A stretch of DNA of 64,000 nt from Branchiostoma floridae (taxonomy: Eukaryota > Chordata > Leptocardii > Amphioxiformes > Branchiostomatidae), in the NCBI RefSeq assembly GCF_000003815.2, contig NC_049983.1, forward strand, positions 14,986,769-15,050,768, written 5' to 3'. Made by a program: the position numbers and the translations under genes. This document shows positions 1 through 64,000 of the stretch, piece by piece. Under the pieces are notes generated by a model. It worked only from the letters and a program-made list of their open reading frames with translations, ran no database searches and was not told the DNA's origin. How positions within the stretch are numbered: position 1 is the stretch's first letter; every line of letters starts with the position of its first letter.

Positions 1-108
1 AGCCGATATGAAAGTAAATTACAGATAAATCATCACAACTCGTCATTTGCATACATGTTGGGCTGCTCAAAAAATAAACCCTTAAAAATTACAGGTTTGC
101 CAAATCCA

Positions 109-208
109 NNNNNNNNNNNNNNNNNNNNNNNNNNNNNNNNNNNNNNNNNNNNNNNNNNNNNNNNNNNNNNNNNNNNNNNNNNNNNNNNNNNNNNNNNNNN
201 NNNNNNNN
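109..208. other. Assembly gap (100 N)
   Basis: A run of exactly 100 N, the conventional placeholder for a scaffold gap of unknown size. Open frames crossing it are artefacts. Confidence 0.99.
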
Positions 209-1032
209 ACATAGCTCTCAACATAAAAATACACATGCGTTGTATCAGGTGCAGCCTTATGTTATGCCTTGCAATTGTACTTTGATCTGCAGTAGTTCAG
301 ATATAAATAATCCTTAGTAAGTCTATCAGTGACGATCTACACGTTAACCGTTCTTGAGAGAAAAAGGTTTTGTGTCTCATGAAAGATGCCACTCATACAT
401 GCCTTCATAGCTGCCAGCACTTCATGCCCTGGGTCATGGAATCTAGCTATAGACTTTTACAAGTTTTAAGATGTTTTCCACAGTTTTTATTTATCGGTTT
501 ATCTATATTCATTTCCCTGCACGTTCATCCATCAATGCATTTGTGTTTCCTTTTATTTAGTAATGGATCGTAGCTATCGCTTGTTACCCTGGAAATGGAA
601 AAAATTGACGTCACATCCAATTGAAATGTCGATACAACGTTGACGTACCCATTACTAAAAGAGATAATGCTTTAAAGTCACAATACAGTTGAAGCGTAGT
701 TGAACCAGTGGTAAAGCTTCATTGCCCTTTAGCCTATTTTCATATTTGCTTTGAGACAAAGACAGGTACAATGTGACACTGTACTCTGTGAGGTTAGAAA
801 CTGATTTTAGCAGTGCAACGAACAACTTATAAAAATAGTACTAATAGTAACATTACTAACATGGAATGGTAATATATGACATCTTACAATTAGCCTCTTC
901 AGTACAGACAAGAATTAGACTATAGAAAAATATGTATCGTTTTGGGGGTAACTCCGCTTTACGAGACGCGCCCTCCCTGCCCACTCTCATCATGCCAAGA
1001 TATTCATTGAAAAGGATTCTTCTTTTAAGACC

Positions 1033-1511
1033 GATGTTACCCTTTCCTGGAAGCTCCAAATCCAAGCCAGAGACCCCGGTCCTATGAAGAAACCGTGGGG
1101 GATCCAAAAGTAAGACCCACTGACCTGACCTGAGCCCGCTCACAAATGGGTGGGATCGGCGGTAAGCCTGTGGACACGGCCCGCTACGTCCCCGCTGCCG
1201 CTCCGATGCCAGCCAAGATGTATAAGTCAGCCAGGCAGTTTGCCAAGTTAAGTGAAATCTGATATCCTTCCCGTGTGCACCCTAGCACTATACATCTGTA
1301 CAACTTGCCGGTAACACCTTGCAGCAGAAGTAGATACCTATAGGTGGTATCTCACTGCACTAGGGGCACAGGTGCGGCACTGCGGGGTTCGAAAGATTAC
1401 TCAACGAATTTTTGAGATCAAGAACTCATTTTCTAACGTGTTGTGTAAGTCATGCTTTTACGTACCGGGGTCTCTGGCTTGGATTTGGAGCTTCCAGGAA
1501 AGGGTAACATC
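1033..1511. repeat. Long perfect terminal inverted repeat, non-autonomous element
   Basis: The 48-bp arm at 1033-1080 is the exact reverse complement of 1464-1511, enclosing about 380 bp. Inside, a segment near 1346-1395 (beginning GGTGGTATCTCACTGC) also recurs inverted, with divergence, at about 1525-1575, outside the right arm. Two overlapping inverted pairs are therefore interleaved. No convincing target-site duplication is visible. It could be a foldback-type element or a rearranged dispersed repeat. Confidence 0.7.
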
Positions 1512-2637
1512 AACGCCGCAGTGAACGAACTCCGCAGTGACGCACCAGTGCCCCATGTACTGTGAGATACCACCTTATGGATGCAACAGTGACTCTTTGT
1601 AACTCAATGTCTTTTCCTTCAGGCTTCTCAGATACGCATCATCATGAACAAACTTATTTGCTTTCACCCACTAGAACTACTCTTTACCCTGGCACTCCAT
1701 CAGTGTGGTTGGTGATAGGTGAGGTCTTGGAAGAGAGGTTTAAAAGTGCTATCAATTCCTACTCTAGAACGCACAGTCAACCATTTTGAAAAATATGCCC
1801 GATGACTCTGCACATCTATAATACGGCCAGCTAAAAGGTTAATGTCTTTTCACGACTTCACTGCACTTTCTGCTCTGCGTTAAACTGAACATGCACAAAT
1901 GATGGAGTCTTTGCTTGCCGGGCGGGATGCAATCATAATCACTTAGGCAGGAAATGCGCTTGCCTTTCGATTGCCTGTAGAAATGCTCATATATTTTCCC
2001 AGATACGCGATCTGAACCACTTGTGGAAGCAATGTTTGAATAGAGCCTCTCTGTTTTACTGCAAGGCATCACCAGATGTGTGCGAGTTCAAATGAAGCTT
2101 AAGCCTCCTCTACCATTCCCCAAATACTAGTGTAGACGATGCCAGAAGTGATCGGTAGACAATACTCTGTATTCGGTTGGGAAATTACTGAATAAGAGGG
2201 AGTTTCATCAACCCGCATCGTGGTTCTAAATAACATATGTCAGGGGATAACATGATAATCATAAGCAATTGTCTCATTGTTATATTTTTTTCCGCAACAA
2301 ACCCCAAGGCTGACAGCATATGAAAACTTCAAAGCACATGTCCCATCATTGACATTGAAAAGGAAGCTCCAAGTGAAGTGGTTCGACTTGTTGTCTCTCT
2401 CATTTGGAAAGATGACTTGTATTTTCTCCTGGTTAAAGCCTTTCTCTATTCCTGTTGTCCCTAGGGTTTAATTAATCTTAAGTTGTAGTTCCATTGCGTA
2501 GAGGCCTGGAGAGACATAGTTGTGTTTACTGGGGAAGCAAAACGCATCCTTCTTTACGTTCCTGCCAGCCGTATATGTTGATAATCTCTTGAAGGTCCGT
2601 TCTGGTAATACTGCATGTATCCAAGTCTAATGCAAAT

Positions 2638-2767
2638 GTTCATAAAGTTGAAATGTAAGTAATGATCATAAAGTTGAAATGTAAGTAATGTTCATAAAGC
2701 TGAAATGTGAGTACTGTTCATGACGTTGAAATGTAATTGATGTTCATAAGGTTGAAATGCGAGTGGT
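2638..2767. repeat. 26-bp minisatellite, 5 units
   Basis: Five head-to-tail 26-bp units start at 2638, 2664, 2690, 2716 and 2742, each of the form GTTCATAAAGTTGAAATGTA plus six variable bases. Units 1 and 2 differ at one position. Units 3-5 diverge progressively, which suggests an older array with recent exchange at its left end. Confidence 0.9.
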
Positions 2768-3901
2768 ACATTTAAAGTGAATGGCAATACGGCATATTTA
2801 GGACACGTCTCCTCCAACTGTCCTTTCTTGGGAGCTGGATTAGGAAATAGTGACTGTGGATTACAGTTAGAAGGGTTACGGACCTTTTAATCCCAACAGG
2901 ACTAAACTGGGAGATCATCTCGGTCATTGGAGGATTGATAATGACAGTCTGTTTTGATCCTTAAGACCCTTTTGCCACAGCGTGGATATCCGATCTCGAC
3001 GTCATGAAACTTTTATATCTCTCATGCTAGCGTTGATTTGGTTAGGCGGATTTCTCCCTTAATTTCGTAGAACCACTTTATACAGGGAATCTTCCGCACA
3101 TTCAAGTATTTGATTTTCATCGATCGCTCCCAGCACAGCTTGCTGAAAGATCTGAGAGATAGCATATGTTCGGCATCAAGCACCAGGAAAGGATTTTACA
3201 ACATCGAATATACACAGATTTGCAGAAGAACAATATTTCAGATATGGATAGAAAAGTTCGGGTATTAAATCCTTGCAGTTTGCCAGTGAATGATACCAAT
3301 GGGAAGATTGCTCGGAACGTTTATATATTCCACACACAGAATCTACATGGCCGGTTAATTAATCATTTGGGAGTTGTAAATATGGATGGGTGACCTTCAG
3401 ATAGAGTAGGGGTGGAAAATATTCATCAATCTTGACTGCAGAATTAGAATAGCTAGCTAGGTGGACGTTTTGTGGCCGGAGGTGTTAGCCGACTTAATGG
3501 GGTCTGTGATCTCGGCATCCTGTATACTTTTTGAGTGGTCTCACTGGGTGAAGATCAGGCCATAGCTGCAAGCGGGTGTGCTTTTAGTGAGCTAGAAACT
3601 ACGATTGGCAAGGTGGGATGTAAAATGGACTAACGCAGGAAAAAAAGAACAGTTACCATAAAATTAAAGTCATCAAGCTGCTTAGTTTAACGGTAAATGT
3701 CTGGATGAAACTGCTGAATGAATGGCAGGAGGTCTGGCTGAATGTCACGTCAATATCACTAAAACACCTTAGATCATAGAACAATAACGTTACGTAATAC
3801 AGCATCCTGTCCATTTTATATGCCGGTGTCCCTTGCCTGTTCGTTTCTTCTAGCAAGCTATAAGTCTATGTCATCCACTACCAAATAATGCAGATCTACC
3901 A

Positions 3902-4018
3902 TAGCCTGGGTACCATCCGATTTCTACCGGGGCTTCTTACAATTGCTACCCTAAAAAAATAGTTTTTAGGGCTATGAATGTAAGGAACCCCGGTAGAAAT
4001 CGGATGGTACCCAGGCTA
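3902..4018. mobile_element. 117-bp palindromic MITE with 9-bp TSD
   Basis: The element runs from TAGCCTGGGTACC to GGTACCCAGGCTA, with long inverted arms (about 30 bp) and a short loop. It is flanked by a perfect 9-bp direct repeat, GATCTACCA (3893-3901 and 4019-4027). A 9-bp target duplication is typical of Mutator-like transposons, so this is probably a non-autonomous MULE derivative. A relative with the same termini sits at 62710-62830. Confidence 0.85.
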
Positions 4019-5320
4019 GATCTACCACACCGCACGAGATTCTTCGATATTGGCTAGTGTGAAAGTGATCAAAAGATAAGCAGTCACCGCGAGATAATAT
4101 CAATGTATGAATTCTGCGTTCCCTTTCGGCGTTTGCATTACTTTATGGGCGTTGCTTCTGAAGCTGGCATTGGTAACCCATTCCGTCTGGTGCAATAGCG
4201 GGCAGCTGTTACAACCCTACCCTCCATTACACCCCTATTTGTATGGATGAACGAGGGGATGCATCTTTCCTGTAGGAATTCATGAGTAGGCAGTAGCCGA
4301 TGGGCAATTCCGCCGACAGAAATACTACTTGCCTCGAAGTCTATCCGCTGACATATTTCACGGACGTTGTCAGAGTTGCACATCAGAGCTTCAGTTATCA
4401 GCGCCACCCATCCTTCCTTTATTCATGTCATTCTTCCGGACTGACGAAAATGTCCCGGTCCTTGTAATCCGTCGTGAATCCAGGACAGCCATGTTTTCCT
4501 CAGATAGCGAGGTACTTCAATCACGTCAAGTCTATGAAATATTCAACGCTGTTTGCTGTAACGTTATGTCTTTTATGTTTCTAAACGCGGTGTTCGACAC
4601 AAAGGTCTGCGGTGGAATAGCGTGAACCGTCCCTCACCCTTCAATCTGTTTAAGCGTATAGACAAATACTTGCTGTCAGCAGATATAAAGTCAATAACAA
4701 AACAAATTACCAGCATCCTAGTTTGATGTTGCAGTTCTTGATATGAAACACTAAAATAAATACACACCGTGATGTTAGCATATTTCTTTTCTGAAGCCAT
4801 CGACGAACATATCAACTATTAGCTAAGAGAAACGTTTATTGCTTCTCAAAAGTAAATGTTTCAGACATCGTTATTTTCTTCATCAGAATGAGTAGACTGC
4901 AATTCTTTATTTTTCTTTCACCTGAAGCCGCTAAGTTATGTTTTTTGGTAATCAACGTTACTGGCTATGCAGTATGAGAAAAGTACAGTACGCCCAGCAT
5001 CTCGCCAGCACGCAGGATACAATAGTAAAGCTGCAAAACCGCTAGTGAAAAATGGTACCCCGTAAAACTGGGAACTTCAATAGGGTTGTAACTTGCTCCG
5101 ATTTGCAGCATCTAATGTATTACAGGCAAGTACGTGCTAGAGGTGAAAGCAGCAGGGGAGGTAGATATAAAAAAAAGGATAAAACCGAATGTGCATCTTG
5201 TCAGGTAAGCCGGCGACGAAACACCTACAGTCTTGACATACGACTTCTCCTAAGACAGCTTAAGAAGTTTCAATATGGCAGCAAGGATCCTTCGCTAACC
5301 CATGGCAAATTTTCCTGCAG

Positions 5321-5511
5321 AGAATCGATTTTTGGAAAATTTACTGGAGAGCAACACGAACCCCCACGGTAGTTCCGGCAATGTGCGTCAAGATTATTCC
5401 TACCCCGCTGCAAACAAGAAAAGTCCCCGTGGCGCAGATATTTCTAGTCCGCGGGGATGTAAGAGTATCCCGCGTGGCGCTGGCAATGGCAGGCTGACTG
5501 TGATTGATGCG
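5321..5511 (+). CDS. Orphan candidate exon (unrecognised)
   Basis: An open 191-bp segment bounded by a good acceptor (TTTCCTGCAG just before 5321) and a consensus donor (GCG|GTAAGT at 5511/5512). It reads NRFLENLLESN... followed by three SPRG/IPRG-type motifs and ends GRLTVIDA. Entry phase is 1 and exit phase 0. I do not recognise the protein. Neighbouring candidate exons do not chain with it in frame, and other frames are partly open too, so it may be fortuitous. Confidence 0.25.
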
Positions 5512-8500
5512 GTAAGTTCTGGCACGGTGCGGTAGTAACCACCACCTGTTTACAGTTGTAAAATCCAAGCAATTTGCTGAAGGTCACTTGTACTAACAGC
5601 TTTAGCTTGCAAGAAAACACAGAATAGCTTCCACGGCAGCAACTTCAACAAACGTTGACAGTGTACACAATTGCCATCAGTTCTGATTTGTCAAACCCTA
5701 CTCCGCTCATTCATGACGCTTTGGCATTGCCGAATCAGCTCTGGTGTAACATTCAAACACTGATGACATTAGACATGCGAAAATGAACATGATGCAATTT
5801 TGCTACCCACATGTCTACGTCGCACCTGTAATGTTACTGTGTCGTTTAAGTTCAGCCTATACATATCAGAACCACACTTGTTGGAGACCATCTCCACTCG
5901 AAGGCTTCTCCCAGTGAGTATAGGTGAACATCTGTCTATGATACCAAACCGACCCTATCATATTACTCCAGACGGTAATCCTTAACTGTTGCGAACTAAC
6001 GTACATCGACAGTGACATATGCTACAATCCATCCTACGCACGTCGCTTCAAGCCATTTAGCTGTTAAAATCAATGAAACAGACGTTCAACAGCCAAGGTT
6101 ACTGAAGGTCGTTCGCTCTTTAGGCGGCCACTTAGCGCTGCTTAATTGTCGGAAGAAACACAGACAGTGTAATGCATGCATTAACCACTTAATCACATTG
6201 TTAAGTATTAACTGTCAACTCGATAATGATAGAAACAATGTTCTAAAATGAGACTATCAAAGGAAGTGCATATCAATAATTGCCGTGGTTTATATCATGT
6301 TTACAGATACAATTCTTTGAATATGATAATGTAAAGGCATCTTGAACCTGAGAATTCCTCATTGCAAAAAAGTTTGATTGCTATTTGACGTAACACGGTT
6401 ACCACTACCTCATAGAAAAATGTGTACTACTTAACCATGACAACTGACCAGACTGGGGTGAATGAGGTATCTTTTGTAGCTTCCATACAGCCAACAGTCC
6501 GCAAGGACACATTAGGGAAACCGGAAACATTACGCATTCCTCTAGCGCTACTACATCGACATACGGTAATCTCTGCAAGATTACTATCACGTCTGTGGTC
6601 TGGTCATCTGTTGCGACATTTGCAGCTTGATCCCGATTGTAGCTTGGTACACTTGATGTGCGCTGGCAGTTTCCATTACCATCTGTTCTGTGGACATCCA
6701 GGGGTACATTACTAACACTCTGGATTATGCCAATCAGAAGGACGAGAATAGAAGATACACTGATGAAAAGTTAGTGCGTATGGTTAGTATTTGATATGAA
6801 GCAGCACCGCCCGCCTGAATCATGATAATGACGTCTATCACCAATTAGAGTCAATAATGGTAGCAGAAGGCAATCGATGGCGACCATCAGACAAAGTTTC
6901 AAATGTCATCTTCGAGATCCTGTGACAGATTCATCCCAATATCTCACTGCAGACAAGACTCCTTTGCAACGAAACGTTTACAGCTTTGACCAAATAGTAT
7001 GTGTATGTCAAAGTGAGTAGACCCTGTTCGCCTATCTAAAGCAGGACCGGATGTTTGGGAATTCGAAGTTAACTTAAGTAAAGTTATGTCTCCTAACCCC
7101 ACTACAGAAAAGAGTCTCCGTATCTGGCTGTCTGTGGTGCACGTGCCGATGAAAAATACAAGACAAATTATTCCTTTTACTCCAAATCGTCGGAAGATCT
7201 TCCGGCACGGATTTGCGGATCAAGGGGCAGCAACTTAACTTTCCTTTCAGCAGACCGACCAGACACACATTTCCTGCCGTAGGTCGTTAGACATTCTACA
7301 TCACCTCCTTCAGGTCGCAACAAATACCAAGATCCATGAAGCCATTTTTGTAAAGCACTTTTCTCAACGGCAAAGTGGCAACATCCATTGAGTCCTAAAA
7401 TTGCAATCTGAGGTCGATGCCCCGGGAACATTTGTGGAGAACCATGACGCTATACGGACGCTCCCCCACACGTCTTCAGAAGAACAAAGCAACAGACAAA
7501 ATTCAAGTGGAGGATGGGAGTGTACAAAATACCGCGTAAACTCCACGACAATTAATGCTAGACAGCAGTAAAATTACATTGCCAACTGTCTCAAGCTGAT
7601 GATACTTCTTTCCCATTTTCAAGACTGTTCAACTTTCAAGGAAAACTGCCCCGTGGTTATTTCAGCATTTCGGTGTTACCCAACAGCTCAACTCGTCATC
7701 TGTCAAACTCCGTAAGGTCTAGGAGTCCAGTGAATAGATGTGTGTCTAAAGCACGCTGGACGTATAGATTAATACACATGTCAATGGCAGCTTAAGGATG
7801 TCCGCCTCTCTAAAGCATGGAAGCGTCTATTACACAAAGTCTGCTCTATCCACGATATCATATAAGTCACGGGGCCTTGCAGTCCTTGCTATTCAATATG
7901 CAACAAAGTCACTCGAAAGTTCAAGTCAAATCTAGCGTGATCAAATTATCTTGAGACATCCTAGGAATTAATGCAGCTTATACCTCTCGCATAAAGTAGA
8001 AAGTATTGCTGTCACGAATAAGAATACCTGTCCAAAATCGCACTTTTAGTTATGGACAAACTTTCTAACTATATATCACAAGGCCGTTTATTCAGTTACA
8101 GTAACAACAAAACTGTTTCAGATGTTTAAGTGATTCAGAACTTTACATAAGAACACCACATGCTAGAAATCAATATTGCTGCACAAAACCAATATTTTTG
8201 TCCCCAACGGAGGCGGTAATACAGGTCTGCGTGTTCGCTAATTGAATCGGTGTACATTCCGACACTGGAGAGGCCGCCATCAATAATGAATTATGGAGAC
8301 TGTCATGCACAGGGCACGAAAACAAGATTTCAGCGGACAGTGATTTCCGTGACCCGACAAATCGTTACTGGCACTGTCCAATCTACTAGATTAATACCTC
8401 AAGAGAACATTGTCATAACACAGTCGTTATAATCATTTGCAAACGGCTTGTTAATATGTAGCATGTAACATCTGTTTCTCGGCTCCTTTTTGTATTCCGA

Positions 8501-11500
8501 AGCTTTGCCAAAACAGATGAGATAGAGTCCAGCCAATGCCTATCATCATCTATCATAGTCAGGTTTATGGCGGGCGCTTAGATAAAACTAGCCGCACAAT
8601 ATTGCCACATTTATCGACTGTATATTTCTTACAACTCTTCTCTGCTTCATAGAATTGAGTTATCGACGATTGTTCACATTATGAAACTGTAGAGCTGATA
8701 AAACCGTAATGTCGTCTCAAGTTTGGTCAACGCAGCAACGGCACAAAAGGCCAGCAGCCTTGCCAAGCATTGACATATGTGCTTAATGCTCTACAAAGCG
8801 GCTAATAGATAGACAGTCACGATATGATCTGTCTGGCAGTAACAGTCTCTGCTATACAAAAGTCCAGAGAGGAGAATTTCTCACCTTTCAGTCTCGACTT
8901 TCGGGTTTACCGTGCAAGCGACGAGGCGCCTCTCCAGGATATGGAGCATTTTTAGTGGCCATTTTATCAGGAGACGCAGAGAGGGACCACCCCTCATGTC
9001 CTGCCGCTTTAGCGCTTGGAATTATTTATCCTATGAATAAAACATCCATCCAAGCTTCCGCCTGTACGATCCTCTTGCCCGTCGGATCCTATTCCTTTCC
9101 TATCTATAATTCATGTGCCATATTTTGCCCCCACCCCTGATGTAGTCAGTCAAACAATAATACGCGCAAATATAGGGCACTGCAGACAGTAACGCAATAC
9201 ACTTACAATTCAAGTTAAGTGTGCAGTTCCATAAACGAATAGAGATTTTCTAAATCGGTATCTTGAAACGTCTTGAATGGCATTTCCCCAACCGATGTCT
9301 TAACATAAGGAACTCAACAGTAATTAGATCAGATCGGCCCAAGGCGGTGAATGAGGCTCAATAAGGAGGAAGATCTGGTGAAATGGAGAAGATAGATCTT
9401 CGTTAACCCCGGAAAGTCTATTTGACAGGGATCAGTCGAGTATAGTCTCTGCATAGATAGTAGTCACCACACTGTCCATCCCAACTACAGAGACATGGCA
9501 CTGTCCTCTGGTGACAGAATTAGGTTGATCAAACTCGACGATATAACAGTACCACCACGAGGATCACTGACTTCTCCCAGTAGAGGCTCTAAATGTATAG
9601 ACTCTAAATGTATATCCTGTCATGTCAAAAATGTAATAACAATCATTGTCCTGTCACCGTATACATAACAATCGGCTCCGGATACTTAACCACGCAGCTA
9701 TTGTAATAGTAATCCTACCAAGCTATTCTCTAGGTACCTGAATGCACAAAATAGAGAATATGATATACACAAACTGGATTTGACTCTCCAACAAGGAATA
9801 TGCTACTTCCCATTGTGTAATCTTTTCCGGTAACGCAGATTTTATGCTAGATAATGCAGGGATACAGTTGACATATTTCCCAGTTGTGCTTACATACAAG
9901 GCACTGTGTGAATGGAGCTAAGCATTGCTAAAGGGCCCTACAGTTCTGGTAATGCTTTGATACAGCATTTGCACTCGTGATATGTTGACTCGTCGTATTA
10001 TCTCCTTTTACGAAAAAGTCTGAAAAAGCACCAGATGCCAAATTCTTCATCCCTTATTCAAAAGACTTTCCTTGTAACGGTCGTGTCATATTAGACAACA
10101 GATTATCATCCCATCTCATTTTATCTACCTGACGAGCCGTGGAGCTGACCATTATTCTTAAATAACTGGCGTAGCCAAAGGAAAGGCAATGGTTGTGATG
10201 ATAAGCAACACGGTAGTCGATACACCGATCTAAATTTTTCATTGTCAAGATAACATATGAATCCTGCGCATTACTTATGCCAGGCCACACATATCTCATA
10301 AGATAAGACGTTTATGCAGAATCGATCAATAGATCGTTCGTTGATGACTGTGCCATCAGCCAGATTGCTCCGCCATCTTGCGATGCTTACGCGATTAAAC
10401 AAACCCTATGGTGGATTCTAATACTCATTTCGCGTGAATTTATCGAAATTACGATAACAATTAATCAGTATTAGATAGCGTTTAGGGTACTATCCATCAG
10501 GGCCATACAACGCCAGGGCAGATCTTGGAATGGAACGTCAAGTTTAGATCAATACCGGCAGATCGAGTGAACTTTTTCTCCAGGCTACATTATGGCCAGG
10601 TGACATCAGGTCGTGCATTTGAACGGATAACATGAATGACAAGGTTTCAGTTGGCTAGATGATAAAGATATCATCCTCTAAGCCCAGACATCTACGTATT
10701 ACACGTATTCATAATAGTTAGATTTAGATTCAGTAGAGTGAACTGTAATCCCTTGCAACTAGCTCCATTGTGTTTGGTGACCCCAGACGGAATACCTAAC
10801 ATATCACAAACGGATTTATCATTTAGCACAATGGAATAGAGCGGTATACAGCATGCATTTGAGACAGTCACATTTTACAGCGTCCGTTGAACTTGTTTCC
10901 GACTTGATAAGAAGATAGAAAAAAAAACTTTCTGTTGTAGTCTTTGTGTAGATCCATGTAACCGCCTCACACTTCTCAGGTTTGGTCACGCCATGTGGAT
11001 GATACAAAGGGACATCGGTTACTCGGCAAGAGGGTAAAGGCCTCAAGTTCACCCATCATTCTTGTTTATCGAGTTGCTGCCAGACATGTCACCGTCATTC
11101 CTCTCGCACAGCTTCGATTTATCAATAAAGCTTTATGATAGGGTCAACTTAGGTTAGCGAACTTTTGCACTTCATTCAAACTTTGTATTCGGTACGACAA
11201 CCATGTCCTAACTCAGGGCAGTGTATGAAAAGTCAGAATGCAATATCTTTCCTAAGAGTACGTGAGAAGTAGCATGTGAGAAACAAGAAGTGAAGGTGCG
11301 AATCACAAAAGTAGCAATTTTTGGAACAGAGCTAAAAGTGTCTGATTTGAGCCAGAAAGTTCGAAATTGATCAGGCCACGCTGACTTGATTCCAAGGATG
11401 ACATCCTCTGGAGCCCGGGAGGGCGAATCAAAATTAATCCAGCAAATAATGCCGCTAAACCACAGGGCTAGCTGCTATTACGAATTGTGCCGCAGAATAT

Positions 11501-14500
11501 AGTGTACCAAAAGAAACAACCAGTCTTTATTTGCAGGAGGCACATGTAGGTTGTATTGTATGTTCATATTAGTAGACTGTTGAAGTAATCGATATTTTAT
11601 ACATTGACAAGAACCATCAAAAAGCACACTAGTTAATAGAAGACCTAGTATGTGGCTCCAATGACAGTGGATCATATGTGACTGTATTGAGAATACTCAT
11701 AAGGGCAGTTTGGCCAAAGGGTTTGACAAAATTAGCACGTTTTACGGTAGTGCATAAGGAGTCTAAACATGCGGCAATATGTCGGCAAGTTCCGGGTGGA
11801 GGAGGTGCGTTTTTGAGAACAGGCTAAAAGTAATGCGCGCGCGGATGCCATCCATCAACACATCAATTCAGTGCAGCCTTACGAAAACCTAGAAATGTCC
11901 AATAACACGGACAGGACTGTAGATGTTTGCCCTTTGTAGGCAGCTGTCAGGCAGGAGACATGAAGCACAGTGGCTCGTGGAGAGCGTGCCAGACAATCGA
12001 CGTGTAGGTTAATAGAACTACAAAGCATGAAAAAAGCTGATCCATAACAAAATGGGGTGAGTCTTGCAGCAAGCAGGAGTGCGTTGTTGGAGATCACCTG
12101 ATGGTGTCTGCACATTTTCAATATTTCTCTACTTGGACGTTTTCGGGGCCTGCGACTCTCTCCCACCTCCTTTAGCACAATCTACATTAAATTCTGTAAG
12201 TCAAAGATTTAGCATTCAAATGGAAGTCAACGGAAGCCAAAGCACTTGTTTGCACTTGTAGAAGTAAGTCCCATGTATTTCTAAATGCCAACATCAAAGC
12301 AAGATAAAAGAGGTTCTTATTTCCAGAATTTCCGCTGTAGATAAGTCTAAAGGAATCGCTTTATCATTGGACATCAGCCCACGGGCACGTCTTAGGACGT
12401 CGTGTAAATACATACACATTCACTTCTGGCTTACAAATCAGATCATAGGGATACGACACTCTCCCGATAATCAATATAATTATCAACTTTGTCGATAATG
12501 ACAAAGGAAACAGGAGGAAGACGCCAGAGATTGAAGGCTGGTTCATCGCTGACCAATACTAGCTTGATGAAGGCTCGTAATCTGTTGATGGAAAATGCAA
12601 CTTCCGTAAATCTGCAACTTCGACAGAATAAAATGGCCAGTATGAATGCAAATGATTTTCAACTGCATACTAAATAGTAACACCCGCTGGTTGGATGTCG
12701 TGGCCCGAGACCTGCGCAGTATATACGTATTGGCATCACCCTTCACCAGTTGCAGCAAGCAGCTACGAGTAGAGGACGGTGGAGAACTCTGGTACATGCA
12801 GTCGGCTCTACGAGCCACGTGCAAGAGGATGAGTGAGTGAATGAGTGACTAAGTAGTAAACTGTATAGAACAAAAGAGAACAAACGAAGCAAGGAATATG
12901 ATATAAACAATAGACAGGCAATCCATAACAGAATTTCTATTGCCAAGGCTAAACAAGCCAAGATCCCCGGTATTGTATATATGTTAAGATAAACAAGAAG
13001 CTCATCAGAACTTTTCAGTGTAGTATGGTGACTCGTACGTTTAGGTCTCTGCTGCCTTGAACATTCAAGCAACTCACAAACACGACGCGTTCAAGTTACA
13101 ATCAGAACATGCACAGAAATCCACCATGTAATTCCTCATCTTGGATTCTCCTTAAACTGCAAGCTACTCATGTTCACCCGAGTGGTACCGATTGGCACAA
13201 ACGGCAGCAGCACTATGTGGATCCTATATATCTTTCCGCTTTGAGGTACGAGTATCGTGAACATACATGATACGTAAAAGGGGGTGAAAAGGCCGTAGAG
13301 CATATTTTGGGTCGTACTCAAAAACTAATATGAACATAGCCTGTTTGAAGTAGTTTGACGTTACATTTTAGGCGATCAGTGCGAGCTTTAGATATTTTAT
13401 TTGTGACATCCCTGTATCTGACTGAATATTGCCATTTTTTTGCATATTGGCATTTTCATTCACAATCCAGGTCAAAACGGGTCTTGAATGTAGGAATGGA
13501 TCACATTATCATGTCTGCACTATATTCGATATAATTCACTGTTGCTGCTGTCAGGGTTTCATTGTGTCAACCTCTTAACCAACCAGCATACCAACAAACC
13601 AACTACCCTGCAGCGAGAATGTCATCGATGACCAATCCTCCAATACCTACTTGAATTATATATAATCAGGCAGTCATGCATCATTTCAAAAGAAGTTTTA
13701 TGATTCAGAGTATAGGAGTGACCTCAATGAGACTCTTGAATAGTCTAGATCTTATTTACATCGCTTTAGAATTCTTATGATAGATACTTTTGCTATTCTA
13801 AAACTAAGAGTACTTATTCTTGACTACAGTCCTAAGGTAAGGACTGACTGGAAATCAGATCTTTAGCCAGGCCCGGCAACTGACTCTTATCTAAGGTCCT
13901 AAGGAAGACCTGTCTTGGCTTCAGGCTGCCGAACAGATTCTCTGCCGGCCCAGGCTGAAAGACTGGTTTCAGGCTTGGGTATGGTGTTGCTGATCCTAAT
14001 TGAAATGCATAACACAATAAAACATGAATGTATTTGTTACCAAAGTTAACTCGAAACTGCCCACAGCAACCTCCTTCAGACACATACAAAGCGTTTCCTT
14101 GGGAAAAGTTTTACTATTCAACAATAAATTATAATGCAGTAGCTTTAGCCCACTGAACAGCAACTTTATAGTGCTTTGGATGAGCAATCTACAAGACATC
14201 CGGTGCCTTGACAAGAATTTATCCGTCAATATCACTCATGACTGTCTCCGTTATTAAACATCTGATACATAGCATCAGAGATTTATACCTCAATATCGTC
14301 TCAGCGCGGAAAACATTCAACAAACGGTTGATAGTATCATTTATTCATGGCTCAGAGCGAAGAGCAGCATCAGATTGCATGTAGGTATACATCAACGGAA
14401 ATTTATTTGCCAATTCTATCTAAAGATGTGCCGCGCCAGAACAGAAGACGCTTATCGTATCTTAATATTGTGTGAAGTGACTGAAGCAATGCGCCCATGA

Positions 14501-16140
14501 TGGGGATTGTCTTCGATTGGTCAATTCTTTATCGGCCGTTCGAGTTTTACAACATGATTCTGGCCATCAGTATATGTAACGACAGCATTATGGAGTGCAA
14601 AGTAAAGTTACATAAAATCATCGAGAAAATAGACAACACTGCTCACGGCGGAAGTAGAATCCATGAATGCATGATCACGATTGCTATATGGCCATGGCCT
14701 AGCCCACAAAGATTCCATGAAAATATGTTGATAATTAAATTATAACTACTCATAACTTTTTGTTAGCCTGGTGTTTGCGTTTATACTATAGGGCGGCGGC
14801 TTGCCACCCGCCACCCAACAATGATCTGACTTTGCTGACAGTTAATCTACAATTTCCTCGAGGACACGAATAGTTTGTCGAGAGTTTCTACCAGATATGC
14901 TCTAGCTGAGCAAGTCACTTCTGATAACCGAGTAATAGACTCAAAGATGTCAGAGGCACGGGATGCGGAAACCAATTAGCAGATGGGAACTACCACAGAA
15001 ATATGCACTCAATTAACTCAAATATTGTCAATCTGAACCGGGTACCCCATACATGTCCATTGCTTTTAACTAGTTTTACTGGACGATGACTGTTGTGATC
15101 TGGAGAAGAAATACTAGTAATCACACGATCCAACACCAGTGAGGAATCCAAAAAGACTTTGTATACTCCACACGTAATTTTCGAGTCATTGGGTGTCTAT
15201 CTGAATCGACAGTGACATTATCATTCCAATTTAACTTGCGTCACAATAAGGCCAATAAAACGGACCCCCCATCAGTTAGACAGACTGTATCTTCTGATAA
15301 CTGTCCAACTTAAATTTGCTGAAGACTCAAGTATCAGCTCTATCCGTGCAAGTTCGGCCGGTCTCCGGAGTCTGAACTTCCAAGGAACTGACCAAGGAAT
15401 TCCGAATGTAGACTATAGTATCATTCTCCGATACCTGAACAGATCCTCCAGCGTTTTCTTTAGTGCAACTTGGGAAACTATTGAAAAGGATTGATGTAAA
15501 ACGCAAAGAGAGTATGCAGTGAGGCTCAATCCATATATTAGCGTACACATGCTGGCGGCAATCGTTCCTGAAGCTGAAGTGCCCGAGTGTAACAGTAGAT
15601 GCAAAACGAAGGTAACAAAAGCCTTTCTTACAATTTTATATTAAAGACAAAGCGAGCCCAAATTAACAAAACGCTCTTGTAACTCTGTTCAAGAATATGC
15701 ATTCTCATCTCATCGACTTGTGTCACTTAAGCTTTGACTCAGTCAAACATGGCGGTCAGGTAGAAAGATGGAAACATTGCAGCCATATCAGCCACCTACA
15801 ATACCAAAACAGTATCCCAAACGCATTGGTAGATTTTGTAAAGACAAAAGTGCTGAGTCAATGTCTTATGAGGGAACAGCACCACACAACAGACCCACAT
15901 TCCTGAGGTCATGACAGCACAAAATGTCGACCACCTTCGCATACAGACTACTGGTAAGACTGGGAAGACGCGACAGCAAAGCTTCAAGAAAGATGGAAAT
16001 TGCCAACGCTGACAACCTACAGTGGCTCAAGAGTGTCACAAATGTATAGGTAGTGTTATAAAATGAGGAAGACAAGCGAGCTAAATCATGGAAACACACC
16101 ACCAACCCACACCACAAAGCACAAGACCAGCAGCGAAGAC
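5512..16140. other. Gene-free stretch
   Basis: Only short, compositionally random open frames occur on both strands. I found no exon chain, transposon ORF or long repeat. There are small local duplications, for example a doubled CTCTAAATGTATA near 9590-9612, and a short GAGT-rich stretch near 12829-12847. I see nothing functional here. Confidence 0.55.
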
Positions 16141-16149
16141 TGGCAACGC

Positions 16150-16205
16150 CCTACTGATTGGCGCATGCGCCTAAACTCCCAAGGAATCGCGGGAAAATGA
16201 CACGA
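16150..16205. promoter_or_regulatory. Candidate CpG-type promoter (NRF1/E2F/CCAAT motifs)
   Basis: Within about 45 bp there is an inverted CCAAT box (ATTGG, 16157-16161), a perfect palindromic NRF1-type site GGCGCATGCGCC (16160-16171) and an E2F-like TCGCGGGAAA (about 16187-16196). A consensus donor, AAAG|GTAAGT, lies near 16545, so a short non-coding first exon on the plus strand is possible. No protein-coding continuation could be found up to the kinesin 3' end. Motif clustering is seen directly; promoter function is inferred. Confidence 0.35.
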
Positions 16206-16549
16206 GACTATAAAACAATGAAAACTTTTTAAAAATATCATGGTGGTAGTTGAGTGGGTTAAACCTAGGGCAAAACAATACGCAATGAATCAGATTTAGT
16301 TAGAAAATATGACATCCGTGATTTGACCTTTTTGTCCTTCGACCGTTGGGCTGATCCGGCACCCCCTTCTGTAAAGTGGTCAGGGCAACTCTCCAAGCAG
16401 AGGTTGAAGGGGGTGGGTGACATTGTCAGTATACGTACTTCAGAAAACGAGGTAATCAGAAGAAGGCAACGGTTTTCCACTCCAGTTTCTTCTAGGAGAT
16501 GAAGCTGAACTGCAGAGGGGTTTAGGATAAGCCCAGAATACAAAGGTAA

Positions 16550-18886
16550 GTACTTTTAGTTCTCTGATAGTTGCATCTGTCTTAATTGACTATTGCTAAT
16601 GCATGTCAGGTTGTTGGAAGATATGCTGTTATCATTATGATATTATTATTATATTAGTTGTTTGCTATGACCTTACATTCCAAGATAAGAAGTACACAAG
16701 TACTAAGATAATAGGACAGTGAATCCCCCAACAGGCATTTTAACACCAGTGATAATTGTGGCTCCTGACCTCTTCTAACTTTTACATAATGCAATTTTGC
16801 AATCAGATCCCTTTAAGGCTACACATTTTATCTGTAACTTGCCATTGGCCTTCTACCATAGTTTTATTACTTAGCACAGGCCTTGCAACTCCACGTATTC
16901 TTGTAGAAGCAGCAGCTGAATTTTGAGATAAGGATAATGATCGCATCATTAATGACAGTTAACTACAACTTACACTTTTAAGACAATGATATGCAACTCC
17001 AAAACTTGTCAGAATCCACTCTATGGCAGAACTTGGCACAATAAGTAAGTAAAATGCACACGGTAGGTAAAAGTTAATCTGAAGGGTTACCTCAATCATG
17101 ACAACTTGGGTACAATAGAGCACAGTGGGAATTTGCCATTTTCTGTCTCCTAAATCTGGATGTAATGTCAGGAATGATCTGCAGTCATTAGATGTTCTCT
17201 GTGAATGTTTCATACAGAAGTGTAACATCGGCATTGGATGTGTTACAAATGTACCTCCTTGAGGTAAGTGTAGCAGTCAGTGAGTACCAGTTATATAGCC
17301 CCGTTGTTTTATACAACAGGGAGCCTGGCTTTTAGAAGCACTCACTTTGAACTGAGTCACCAAGATTAACAACAACTTTTAAACTCTATACATTTTGTGC
17401 CCTATTCCATCAAGCCTGTTATCACCAGTTGATAACATGTAATTACACTGTCTAGTATTATGACCCTCTCCATCACCTTCTATTCAAGTTGAGCACCTAG
17501 CAGCTGAAACGTCTGCAAACTTTTGGATCACAATGTATGGGCACTCTTAAAAGACCAATGAATAGGACACGTTAACACCAAATCTTTACAATGTCGTAGT
17601 TACGATCATTTTAAGGCAGGTATTTACTACAGCCCTCTGGGAGGGCTTATACTTACTTTAAAAACCTTACAGCCACAGTGAGTGTGGTCATAAATCCCTT
17701 GGCTGTATACTGAAGCAATTCCTTTCTATAGTAGGAGCATTCTTGACACACCTATATCATGATACTTAAATGGACTAGATCATGTCAGGATGTTACATAA
17801 AAATGTCAGAAAGTAGGACCATATCTTAAATTCTATCTGTTCAATACTAAGACTTTCTACAACATTTAGCAAATCTGGCATGTATCTGGCAAACCAGATT
17901 GTATATGCCAAACCAGATATATGCTCATTATCGATATCCCAGCGATAAAGAGGCTGCGGACTCCCTGCTTATCTGGACTATGCCCCAAATGTATGCACTG
18001 TATGCATACAAATGTGTGCACAGCATGCATTTGGTCGTCTACAATCGTAATTTTTTAATTATGCGATTACGGTACTGTAAGTTGCTACGATTCCCTGAAG
18101 CTAGATTAAGATTATTCCACTCCTATTCCTGTATTCTCCTGACTGTTGACATGACTGGTAGGACACTTTCCAAGAAACTCTGTGTAATGTACACTGTACT
18201 TTCTTTGTTTTCTGCAGGCAAACATTAATCATTCAAAAGCAGATCTCAAGAAATAGAGGGCACTTCTGAGACAAATATTCTTTATTGCCTACATGAAAGT
18301 ATTGCAACATCGGAGTACTATAAATCATGTTTCACATGATGCTACTGGGACAACATACATACATGGCTCGGATAATAAAATGTTTTCATCAAATTCTTTA
18401 CCGGTAAAGGGAAGAAAATTTCCAATAAATCTTTTCTGATATAACACTTAAAAATTTACATCTATGTCACAAAACTGATATACAAAACACACCATATTTA
18501 CAATATACTTCACCTGTCTTGAAGTTCATACATCCATTATGATCCTTGCATGACAGTCGTCAATCATTACAATAAATTTTTTCATTGACTTTTGAATCCT
18601 GATATATTACAATAGGTAATGAAAAAATATATACCAAGAACCTTTGTTTGCCAAAGTGCTCCATAGTGTAGCTTATATTCACACACAAAACAAAACAAAA
18701 GCAACAGAACAGCATAAACTACTAACAACTAATTCACTGGAAGTCAAACAGAATACAATTTACATAAAAAAAGCCAAACAGAATACAATATGCATCATCA
18801 GAAAACACCACTAATTTCTTGTTCTTTTCTGGTTGCCTGTTTTCCTGCTCTGCACTCAGTCTGGATAAATGCAGAACAGAGAAAGC
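16550..18886. other. Intergenic, AT-rich; possible kinesin 3' UTR end
   Basis: No supported gene. Two small hairpins were noted, GTTATCA/TGATAAC near 17418-17438 and AGCCCTC/GAGGGCT near 17631-17648. A reverse-strand AATAAA (TTTATT at 18281-18286) could serve as a distal poly(A) signal for the minus-strand kinesin, which would imply a 3' UTR of about 2.2 kb carrying transposons. This is weak evidence. Confidence 0.35.
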
Positions 18887-19288
18887 TGGGGTGGGTGCTG
18901 GTACAGAAAATTCAGGTCCAGGTCCAGAAGATCAGGTCCAGGTCAGGACCTGAACCACGACATGGACCTGATTGTCTCTGAGTGTGAGAACTTGTAAATG
19001 GGCGATACTCAAAACAATGGTCCATTTTGCTACAAATCAATCTGTTTTGCTTATTAGCATCTGGCTTCCACCTCTGTTAACTTACACCAAATTTGACTGT
19101 GGAGACTTGCTAATGACTATCAACTCTCCTGTACTTTGCTCTTAAAACTTTCTTCAACACCTGCTGGTATAATCTGTCAATTTTCTAATCGGTCCAAAGT
19201 CCGGTCCACAGATTTTTTCAGGGCCATTTTTTTGGACCGGTCCAGCAAGAAAAAAATGGTTTTGTACCGGTACACTGTACCCACCCCA
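18887..19288. mobile_element. 402-bp TIR element with 8-bp TSD (hAT-like)
   Basis: The termini are TGGGGTGGGT...GTACCCACCCCA. An 8-bp direct repeat, AGAGAAAG, flanks it at 18878-18885 and 19289-19296, with one extra C at the left junction. The inside is rich in GGTCCAGGTCC- and ACCGGT-type motifs and has no coding frame. An 8-bp duplication fits hAT, but other superfamilies also make 8 bp. It lies downstream of, or within the distal 3' UTR of, the kinesin gene. Confidence 0.65.
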
Positions 19289-19467
19289 AGAGAAAGATAT
19301 GACTGGGATTTGGTCATCTGATTTTCATGTGAAAATTGGAACATTAAATATTTTATAATTCACAGTCACCAATCTCCAGATGTCCCTGTCACAGACTATT
19401 GTAAATCAATCATACATAATCAATTACACGCTATGAATGTTTAAAAATCATCCATACATGTAACATG

Positions 19468-20342
19468 CATTGGCATAATACCGGTCATAAGCCTTATACC
19501 GGTCGACTAAAAATAGTGGAACTTAAAGAGATCTACACATGCAACAATAGTTATTTCTGAGGTATGCACACTTCAGACATCTAGGTGTCCAATACATCAT
19601 TTACAAAGCATCGATAACAATGCATTCGAAGACAACAAGGCCAAAAGTTTTCAGGTCATTTTCGGGGCAGGCGAGCTCGTCGTGGGACAAACACACTGTC
19701 ACGTTCATCGCCAGATTTGTAGATAATAATCACATGTGCTCACGGCACAAGACGAGCATGATTCAACAGCAATCTTGAATTTCTTTTGGTGACCTACAAC
19801 TCGTGTAAAAGTGTGAGGAACCGTTGCATTATCGCCCGGATCTACGGCTGAATGGGTCAAATTGAACGTACGCCGCCATTTTCCCGCCATTTTTAATGCT
19901 ACGGCCAGCAGTAAAGTTTTACGTCATAGCGGTTGTGACGGATCAAAATTAAATGAAAATTCTTGTCGGTATACGTCCATTTTCTCATGACTTTTTGTAT
20001 GCTCATGCAGATTTTTGTTTTGTGCAACTACTAACAGGAAAGAAAGGAATAACAGAGGATGTATAAAGGTACATAGCGGCAGTTAATTGTGCCATGTTTC
20101 GTTCGACCGGTATAGTGCACCCCCTTCCAACCACGCGCCCGTTCTCCGTGCAATTCCGCGGTGTGTTCCAATTACGATATTATGTTTTTAGCAGGACCAG
20201 AGAGACAAAATAATTTACACAGAAGAAGTGGCAAAGGTAAGCTGTAACAGCAACATGTAACTGGGGAAAATGATGCGTTGATCATTTGCCAAATTAGCAT
20301 TGCTTGAGAAATTGCAGTAAACCGACCGGTATTATGCCAATG
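19468..20342. repeat. Inverted-repeat-bounded segment with nested ACCGGT arms
   Basis: The 19-bp arm at 19468-19486 (CATTGGCATAATACCGGTC) is the exact reverse complement of 20324-20342. Nested inside, TATACCGGTCGA (19495-19506) is inverted at 20103-20114. The interior is locally GC-rich and has two ATGGCGG/ATGGCGGC motifs on the minus strand near 19870-19890, resembling YY1 sites. An open frame of 61 codons starts at one of them (minus, 19890 down to 19705), but I do not recognise it. No direct target duplication is visible. Confidence 0.5.
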
Positions 20343-20516
20343 GATGTTAGTACAGTATGGAAAAGGAACATGGCCAAATATCCTTGTTGTGTACAAAGAA
20401 AACATCTAATATGAAAGACACTTAGTACAAAAAGAGTTATTTTACATGAAGCGCACACATTACGGTTTATACTCTTCACACTCTAAAAGTTTATCTTTAT
20501 GTATGGACGGCAGTGA

Positions 20517-23500
20517 TCATTTCTTCTTGCCACCTTTGGTGACGTTCCTCTCGGCCTTGCCCAGCGACACCTGTCTGGCGCTGGAGCCAAAGGTGAGGGT
20601 ACTGATGGACTCCGACACATTTTTCTCATCTGGGCTCACCATCACAAACAGACAGGCCTGAAAAACACAAACCAAACGTCATTGAAGAGGTTCATCAGTC
20701 ACGTATGAATAGATTTTGAATTACTACAATATTCTTCCGACAGTGACAGTTTTTTAAAGGCATTATGTTATATATACGATGGCTATCAATCCAGAGGTGG
20801 GTGAGCGGCAGAAGATCCACGCAAGTCTTGACCTAGACTCGCACTCTCACGAGACTAGGTCACTATGTGAACAAGATGGACTGATAGCCATCGAAAATTT
20901 GGAGGTATGTATGGAAGAATATTGTCATGAAGTTAACCTTTTTCTAGCTGTAGTTTTCGGTATCAAACCTGTAATGGTTAGAAGATAACACACCAGTGGA
21001 ACAGTCATATTTTTGCGATTTTGACACTGACTATTTACATGTATATAGCTAACTTACAGATTGACAAAAAGATTTTAAAAATGTGGAGGTTCTGCTGCAG
21101 TACCAAGGTCACATACCAGGGGGACCAAAGTTGACCTTGACAATGATGTTCCCAACACCTACCAACATTCTTTTGCTGATCACAAATGTCCAGAAACACA
21201 GATAGACAGATACACCAAAACTATACCTCCATTTTTCATGGAGGTAAAGATTGAGATACTGTAAAAATTGAGATAAGTAAAGCAATAATAGCAAAACCTG
21301 TACAGATAACACTGCACATGTAAGTGCGCAAAGGATGGACAGATACATTTTATAGTCTAGTGAGTGGAAATGCGAAATCAACCTTAGAGACTGTTCAACA
21401 TGTAAACTGTGCATGTCTGCATTCTTAAGTTCAACCTTAAACTGATTAGGTGCACTTCTGAACAAATCCAAAGACTTTGTCTATTTTAATCTTGATAAAT
21501 TTCTCTCACTTGGCTGGTACCTCGAGGGATATACTGACACTCCACTGCTCTTATGGGATGAGAGCAACATGCCTTCACTAATCTTATTTCTCCACTTAAG
21601 TGGAAGGATGTAAAACAGTGTGATTAACAGGAGAACCTTATAAGGTCCCATGGAGGGCAATGAATATTAATGAGCAACACTGCACCTCAGGAATCCTACT
21701 ATATATAATTGTGAATACATACAAGGTCTCCTAGCTGCAAAACTGTTTTCACTTATAGCTAGCTTCCTTTTCCTATTAGAAAGTACTGTCTAACTGCTCA
21801 CTCCCAATTAGATATTACAAGTCACAGTCTTATAACGGTCCCATTTTAGCTAATACAAGAAGGTTGAGGGACATTAAAGTGCACCCTAGTCCTTAAAGAA
21901 TATCTGAAAAGGCGGACAACTACATGTAAGTGGTATTGATTTCAATTACGTCAAGAAGAAAAATTGTTCCACTGTGTATAGTGTGATTGAATATTGAATG
22001 TTTTGCATTTTGAAGATTGAAAAATACTAACATAACATGACAACTGACACCATATCTGTTAATCATGGAAAGAAATGTTACATTTAATACATCAATTCAA
22101 ATCAAAGTTGCCCCAAACTGTGGATACACCGGTTAGACTACTTTTCTCTTATGACTTAGAGGTGTCAATATCAAACATTTCTATGAAATGAGCAGCTACA
22201 GATTTAACTTAGTCTACAAGTCAAACTTGTTTCGTAGACTTTGAAACATCAATTATAATAGTTCCACCTATTCCATCTATTGAGATTTATATACTGAGAG
22301 ACCAGTAAAACAGTCCTAGTTTGAGCTTAACAGGATAAAAATGACATCAACAGTACAGTTTCAACTACTGTTAAGACAACCTAATAGGGTTAGATTTGGA
22401 TTTGTTTGGTGTAACAACTCTTACTCATTAAACTTCCTCACATATGCATGCAACAGAGCACCATGCTTTTTAAATGCACAACACGTTACCTTAACTTAAG
22501 GCACCAAATACCAGCCGCTTCATAAAGATTACTTATATTGCACAGCAAATCCGTCTCTATGGATCTATCTCATTGTAAACCCTGCCAGAACTGCCACAAC
22601 TTTTCCATGTAATCCCTATTAACTGCTACCACCTGAGACATCAGCGAGACCACGGCTCACACAAAGGATCCAGTACCCCCTGACAGATTGATTGCCCTAG
22701 TTATTTTCTTCCTCTGACACTGCCTTATAGAAAGTATGCAGAAAACACCCGAGAGAACGTAAAGGTGTCAAGTTTAAGGTCTTTTATGCCTGGATACTTT
22801 GACAAAGAGCATGAAGTGCAATCCGTGGGTGGTAAACCTGTAACAGATCACTATCAGTTTAAAGGTGAGGTACATGTACTTACTAATGCAGGGTTACACA
22901 AGTCCACTATCCTGATTGTCCCAGGCAAGTGAAACTGATGATTGGGCAAGTGAAACTGACGATTGGCTACCCCACTTAGTACGATTTTTCAACAAGTGAG
23001 ATTGCCATAAACTTGTTACTTTTCATAGCCATAGTATCAAGCATTGGTTAACATAGAAAAGTAGAGCCAATGATAAAAGAATGCCATTGCTGGAAGTAAA
23101 AATGCATTTTAGAAAATGTCTTAAATTTTGGTTAAAATTTGGTTTGGGTATCAAAGTAGATTTTTTATGTACATGTGAATTTTAGAAAAACCTGACAGGT
23201 CCAGACCTGTAATGTGTTGCTTGCTGACATTCTGGATTTCTCTACCTTGTCAATGTTTCAATAGTTAAGGTTTATTGACACTTTACATACATCGGTTTGA
23301 TAGACACTAATTAAGATGGTTAATATGCAAGGGGCAGAGCAAGCAATATTGCACACTGACGCTAGAACTATATTTGTTGACATTAAAACAGAGTGATTGA
23401 ATATTAAAAATAACCATAAGTACAGGAGACAGCAAGTGAATTCCTATAAACGTCAATGTCATAATCATGATTGTTCTGAAGTAGTCATACATGTATGCAT

Positions 23501-26500
23501 GGTGGATTCATGCATTTCTAAATGTTCCTCATGAGATTGTCATCAAATAGGCAAGAAAATATAGAGTGCTTAATATCAAATAAGTATCAATGATACTAAA
23601 AATAAATCACCACTGGTAGGAAGTAATGAAAATGAGTGCATACTGGTACATGAGTAAATTATGTTGTTTTTGATTTCTATCATGATTATTAAAATTGCTA
23701 GAGATGAAAAATAATATTGTGGTAATTACATTACAACTCAAATAAAGGTGGTTGTAAACAATAAAAGCACTACTCCATCAGCATCCCAAACTGTGAATTA
23801 AGTAGAAACTGTGCCAAGCTTTTTATGAAGGAGATGGATGAGAGAAAAGGTCTATCACTCTACAATCACTGTAAGTCTGGAAACTTCTGCGGTGGTTTTG
23901 TGTTTTTGCAGTGACCTCACCATGCATATATGACACCAAGACTATGTCTCTCTTTTATGATTGTACCACAAAATTGTTTTAATAATGGGTTAAAAAACAG
24001 TTAGGGCAGAAATTCCCCTTTCCCCTCCTACAGCAAAATAAAACCACTACAAAAGTAAAAGTATATACAGCAACTTTGTGAGGAACAAAACTACCACTAG
24101 AATTTATTACGCTACACAGGTACAGCAACTGTTATATACATAAATGTATACAAAGTGTATAGAAGTAGTGACCCAGGGACAGCACTTTTTGAAAAGATGA
24201 GGAAAATATTAGATGAGTGTAACCTATAGAGCTTTGTAACTAAAATAAGTCTAACACTGTGCCACAACAATGAACAACATCGAGACAAACCTTGGCATCC
24301 CCACCCAGTGCAGGTTGGAGCAGGTGAGTGAGTTTGGAGTTCCTGTAAGGCACATGTAGGGCGTTGGTTCTCAAGGACTGGAACACCTGTGGTGGGACAA
24401 CAGAAAAGTAGAGTTTTAATTACAGTATGTTCTATATACATGTGTACAGCGCCTTTATCTGTGGGGTAACCTATATCCATTGTTTTTAAAAACAGGACAT
24501 TACATTTGATATCAAGTCAACGGACGGTGGTTTCACACTGTAAAATTTCAAAATATTGCTGTTATTTTCATGTACCGTCCGTCGACTTCATATCCCTAAA
24601 TACCGTTTTCAAAAACAATAGATATAGGCTAGCCTGTGGATAAAGGTGAACTAGCATTACACTAAAAGACATTATGCAGAAAATTCAATATGCGTCTAAA
24701 ATGTATCAATATTGTAAAACCGAATTGGAGTTATAACACTAAACTGCGAAATGGAGTAAACATTTTCAGCACTCAGTTTGTCTGTCCTTCTCCAGGTCTA
24801 GAACTTGATAGAGTTTAAACATTGGAGCACAATCCCTAAGGACCATTTTGACAGCCAGAACATTCTTCAGCTCTGACAACTCGTTCTTTTTTCCTTTCAT
24901 CTAAGGCGGGGGGAATCTTCATTAGCCCAGTTCTTGTAGCAGAATTGACAAATGGTTATAGCAGCATGGAAGGGATTACACATTGCATACATGTATGGTA
25001 ATCTATGGATGGTTTCTGGTTGATATTGATGCCTGGAGAAGGGCATGAATTCAGATCGCTGAGCAACTGTGCATTACAACTGGGCATAAAATTGTGTTCA
25101 GAGGATGTAGTTAACTAAGCCACACATCTTTTTAATCATTTTCTTTGCAAAACCCCAATCCCCAAAATACACTGTTCAAGTACATGTATCACTGGGGGCT
25201 GCAAGTACCTTGAAGGATACAAAATCAATTGGACTCTCTAATACTAGGTCAGGGAACGCATCCTTTTGCAACAAAATCGTTATTCTCGCTGCCATCCTCT
25301 AAATGTACAATCACTTCTGGGATTTCAAAAAGATTTCAATGTAGATTTACCATGGAAATTTGGATGCTGCACCCAATTGGTGTCTCATCCCACCTTTGAA
25401 ATGGCCCATGGTTTGTATCTGGACTACCATTTCATGTACTGTTAAAGCAGAGAATAAAGTGTATTCTGTGTGTAGAACAAATTAAAGCAGTTACATGTGT
25501 ACAATATTATGTATATTGCATCATAACAGTTTTCATCATTTTGCATTTTTCTCATGTCGTGTTCAACAGAAATGTTGCAGGTGTGTTCTATCCTATGTTA
25601 ATTGAGCACAACATTCAGCATTGGTTGTTTAGAGAGATGAAACAGCTTAGAAAAGAACCTGAAAATAACTTGAATCAGCCCTGTATGTCGAGGGTGCAAT
25701 TTTGCTTCATTACCAACATGATGGTGTTCTTTACTTCCATGAATAGGAAAAACTTTTCCTATTACAACATCAAAATTAAGGCCGCACAGCTCATAATTGC
25801 ATCCATTACACCAAGGAATACAAGGCAGTAGTTTGCAGGTGATTATATTCCCTGGAACATATTGCAGGAGGTGGTTTCCATAAAAAAGATATTGCAGAAC
25901 AGTCCGACTTCATCTATGAAGGATTATGTTGATTACCTCAAAATGAAACTGGTACCTTGGAAGGTTTATTAGTCTGTTCTGGTCCTTTGGGCACTTGTAT
26001 AGAGTGCGGATAAGGATTACATAGCTGCAAGCAATTTCTTACAAAAATTGTTTTTTCAAGCTGTTTATCTGAGTGGCCTACCCTGAGGAACAGCTATGGG
26101 GGACTTTTAAAAAGTACTATAAAAAACTGTGATTTGGAAAATGTGGTGGCTGACCTTGGAAAGACATTGAAAGTCGATTCTAAAATATAGATTCTGAAGC
26201 AAGCATCATTTGTCATTTAGTTTCTAGGAATATTTTGTAGCTGGTGAGAAGTGATTTTTCAACTGTAGTGAGTTATGAGATTTCTTAAGAAATACAAGAA
26301 ACCACCAGTTCTGAAGATTGACAGGTGTTTTTCTTGATATTGTATACACTTTTTTGGGTGTCTTGTAAGCATTTGTGTGTCTTCACCATAGAAAGTACCT
26401 CAGACATTTCATTATACTGTGACAAAGTATAGTATGTACATGGAGCGAGAAGGAGATGTCATATAGGCAGTGCAACCAGAAGACGGAAGGACAATAATCG

Positions 26501-29500
26501 CATTGGTTTTGAGTTTGCGGTGAAGCAGTATACACTTATTATCTCTTTAACTTCATTTTAAGAACAGCAATAGGCAACTAATTATCAATGTAGAAAAGAG
26601 AAAGGTAGGAGGAAATGATTGCCGAAGGATAGGTACAAAGAAAGTTCTAGCAAACCCATGGGTTACTAAAAGTCAATGTTTGAATAACCACCTGTCCGAG
26701 TGCTGTGAGTGACTTATTAATGGCTGCAGCCTCCACCAGTCTCTGTCCTGTGGCTTCAGTTTTAGAGATCCTCTCTGACCCAGCCAGGTCCACTAGCATC
26801 AGGGTGCCGAAGGATGTGGTACTGGAGATCTTGTCATGACCCTCCACAGTTAACATCAGCAGCAGGTGGGATCTCGAACTACAAGGGAAAATACAACAGA
26901 AAGATCTTACAAAAGAATGTACATTTGTGTCAATATAAAGATTAATGACAGACGGGGAGATTATATCTTAGCACTCAGCCAACATTGATGCAGACAAATA
27001 TCTCTAGGTTCTGATGCAATTTATTTGATTTTCTGTAATGTTAGCAGTTGGGGGGGGGGGGAGGTAGTAGCTCAGGATTTTAATTTAAGCAGTGAGAACA
27101 TTTTTGCAGCAGGCCTCAGTGTGATAAAAGAATTGGGAGCATAAAATTTTAGTGGTTGAATGATATTAATAACATTACAAGTACTGTTATATAAAATTAA
27201 CAGTATATGGTAAATGATAGAAAAATAGGAACACTATGTGCCTTAAAGGAATTCAAATCTAAGAGTACCATCATCAATCTCCAAATGATGACAACGATAA
27301 GTGATAACATAACTCAAAGGTGAAAAACATCCTTAGGTTTAATACCAAAGTTGTCCCTACAACCCTTCAGCTACTTTCACCACTAATATGAGTACATGTT
27401 TGTCCTGAAGCATACAAGGTTGCACCATCAATCGCAATATTTCTCCGTCTATGAAACTGTCAAAAGTATGCAAATGGACATAAGGTCCGTATGTCTTTCT
27501 CCGATAGGCGATATCCGATAACTGTTTGGGGATAAAGCCTTCAGGCTATGAATCCATGAATCTTGATTGATGTCCCAAGTGACAGTCCACCAGAGGTTTA
27601 TAAATTTGTTGAGAAGATTAATTTTGCAGTTCCACAGTCAATAGGAAAATTTCAATACTGCACAACCCATGCTCGCAGTTGATACCATGAGAATGATTTG
27701 GCACACCATTATTCACGACATAGATTAAGAACTGGATGTAGAAACTTACTACCTATAATCAACTCCAACTAAACACTACCCACAAAACGACTATTCACAA
27801 AAAGCTTTAAAAGTAGAGCTACTGCTGTTACTGTTACTGTTCAGTGCATCACACAGGAAAGAAACCAATTGGCCAATGAGTCTGCAAACTCTAAATGACA
27901 TTTTGGCAGTAATATGCCAGTAATATCATCATTTGGGTGAGCCCTGTTCAATGTGATTGGGTTAAAACTTTGTTTTTACCTAGCTCCAAATCAGACACCA
28001 AGCCCTTACCTTTCAGCATTCATTTTGGTGAAGGCAGTTGTCCTGTTTTTGAAGCCTGTCTCCATGGTATCTGTGATGTCCCTTTCAGTCTTCACCTCTA
28101 TGGCTGTCAGGCCTGTGATCACCTGTTTCTTACCCTGTTGGAGACACAGGCACAGGGACACTTAACATTTAGCACAGATGGTCGGTGACATTTCAACTCA
28201 AGGTAGGAGGCACTTAACTATTGGTATCACGGACAAGAACTCTGCATACCTTTTGACATATTTGGTGCCAAAAAGGGTTCAAACAAAAAGTAACCCGCTT
28301 GCAAGTATCTCTATGTGCCTGTGTAGTATCCTTTGACTGTGTACTAGTGTGCTTTTATGTACTTGAATGTAATACCTTCTGTATACCTACCATGGTTCTG
28401 ATGTCAAGAGTAGCATTGCCTATAGACCCTTCCTTCAGTAGATCTGACAGGGTTTCATTGTACACTTCAACCATGGAAATCTGTTGAAACAAAAAATTGT
28501 CAAACTTTAGGCAATAATTGAATCATTGTAGCATACATGATTGTACTCATGGTAACTTCATGGAGATGTATCATAACCATAACAGAATAAGTAGACAGTT
28601 TGTCTCCTGGCTATTCAGACACTATATTCTTAGGTATCATTCAATTACATTGGGTACAATCAACATGTAAGTAACCTATCAAAAACAAAACACAAAGAGT
28701 TTGGTCTGTGGTCTACAATCAACAGTCCAGGATAACCAGCATTTTGGTGCACATGATATAATTTCAGCAATTCAAATGATGATTCTTTACCTTTAAAGTG
28801 TAGTCAACTGTCTCCTTGTCATTGCATATTCTTAAGAGCTCCTTAATTGTCCTGTTAATGAAGTATAAACAAACAAGTGATTAGTTGAATGATAACATAT
28901 TACTCATTAGGCAATTCTCAAGCAACAGAACAAAAATTGATGCTTCAATCTTTGCCACCTTCACCTTCAAAATGCATCTAATACCTTGGAATAATGTTGG
29001 GTATGACTCAACCGAGAGCATTAGAGGCCAAAATTTGATGCCTTGACAAGATTAATGAATCATTGCCAACTCATGGCCTGATATGGTAATAAGATGTCAG
29101 ATACTCAGTGTGTGCCCCCTTAGGCAATTGAAGATATAAGGCTTTGAATTAATGGTAACTAAGTGCCTTGCCGATGTATCTTCAGTTTTTGAATAATAAC
29201 TGTATTACCGGACAGGATTTTGACATGTACTAATTGCTTGATGTTGTTGTTGTGACAGTATTTTGACATGTACTAATTGCTTGTTGTTGTTGTTGTTTTG
29301 CACAGTACATGTCATAGTCTGTACAGACTGACTGCATATATGGAAAGTATTTTGTATTGTATTGTATCATTTTCCATCCACAGTACATATCATAGTCAGT
29401 ATAGACTGATTGACAGTAGTAGCAGTACTGTTACTGACCTGATGTTCACCCCTGGGTAATCTGGTGGACCCATCATTGTGAAGGTTTTCCCTGAGCCAGT

Positions 29501-32500
29501 TTGTCCATAAGCCAGAATACACACATTGTACCCATCCACACAGGACTGGACGATGGGTAAAGTGTCCTCAAACACCTACAGTGGAGGGAAAATGTCTATC
29601 GGTCAGATAAGGGACTTCTTATTTTGTCAAAACAGCTTAAAGCATCCTGTGTCAAAAAAACGATTGTAATTTATCATGTAAAGGTACTAAGAAAATTTGC
29701 AAATCATCTCTAAGCCTGTAAGTAGTTTCAACATTAATTTCAAGGTAACATCCAAAGACAATTTTGAGTGTCTTCAATTAATCTTGATTGAGAATTAATC
29801 TTGAGATTGTTTCAAACCATCTTGAGATTGTTTCAAATAAGCTTGGGATTTTCAAAAATCTTGAGATTCTTTTGAAAAACCTCTGATTGGTTGATTTTTA
29901 ATGATGTATGAAAACTCTTGTGTGGGATCATTATATATCCCGACAAGGTCATGACATTCACCTGTTCTTGAGTGGAGGCCGGAGAGAAGACTTTGTCAAA
30001 GCTGAAGGTCTTCTTGCTTCCACCCGTCGGAACAACAATGTCCTCGTCATTGGGGAACTGCATGTAACCTCCGACCCTGTCATCTCGCCGACAGCGACAG
30101 AACACACGGATGTTCCCGCGCAGTTCTTGCAGCTATGAATGGCAATGGGAGTTATCAAACGTGGGTATGTAATCTTTTTCAAGATATAACACAACATTAA
30201 GGGGCTTTTTATGGAAACTTAACCTTTATAAGTATAACTTTTTAATCATGAAGCTCTTTATAAAAGTCTTAATTATAACATCCACACTACCACACTGTAT
30301 ATTCACTGCTGATAAAACTGGTTGTTACTAGTATTCTGAGGGGATATGTTGATGAAGGTTAGAAATCCATGTAGGTAAACAATAGCTGGCAATTCAGTCT
30401 CTGTAACTGGCTAAGATGCTCGAGATTAACTCCAGACATCTCAAATCCTCTAAGGGGACATTGCAAGATGTCAATCTCCTATTGAGGAGATGCACAGGTT
30501 GATGAAGAACCTATCACACTTTATCCAAACTAGGACATCAGAAGCCTGTGATGCGTCAGCCTGCTGACATGTTGGCTACACCTGGGTAATTATTTTGTCT
30601 TAAGGTTCCCACAGAGACACTTGCTGTAGCAGACTGATGACCCTTGTGATTCAGCCATCGCTATCACAGGCTCGTCAAGATCACTTAATTGCCCCAGAGT
30701 GATTATTCATCTTCTTTCCCCTTCTTGTTTACGTTTCTATGCTTCAAGACAAGTGAATCTTAATGCTCTTTAAAACACAAGGTTTGTGGTTATACAGAAG
30801 TCTGATGAGCATATTAAGCACGTATTCTTTCCCCTATAAAGTTTTTTTTTTCAATTTGTGCAAGTAGAAAAACTTTATGTCTAAAACATTTCTGAGAATT
30901 AATGTAACAATCTCAGACAGCAATGACAGCAACAGAATGCAGACTGACATTTCTTGACAAAGACTGTCCAAAAAGTTGGATAAAAATTATGTCTCTTGTT
31001 GGATTCTTGTTATAACTCAACTCTTATACTCAGATTGACTATTACTAAATCAGACAAAGTTGCAAGTTGCGAGTCTCAGACAAGAGTTTCCTAACCTGAT
31101 TGTAGAGTAGTTTCCTCTGTAGCGCCTCCTTCCTGTACAGGACCCGCAGTTCCTCCACCTCATTCCCACTGCTGCTGTCCATCTCACTGATCTGTCCCAG
31201 GGCTGAGATGGCCTGGACAACACAGTTGATGATTAGTCTATTTCAGATTCATGAACAGTATTTACAGCCCCACTGGATACCTAAATTGTACTGCACTTAA
31301 CATATAAGGGCATCATTCAAGTACTACAACATTGTTTTAAAACTGGTATTAATAAACTTTAAGGCTTGCTCCTTGTGCATCATCATTAAAAATTCCCACT
31401 GATTATAAGTACTTTGTACCACTTTACATTTACCAATATACATTCTTTGGTTCTAAAACAGTTAGTTACAGTTCATTGCATTGTCTTCAACAGATAACTA
31501 ATGTTATAGTTCATTTAGATATTTTTATGTTTTTTTTAACAAACTTTGAACACAACCATGTCTGTTTAGCTGAACTAACATTTTGGTGACCATCTGTCAT
31601 CTTCTGAGGAATTATAATGACAGTTGAACAAAACACAATGTACATAGAAGTATGTCATTCAAGCACACTTGATCTTTGGAAAGCTGTTGGTTAACACGGT
31701 GCTGTACACTGAATTTGGCATATGATACAGAGGCTCCCCCTACCTTTTTGGTTAAGTCTTGCAGGTCTGAGAAGCCATCTTTGACTATGACTTTCAGACT
31801 GCGGTAAGACTTGTCCAGCTCCAGTGCTGAGTGGTTCAGAGCCTTCAAGGTTTCTTCCTCCACGGTAGGGCCAGCAGGAGGCAGTGGTTCAGGGGTGGGG
31901 GTGCGAGGGGCTTTCACGACAGTCATAGACTCTGCTGAGGACTCTCTCTGGGAGTCAAAACCAGACTCAATTTCACCCTACAAGTATGAAGGTAGAAATT
32001 GTTAGCATTGACTTTACACATGACAAAAATCAAGAGTGCACTAAGATAACAATAATGAAGCTGGCAACTATTATACGAACACTCCATGAATTTGTGATCA
32101 AAATATATGTTGAGATATATGTTGGGTGACAATTTTCTGTACAAATGATAAATCTTTTGCCACCACAAATATTGGAAGGATTAGGCAATGGTGCTTACGT
32201 GACGACGCCTTCCGAACGATGAAGGAGTCATCGTCTTCATCCGCTCCATCTGCATGTGTGATGCTGACAGCTTCACGTGCATGTCGTTATTCTCTACCTC
32301 CAGATCCAGCACCTTCTCATTCAGTTCAGCAACCTGTACACCGTGCAGGTAATGTTAGTACTGAAGGTTTTAAATTTTGTCAAGCAATTTATCACTTCCT
32401 ATCTTAAGGCCACACTAATTTGATGGGTTGGTTCTCTGGATTTAACACAATTTGTCTACAGGTAACTGGAAAAAACATAATGAAAACAAAGCCTGAGAAA

Positions 32501-35500
32501 CAGGTGCAAATTCATGCTTCAGTACACTGGGTCTTATGGAGTGAATAGAGTGACTGTGAGTGACATAGTCACGTTTTCTTCCCTGCCCTCTGCGAGTAAT
32601 AATAGTGATCAGATGAGTGAAACTTCACAATTAGAGGATATACAATGTATTGTGCCATCTGATCGAAAAACTAAAAGTGCAAAGATATAACCTGAATCTC
32701 AGCTAATTTTCATATTTTAACTATTATCTACAAGTGCTTGATGGGATAGAAGAACTACATGTACATGTATATAAAAGTATGAAAACCTACCTTTTCAAGT
32801 TTTTCAACAACTTCAGTTTTCAGTGCTAATCTTTCCTGAAGAAGAGACTGCTTTTCCCGCTCCTAGAGACACATGAAGATATCTCTATGTTACCATTTAA
32901 CAAGTTTGTTGGAACTGCAAACTATAAAATCTACTGTGCAGTAAAACATTCTTCTCATGTATCACCTTAAATGGTAGTAGGCTTTAATGTTTGAAACACA
33001 ACATTAAAACAACTTGGTACATGTGAAGGTGTGTCTTGTTTTTATTTGTAACATACTACTTACGTACAGCCCAAGAAGAGATCATGATCAGACTACACTA
33101 TGCTGTCTGCAGGCTATAAACCCTTACCTTCTGCTTGAGCTGTTCCTGTAGAGCATGGATCTGTCTGTCCTTCTCCTGTAGCTGCTGCTGGCCTTCTCTG
33201 CCTCCTCCCCAGCGTTTGGCACCTGCACACATGAATTACAGTAGGTTTTGTAAGGAACTGGTAGGTAAAGGTAAAGCAGATGACCTCCGGCTTAGGAGGA
33301 AGCATGGCACTTATTCGTTACAATGTAGTGCAATGCGCTTTGCTATGGATTGCATGTATTCAGCCAAGCATACATGTATTAGGTAACAACTACTATTCTC
33401 CAAAAAACAAGTGTGTTCAACTACTAGTAGGGTCCTCATAGAAGTTTTATGCTAAAAGCTGCCTTTATAAACAGGACTCCCGGCTTCAAGCTCACATTTA
33501 AAGGACAATGCGACTCGTCTCCCGTCATGCCCATACCGAGACGAGAACCCCGGCTCCATAGAATTTGAACCAGATATGGGGGGAAAAGTACACTAGGCGG
33601 ACAGTGCCTTTAAAGTACAATAAGATGACACCTGACTACTGACGTATATCAAGGAGAATTCTATCCCAACTCCTGCAAGCAATCCTTACCTAAATTGGGA
33701 TCTCCAAGACAAAGATAGTTGGCCACTGTCTGCTCAGTATTGTAGTTACACTGTCTCAAACTGGCCAGGATGTCAATTTCATCTGTCCAAGTAGGGATAG
33801 ACTCCTAGAAGAAGAAAAAACAACAACATTTTTTGCATTAAGATTATGACAGAGTATAATTTACACTCTAAAGAGTGCAAAGAACAGCAAAGGATTGGCA
33901 TCGTAAAATTTTTAAGCTGAAGGTTTGCAAAGTCCCAATTAAAAACAGAGACAGGCAAACTTGGTGAGAGAAGACTTACCTGTATTTCATGCACCTGTCT
34001 CCTGATGTAATCATTATGTAATTCCCACATCAGGGGCATGTTGATCCAGTAGCCTGTCTCATCATCCATGTAGCAGTACACATTTCTCTTTTCCTAATGT
34101 ACACAATGGAAAAAAACAATTATAGCACTGCAATACACTTGTTGTGGAAAAACACATGGCACTTTGCATGCAGTGAAGCAGTTGCACATCATGCAAAATA
34201 TGTTTCAGAAAATCTGTAATAAATTTGAAAAAAAATTGTAAGAACACAGCCAATGTACGAAAAGTTAACTTTAATTTTTTTAAGCAGGAGCCGTACCGAG
34301 TACTAGCCTTGCTAGAGAGGAAGTAAAACAGAGCCAGAATAGCATTCATGGCTGTACTCCAGTCTACCATTGAAAGCAGCAATATTTTTGGCAATTACGG
34401 TCAGTTCCTATCAGTGAATGCACTAGAAAAACAACACAAACTTATCCCGTACCTCAAACATGTAGGTGATGACAGTTCTCCCTTTGAGCGGGTGGTCGAA
34501 GTACCCGTCCCTGTCATCATCAGGAGTGGAGGAGGCAGTCTCCTCAGTGACGTAACCACTGGTCGTACCAGATGTACTGGGGCCATTGGTATCACTGGTG
34601 GTCTGGAGCTGCACCTGTGGGGACAAAATTATATAAGTCTTCACTTGTACATGTAAAATGTGAAACCATGTAAACCAAGGTACAGGTTTTCCCCATTGGA
34701 TTTTCTTTTCATGTTAACTTTGCGGTATAGCTTCATATTCTTAAAGGCAAGAGGGCAAAAACAAACTGTTCTGGCCTTATTACAGTAACAATACATGTAG
34801 TTTCTATACAGTCTCTTCCATATTCCGCATATATCATTGGAAAGTTTTGCACATCAATTTCTTCACCTGCACATAATTTCCTCTCATTTGACTCGAATTC
34901 TGTCATTGCATTTGTCAAATTTTGTGCAAAGTACATCTTTACCAAAGATGACATCTGTAAGCAGGGGAGAGGAGATCATGTAATCAAGCAAGCATGACAA
35001 AAGTAAACACTTCCACTGATCCATGCATTGACTTTTAGCAAGCATGACTAATCAATGTGGACTGACAAGGGTTGCATTCTGCATACTCTTTACTGTCACT
35101 GTCAGAAGAGAGCGAAATTTTCCCTCAGTTGCACACATGATTTATACTCACACTCACAGGCAATCGAGTGGGTTTGTTTGGTAGTTTCTTGGAAAAACAA
35201 AGCAACAAATGTAAGTAAGTGCTCACATGTATAGGTAAGATGTATAACATTGAAATTGCAGGCATCATTCTTTTATGCTGTATTAGGTGCTTTTTTTCTG
35301 TGTTTCTGGAAGATCGCTGACAAATGCACATAGTGCCTTCTTGATGTGCGAGTAGACCTGTGCAATTACCAAGTACTGTACTAATATGTATGCCCACTTG
35401 TCTTGAGTGACGTGGTCAAGAAATAAGATAAGTTACTTATAAGGCAAAGCATGCAAATTCTTGGTGCTGATATTTGGCCATCAAAATTAACAAGCTGGAC

Positions 35501-37948
35501 TTTCAATCCAGTGATGTTGCCTTGGAAGAAAAAAGTGCAGTTTGGAAATAGTTTTCAATGCACATNNNNNNNNNNNNNNNNNNNNNNNNNNNNNNNNNNN
35601 NNNNNNNNNNNNNNNNNNNNNNNNNNNNNNNNNNNNNNNNNNNNNNNNNNNNNNNNNNNNNNNNNAGTTAAGAAGTGATGATGTGATATTGTTTATTCTG
35701 TTACCAAAGGTGTCAGTCATATCATCCACTTTACTTTAGCAAAAGGATTTTCAATACCACTTCTTCTTAATTGACACCAAACCTATGTGGAAGTTACAGA
35801 AGTGATGATGTGACATATTGTTTATTCTGTTACCAAAGGTTTCAGTCATGTTGTCTACTTTAGGATAAAGGACTTCAATACCACTTCTTCTTTATTGACA
35901 CCAAATCTACGTGGCACGACTGCTTTTGAAACAAAACAATAGGGATGTCCACTGTTATGGTGGGCGTCACAGTAACTGATACAAACAGGACTCATATTTG
36001 CACACCTTCTTTGTACCCTCTCAAAATGAAATTCCATTGCATTATATATATCATAGATAATCATTAAGGAAACTTTAAGAATTCAAACACTGCAAATATC
36101 ATAATTTTAGATCTTTACACCAAAATCAACAGCTGACTTTCCGTATTTGATCATGTACAGGAATTTGAACAAGCTACAAATGCCTTCGTGTCTGCAAAGA
36201 TGTAATTAATTCATTAGATGTTCAGTAAATACGCTGAGGTGAAAGTCAGGCATACAGTACTGGTTAATCATTAATGACTTTTCTTAACACCGATAATCAC
36301 TAGTATTTGGGCATATTATGTGTCTTTTTGCCAAGTACTTCTATGGAGAAGTGATCACAGTTTTAACAAAGCAAACCAGCGCCCCTGCTTACACATGGTA
36401 CCATGGGTACGGGAACACCCTTCGGTGTAAGGTTACACCGCAAACAAAGGGCCGCAAGGGTAACAAAATGCAACATAACGCATGATGTACTTTGGGAGAG
36501 GTCATCTCATGTTTCCTACGTGAATCTTACAGAAGGACAGCATAACATAGACTTCTTAAAAGACTGCTGGGATTATGTACAGTCACGTACAGTATAAATA
36601 GGTTTCCAGAAGAGCAATTTCTTTTGTAACTACTTGTAGTACTCAGGTATGTTTTACAGCAAAGTTATAGTCATGAAAGAAACCAGAGAAGTGGTGATAG
36701 AAATAAAGACGGTAAGAGAAATCTTTGGGCTCACCTGTTCTGTGAAAAGAGTATCCTGTTCTCCAAAATGTCCCTGTCCCAACCACTCATTAGGGAACTG
36801 CACCCATTCCTTCATAAACACATATCATATTGATTACAAACAGAATGAGAACTAGACAATGTATCACATAACATTCAATAATATTTACTCAATCTGCTGT
36901 TTGTTTTTATTTTTCTTAAGTGAAGAAAAATTCAGGATGGTACTAGTACTAGTACTAGTACTAGTACTCTGTAGTGGCCAGGTGGCCTCTTATCATCCTT
37001 CTTAAATTCAACTCTAAAGAAACTTAAAAGCACTCCGCCAACTCGAGGCATCTTCTAGAATATACTAGTAGCTGATCCACAGTCCTTACTTGTGTTTGCC
37101 AGTCCAGATATGCTCTGTGGCCACTCTGGCGTAAGACTGTGTACTCTGTCCCATCGTTGTGGTGGAAGGTTTCTAGGATCATGTCCTCCTCAGATGCCGC
37201 AGAAGACTGCTGGGTAGCTGCCTGGTGTGATGGTGTCTGGTTGATAAAGCACATTTTATAGTGGTCACTTAAACAACCTCTTAAGATGTTACATCTACAA
37301 AGTTTATCACAGATAAGTAGTAGTCTCAGAAGTGTACAACAGTAGCCAAATTTGTATTCCACATAAATGCAATCTACTAGTGTTCACATTTGATAAAAGG
37401 TGAAACAAGTTATCACAAGATTGCGCAGTAACTTACAACAGAACTCTTCCTTATTTCATAATACAGTCTCTTTACTACTGCATGAACAATAAAGCAGCTA
37501 CAGCAATACAGTTATTATTTATCATCCAAAATACCTGGTTATTTTTCTGTTCAATCCAGTCATCCAGGTCATCATCAAAGTCATCCCTGTGTTTCTGTTG
37601 GTGTGCTGCATGTCCACCGTACCCTGATGATGTGCTCGCTCCATACTCAGGGTGTACATATCCATTGCTTTTCCCATATTGCTGTGCCTGATTCCCATAG
37701 CCCTGAATGTGATTCGGATGTCCGTAAGCACCTTGTGCTTGTGGTCTAGGCTGACCATGGCCCTGGTGTCCATGTGTTGGACCATAACCCTGGTGTCCAT
37801 GTGTGGGAGTAGCCTGAGACTGACCATACTGTAGCTGCACCTCCTCAAAGTTTCCCCGTCTCTGTTGTCCAGGCTGACCCTGGGGGGAGGGGAGGACCTG
37901 TGCCTGGGGTCTGGCCACAGGTTGGGGTGAACTTGACCCTGATCCCAT
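20517..37948 (-). CDS. Kinesin-14 family protein, C-terminal motor (complete, 19 exons)
   Basis: A minus-end-type microtubule motor of 891 aa. Exons, 5' to 3' on the minus strand: 37535-37948, 37090-37236, 36735-36809, 34453-34614, 33980-34093, 33690-33804, 33128-33222, 32791-32862, 32199-32333, 31744-31977, 31096-31212, 29962-30132, 29439-29575, 28791-28851, 28391-28480, 28010-28122, 26692-26878, 24291-24386, 20517-20657. All introns are GT-AG and all phases close. Residues ~1-138 are a Q/G/H-rich tract beginning MGSGSS. Residues 169-196 and 258-289 hold a duplicated aromatic module, ~310-337 look UBA-like, and ~345-560 are mostly coiled coil. The motor covers ~563-891: neck [11 protein letters not shown]-loop GQTGSGKT (641-648), switch I NAESSRSH (748-755), switch II DLAGSE (781-786), NKSLTALG (805-812). 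The motor preceded by a GN-containing neck at the C-terminus defines kinesin-14 and resembles KIFC3. The N-terminus matches none of KIFC1-3 that I know, so no symbol is given. A non-coding 5' exon may lie upstream. Confidence 0.93.
20777..20893. mobile_element. 117-bp MITE in kinesin last intron
   Basis: The ends CGATGGCTATCAATCCA and, inverted, TGGACTGATAGCCATCG match at 16 of 17 positions. A second internal inverted pair, GACCTAG/CTAGGTC, makes the whole segment foldable. It sits about 120 bp upstream (minus-strand sense) of the kinesin terminal exon. No clear target duplication was read. Confidence 0.55.
20894..24290. other. Kinesin last intron (3.6 kb)
   Basis: The intron between the exons at 24291-24386 and 20517-20657. 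It contains the MITE at 20777-20893 and a diverged dispersed repeat at about 22889-23213. The rest is AT-rich and shows no exon or open frame I can support. Confidence 0.7.
22889..23213. repeat. Diverged dispersed repeat, copy 1 (hAT-like ends)
   Basis: It begins CAGGGTTACACAAGTCCACT and ends ...TTTTAGAAAAACCTG...CCAGACCTG. The segment aligns colinearly with 47468-47789 in the IFRD gene: shared phrases are ACAAGTCCACTA, GGCAAGTGAAA, CATTGCTGGAAGT and ATTTTAGAAAA. Copy 1 lacks several of the GGGCAAGT repeats of copy 2. The CAGGG/CCCTG ends suggest a hAT-like MITE. The target duplication is not convincing in this copy. Confidence 0.55.
24449..24650. mobile_element. ~200-bp imperfect palindrome next to a kinesin splice acceptor
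   Basis: The left arm (CCTTTATCTGTGGGG..., TATATCCATTGTTTTT...) pairs with the right arm (...AAAAACAATAGATATAGG...GTGGATAAAGG). A further inner pair, ACGGACGGT/ACCGTCCGT, lies towards the centre. The palindrome ends about 60 bp from the acceptor of the exon at 24291-24386. It is probably a MITE inserted in the intron. No target duplication could be fixed. Confidence 0.6.
26692..26878 (-). CDS. Kinesin exon 17: switch II and NKSL helix
   Basis: Codes for residues 751-813 of the kinesin. It carries the end of switch I (SSRSH, completed across the junction with the exon at 28010-28122), the switch II signature [12 protein letters not shown] and the conserved NKSLTALG. The split serine codon (AG|T) joins the two exons exactly, which confirms the hand-built boundary. 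Confidence 0.95.
27049..27062. repeat. Poly-G tract
   Basis: An intronic run of about 12 G followed by GAGG on the plus strand, i.e. C-rich on the transcribed kinesin strand. It is a simple-sequence tract and a possible G-quadruplex former. No known role. Confidence 0.7.
29439..29575 (-). CDS. Kinesin exon 13: P-loop
   Basis: Codes for residues 618-663. It starts [12 protein letters not shown] and includes the Walker A nucleotide-binding loop [13 protein letters not shown], followed by PDYPGVNI. The exon ends with AG of an arginine codon completed by the G of the exon at 28791-28851. Confidence 0.95.
33497..33614. mobile_element. ~118-bp MITE-like palindrome
   Basis: The ends TTTAAAGGACAATG and, inverted, CAGTGCCTTTAAA pair at 11 of 13 positions. 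An inner pair, CTCGTCT/AGACGAG, continues the stem. It lies in the kinesin intron between the exons at 33128-33222 and 33690-33804, about 75 bp from the latter. The target duplication is unclear. Confidence 0.45.
35566..35665. other. Assembly gap (100 N) inside a kinesin intron
   Basis: Exactly 100 N, in the intron between the exons at 36735-36809 and 34453-34614. It directly abuts a tandem duplication (35666-35915), which probably caused the assembly break. Exon phases either side (0/0) close without missing sequence, though an extra in-frame exon hidden in the gap cannot be excluded. Confidence 0.99.
35666..35915. repeat. ~126-bp tandem duplication beside the gap
   Basis: Two head-to-tail copies at about 35666-35791 and 35792-35915 share GAAGTGATGATGTGA, TTTATTCTGTTACCAAAGG, ATACCACTTCTTCTT and ATTGACACCAAA. 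They differ by scattered substitutions and small indels. More units may lie in the gap. Confidence 0.85.
36936..36968. repeat. (TACTAG)n microsatellite
   Basis: About 4.5 tandem copies of the hexamer TACTAG in a kinesin intron, between the exons at 37090-37236 and 36735-36809. Confidence 0.9.
37535..37948 (-). CDS. Kinesin exon 1: low-complexity N-terminus
   Basis: Codes for residues 1-138. The start [10 protein letters not shown] is the first ATG of the open frame. Gly2 followed by Ser at position 6 fits the N-myristoylation consensus. The rest is rich in Q, G, H, P and Y, with short repeats such as THGHQGYG and THGHQGHG. It ends in an acidic stretch, [13 protein letters not shown], with a GT donor at 37534. 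A plausible acceptor lies about 15 bp upstream of the ATG, so the 5' UTR may be spliced. Confidence 0.85.
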
Positions 37949-39849
37949 GCTCTTCTTGTCAGCTGTTTACTGCACTGTTACTGCAGCATCAAATCACAGG
38001 AGATACAGACTGCCTCAAACTGAATCAGGTACTGCAATATCTAAAAACAAAGACAGACAATTGTTACCTACACGATTAGATAAGGATGATGGTGCTGTAC
38101 TGATGCTTTTTAAGTTTTTTTTACAGTTTCACAACTATAAACGTCCTTGATCTGACTGTCTTCTACTGAATCATACTTTCAAAGGGAACTAAAAATCATT
38201 AGCCTGTTGAAAAATCATCTGGAAATGCTAGTAAGTTGATACCTACCACGTTGTTCCATCAAATGATATTGCACCTAAAAGCCCTTCTGTTCCAACTTGG
38301 AATCCAAGTGTAACTAGAATATTGATGTGACATCTGCATGCTCACTGTCATGGTAACAACCCAACAGGGAACATCTGCCTTCCCACAGGTGTTTAACTTA
38401 CATCACTACCTTAATGGCATTTTCATGTCTCTTCTAAAATTACTCTCGTAGGAATACTTAGTACTACGAAGAAGATGTAACTCTTCTTTTATCCTTGGCA
38501 ATAAGTGGCACTTTTCTGTTGCATTCTGACATCATAACTAAGACACTGATTCTAGATCTTGTTGATGTCTTAGAAGATTGTGTAAAATTTTTCTTGCTCT
38601 AGAGTGACTTGAACTGATACAAGAAAAAGTACACCAATGTCATCAATTGTATTTCCCAGAACAGATCTTTATGGCGGTTTTTAACACATTTTTAATCGAG
38701 CACATTTTAAGACAACAGGTGGTTTTGAACACTTGAAGAATGATACCATACTTGCTAAATGTTTGTCAAAGCCAGAAATCGGAAAATTCCTTACGTTGAC
38801 AAACAAAACTACGACAGCGGTCTCAAATTTAAAGACAAGTTTAAGATCCGCAATCTCGGCAAGAAAAACACTAAATGACCCTGCCTCCAGTCAATGAATA
38901 AGTAATGAGATCACGTTTGACAAAAGAACTGCTAATACACTCATGATTTACAATTGCCAACTCAAAAGGTGAATAGACTCGCTAACTACATCTTAATGAA
39001 GTTATCTGGAAACCATGGAAACGTAAACAAAGTGATTTACCTTTTAGCCTGGGGGAGGGAGTGACGTTTACACTCAGTGTCTGACAGGAACGATGATCAT
39101 GGCGATTTCCTGTGATTTGCATCTGTCACTCAGACAAATTATCCCCGATCTCTGCCGTTCTGCCCGCGATTCCCTTATGGCAATGCCTGTGGGATCCTCT
39201 TCTTCTCCTCTTCCTCATGGTACATTACTCCATGCAGAACTAGCGCAAAAACCACGGCGGGAAAAGAAAGAAACGGAGAACGTGAGACACTTGACGACCC
39301 CCTGGACTACAAAGTAAATATGAGTGGACTTGGAATGTCAAAGGTCATCGTCCTAAGAAATCAGCTGTATCTCCCATCTGTTTTGAATATCATAATTCTT
39401 CTTTTTCTTTCCAGAAGCCATGGAAATAACTTGAGCATTAGTTGCTCATGTTGGTCAGCTTTTAATTTCGATACATTTATATTTGCGTATGGATTGCGCA
39501 ACGTTATGGTTTTAGATGTATGATGTCATTACTACTCATGCAACCGGCATGACTTACCATGTACCTAACAAACGGCATACTTTCCCAACATGCATTGCAA
39601 ATGCATATCTTTTGTGCGTGGCGGAGAGAATCGTGGGTAACAGAGACCATCTAGAATGGGGTGAAAATCCTTAGATCTCCCAGATCTAAAATATGTCGAC
39701 ACCAGAATCGGAACGTCTCTATCTTCAAGACCATTTTTCCTATTTTATAGGATACTTTGCCGAATTTCAAAGAACTGTTAGTATACGAAAGTTTCCCTGG
39801 AAAGTTTCTAGTGTTGATTAACGATATTTGAGCGAGGAAGATTGCGAGA
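37949..39849. promoter_or_regulatory. Shared upstream region between kinesin and IFRD (head-to-head)
   Basis: A 1.9-kb interval between two divergently transcribed start codons. Near IFRD it holds a ZNF143/THAP11-like core, TTTCCCAACATGCA (39581-39594). Further left are a CRE-like TGACGTTT (about 39062-39069) and ATGGCGATT (about 39100), either of which could serve a 5' exon of the kinesin. There is no TATA box at a convincing position for either gene. No coding exon is supported in the interval. Confidence 0.5.
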
Positions 39850-42800
39850 ATGCCGCCGAGAGGTAACAAGAAGAAGAAAGGTAATGTTGCCTTCTTCCAC
39901 TTAGTAACCCCATTGATACATTTTTGGCGCCTAATATTTTGTCGCCTTTGCTCACGAACCTCAAACTGGTTCTTACTAAGCAGTTGCAAATATCAGTATA
40001 TCCTTTGTGATTTGTAACGCAACATTTGATGCAACTTTCCATTTAACCTTGTCCAAAAATCAGTCTGAAAGAAATGATTTTGTTGCTTATGTTTCTAACG
40101 TACATATGGTTGGCAGGGAAAGATTTGGCTCTTTAGTTTACTTAGGACACGTTTGTTTGTTTGTTTGTGATATTACTGTATAAAATATTCACTTTGTGTA
40201 CTGTTCCCTATGTGCTGTGTATATGCAGCGGGATATCCCACAAGATCCCATAAGCTCAGGGTTATCTTGCTGCCAGGTACGTGATAGAGAGAGGGAGGGG
40301 GGCGGTAGTCACTTTCACTAGTTTATGATTTCTCCTCACGCAAGTCAGGTGATCACGAACGTGGGACTTCTCATGAACGTGCCGTCACGTCTGCTGGGTC
40401 ACAATTCTAAGCTGAGAACCACGTGTAGATCGCACCATATGAATTATTTCTGCTGAATGGCAACTTGAAATTATAAATGAAAACAGGCAAACAGGAATGA
40501 GGAAATACATGCAAAACATGTAAACAAATTAAAAAAAAAAAAAAAAAAACAAACTTAGTGGGTAATTCAAGCCATCATAGCCCGACATGTGTAGAGAATA
40601 TTTCTGCATGACTTCTACGAAAACGATTTAAGTGGCTTCTGTATACTATAATGCGTTTCAATTTGAAAGCACATTTTTCTGAGGCAACATCTGCATTCAA
40701 TTGTGACTTATGCCTATATACATTTATATTGCATTTCTTTGTGCTTAAAAGATTTTTGTGTTTTGTCTAGGTGGTCGCAGCAGTGCGGAACAGAGTGACA
40801 CTGACCTGCTAGATGACACGGCCAGTAATGTCAGCAGCAGTAGTGACCTACGCAGCCTGACAGGAGAGGAGGGTATGCTCTTCCTGTCACTCACTAATCA
40901 ACCTTAAGTTTACTCTCACTATGTTAGACCTTTAGTAAGCTAAAGGTGATAGTGTACTTAAGTGGCAGTGGGTTTGTTGTAAATATACATCAACTGACAT
41001 TATTAATGATATCACTTAATATATAATAATAGATAAACAATTAAGAGGACATCGATATGTGCCATATTTAATTGTGCCCTGGTAAAGTCATGTTGATTGC
41101 GCGACTTGTAAGAATGCAAGAATCATTTTAGATTTAATGTAAGGGACACAGAATAGTTGTCTTCCATTGCTTTTTCAAACGTCCACTCTTATTTTCACTG
41201 CACATCTCAAACATAGTGAGTAAATACAAATAACATGTAGTAACATTTTGTGTCACTGTGATTCTATAAATACCCAGAAAAAATGGTTTGAGTTCCACTG
41301 TGAGATAGAAATAGACATGTGCCACACCTCCCTTAAGGGGGCACACACCAGTTTATTTGGGGTTTCAATTGGAGGCGGCATACCCTAAAGTCTAGCGACC
41401 AGCTCTACCAGGGAATTATCCTGAAGCAAAATAACTGTATATCTGGTGAAAGCATATTCCTTTAGCTACAAGACAAACTAAGTTTCGATCCTTCAACTTC
41501 TCTGATTTAAAAAAATTAGAGGGAAAAAACATTATTTTCATGTAAAAAATAATGCAAAAAATCGGGCATTTTGGCATTGAAAGAAAAACATGATGATTTT
41601 TCCGGCAAACACGACTGATACTGTCAGAAAGAGGAAACCCTAACGAGTAATCCAGCTAATTATAAAAAAAATTCTAGTACTACAGTTTTTTTAATCATCC
41701 ACGGCGCGCGGCATTACAACTAGGCTTAACACAGCGCTTCAGAGGTTAATCTAGGTCACGAGCCTAATCACATTCAGGCGTAGGAATATCCCGGAAGTAA
41801 GACGCGGACCAAAACACAATTTGCACCTAAAACACACCATTTCCTACGCTTTTCAGCCATGTAACAGTTTAATGTCATTTCGCAGGAAATAATGAGAAAT
41901 GTCAACTCAAACATGGACCCTCGGAAGCCTTTCGTCCCTTTTTTCTCGCGCACTAGCTCGGACCCCTGTCGCGGAAGAACTGGTGTGTGCACCGTTAATA
42001 TATGCAAATTATGATTATTATTGTCCATAACATTAAAACGTTATACTCTATAGTCATGCCAAGTTTGAGTTGTCTGCGACTTTTCTTTCTCGAGTAACAG
42101 GTGGTTGAAAGTTGCGGTGTCGGAAGGCTGATTTTGCGCCTTCAGGCCAGTATACCATTCAATGCGCATAATAGCAATTACGTCACAATAAGCTTGTCCT
42201 ATGGAAGAGGTTTTAGGCCATTAATACGTGCTAAATGAAGAGGTATGGCCGTGAAAAGGAAAGGCAAGGGGCCGCTCTTGCGATGGAGCACACTTTCCCT
42301 CTATTTCTAACTGGAATGAACAGTAGAAACCACCTAGAACGTAGTTGAGTTCGTGACGTCACAATGCCGGCCACTAGCCTATGTTTGAAAGTAGGAACGC
42401 TGCAGTTTTAAGTTCCGCACTTCAACGAGATGTGCTTGAAATGTTATTTTTTGGTCATATCTGGTAGAGGATAGACCTAGCTTTCCCGTCCAAGCGTTTC
42501 CGTAGGCCGGGCTTCTTTCATTTCGTAGAAAAATGAAGTCATATGTTGTATCTTTGGTTAAGATGGAGGCCTATTCTGCATATCCTGCCGGTATGAACTT
42601 AAAAACGGGCATCTGCTAAGATAAGGCTTTGCAGTTTGGTGTCGGTCTCGGTGTAATAAACAAGCCTTGGGATGTATCTTCGGATTGGTGCAACTTACTT
42701 GTGTTAATGTCGAGAACTAGCGCCACGCCGAACTTAACATTTGATTTGCCAGGAAAGTGCGAAAATGACGTCAGCAGGGGCTTTTTTCATTGAAAAACGC

Positions 42801-45800
42801 TTGCCGCTTGATGTAGAAGCAACTGTGAAACGTGTAAATGCGATTTACAGGTGCCCCAGAGGTTGTGTAGCAGAAATAACAATGTTTCGGTAATTGTTAT
42901 GTAATCTATGCTTAGCACACACACTTCAAAGGCTCTGCGACCGTGTCTGAGGGGGGTGGGGGTGGGGAGGGGGGCAAATCCACCAATTATATGACAGTGT
43001 AGAATCATATCAAAACCTGAGAAATCCGGCTTTTTTTAACTAGAATTTGATCGAGGCTATACACTTTCATGGGAAAAATGCAATTTGTTGGCTATTATCG
43101 CTAATACTTTTTTCAGGATGGGCGCTTTTAAGGGGGCACACACCAGTTTATTTGGGGTTTCAATTGGAGGCGGCATACCCTAAAGTCTAGCGACCAGCTC
43201 TACCAGGGAATTATCCTGAAGCAAAATAACTGTATATCTGGTGAAAGCATATTCCTTTAGCTACAAGACAAACTAAGTTTCGATCCTTCAACTTCTCTGA
43301 TTTAAAAAAATTAGAGGGAAAAAACATTATTTTCATGTAAAAAATAATGCAAAAAATCGGGCATTTTGGCATTGAAAGAAAAACATGAAGATGATTTTTC
43401 CGGCAAACACGACTGATACTGTCAGAAAGAGGAAACCCTAACGAGTAATCCAGCTAATTATAAAAAAAATTCTAGTACTACAGTTTTTTTAATCATCCAC
43501 GGCGCGCGGCATTACAACTAGGCTTAACACAGCGCTTCAGAGGTTAATCTAGGTCACGAGCCTAATCACATTCAGGCGTAGGAATATCCCGGAAGTAAGA
43601 CGCGGACCAAAACACAATTTGCACCTAAAACACACCGTTTCCTACGCTTTTCAGCCATGTAACAGTTTAATGTCATTTCGCAGGAAATAATGAGAAATGT
43701 CAACTCAAACATGGACCCTCGGAAGCCTTTCGTCACTTTTTTCTCGCGCACTAGCTCGGACCCCTGTCGCGGAAGAACTGGTGTGTGCACCGTTAATATA
43801 ATAAGGTTACAGCTACTAGAGGTCAGAGACCCAGAAAGGGGTTACACCTTATAAGTATATGTGTACATTTCAGTGGTCTTAATTGCTCTATCTTTAGGAT
43901 GTGAAGGTCCATTAATTTTTAATTGGTATTAAGAAAAAATTTATTCAAATTCAAGTGACATGAAAACAGAGTAGCATTGTACCTTTCCCCTTAGCGCTAT
44001 AAAACTCATTACTTTATTACTATTTAGCATTAATCTTACAGTGAGTTAATCTTGGGGTACCACATCGAATCAATGAGGTCCTCTTGACGACCACTCTGCT
44101 TCCATTGGCCACTACACTGGCTGGCTGAACATTCTGTCACGTGTAATCAATGTAAGAGTGCATGTCTGTCTGGGAGCCACACACTGTTTAAACACTTGCA
44201 CACTGTTTGCATGTTGTGTGATAAGAAGCAGCCTTTGGACTAAAAAGTAGGTGCAAAGGTCATTTCCTGGCCAATGAGAGACTTTTGTGGCGCTTACGTG
44301 GCTTGTCAGCCGGCCACATTGCCTTCGGTGCAGATTGGTTGATGTAACCTTTTTGGTGCTTGTAATCAAAGGGTTCTTTTGTAGATCTCTATAAAACTAA
44401 AAGGTTCTAGTTTTAGGTAGTTTAAGTTATGGCCAGTGGCTTAAGTCAGGATGACTTGGAACAGGAAGAGACAGAGGATGATGTAGACACAGACTTGGCA
44501 TATGGAACAGAAGGTACTACATGTAGGGTATGACTATGAGGAAAGACTGGTATAAATCATAAAACCAGTAAACTTTTATCAGGGGGAAATTATCACTTAG
44601 TCTAGTTTCAGTGGTGTGGTGTGAGTAAACGTAAGCCCTACACTACAGTGTGACATGCCAAGTTCCACAGAGTAAAGCTTCAGTCCCAGGTAACTTCTGA
44701 CCTTGTTACACTTATAGACCCGCAACTCAGCAAGATTAATTAATTAGTAACTTGTTAATGTGTCTGTCAGTTCTAGTAGGCTCTTACTGTTTACACATTA
44801 TTCATTTATCACCATTTCTTATTGCTATTAACAGTGGTAGCAGTGTTAAGATATCTTCTTTCGTACAGTACGATGAGTAGTCATTTTGCTCCCTCGTGCT
44901 CTAGGATTCCCCCCTCCTGATGCTATAGATGAGACTGAGGCCCAGGAAGATTTTGAGGAGAAGCTGAGAGATCAGATAGATGGAACCACACAGAAGAGGT
45001 AAGAGCTTAACTGATAATCCCAGTGAGGAAATATTTGGGTTCAGTTGTAACCTGTAATGTTTTGAATTGCTAAGTATCTCTTATCAGCCAGGTAGCTTCC
45101 CAACTTTGATACCTTCATTTTGTACGTCATTCCTGCACTTTACACGTGTAGTTTATTGGCAACTTCAAGAGGAAAAGTACATTTGATGAGCAAGGCATAC
45201 AAAAAGGGTTATGTTCCAATCTCATGCAGTAACAATGAAGTGAAAAAACACATGTGTACATTTGTGATTCAAAGTCGTTCGATGCACAGACTTTGAAAAG
45301 TGCTGTCTACAGTCAAACCTGCCCGAGCGACCACCTCTTCTCAGCGACCACCTGGCCATTTCGACCGCTTTTTCTCGGTCCCGATTTTTTTTCCTATTGA
45401 CGTAAGCATTAAGCGACCTTTTCTCAACGACCACCTGGCCAACGCGACGGCGACCGGCCAAAATTGGGCCCCTTAACGACCGCATCATTTTCAAAATCGA
45501 GGTTTTCATCGATTTTTGATGATAACTAGCGCGATTTTGTGCCGAAATCGACCAGTCTGCGTCGGATTTTGACTGCCATACGATGTTATGTTTAGAATAA
45601 AGATTGCGGCGGTCAATGGGTGGGTCAATGGGGCAGTCTACTGTAATATGGGAGGAAATTTCTAAGAAAGATCTGTGTAGCTCATACCTTTTAAAGAAAG
45701 ATCTGTGTGAGTGCTTTTGTCCAACTGTACATTCACCCTTGGCTAAGTACGCTATTTGGACGTACCGGGCATAGAATTCGAAAGGTGCACCGTAGTTATT

Positions 45801-48800
45801 TCAGATACGGCGATCAAGAACACAGCGACGCATGGCTTGTATGGTAACTGACAGCATCAACGTTCCCTCACTGTCTAAAACGTTAGTGTACAAATACAGT
45901 ATCATACTGTATCGTATAAAAGCTGGGGTTAAATTTACAATTTACAGTGTGCGTGTTGTATTTGACATTAAATACCTCGCTTCTTTGCGTGCGTGAAGTG
46001 TGCTTGCTATTTGCCATTAAACACAACGGAAACCGTTATACTTTGCATAGGGCATGTTTTGAGTCGATACTCTTCTCAGCGACCACCTGTCCAAATCGAC
46101 CGTTTTTGTCCGGTCCCCCGGGTGGTCGTCTTGGGCAGGTTTGACTGTACTACCCTTGTTATTAATACATGTCACATGCTTGTCTTTTCAGTGCAAATGG
46201 TCGAAAGTCCTGCCTGGCTGGCCTTCGTCAAACCTTCTCCCGCAAGGTTTTACCAGACTTCATAGACAATAGGTGGGCTTGTCTTTTGTATTACTGCACA
46301 GCACCTAAATTATAGATGTTTGTCTGGCATTAGTTGCTACATCTACACATAAAAGATTTCAAATACAATTCTTAAATCTTTCATTAAAGATAAAAGTAGG
46401 TATTAATGAAAAGATAATTGAGATGAAAGTAAGCATTTATTGAATCCTAATGATTGCTTGAAACATAGCCTTTAGTTTAGAATGAAACAACCAATATGGT
46501 AAATCAGACTTTTATTGCACTTTCTTGTTTTTCTTTTGTTGTGTACAACCTTTTTCCTCTTGTCTTTCAGGAAAGTTACCATCACTGATTGTGTTGAAAG
46601 ATGTCTTAAGAAAGGTAATGTCCTTTTGTTCCTATTCATTATTGTTATTATGAAGGATTACTACATGTTGTCATGTTGAATTGAATGGACATAGTACATC
46701 CATTGCACTCACTCAGTGACACTCACTATCCAGTTTATTGCCTGATGTTTGATATAACATACCAGGTTTTCCTTCACAAGTATTCAGTCTGAACTTTTTT
46801 AACTGTTAGGCCTAAAATAACTATTGACTTGGAATTAGTTGGAGTAGAAGTTTTGTATCATAATAGATTTGTCCAACTCACTAAACAATGTCTTTTCTCT
46901 GTATTGTTGTATCAGAAACTCTTACCTTATTCCATACTGTGTCCTCACCATGCCTTGTGTCCATCCCGTCCCCAGGTAAGGGTGAGGAGCAGGCCCTGGC
47001 TGCCTCAGTAGGCTCGCTGCTGTGTGTACAGCTGGGCTCCAGGGAGGGGTGTGAGGAGATCTACAACAACCTCAAACCTGTCATGATCACCATCATGAAC
47101 GACAAGTCAGCAGCAGCCACTGCCAGAGCTGCTGTGAGTACCTACATGTAGTACCTTAGTCTCATAACCCTCTGAACTGCTCTTTGTAGTCATCACAATA
47201 CATGGCAGTAATGCACAATTTTTTTTGTAACTTTGAAGTTTGAGTAACTTTAAATTTGTAGAACACTTTTGTCTTTTTGTCTACGATTTCACAAACTAAT
47301 GATCTAGCACTGATGGAGTGGCCTGTATAGATATTGATAGGCAGTTGCACTTAATGAATGCCTCTGTTCTCTACACCTCTCCATACAGTGTGCACAAGCC
47401 CTGGGCCTCATTTGCTTCATAGCTGCTGGGGACATGGAGGTAAGCTCAAATATAAAGCAAACAAACCAGGGATAAACAAGTCCACTAGCCCTATTGTCCA
47501 GGGCAAGTGAAAGTGCTGTTCGGGCAAGTGCATGTCCTACCCCACTTGTCCGATCGGGCAAGTAAGATTTTTCCATTGATTTTAGTGCAATTTTGATATA
47601 CTTGTTACTTTTTACAGTCATGACATCAAGCAATTGTCTACAGAGAATTTCATTGCTGGAAGTGAAAATGCATATACTAGTAACAGTGACATTTGAATTT
47701 TGGGCAAGTGAAAAATTGGTTCGGGCAAGTACATTTTTTATGTGCTTGCCCGATAGGACAAGTGGATTTTAGAAAACCTGTTCAACCCTGCAAACATACA
47801 TACATTGCTTCCACAGACAGGTTGCAATTATAGTACTTCACTCTGTGAAGAAATTATATGATATACTGAATAAATAAGTATGACTTGTGAAACTTCAAGG
47901 TCCTTGTAATATATTGCAGATACCGTATTGAGATGTAAAGCTATCATCTATTTTTTGCCCTCATCTTCTGGCATGTTGTAACGTGTAAATGGGATGAAGT
48001 TTGATGAAGAAGGCTCTCAAAAATCTGTTTTAGTGTTTCTGCTTCTTCTGTTCTGTGCATTGTTGATAGAAGTTTTGAAAAACAGGTGTAACAGTGACTG
48101 ATCTGGCTAGAAATGTCTCAGCATTTTGTATATATGTGAATATACAAGTTGTTTGTGATGCTTCGCAGGAGGTTGTCGACATCATGGGGGGTCTAGAGAA
48201 GATCTTCTGTGTGGCGTACCTGAAGGGAGACGGCACATCCCCGTCCCACAGTCCCGCGCTCCAGGCCCTGCACTGCGCCGCTCTGTCTGCATGGACTCTG
48301 CTGCTCTCCATAGCACCACCTTCTAAAGTACAGGAGTTTGTCAGAACGTAAGCTACATAGTTTATCCATAATGTCATTGACCAACACAGATGAACTTTCA
48401 TGCTAAGATTCATGGTAAACTGAATACTAGTCTAATATTCAAACAAAAACTCCTCTGTGTTGGTAGAATCTATAGTTTTGAGATTTGTTCGTACACAAGG
48501 AAAACACTCAACGTGAATCTTCAGTTGATCTTGTTGACCTTTATCAGGTGACTGATTTGCTGTGAATCATACAGTGAATCACACAATTTATCAGTGAATT
48601 AGTCATCTAATGAAGGTTGACGGGAAATTTCATGGTGTTTCCCTTGTGATGGAACAAAGCTACTGTAGAAACTGCTCAACTACATACAAGTCTCTATTGT
48701 CTAGATATAAATCCATGATGAAGTGTACCAATGCTGTCCAGTCTCAGTTTGTATCTACCAACTCACCTTCACTAGTTGGTACTAGATCACTTTAAAAAGA

Positions 48801-51128
48801 TACATATGTAAAGGTTAGGCTTGACAGGTCATTTATTGTAATGTAACCAGCTGCTTCCACACTGCATTCTTGCAATCGTGGTGTGTTACACTGAAGGGCA
48901 GGTATACTGGCTATACAGAATGATACAGATACAGACTGATATTGCTGCATAGTCAAAACATGATCTACTGAAAGCTTCAATTGTGATCCATGTTGAAACT
49001 AGGATGAAAGAAACAAGGAAGAATTCTCCTTCATCCTATATTCTACCAACCTGATGAAACTATTTTAGCATGTTGAAACTGTTTGGTAATTATTCTGTTG
49101 CTTGCTCATTTTTTCTGTCTGTCTTACCATGATTTTCCCGCCATCCCGTGCTGCAGCCACCTTCCCAAGCTGCCGCAGCTCCTACAGAGCGATGACGTGA
49201 ACATGCGCATCGCCGCGGGAGAGGCCATCGCCCTGCTGTATGAACTGGCGAGGGTGCAGGATGAGGTATGGAGATTGGTCACTGATGACTTTTCATGCAC
49301 AAGAACCAGTACTGTACATTTTATTGTTCTTGATAACGTGTCCCATAACATGCTTCAGTTAGATTGAAAGAATATGGGTATTATACATTTTGTTCTGGGA
49401 CTTATTTTGTTTCCATTCCAACTCACTTAATAAGTCTTGTCTTATAAGTGTACAGGGTTCTAGCCAGCGTCCATCCTTCAACGGAATTTTACTGCTGGGG
49501 ATGGACAAAAATTTTGCCCATTCCATCCCGCGACAAAGCAAAATCGGCATGTTAAGATTCTAATTGAACCATGCTGAGTCTATCAATAAAATAGATGAAA
49601 TAGCATTTCAGAGGGTCTAGATTTCAAAATTTTCCAGGGACCATACCCCCCGGACACCCCTAGGGTTGTCACGCCTTCGACAGGATTTCCATTCAAATTC
49701 CAGGGGACGGAAAAAAATTCATTTTGGCTTCAGTCAAATGTTATGAAGCCAGTCTACCTGCATCCTTTCAGTTTGTTAGCTGAATAATCACCTGTTGTTC
49801 CACGTTGTATCAGGACTTTCTGGGCCAAGACCTGGACTCCCTGTGTACTCGCCTGAAGCAGCTCGCCACCGAGAGCGTCAAGTACATCGCCAAGAACGAC
49901 AAGAGAAAACAGCGCTCCAGCTTCAGGGACATCCTCCGAGGAGTGGAGGTCAGAACTCTTTGATTGAAATTGTTGAATGGAAGAAACTATTTAAGCCCCT
50001 GTCACACATTCATGACCCTCTCATGACCTTACTCTTCTGCAGTCCCAAACCAAAAGACTAGTAAACAGCCTTGCTGACCAACTGCCAACCACAGATGACC
50101 TTGTTCATTACTCACTCCTAACCGTGGTCTTGAGAAGGTCAAAAGACAATGGTTGGCTATGGGTGACAGGGCATAAGGCATGACTGATTGATATAGACAA
50201 GATTTGTGTACCTTTTGGCAGTACAGGACGTATAGCATAGTTTATTCTGTTATGCAGTCCTCATCCATTGTTGATTAAAGTCCTGTCCCCTTTTCTTTTC
50301 CAGGAGGCAGAGGCTCCCAACGATACGGTACGGTTCAGTGTGGAGGAGATCTACCTGGACAGCTGGGTCAAGAAACGTCAGTATGAGGCCTTCAAGGACT
50401 CACTGGGAGCAGGGGTCAACCAGCATTTACAGGTATGTGGTGGGTCTTGTGTGTGTGTGTGAATAGTTTTATTATAAGGGTAATCTGGGATATTATTCTT
50501 GTATATAGCATCTTCACTCAAATTTTGTCTATTGACCTGCCAATTCTATCCCTTGGATTGCAAATGTACCAGTAGTGAATCAGAAGCATATACAGATAAC
50601 AGATTGCCAACAACTGATGGAAAAGAAATGATGCCAGCCATTCAAACCGTTTACCATAGGTGGAATTTGGCATGTTTTGTTAGTGATTGGTAGTTCATTT
50701 ATGTTGTCAATTTCCTATTTCAGGAGAATGAACTCCTGCGGGACATCTTCAGTTTGGGAGCCCCCATCGATGTAGCAGCCTACAACAAGCAGAACAAGAT
50801 CAGCCGGTTTGAGAGAGTAAGTCTGCATGACTTTCATTTTGGTTTACAACTTCATTCATGTATGTTTGATGTCTTGTAGTTTCGTGGATGAAATATTTGT
50901 AGTGATCTTTTGTTAACTTTCAAGAAAAGTATACACGTAAGAAATTTTGTTGTACTGGTCATACAGTAAAATCAAGAACTAGTAGTTTCTTAGTTGTTCT
51001 AGATTGTACATGGTTCAAATTAAAACCTTCTTCTCCATCCCTTGCAGCACATGTACAACTCTGCAGCTTTCAAGGCAAGAACGAAGGTCCGCAGCAAGCA
51101 GCGTGACAAGAGAACCGTCACTGCATAA
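39850..51128 (+). CDS. IFRD1: Interferon-related developmental regulator (IFRD1/2), complete, 13 exons
   Basis: A nuclear/cytoplasmic transcriptional co-regulator family conserved in animals; vertebrates have IFRD1 and IFRD2. The model is 428 aa, against about 450 in vertebrates. Exons: 39850-39880, 40771-40872, 44905-44998, 46192-46272, 46571-46614, 46976-47133, 47389-47439, 48169-48347, 49157-49265, 49814-49948, 50304-50432, 50724-50816, 51048-51128. Every intron is GT-AG and phases close from ATG to TAA. The N-terminus MPPRGNKKKK is followed by a Ser/Asp-rich segment. The middle is the helical IFRD repeat region (for example RKVTITDCVERCLKK, GLICFIAAGDME). Residues ~330-410 form the C-terminal IFRD domain, with VRFSVEEIYLDSWVKK and ISRFERHMYNSAAFKARTK, which is diagnostic. 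Orthology to IFRD1 versus IFRD2 is not resolved; it probably predates the duplication. AATAAA at 51315-51320 is the nearest poly(A) signal. An alternative first exon is at 44429-44513. Confidence 0.95.
40525..40550. repeat. Poly(A) tract
   Basis: A run of about 19 A in IFRD intron 1, preceded by AAATTAA. It may be the tail of an old retroposed sequence or simple slippage. No recognisable body precedes it. Confidence 0.6.
41337..41994. mobile_element. TTAA-flanked TIR element, copy 1 (658 bp)
   Basis: Starts GGGGGCACACACCAGTT and ends AACTGGTGTGTGCACCG, which pair as terminal inverted repeats (13 bp perfect). TTAA flanks it at 41333-41336 and 41995-41998. TTAA duplication marks piggyBac or Kolobok transposons. 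No transposase frame is visible, so it is non-autonomous. A near-identical direct copy lies at 43132-43792. Confidence 0.85.
41999..43127. other. 1.13-kb segment between the twin TTAA elements
   Basis: Intronic DNA lying exactly between two near-identical direct copies. It contains two TGACGTCA-type stretches (GTGACGTCACAA near 42352 and ATGACGTCAG near 42765) and a G-rich run (about 42950-42976). No coding frame was recognised. It could be ordinary intron between two insertions, or the interior of one composite element. Confidence 0.5.
43132..43792. mobile_element. TTAA-flanked TIR element, copy 2 (661 bp)
   Basis: Same orientation as copy 1 at 41337-41994. I see only two substitutions and one 3-bp insertion in about 660 bp. 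TTAA flanks at 43128-43131 and 43793-43796. The shared right-flank bases (TTAATATA in both) are compatible with AT-rich target preference or with duplication. Confidence 0.85.
44134..44428 (+). promoter_or_regulatory. Internal promoter of IFRD (TATA, CCAAT, E-box)
   Basis: TATAAAA at 44390-44396 stands 33 bp upstream of the alternative ATG at 44429. A CCAAT box (CCAATGAG, 44271), an inverted one (ATTGG, about 44334), a CACGTG E-box (about 44139) and an ACGTGG element (about 44297) lie within 300 bp. Spacing predicts transcription starting around 44420, giving a leader of only about 10 nt, unless initiation is further upstream. The motifs are visible; the function is inferred. Confidence 0.6.
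44429..44513 (+). CDS. IFRD1: Alternative first coding exon of IFRD
   Basis: ATG opens MASGLSQDDLEQEETEDD followed by VDTDLAYGTE plus one base, then the donor G|GTACTA. It exits in phase 1, exactly as the standard exon 2 (40771-40872) does, so it joins the exon at 44905-44998 in frame and replaces the basic MPPRGNKKKK start with an acidic one. The resulting protein would be 412 aa. It could instead be a cassette exon, but the TATA box just upstream favours a separate start. Confidence 0.65.
45310..46147. mobile_element. 838-bp pogo/Tigger-like TIR element, TA target
   Basis: The ends CAGTCAAACCTGCCC and GGGCAGGTTTGACTG are perfect inverted repeats, and TA flanks both sides (45308-45309 and 46148-46149). 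Subterminal copies of CAGCGACCACCTG-type boxes occur at both ends (about 45340, 45425 and 46078). TA targets and CAGT...ACTG termini fit the Tc1/mariner superfamily, especially pogo/Tigger. No transposase frame remains. It lies in the IFRD intron between the exons at 44905-44998 and 46192-46272, only 44 bp from the latter's acceptor. Confidence 0.85.
47468..47789. repeat. Diverged dispersed repeat, copy 2 (hAT-like ends)
   Basis: It runs from CCAGGGATAAACAAGTCCACT to ...CTGTTCAACCCTG with repeated GGGCAAGTG motifs, and is colinear with 22889-23213 in the kinesin gene. Flanking CAAACAAA and CAAACATA could be an imperfect 8-bp duplication. It lies in an IFRD intron. Confidence 0.55.
49451..49770. 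repeat. Possible hAT-type MITE in IFRD intron
   Basis: It begins CAGGGTTCTAGCCAGCGTCC and contains phrases on the theme of ACGG/GGGACGG with poly-A-like blocks. The start resembles the common CAGGGTTCTAGCC hAT terminus. The other end is not clearly identifiable, so boundaries are approximate. Confidence 0.35.
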
Positions 51129-54100
51129 GCACCATGTGGATATCGTTTCACTAATCATCTGTCCTGGAAATCAGACATCTGCATCTTCTTCGAGTTCAGA
51201 TCAGTAGGGTGTTGAGTATTGTCTGGAAAGACCAGAAAGTTGCTGTGTTTGTGGCTTTCCAAGAGGTACATTTTAAAATCAGTGCAGACTCTGATGCATG
51301 CTGTTATGTTTTGGAATAAATTTGTGAAAAACAAATTCCAGTGTACCAAAAGAAAAGGAGAGATCTGATCCACAATGAGCAACAAACATTGCAACTCCTT
51401 CAACACCCCAGTGGTATCTGCATTGACAGTTTTTGAAGGCTCTGCATAGTTATGGCTAATTTGCAGTATTGTTTTAACTAGGAAGAAGTTTTGAAGAACT
51501 AACAACGACAAGTAGCATTTCTAACAGTTCTGTACAATCTGACCAAAGAGTTTGACCAAAGCGATTCACCAAAGGACATCTTGTTGACAGTAGTATATCT
51601 ACCTAAGGGGCCACATTTGAAGAATTGTGACCAACCTCTAGAAACATGGTCTTTTCAGATACCACTGTCTTATTTACTGTTATGTACTAAGGGGCAAGAT
51701 TTATTTATTTGTGAATCTGAAATTATTATGCCCAATTCTGAGATTGTTCACAGTATTGCATGTAAATAAGCGTACTTTGAGACGTATGTGTAAAGTACTG
51801 TTGTGAGCGTGGAAGACACAAGCCATTTTAAGATGTATGTAGTTCACTGTAATTATTGTTTGACTAAGAAACATTGGGTATTGGAAACAAGATGCACCGA
51901 TATGTGCACAGATATTGGTAGGACCATATGGCATACATACCCTACATTAAGAGTAGTTCAGATTTGTTGCTTCTTATACAACCAGTACGGTAACCTGATA
52001 ACCACATCCAAGCCTTCCTATGTCATCTGGCCAGACTGTTGCACAAGGTCTAACTCAAGGTGCTGTGGCAAAGTTTCATAAGTGGCATGCTGGCCTTGCC
52101 TGTGTTACACAATATTGTACTGCCAGGGGTTAATTAGCCCTGGAGCCAACAAGGCCTGTGTTGGTCCTGGAAACAGTCTGGCATCCAGGCTACACCCCCA
52201 CCATAATGGGGTGTAGAAGTTTGACTTCAGTAATATAGCATTTGCAAGGCGGTATGTTGGTGGTTGGTCCTAACAAGGTTGATCAGATACATTTTTTGTG
52301 TACTGTTGCAGTATTTACAGGCATATACAGGATTAATTTTTGTATCTGTAACAAACAATCCAAGACTCACATACCAGTGACAAGGAACTACTACAACGTA
52401 CTGTAGCATTTAGAACAGAAGCAGCTTAGTGATTGTTTAATTCAATACTTAAGTCTTTAGTTTGCACTAAAGATTGTAGCGTATGGAATTTTTTAATATG
52501 TTTTCGTTTCTGCATATTGTTTGTGGCACAATAGCTAATCTGTTGTGTTGAAGGCTTTCAATAGTTTCATCAAGCTATGTTCCAAGATAAAATGTTGTAA
52601 TTGCTACAGAAATCTAATTGCTACTCTAATCATGATTGAGTTGCTTCTGTCAAATGAAGGCATACCTATCAGAAACACACGTGTAGCAGATTCACCATGT
52701 ATGAGTTTCTGTATAAAGGACTTCTTTCTGCAAGCGTGTATGTATTATGTTTTTGCATGGGCTGTAAAAGTGTTGCTCCAGTTTAAAAGTTTTGCTGTCT
52801 CTTTAACTATGTGGTGTACCGTGTATTTGATCAAAATACCAGTGTTATGTTGAAAATAAGTTGTTGATTAAATGGTTCTTCATTAGGCTTGCACGATAGC
52901 TAAATTGAACTGCATGCAGAATTATGTAATTATGATTTTCATGCATTTGCTGCTTTATGAAGATAATGCAAGATGCTGCCTTGCTGAATAGTTATCTTGT
53001 GAAACAGCATTGAGTCCTGGTATTTCACAATTCATTTAAGACCATGGTTTTTCAAAGTCTGGGTTTTGACAAATTTTGTTTTATTGAATCGCCATAGGAG
53101 TTTGCAATATCAGCACCAACTCAAAGAATCATTAGTAGACAAGCATTTTTGTGATCACTGTAGATTGTGTTAGAATGTGTATTCTATGTCAGATTACTAG
53201 TACATGTACTTATTAAAATGAAAATATTGGACAAAGTTTTGAAGTATTGATTGATTTCTTTGCTAGTAAAAAAAAAGAAGAAAAAGTTACTTGTGTTTGA
53301 CAGGTAAAGGTAAAATAGCCGACATGTTTATGTTTTGTAGCCTTATGAAAACCCATGTTCGTCTGTTGTCAGCTTCAGATATCACTAATTTTAGCTGTCA
53401 ACGGGTTAACATTAAATAGTTTCACATTGATTTTAACAGTGACGCTACAGCCTCTCCCGCGGGCCACTTATTCACATTTCGTGCATTGATCAAAAGCGAC
53501 GCCTAGTAATCTAAGAAAGTACTGCAGCCAAAATAGCGCCGTTCCCTGCAGTTATCAAATAGCTCGCCAGATGTCTCTCTTGACATGTCGCAAGGGGTGA
53601 TCATATGTCAAGACATTTTCATTTGAATCATGTGCATGTGGCTGGCGTGCTCGTCATCAATTTGAGAGTTGGACATGTAAAAAAACTGGAACATGTGGAA
53701 AACCAGTCCTGAAAATAATACTTATTGAAAGGCTTACAGATTGAGAATAACGCTTCATCATGAACATGACGAAGTTTCTCAAGTATTACAACTCCATGGC
53801 CAAAACATTGGACAGGCACATGTAACGTTAGGAACCTTTTGCAAACTAAGCAGATTATTCAATAAATGAGCTAACGACCTGGTGAAGTTATTCACGAGTT
53901 CAAAGTGTAAAGTTTGACTTTCCAAAATCCTTGCAAGTCGAACCAAAGACTGAAGTTCAGTGATAGATTGTGACTGTGAAAGGAAGAGCGAGAGATTATC
54001 ACCGGCTCATTTGAGAACGACAGAGGTGGCTTAATATTCTGCCTGTGATCTTTCGACGCCTTTTGGTATTAGGTTGACCTAGATTCCTTCAATGGAGGTA

Positions 54101-54260
54101 ATAACAAACCACCCAACCTGTTAGGAGAACAAACCAGGAATTCTCACGCGGCATTACGTGGGTCGGCGACCTGAATTGCGCGCAGAGTACTGCTTCTTTC
54201 AGGTCTTTGAGTCTGACCTCCTTATCCTCGAGGATTATCATCCGTCTTCTGTTATTCTCT
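51129..54260. other. IFRD 3' UTR and intergenic DNA
   Basis: The IFRD 3' UTR ends after AATAAA at 51315-51320, or later if a distal signal such as ATTAAA at 52867-52872 is used. The rest, AT-rich to about 53400, shows no gene or convincing repeat. Confidence 0.6.
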
Positions 54261-54269
54261 TCGCCAAGA

Positions 54270-55320
54270 AGAGTATGAGATTGCTGACTTGGGTCTGTAT
54301 GTAGGTCAACAGCATATAACTCGAGAAATTGTGGATGGAACTTTGTGATTTTTGGTAGGTGTGTAGCGGTTGTCGAAAGGAATGCCAAGTTTGAAAACGG
54401 TTTACCTGGCGTTTTCCTACGGTACTGCAGCGAGCTTGGTATGTTTTTTGCGGTTTGTTTTGGGCAGCATAAGTCAAAATCTAGCTGGGCGATTTTCACG
54501 AAACTTGGTAGGTGTGTAGCGGTTTTGGAGAGGAAGGTCAAGTGCGAAAATGGTTTACCTGGCTCTTACCTACGGTGCTGTAGCGGGATTTGTATGTAAG
54601 TGCGTTTGTCTGTATGCAAGATAACTCGAGAACCCTTCAATGGATCCTGATTATATTTGTTAGGTGGATGGGGGTTAGAAAAACGAAGGTCAAGTTCGAT
54701 AATGGGCACCCTAGTGGCTGCCTAAGGTACTGCAGCAAAACTTTTAATTTTGACACTTCGTGTTCTGGACATGCTGTGGTCATGATTTTTGAGTGGTAGA
54801 TAGCCCTTGGAACAGAGAGTAACTGCTGTGAGTTTGGACCCCCTAGCGGCTTTTTGGGAACTGCAGACACCGATTTCCGTTCAAACTTTGGACGAGGATA
54901 ACTGGAGAACGTGTAAACGGATCATCAGGATTTTCAGTATGTAGATAGAATGAGTGATGACTTATACAATTTAATACTAATTATGCAAATCAGTAGCTAA
55001 TTTGCATAATTAATGAGGAAAGTTCATAAATCCATTCCAACAGCATATAACTCAAGAAGCTGTGTATGGATTTTCATGATATTTAGTATTTAAGTAGCGG
55101 TTGCGAAGGTTGTGTTCGAAAATAGTTGACGTAGCATTTTCCGTTAGGACGGTAGCGGGCCGAGTGTGTGCGTCCGTTTGTTTGTGGAATGCATAACTCG
55201 AGAAGCCTTGAAAAAATCCTGATAATATTTGGTAGGTGGGTAGGGGTCAGGAAAACGAAGATAATATATATGATAGTGGCCCCCCTAGCGGCTTCCTAAG
55301 GTACTGCAGCAAAACTTATT
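54270..55320. repeat. Degenerate tandem array, period ~150 bp, ~7 units
   Basis: A recurring box of the type ATTTGGTAGGTGGGTAGCGGTT appears near 54354, 54507, 54659, 54793, 54938, 55085 and 55231, i.e. every 134-153 bp. Each is preceded by ATAACTCGAGAA-type sequence and mostly followed by GAAGGTCAAGTTCGAAAATGG and CCTAAGGTACTGCAGC. Units are strongly diverged. Long open frames on either strand here are shadows of the periodicity and are not supported as genes. Confidence 0.8.
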
Positions 55321-55376
55321 AACAGAAATAAACTGTGCTCTATATATCTCATTTTGACCTAAATCTATGGACACAG

Positions 55377-55484
55377 CTGTTATACAGATGTTTTGCTGGA
55401 GCTGGACGCCCTTACACTGGGGACAAAGTCTTTGACAAGCATGAAATTCTGATTGACCAGGGATACTACCAGGTCATCTGTCAG
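55377..55484 (+). CDS. Orphan candidate exon or gene fragment (unrecognised)
   Basis: A 108-bp open block (36 codons, phase 0 to 0) between an acceptor-like GGACACAG and a donor CAG|GTCACA. It reads LLYRCFAGAGRPYTG and then DKVFDKHEILIDQGYYQ, ending VICQ. The composition is convincingly protein-like, unlike the surrounding DNA. No partner exon was found nearby. It may be an exon captured by a transposon, a pseudogene piece, or an upstream exon of the gene starting at 57183. Confidence 0.35.
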
Positions 55485-55523
55485 GTCACAGTCTGGTTTT
55501 TGGTAATATCTGTGTGTTTGTGA

Positions 55524-57060
55524 GGAACATAGTTCATGCAGTCATTTGCTATTTAGTAATACATGAACAAGACCTTAAAGTCTTAAATAAAGACATGATT
55601 ACTTGGCGAAGAGATGGGTTCGTTGAACTCTAGTTCAGTATGTTTCTTGACGCAGAGACGTAGTGAATTATCGGCAAATTCCTTGTACATGTACCAATTG
55701 TGAGTTAGACATGCAGTCGTGATCTCTGATGCATGTACATGTACTTCCCTTTGTACGCCTGTGCTGTATAGCTAAATAGATCAATGAATGGAACGGTTTT
55801 ATAATGAACAGCCGGAACAGGTGTTTATTGCAACAGTTGAAAGGGACATTTTATAGTTCTCCATCACAATTCCTGACCGAAATCATTGAGGCATAGGCTA
55901 TGGGATATTACTAGTGTCGGTACTATAAGCTTATATACACACTTCTTGTGAGGAGACCAATATCTAGCTTGAAATTGAGTATCAAAAGTGGCGAAAGAAA
56001 ACAAACATTCCTGTTGACGTTGCATCATTTATTTATCTTTGTGAAATATGAAAGATGAAAGTTTGACAATATTCCACCTCCTGACTGCAAAGCTTGTAAG
56101 CAAGTCAATGTAATCCCCATGCAAAGGTGCCCCCAAATCCATGCATTTCTATTTGCAAGCCTTGCAAATAGAAAATCGACACGTTTTCTTTTCTGGTGGC
56201 CGTTTACAGTTTTGGCACACAATCGTCCTGAAAAAAAGACAAAAGTGAAAAGGGTCTGACACTGAGCTAGTTCTGGCCACCTGTAAACTTGACGAGCGGA
56301 AATCGTTTGGCGGCCACACAGAATACCAACTCGGGTAACGGGCTGTATTCGCCTCACGTCTCCATTGCGCACCCATTAAAGACCTGCAGTCAAGGCCATT
56401 CAACGTAAGCATAAAAAAGCACCAAAAAAAGACAGAAACTTCACGTCTGTGTAACCGCAAAACGTGCTGTCCGGTGCTGTAACTGGCCCTCCCAGCAGAT
56501 GTCGGGTGGGCCACTATACTAAAATACTATTTAATCAGGCTAATATTTGACCCGTCATAAATTAATTTTAACTACAAAGCCTTTTAAGGTAACATTTGCA
56601 AGCAAATGTATAATGTTACTCCAACGCATTCATATACAGTATATGGTGACCAGCTCCTCCAGCTCTGGTATGCTATCAAAAGCCAATTACTAACGTTACA
56701 TGTAAGTTGTAACAGACTGGTAGCATTATGCTATGTTACATTAAGGAGGTTTTTTGTAACCTCCTTGGTTACATTTAACGTTTTGTATAAACCGAACACG
56801 ACAGGCCGCTTTCTTCTTTATTGGTAACCATAGTGACAGTGTGTGGCCCAGGTCGTTGACCTTATTTGTTTGGAGAAGAGGAAGATGAAACAGGTCCTTG
56901 GTTTATAACCTTGGTTTAACGTTACCTTCCGTGAAGATAAACACAATAAATCTTGCAACCTCCAAATCTTACGATGTAGAGGTGAGATTGTAATACGCTT
57001 GCAGCTTCTATTGGTCCTTTTCAGATTCCCATCACTTCTGATGAATTACCTCCTCCTCTG
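55524..57060. other. Intergenic, with hairpins
   Basis: No supported gene. It contains a perfect hairpin CTATTTGCAAG-C-CTTGCAAATAG near 56149-56171 and AAGGAGGTT-TTTTGT-AACCTCCTT near 56742-56765. A block at about 56260-56520 is open on the minus strand in two frames but has no recognised protein and no splice signals that chain. Confidence 0.5.
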
Positions 57061-57182
57061 AGTGTGTTATTGGACATGCCCGACCTGACCCTGCAAAAAC
57101 GGGCCCCAAGAGGCCCTAGCGGGTCACGTGAGTAATGCAGGGAGGGGTACTCAGCCATGCCAGTCGCCAGGTCTTCGCGACA
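57060..57182 (+). promoter_or_regulatory. Promoter candidate with CLEAR-like E-box
   Basis: Upstream of the ATG at 57183 there is an inverted CCAAT (ATTGG, about 57070) and GTCACGTGAG (57123-57132), which matches nine of the ten bases of the CLEAR consensus GTCACGTGAC bound by TFEB/MiT factors. The stretch is GC-rich relative to its surroundings. The motif is seen; regulation is inferred. Confidence 0.45.
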
Positions 57183-58180
57183 ATGCGAGCGTCCCGGATC
57201 TTCTTGGGCGCCACTGTCGTCGTTTCCGTCGTCTTCTTGACCGTGACCTACCTGGAAGGCTGGTTCAGAGTGTCTTCAGGTAATTCTTACCTTCGTTAAC
57301 ATTGAATCTATCGGAAAACCGCAAAAATTGCTTGATCCTGTCGTCGAAAAATGATGCGGGGCCTCGAGGCATAGCGGGACCGGTAGACCGTCCCCCGCTG
57401 GGCTTGACGTGTGTGTTTGGCGTATCCCGTAGCAAACTGAACGGTTCTCTGATTCTGTTTATCGTATAATACTCTACATCTCCTACCCTATCTAGCTCCA
57501 TCTTGTTAGAATGCAGAAGCTGTAGCATCCGATTCCCTCTTCAATACCAATTTGTCAATAAAATCACTATCTGAAGACTCTGAATACTGCGTGATTTGGT
57601 AGTCATGCCAGATGCTGATCTTTGACACCTCGCCCCTTGGCTGACCCTCGTCGCAAATTATTTCTCCGTCTTTTCAAGAAGGTTTGATAATACCATGCTA
57701 AAATGTTGTAGAATCCCAACCGTATCCCGTATCAATGTTTGTGTGTCTTGATTTATTTCGGAGCGAAACAGGCAGGTATGATGGAGCGCGAAAACATCTC
57801 TGTGCTATTTAAATTTGTTTTGAGACCCGTCATCACAGTAAAATGTAGTTTGAAGTCTTTGAATAAGGAGATTTGTAGAAGATTTCAAGAAACTGCACTG
57901 TATGTCTTTAATAGTTTGAACAATGTCTTACTTGGTCAGTCTTCTTGGTCCGTATTGAGATCTATTGAAGCATACAGTTCCTATGGTAGTGTTGTTCACC
58001 ATACTTGATTGTTTCCGTACTTCAAGTGTTCCTATAACATGAGATGTCCCCACAGCGGTAACCCGTGCCCCGGCCCGCACACGGTTCCTGTTCTCGGCCG
58101 GTCTGGACAGGAGGACGGCCGACAGGGCACAGGGCACTCAGGCCGGCACTTCAGCGGGGTCGGCAGGGAGACGGGTCCAG
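57183..58180 (+). CDS. 5' part of a single-pass type II-like membrane protein (partial gene)
   Basis: Two exons are supported: 57183-57279 and 58056-58180, with donor G|GTAATT, acceptor CCCCACAG and donor CAG|GTGTGT. They join through a split alanine codon to give 74 residues. MRASR is a short basic tail, residues ~6-24 (IFLGATVVVSVVFLTVTYL) form one hydrophobic anchor, EGWFRVSS follows, and then comes a Pro/Ala/Arg/Gly-rich, probably unstructured stem. That order is typical of Golgi glycosyltransferases and sulfotransferases, but the catalytic domain is outside the supported exons, so the enzyme class is unknown. A cleaved signal peptide is the alternative reading. The gene runs beyond the window; a possible third exon begins at 63879. 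Confidence 0.65.
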
Positions 58181-59206
58181 GTGTGTATTGTGTTGATTTT
58201 GTTTATTACGCGGTTACCTGTGGGGTTTTTGTTTGTGTGCATGTGCACCAACATGTCAACAGTGTATAAACGCATGAGGTGTGACAGTGGGGTGTGACTG
58301 AGAATGGTTTCAATCAGAACACAGCAGGGGACAGCCAGGAAAACTGTAAAACTGCCACAACATGGCTTTTTTCAGTCTTAAAAATAAAACAGTGAGTGAT
58401 GGTCTTCATTACACATTGTGCCTCTGCTGTATAAAGAATTCAAAGGTGTGAAGTCATGCGAACCAGTGGCAAGGTAAGGTGATAGGATAGGTTTGGTGGT
58501 GGTTGGGACTTCAGTACATGTCATTCAAGTTCAATTAACGATACAGCCTGGTGTTTTATTTCATTCTTTCCTGCTTCCATGTACTTAACTGTCCTTTTCA
58601 GATGTCAGAATCTTATCCATTTCTAACATATCTACTGCACTATTTATAAATAGAGAAACACCTGTATAACCTCATAACCTCCTTGATAGATTTGACAGAA
58701 AATGAGCAAGTGGCTTTAGACACATGAACCTCTCCACACACCACCTGTCTCAACACTATACATACAGCATTAAAAGTTAGGTGGGAATTTTACATAAAAT
58801 GGAATTTCCTATTACTAGAAGTCAGGATCATGTGGTGTCAATGTTTTTACTTCAGATCCCAATACCTTTCCCCTTCTACTCTGCTACACTATCAGGTAAG
58901 GCAATGCAGTGCTGTAATGTTCATGACAGAATCCATTTAGAACCGTGAACTTCGTAACACAAAAGGAGGCTTAGTCTAGATTTTGGTGATCCCTTGGGCT
59001 TGAAGGTTATATTTTAGTGACAAACATGGTTTTTGAAAAGTTATCCTTTGTTCACATGTTGTGGATACAAGCTATGTAAGGAGGAGGTCAGGCTGTGATT
59101 CTGTTTGGCAATCTAAGGTTTCAATCTGTGACTAGCAGTAACAGTCTTTGGCAAACATGTTTTCTGCTGTATGTTTGCTCAACATAAAGACAATGGCACT
59201 TTTCTC
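58181..59206. other. Intron of the partial membrane-protein gene
   Basis: AT-rich intronic DNA following the second exon. I see no exon, RNA gene or repeat that I can support. Confidence 0.5.
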
Positions 59207-59410
59207 TACTCTCCAAGCAGAGGTTTGGCTCCAGCTGTTTTAGGCATTTTCTTGTCAGGCTTATATTTTGTACCGTTTTCTTTCATTTCTTGCAGCCAAA
59301 CATTTGGCCGTGAGACATAAAGAAAACGGTATAAGATAAAAAGCCTGATAAAAACACCTAAACACATATTTTAAAAAAACAGCCAAAGCCAAACCTCTGC
59401 ATGGAGAGTA
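59207..59410. mobile_element. 204-bp TIR element with perfect 9-bp TSD
   Basis: The ends TACTCTCCAAGCAGAGG and CCTCTGCATGGAGAGTA are inverted (one mismatch in the first 17). The 9-bp direct repeat ACTTTTCTC flanks it at 59198-59206 and 59411-59419. The inverted arms extend further inward (GGTTTGGCT/AGCCAAACC). A 9-bp duplication suggests a Mutator-like origin. No coding capacity. Confidence 0.85.
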
Positions 59411-59419
59411 ACTTTTCTC

Positions 59420-61617
59420 AACAAATGGCAGTACACAATGGACTTTCATGATGGAAGGCACAAAGTCCCATTTGTGTTTGGAGATCTGACTCATTGTCTG
59501 GTGAGAATATCTTACCTCAATGTCTGAATGCCATCTTTGGGGAAGGAAGGCACTTTCAGGCCTGTTATGCTAGAGTAAAGAATGGCCTCCTACTCTAACA
59601 GTTTTTCATGTTCTTTCCGCACATTCTTTTGACTAAGTTGAGAGTGGCCCAGTAGCCTGGACAGTCTACACATCCTTCACTTCCACCGAGTCCCATCCCC
59701 ATCACACATTTGTAATTCAGTTGTGCCTATGGATGGTCCAGTGTTTATAACTATTTACGTTATACAATTTACTGTTATTGTAACTATTATACAGGTAACA
59801 GTTACAGTTTTGATTCCAAGCTACAGTAGTATGAAAGGTTTGAAGTAAAAGATCATACCCAGCTCCTAGCTTCCTGTGAATATTGGTATTCCTGAGGCAC
59901 ATGATCATGATGTGGGTCGATGTCCATTATCCAATGACCCCAGATTGCAATTGATTTCCTTATTCAGTTATTGTAGTACTCATGTGCAGGTATGTGGTAT
60001 GTGTATCACGTTGGACGTAACAAATGTACCTTTATCTCAGTTAGAGGCTCCATATTGTCCAATCTGCATGTTGAGGTTGGAATATCTAGATATGACGGTT
60101 TAGGATCATAATGACTCTGAGTGGTAGAAAAATAAAAAAAATGATGGTACCAGGTACATATGGCAGGATGTGTTAGCATGCAGTCAAGGTCCGCACACAT
60201 GCCATGATAGCAGATATGATGCAACATATGTCTTATTTATCTGAAGATTTAGTCTTACTTACAGTTACTATAGTATGAGGTACACAATTTGAGTATCAGG
60301 TACTTAAATTTTGATCTAGGTCTGATATCATTTGTAATTGGTTATCAGTGGCAAATAAAAACAGTGTAAGCAAAAAAGGCATGGAACTGCAAACTACCAG
60401 TGAAAATGTTGGTACAATTTACTACAGTACAAATGGTCTAATGGTGTTGAAAAATCAATGATGATTACCCCAAGTAGGGACTGGTAATTCAATTACTGCA
60501 CCAGTTGATGCCTGCTGGTTCCATGGGTGCTTTCAGGCCACATGAAAAAGTGATTACAAGGCTGGTTTATTACTCCCAGCATTAGATTTCTCTCCTTACC
60601 TTTGACTGCAATTTGGTCTAGGAAAAAACATTGATCAAATTTTCTACTGACAATGTAGAATTATGTGATGACGCAAAACGATACAAATTGAATTCTCTGC
60701 TTGACTGCATTTTTGTCATAACATTACTATTGCCATTGTTCGCTGTAAAGTTTTCATTGAATTGAAGAGCGACGAAAGATTGCACCGCTCATCACTGGAA
60801 CACGTTTTGAATGAAGCGGTCAAGCAAAGAATTACATTTGTATCCTTTTTTAGTGTGGAAACCAGACCTACCTGGGCGAAGAACTCTACTGTATTTGCCA
60901 GGCATGAAAGTTATCATCTGGTGGCCTAAATAGAATTTGACAATTTAGGCCTGAAGATTGACCTCCTTGTCTGCATGTGAATCCGTGCTAATTGGTAGTT
61001 AGCATGTGACATAAAAGTTTAACATAGTGTGTAGTAACAATGAACAGTTTACTGCAAATATTATACTGACATTTTTTCATTTTGTATACTTCTAGATAAT
61101 GTTTTCATACATGGAAATCCTTGTAGGACAACTGCTCCTATATCTACTAACAGACAACTGTTACTAATTATTCTGTTTCTCATCTTGTTATTTTTCTAGC
61201 TGTTCATCCTGCTGAGAAAGGTTGGTAAGGTCATTGACCTTAGCCTTCACATTGTCCCACAGCTCTATTTTGAACTGCTGCCCAACAGCTTTATCACATT
61301 CCAGCTCTGCTAAACAGTTTACACTATGGAGAATTGTCAAGGTGCAAGGTTAAAGCCAATGTCAGAAACTTGTGGTTTGATCTTCATGAAATCTTGCAGA
61401 TTGGCAAGTTGGCAACAGGGGTGACAGATGTTTTAACTGTAATGCTTGAAATTTTTGCAATGTTTTGATGTTTTCGCATTTTTTGCAGTGACAGCTTCAG
61501 GGCGAATTTAAAACCACCAGTACTGTTTCCATTTCTGTACAGTATGTGGCTGTAGGATCAGGAGGATTTCACCCTTTACCAATTTGTCACAGTCAACTCT
61601 CAGCCCAACACCCTGGT
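59420..61617. other. Intronic/non-coding stretch
   Basis: No exon with credible splice sites and protein-like composition was found. The sequence is AT-rich. I noted nothing else. Confidence 0.5.
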
Positions 61618-61855
61618 CATTCTTCACACCATGGTCAACTTGATCCAACACCCTGATCATCTCGGTCAGGGTTGGGGTTAGAGTCAGGGTTGAGCTGAGT
61701 AGGCCTGATATTGTAATAAGTCATGGACAGAGTCATTCTTCACACCATGGTCAACTTGCCCCAACGCAACACCCTGATCATCTCGGTCAGGGTTGGGGTT
61801 AGAGTCAGGGTTGAGCTGAGTAGGCCTGATATTGTAATAAGTCATGGACAGAGTA
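61618..61855. repeat. ~116-bp recent tandem duplication
   Basis: The copies at 61618-61733 and 61734-61855 are nearly identical (both start CATTCTTCACACCATGG and end GTCATGGACAGAGT). The second has a 6-bp insertion (near CCCCAACGCAACACC) and about two substitutions. A GTTGGGGTTAGAGTCAGGGTT run inside each copy is itself slightly repetitive. Confidence 0.9.
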
Positions 61856-62057
61856 AAGGGCCGAAGCATCATTCTTCTTTTGGAAGGACTTTAAAATGGG
61901 TTTCTGTGCTCCAGCACATTACAGCTGCCTCAGTACTCAGATGAGTGGCTGTACTACAAGATGAATAAAATGAATATTAAAACATTGGTTATATACACAT
62001 ACTGTATATGTATGACAATGAGGAACAAGTGTCATTTTCCATGTCTATTTATATATA

Positions 62058-62231
62058 CAGTAGAAGCCACTTCATTGCACACCCCATTTGCCAGTGCATT
62101 TCGTGCAATTGTCCGAATGGTGCAACAAAGCGAAGTTATTAAGCTGGACTGCACCACCACGGGATTTTGGGATTTCGAGCAATTAACAGAAGTGTGCGAT
62201 TATCCGTTGTGCAATTAACTGGCTTCCACTG
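62058..62231. mobile_element. 174-bp mariner/pogo-like MITE, TA target
   Basis: The ends CAGTAGAAGCCA and TGGCTTCCACTG are inverted (11 of 12). TA flanks both sides (62056-62057 and 62232-62233). Subterminal GTGCAATT-type motifs occur in both arms. It is non-autonomous and belongs to the Tc1/mariner superfamily by target and termini. Confidence 0.75.
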
Positions 62232-62485
62232 TATAATCTTCAACCCAGCAGCCTATGCTGATTTGAGGTGTCAGATGATAGCATGTGTGTCTGTTGAATC
62301 TCAATGTCTGTATTGCAGGCGCAGACCTGTAAGTATGAGACAATTTTGGCAACAGTTTGATGTGGCCTATGGCTGAGGCTTCTGACTCTTTGTTCTTTCA
62401 TCGGTGAGCAATTTGTACAAATTGGAACCATTCTGTCACTGCTATAATTTTGTCTTTTTAAGTACTTTGGAACGGGCCGCTGGCT

Positions 62486-62634
62486 TATCTCCAAGCAGAT
62501 CCTACAGTGTCATAAGGTTATCAAAAGGAGTGCTCTAGGCTGCCAAAGGTAGAAAGAACACTCCTGGGCCGGCTACACTCCTATGCCAGCTTTTGATACT
62601 ATCTTACGCTTCCATAGGATCTGCTTGGAGATTA
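62486..62634. mobile_element. ~149-bp TIR element related to 59207-59410
   Basis: The ends TATCTCCAAGCAGATCC and GGATCTGCTTGGAGATTA are inverted. The inner arms also pair loosely (ATCAAAAG/CTTTTGAT). The terminus CTCCAAGCAGA is shared with the element at 59207-59410. Flanks GCCGCTGGCT and CACTCTGGCT may be a decayed 9-10-bp duplication. Confidence 0.6.
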
Positions 62635-62709
62635 CACTCTGGCTACATGATCTTTCTTGTGACATAATCTGAAACATTTCTTTTTTGTTGTAATATGGAA
62701 CTGCAATGC

Positions 62710-62830
62710 TAGCCGGAGTACCATCCTCCGTAGTGACCACTGGTAACCCCCTTGCTAACCCCCACCGTTAGCAAGCGAAAGTAGTGAGCCAGCGGTCACT
62801 ACGGAGGATGGGAGGATGGTACTCAGGCTA
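62710..62830. mobile_element. 121-bp palindromic MITE with perfect 9-bp TSD
   Basis: It runs from TAGCCGGAGTACCATCC to GGATGGTACTCAGGCTA, flanked by the 9-bp repeat CTGCAATGC at 62701-62709 and 62831-62839. Termini and size match the element at 3902-4018, so both belong to one family, while the interior differs (TCCGTAGTGACC arms). Confidence 0.85.
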
Positions 62831-62839
62831 CTGCAATGC

Positions 62840-63878
62840 TGCAACCTCACATCATAATCTATATATGACCTCCAAACACAGGTCAGGCCTAAATTCCTGA
62901 GCACACTGTTGTTTGCCTAGTAAATGTGATAAGGACAAAAACCATATGACCTAAAGTAAGTGCAATTTTGGGTGCAAGACAAGGTGGCAAGATCTCTTGG
63001 TACCACTAGGTTATGTGGCTGTACAAGTCTGGTGTTCAAAGCTTTACTTATGTCAAAACAGTCTGGGCTTTTAGTTGAAGTTAAATTAACTACCAGTAGG
63101 TGGTTTCCAAGATCTTCAACAGTGCCTGATAAATCCATGACAGTTGTCCATGTGTCGACAGCAGCAAATAATCTATGGAAGATCCCTACTCAGAGCTATG
63201 GCTCATAGGGGCCTGCTGGAGATGGAACACACATGGCTGCTTTGTTTATCAACAACACACAGAGAATTGGCAGCAGGTTAAACTGTGGGACCTCTGGACA
63301 GGTACTTAGTAGTGGGGCTGGACAAATATTTGGTGGTCATGTTCTTCCAACAGATAAATTATCAATGGATGGTTTTACCAGACAGTTGTCTATATTACTA
63401 GTACCTTCAGGAAAAGAGTGTCACCTCCTGACAGGAGATTTGAAACTGTCTGAGGATTGGCTGTTCGCAACTGTATCTCAGTTCTCACAATTGGTTAGGT
63501 GGATCATTTTGTATTTTGAATTTGATACATAGTTAGACAGTACCTGCAAGAAAATGCTTAGTTTTACCATAACTATCTTATTAGACAATGTAATATTGCA
63601 GAAATCACCCCTTTTATCTTTGGATGGTGGCACAGGCCAGCAGTAAAGCTATTGGTAATCAAGTTATGTTTCTTTGATCTTTTTATCTTCAATCGTTATG
63701 AGATAGTGTCGTTTAAGTTGTTGTCAGACATCGCTCTGACAATGACTTCAATGTGGCGGCATTCTTCCATTCTTCATGATCCAACATTGACTGATATGGG
63801 GTGAGGATGATGATGATGAATTCATGTGCTATGAATTAAGAATTAGCCTCAACCTTCAGAAGTTTTCATTTCTTGTAG
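62840..63878. other. Non-coding stretch before the window end
   Basis: Two neighbouring open frames (62960-63208 and 63233-63532, plus strand) are in the same reading frame apart from a stop. Their composition is protein-like in places (for example LLVEVKLTTSRWFPRSS), which may reflect a decayed coding element. I recognise no family and see no splice logic. Confidence 0.3.
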
Positions 63879-64000
63879 GCGTGCCAAGTGCCAGCCAGTG
63901 TTCTCCATGATGCACCCTCCCATGGCTGCCCTCACACATGTCACATGCAGCTCTCAGACAAGGCCCAGGTTCCTTGTCCCTTCCTTGTCACCAGGTCATT
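63879..64000 (+). CDS. Possible third exon of the membrane-protein gene (cut by window end)
   Basis: Follows a good acceptor (TTTCTTGTAG). In phase 0, which continues from the exon ending at 58180, it is open to the window end and reads ACQVPASVLHDAPSHG followed by CPHTCHMQ, with four cysteines in all. A second frame is also open (RAKCQPVFSMMHPPM...), so frame and reality are uncertain. The GC content is higher than in the flanking intron, which favours an exon. Confidence 0.35.

Follow-up and report, generated by a model that had tools for sequence, protein, structure and literature searches.

A Branchiostoma floridae kinesin-14 with a probable CUE-type domain and a candidate repeated module ahead of its motor

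Sea urchin kinesin-C stands beside KCBP as a kinesin-14 with folded tail domains. KCBP itself is presented in PMC4574192 as a kinesin-14 that acquired new tail functions through added domains, in its case MyTH4-FERM. The mammalian kinesin-14 members are three, KIFC1, KIFC2 and KIFC3, and PMC7063570 describes KIFC3 as three N-terminal coiled coils followed by the motor. In a 2010 survey, 1,300 of 1,624 kinesins carried no recognizable domain beyond the motor (PMC2867816), so the coupling of kinesins to cargo is largely unexplained. The gene described here shares with KIFC3 (PDB 5wde) a C-terminal motor and a GNIRV neck, but begins instead with two putative modules and a probable CUE-type domain. 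The first-pass annotation knew of no KIFC1, KIFC2 or KIFC3 protein with this N-terminal set, which for KIFC3 agrees with the three coiled coils given in PMC7063570. Like KCBP, the gene would join a kinesin-14 motor to folded tail domains, although to different ones.

The window is a 64,000-nucleotide stretch of B. floridae contig NC_049983.1. Its minus strand, read from 37948 to 20517, holds a 19-exon gene whose exons, when spliced in silico, encode 895 residues with a single stop (Table 1). All 18 introns are GT-AG and the frame is kept throughout, with exon boundaries drawn by hand to satisfy these two features; a consistent chain therefore exists, and transcription is not thereby demonstrated. 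The exon chain assembled by hand in the first-pass annotation was reproduced, its exons joining in frame at the coordinates it had given, and the interval it had singled out, 33690-37948, corresponds exactly to exons 1-6. The chosen frame has the highest coding score of the three in 18 of the 19 exons, by a small margin in several. Exon 1 is the only one whose chosen frame loses, another open frame scoring higher; its 138 residues include 24 Q, 22 G, 12 P and 11 H, and it contains a 27-bp internal repeat. Overall, the locus at 20517-37948 looks like a real gene.

Table 1. Exons of the predicted kinesin-14 gene, in window coordinates
Feature	Position	Strand	Residues	Content and basis
Exon 1	37535..37948	-	1-138	Q/G/P/H/S/Y-rich low-complexity tail, acidic stretch at end
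Exon 2	37090..37236	-	139-187	First part of putative module 1; splice and segment comparison
Exon 3	36735..36809	-	188-212	End of putative module 1; splice and segment comparison
Exon 4	34453..34614	-	213-266	S/T/D-rich linker and start of putative module 2; best coding score of three frames
Exon 5	33980..34093	-	267-304	Core of putative module 2, predicted hairpin, then helix towards the probable CUE-type domain
Exon 6	33690..33804	-	305-342 plus one base	Rest of probable CUE-type domain
Exons 7-11	31096..33222	-	343-560	Coiled-coil-like stretch, P/T/S-rich break, second helical-looking stretch; judged by eye
Exons 12-19	20517..30132	-	561-895	Kinesin-14 neck ELRGNIRVF and motor; stop at 20517-20519

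The motor is identified by Pfam Kinesin (333.1 bits, residues 594-880, C-terminal) and Microtub_bd (158.7 bits, residues 547-698), the whole-chain query carrying one extra residue near residue 755. Among the best 60 of 158 matches to solved structures in the PDB, KIFC3 scores highest (268 bits), followed by KCBP (246 and 241), CaKar3 (219), KIFC1 (214) and Ncd (211). The neck, at residues 563-571, lies directly before the motor and aligns with the same GN-I-R-V motif in KIFC3 and KIFC1. This neck and the C-terminal position of the motor make the predicted product a kinesin-14, presumably minus-end-directed.

Comparison within the same genome indicates that this kinesin-14 is an additional one. 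Kinesin matches were found exon by exon in at least 38 places in the 513-Mb assembly (431 contigs); on visual inspection most of these fall in other families, and the resulting number of kinesin-14 genes is a lower bound. Motors of five other kinesin genes were rebuilt approximately from tblastn pieces in 13 stretches of 10 kb. Gene E (locus L034), one of the five, probably lies outside kinesin-14; it was used with L004 as the outgroup. An 11-row tree that included these approximate motors contained three pairs: human KIFC3 with a KIFC3-like gene at 91/91, human KIFC1 with a KIFC1-like gene at 82/81, and plant KCBP with a KCBP-like gene, whose fork (100/98) alone was starred. Identities within these pairs are 66.8%, 61.7% and 57.8%, respectively. 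The presence of separate KIFC1-, KIFC3- and KCBP-like genes is what sets the window gene apart as a further member. It had no supported partner; in the best tree it sat with gene D (50/32), to which it is 44.7% identical, and its identity to human KIFC3 is 47.3% over 315 columns. Clades joining the window gene to human KIFC1 or to plant KCBP, corresponding to KIFC1 or KCBP orthology, were both rejected by the AU test (p 0.008 each). Grouping with human KIFC3 gave p 0.188, and grouping with both KIFC3 rows gave p 0.479. When an approximate human KIFC2 motor, not drawn from a database record, was added, the window gene, gene D, KIFC2 and the KIFC3 rows came together weakly (77/92); the group showed no internal order, and the KIFC3 and KIFC1 pairs fell below the drawing threshold. 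The window gene is thus placed, as judged from its motor, probably among kinesins of the KIFC2/KIFC3 sort. Gene D, at L031-L032 (contig C3, ~29.126-29.136 Mb), is itself a further kinesin-14-like gene that lies outside the KIFC1, KIFC3 and KCBP groups.

The putative N-terminal modules share the pattern Y-[LM]-D-x-[QE]-T-x-x-W-[VI]-x-[FM]-P-x-x-W. Residues 169-196 (segment 1) and 262-289 (segment 2) are identical at 7 of 28 positions without a gap, as the first-pass annotation had reported; its second range, 258-289, spans 32 residues and has been corrected here, 262-289 being the ungapped partner of 169-196. When the 53,659 stop-free 16-mers in the six frames of the window are ranked against the segment 1 core, segment 2 comes first (score 41, next 30), and the two segments are the top pair of 76,636 16-mer pairs within residues 139-560 (41, best unrelated pair 31). 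The reverse 16-mer scan is blind to segment 1, because an intron splits it. Shuffling reached the observed score in 5 of 200,000 trials for 16 columns and 2 of 200,000 for 28 columns, both sets of columns having been selected post hoc; for a local alignment of the module regions made without such selection, 73 of 5,000 shuffles scored at least as high. A duplication is therefore well but not overwhelmingly supported, since the columns were chosen after the fact and the unselected test is less extreme. MAFFT alignment of slightly longer pieces gave 8 identical columns of 41, with one two-residue gap. Intron positions differ between the modules, falling after YLDWQTQ in module 1 and before EKRN in module 2; this argues against a recent copy of an exon pair and suggests either convergence or a duplication of long standing.

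The modules gave no meaningful match in Pfam, NCBIfam or the sequences of solved structures. Modeling of exon 5 alone with AlphaFold2, run without an alignment, predicted strands at residues 7-9 and 16-18 of the exon product and a helix at 19-37, with a mean pLDDT of 85.2 (71.5-85.2 across five models). The 19-residue helix starts at M-P-x-x-W. The module 2 motif is accordingly predicted to form a strand with Y-x-D, a turn, a strand with the W and a helix beginning at P-x-x-W. In this model the helix that ends module 2 extends into the CUE region, which suggests that module 2 and the CUE-type domain may constitute a single folded head. Exon 6 alone was predicted as one long helix rather than the expected two, at low confidence (63.9).

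The Pfam CUE profile (PF02845) matches residues 299-337 over profile positions 4-41 of 42, across exons 5 and 6. Its score exceeds the cut-off of 21.1 bits on fragments (26.3 and 27.0 bits) and falls below it in the whole chain (20.0 bits). The related profile GIP1_N ranked second and was sub-threshold (20.9 bits, cut-off 26.4). This segment had been annotated as UBA-like, and that description stands in so far as it denotes a domain of the UBA/CUE type; the UBA profile proper reached 12.3 bits, under its cut-off of 22.4, and CUE fits better. We conclude that residues 299-337 form a probable CUE-type domain. CUE domains often bind ubiquitin, through the contact motifs M-F-P and di-leucine. Here the profile is covered almost in full, but the corresponding positions read S-I-P (306-308) and Y-L (334-335), so only the P and one L are retained. 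Because these contact motifs are degenerate, ubiquitin binding by this domain is doubtful, and to propose it is a guess. A literature search covering mostly open-access papers found no report joining a kinesin-14 and a CUE domain, nor a kinesin with a CUE domain and a C-terminal motor. A tblastn search with residues 1-560 against 130 kb surrounding the other five kinesin genes, of which four are kinesin-14-like, gave two unconvincing rows up to E = 10; the N-termini of those genes may lie outside the stretches searched.

Our preferred reading, to which we assign a probability of about 0.5, is that this is a real kinesin-14 gene, additional to the KIFC1-, KIFC3- and KCBP-like genes that B. floridae also has, and that its N-terminal modules and CUE head select cargo for minus-end transport. 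The sequence itself shows the consistent exon chain, the C-terminal motor with its kinesin-14 neck, the two similar N-terminal segments, the CUE-type profile match and the low-complexity N-terminus; direction, dimerization and cargo are what we infer from the predicted architecture. The stretches before the motor would form a dimeric stalk. Each module would be a small hairpin-helix unit with a core built from the Y, W, P and W residues, and the helices of module 2 and of the CUE-type domain would pack into a compact head. That head could recruit a cargo or a regulator, possibly via ubiquitin or a ubiquitin-like surface, and the cargo would be moved towards microtubule minus ends. The low-complexity N-terminal tail may contribute weak self-association. 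The partner would then be chosen by the N-terminal head, rather than by the coiled coil alone as in KIFC3. A bolder version appears unlikely to us: that the gene represents a kinesin-14 subfamily not described so far, retained by invertebrates but missing in vertebrates, whose new duplicated hairpin-helix module and CUE domain capture ubiquitin-marked cargo for dynein-independent transport to minus ends. The loss from vertebrates considered in the first-pass annotation stays a conjecture within this one genome: a separate KIFC3-like gene is present, but kinship of the window gene to KIFC3 is not rejected. A CUE-type domain on a kinesin-14, if confirmed, would connect ubiquitin signals directly with transport towards minus ends in animals, in a way open to testing; the repeated module would be a small domain of a new kind, to be sought in other proteins.

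The alternative that survives best, and that we hold to be possible if somewhat improbable, is a fast-evolving KIFC2 or a second KIFC3 with an ordinary, poorly conserved tail, in which the modules resemble each other by chance and the CUE profile has picked up a helical piece of the tail. It draws on the rank of KIFC3 as the closest solved motor among the best 60 of 158, on AU tests that do not reject either KIFC3 grouping and on the weak cluster with the approximate KIFC2 motor. The unselected shuffle and the sub-threshold CUE score of the whole chain also lean this way. The chance explanation sits poorly with the rank of segment 2 among all 16-mers of the window and with the CUE scores on fragments, and a second KIFC3 with the separate KIFC3-like gene, 66.8% identical to human KIFC3. 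Kinship to KIFC2, taken alone, would leave the N-terminal domains in place.

We consider it quite unlikely that a separate gene or a minor isoform accounts for exons 1-6, leaving a main kinesin product devoid of modules and CUE domain. Exons 2 to 5 are in phase 0 at both ends and could be skipped without a frame shift, and the chain is known here from genomic sequence alone. The 100-base assembly gap in intron 3 also leaves room for this arrangement. Against it, the junction of exons 6 and 7 splits a codon (phase 1) with the frame kept, and all exons lie in order on the same strand. The gap, a run of N at window positions 35566-35665, could conceal an exon; immediately after it, a 124-bp unit occurs twice in tandem (35666-35914).

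The WW fold has three strands and no helix, and its strands 2-3 carry a Y-x-D-x-x-T...W...P order resembling that of the modules. A pair of derived WW domains that bind proline-rich partners, a reading akin to the earlier description of the modules as half of a WW domain, is nonetheless very improbable and that description is not supported, since Pfam gave nothing for either module fragment up to E = 10, their T-x-x-W spacing is one residue shorter, and exon 5 alone is predicted to place a helix after the hairpin.

Beyond the kinesin-14 gene, the window contains a possible divergent neighbor in a head-to-head arrangement with it, which would start on the plus strand at an ATG at 39850 (frame MPPRGNKKKKG...). 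Positions 41333-42002 and 43128-43800 form a direct repeat of 99.3% identity over 673 alignment columns, ~1.8 kb apart, and a 121-bp unit occurs twice in tandem at 61616-61854. Elsewhere in the genome, gene E (L034, contig C4) contains the kinesin motor piece HIPYRNSLLTMVLRDSLG four times in identical letters, ending at 4578, 4444, 4310 and 4176 and thus spaced 134 bases apart; either exon repetition or a repeat in the assembly may explain this. Two kinesin motor exons with similar translations, L011 and L012 (contig C2, 18.28 and 18.30 Mb), lie ~19 kb apart and are perhaps a recent tandem gene copy.
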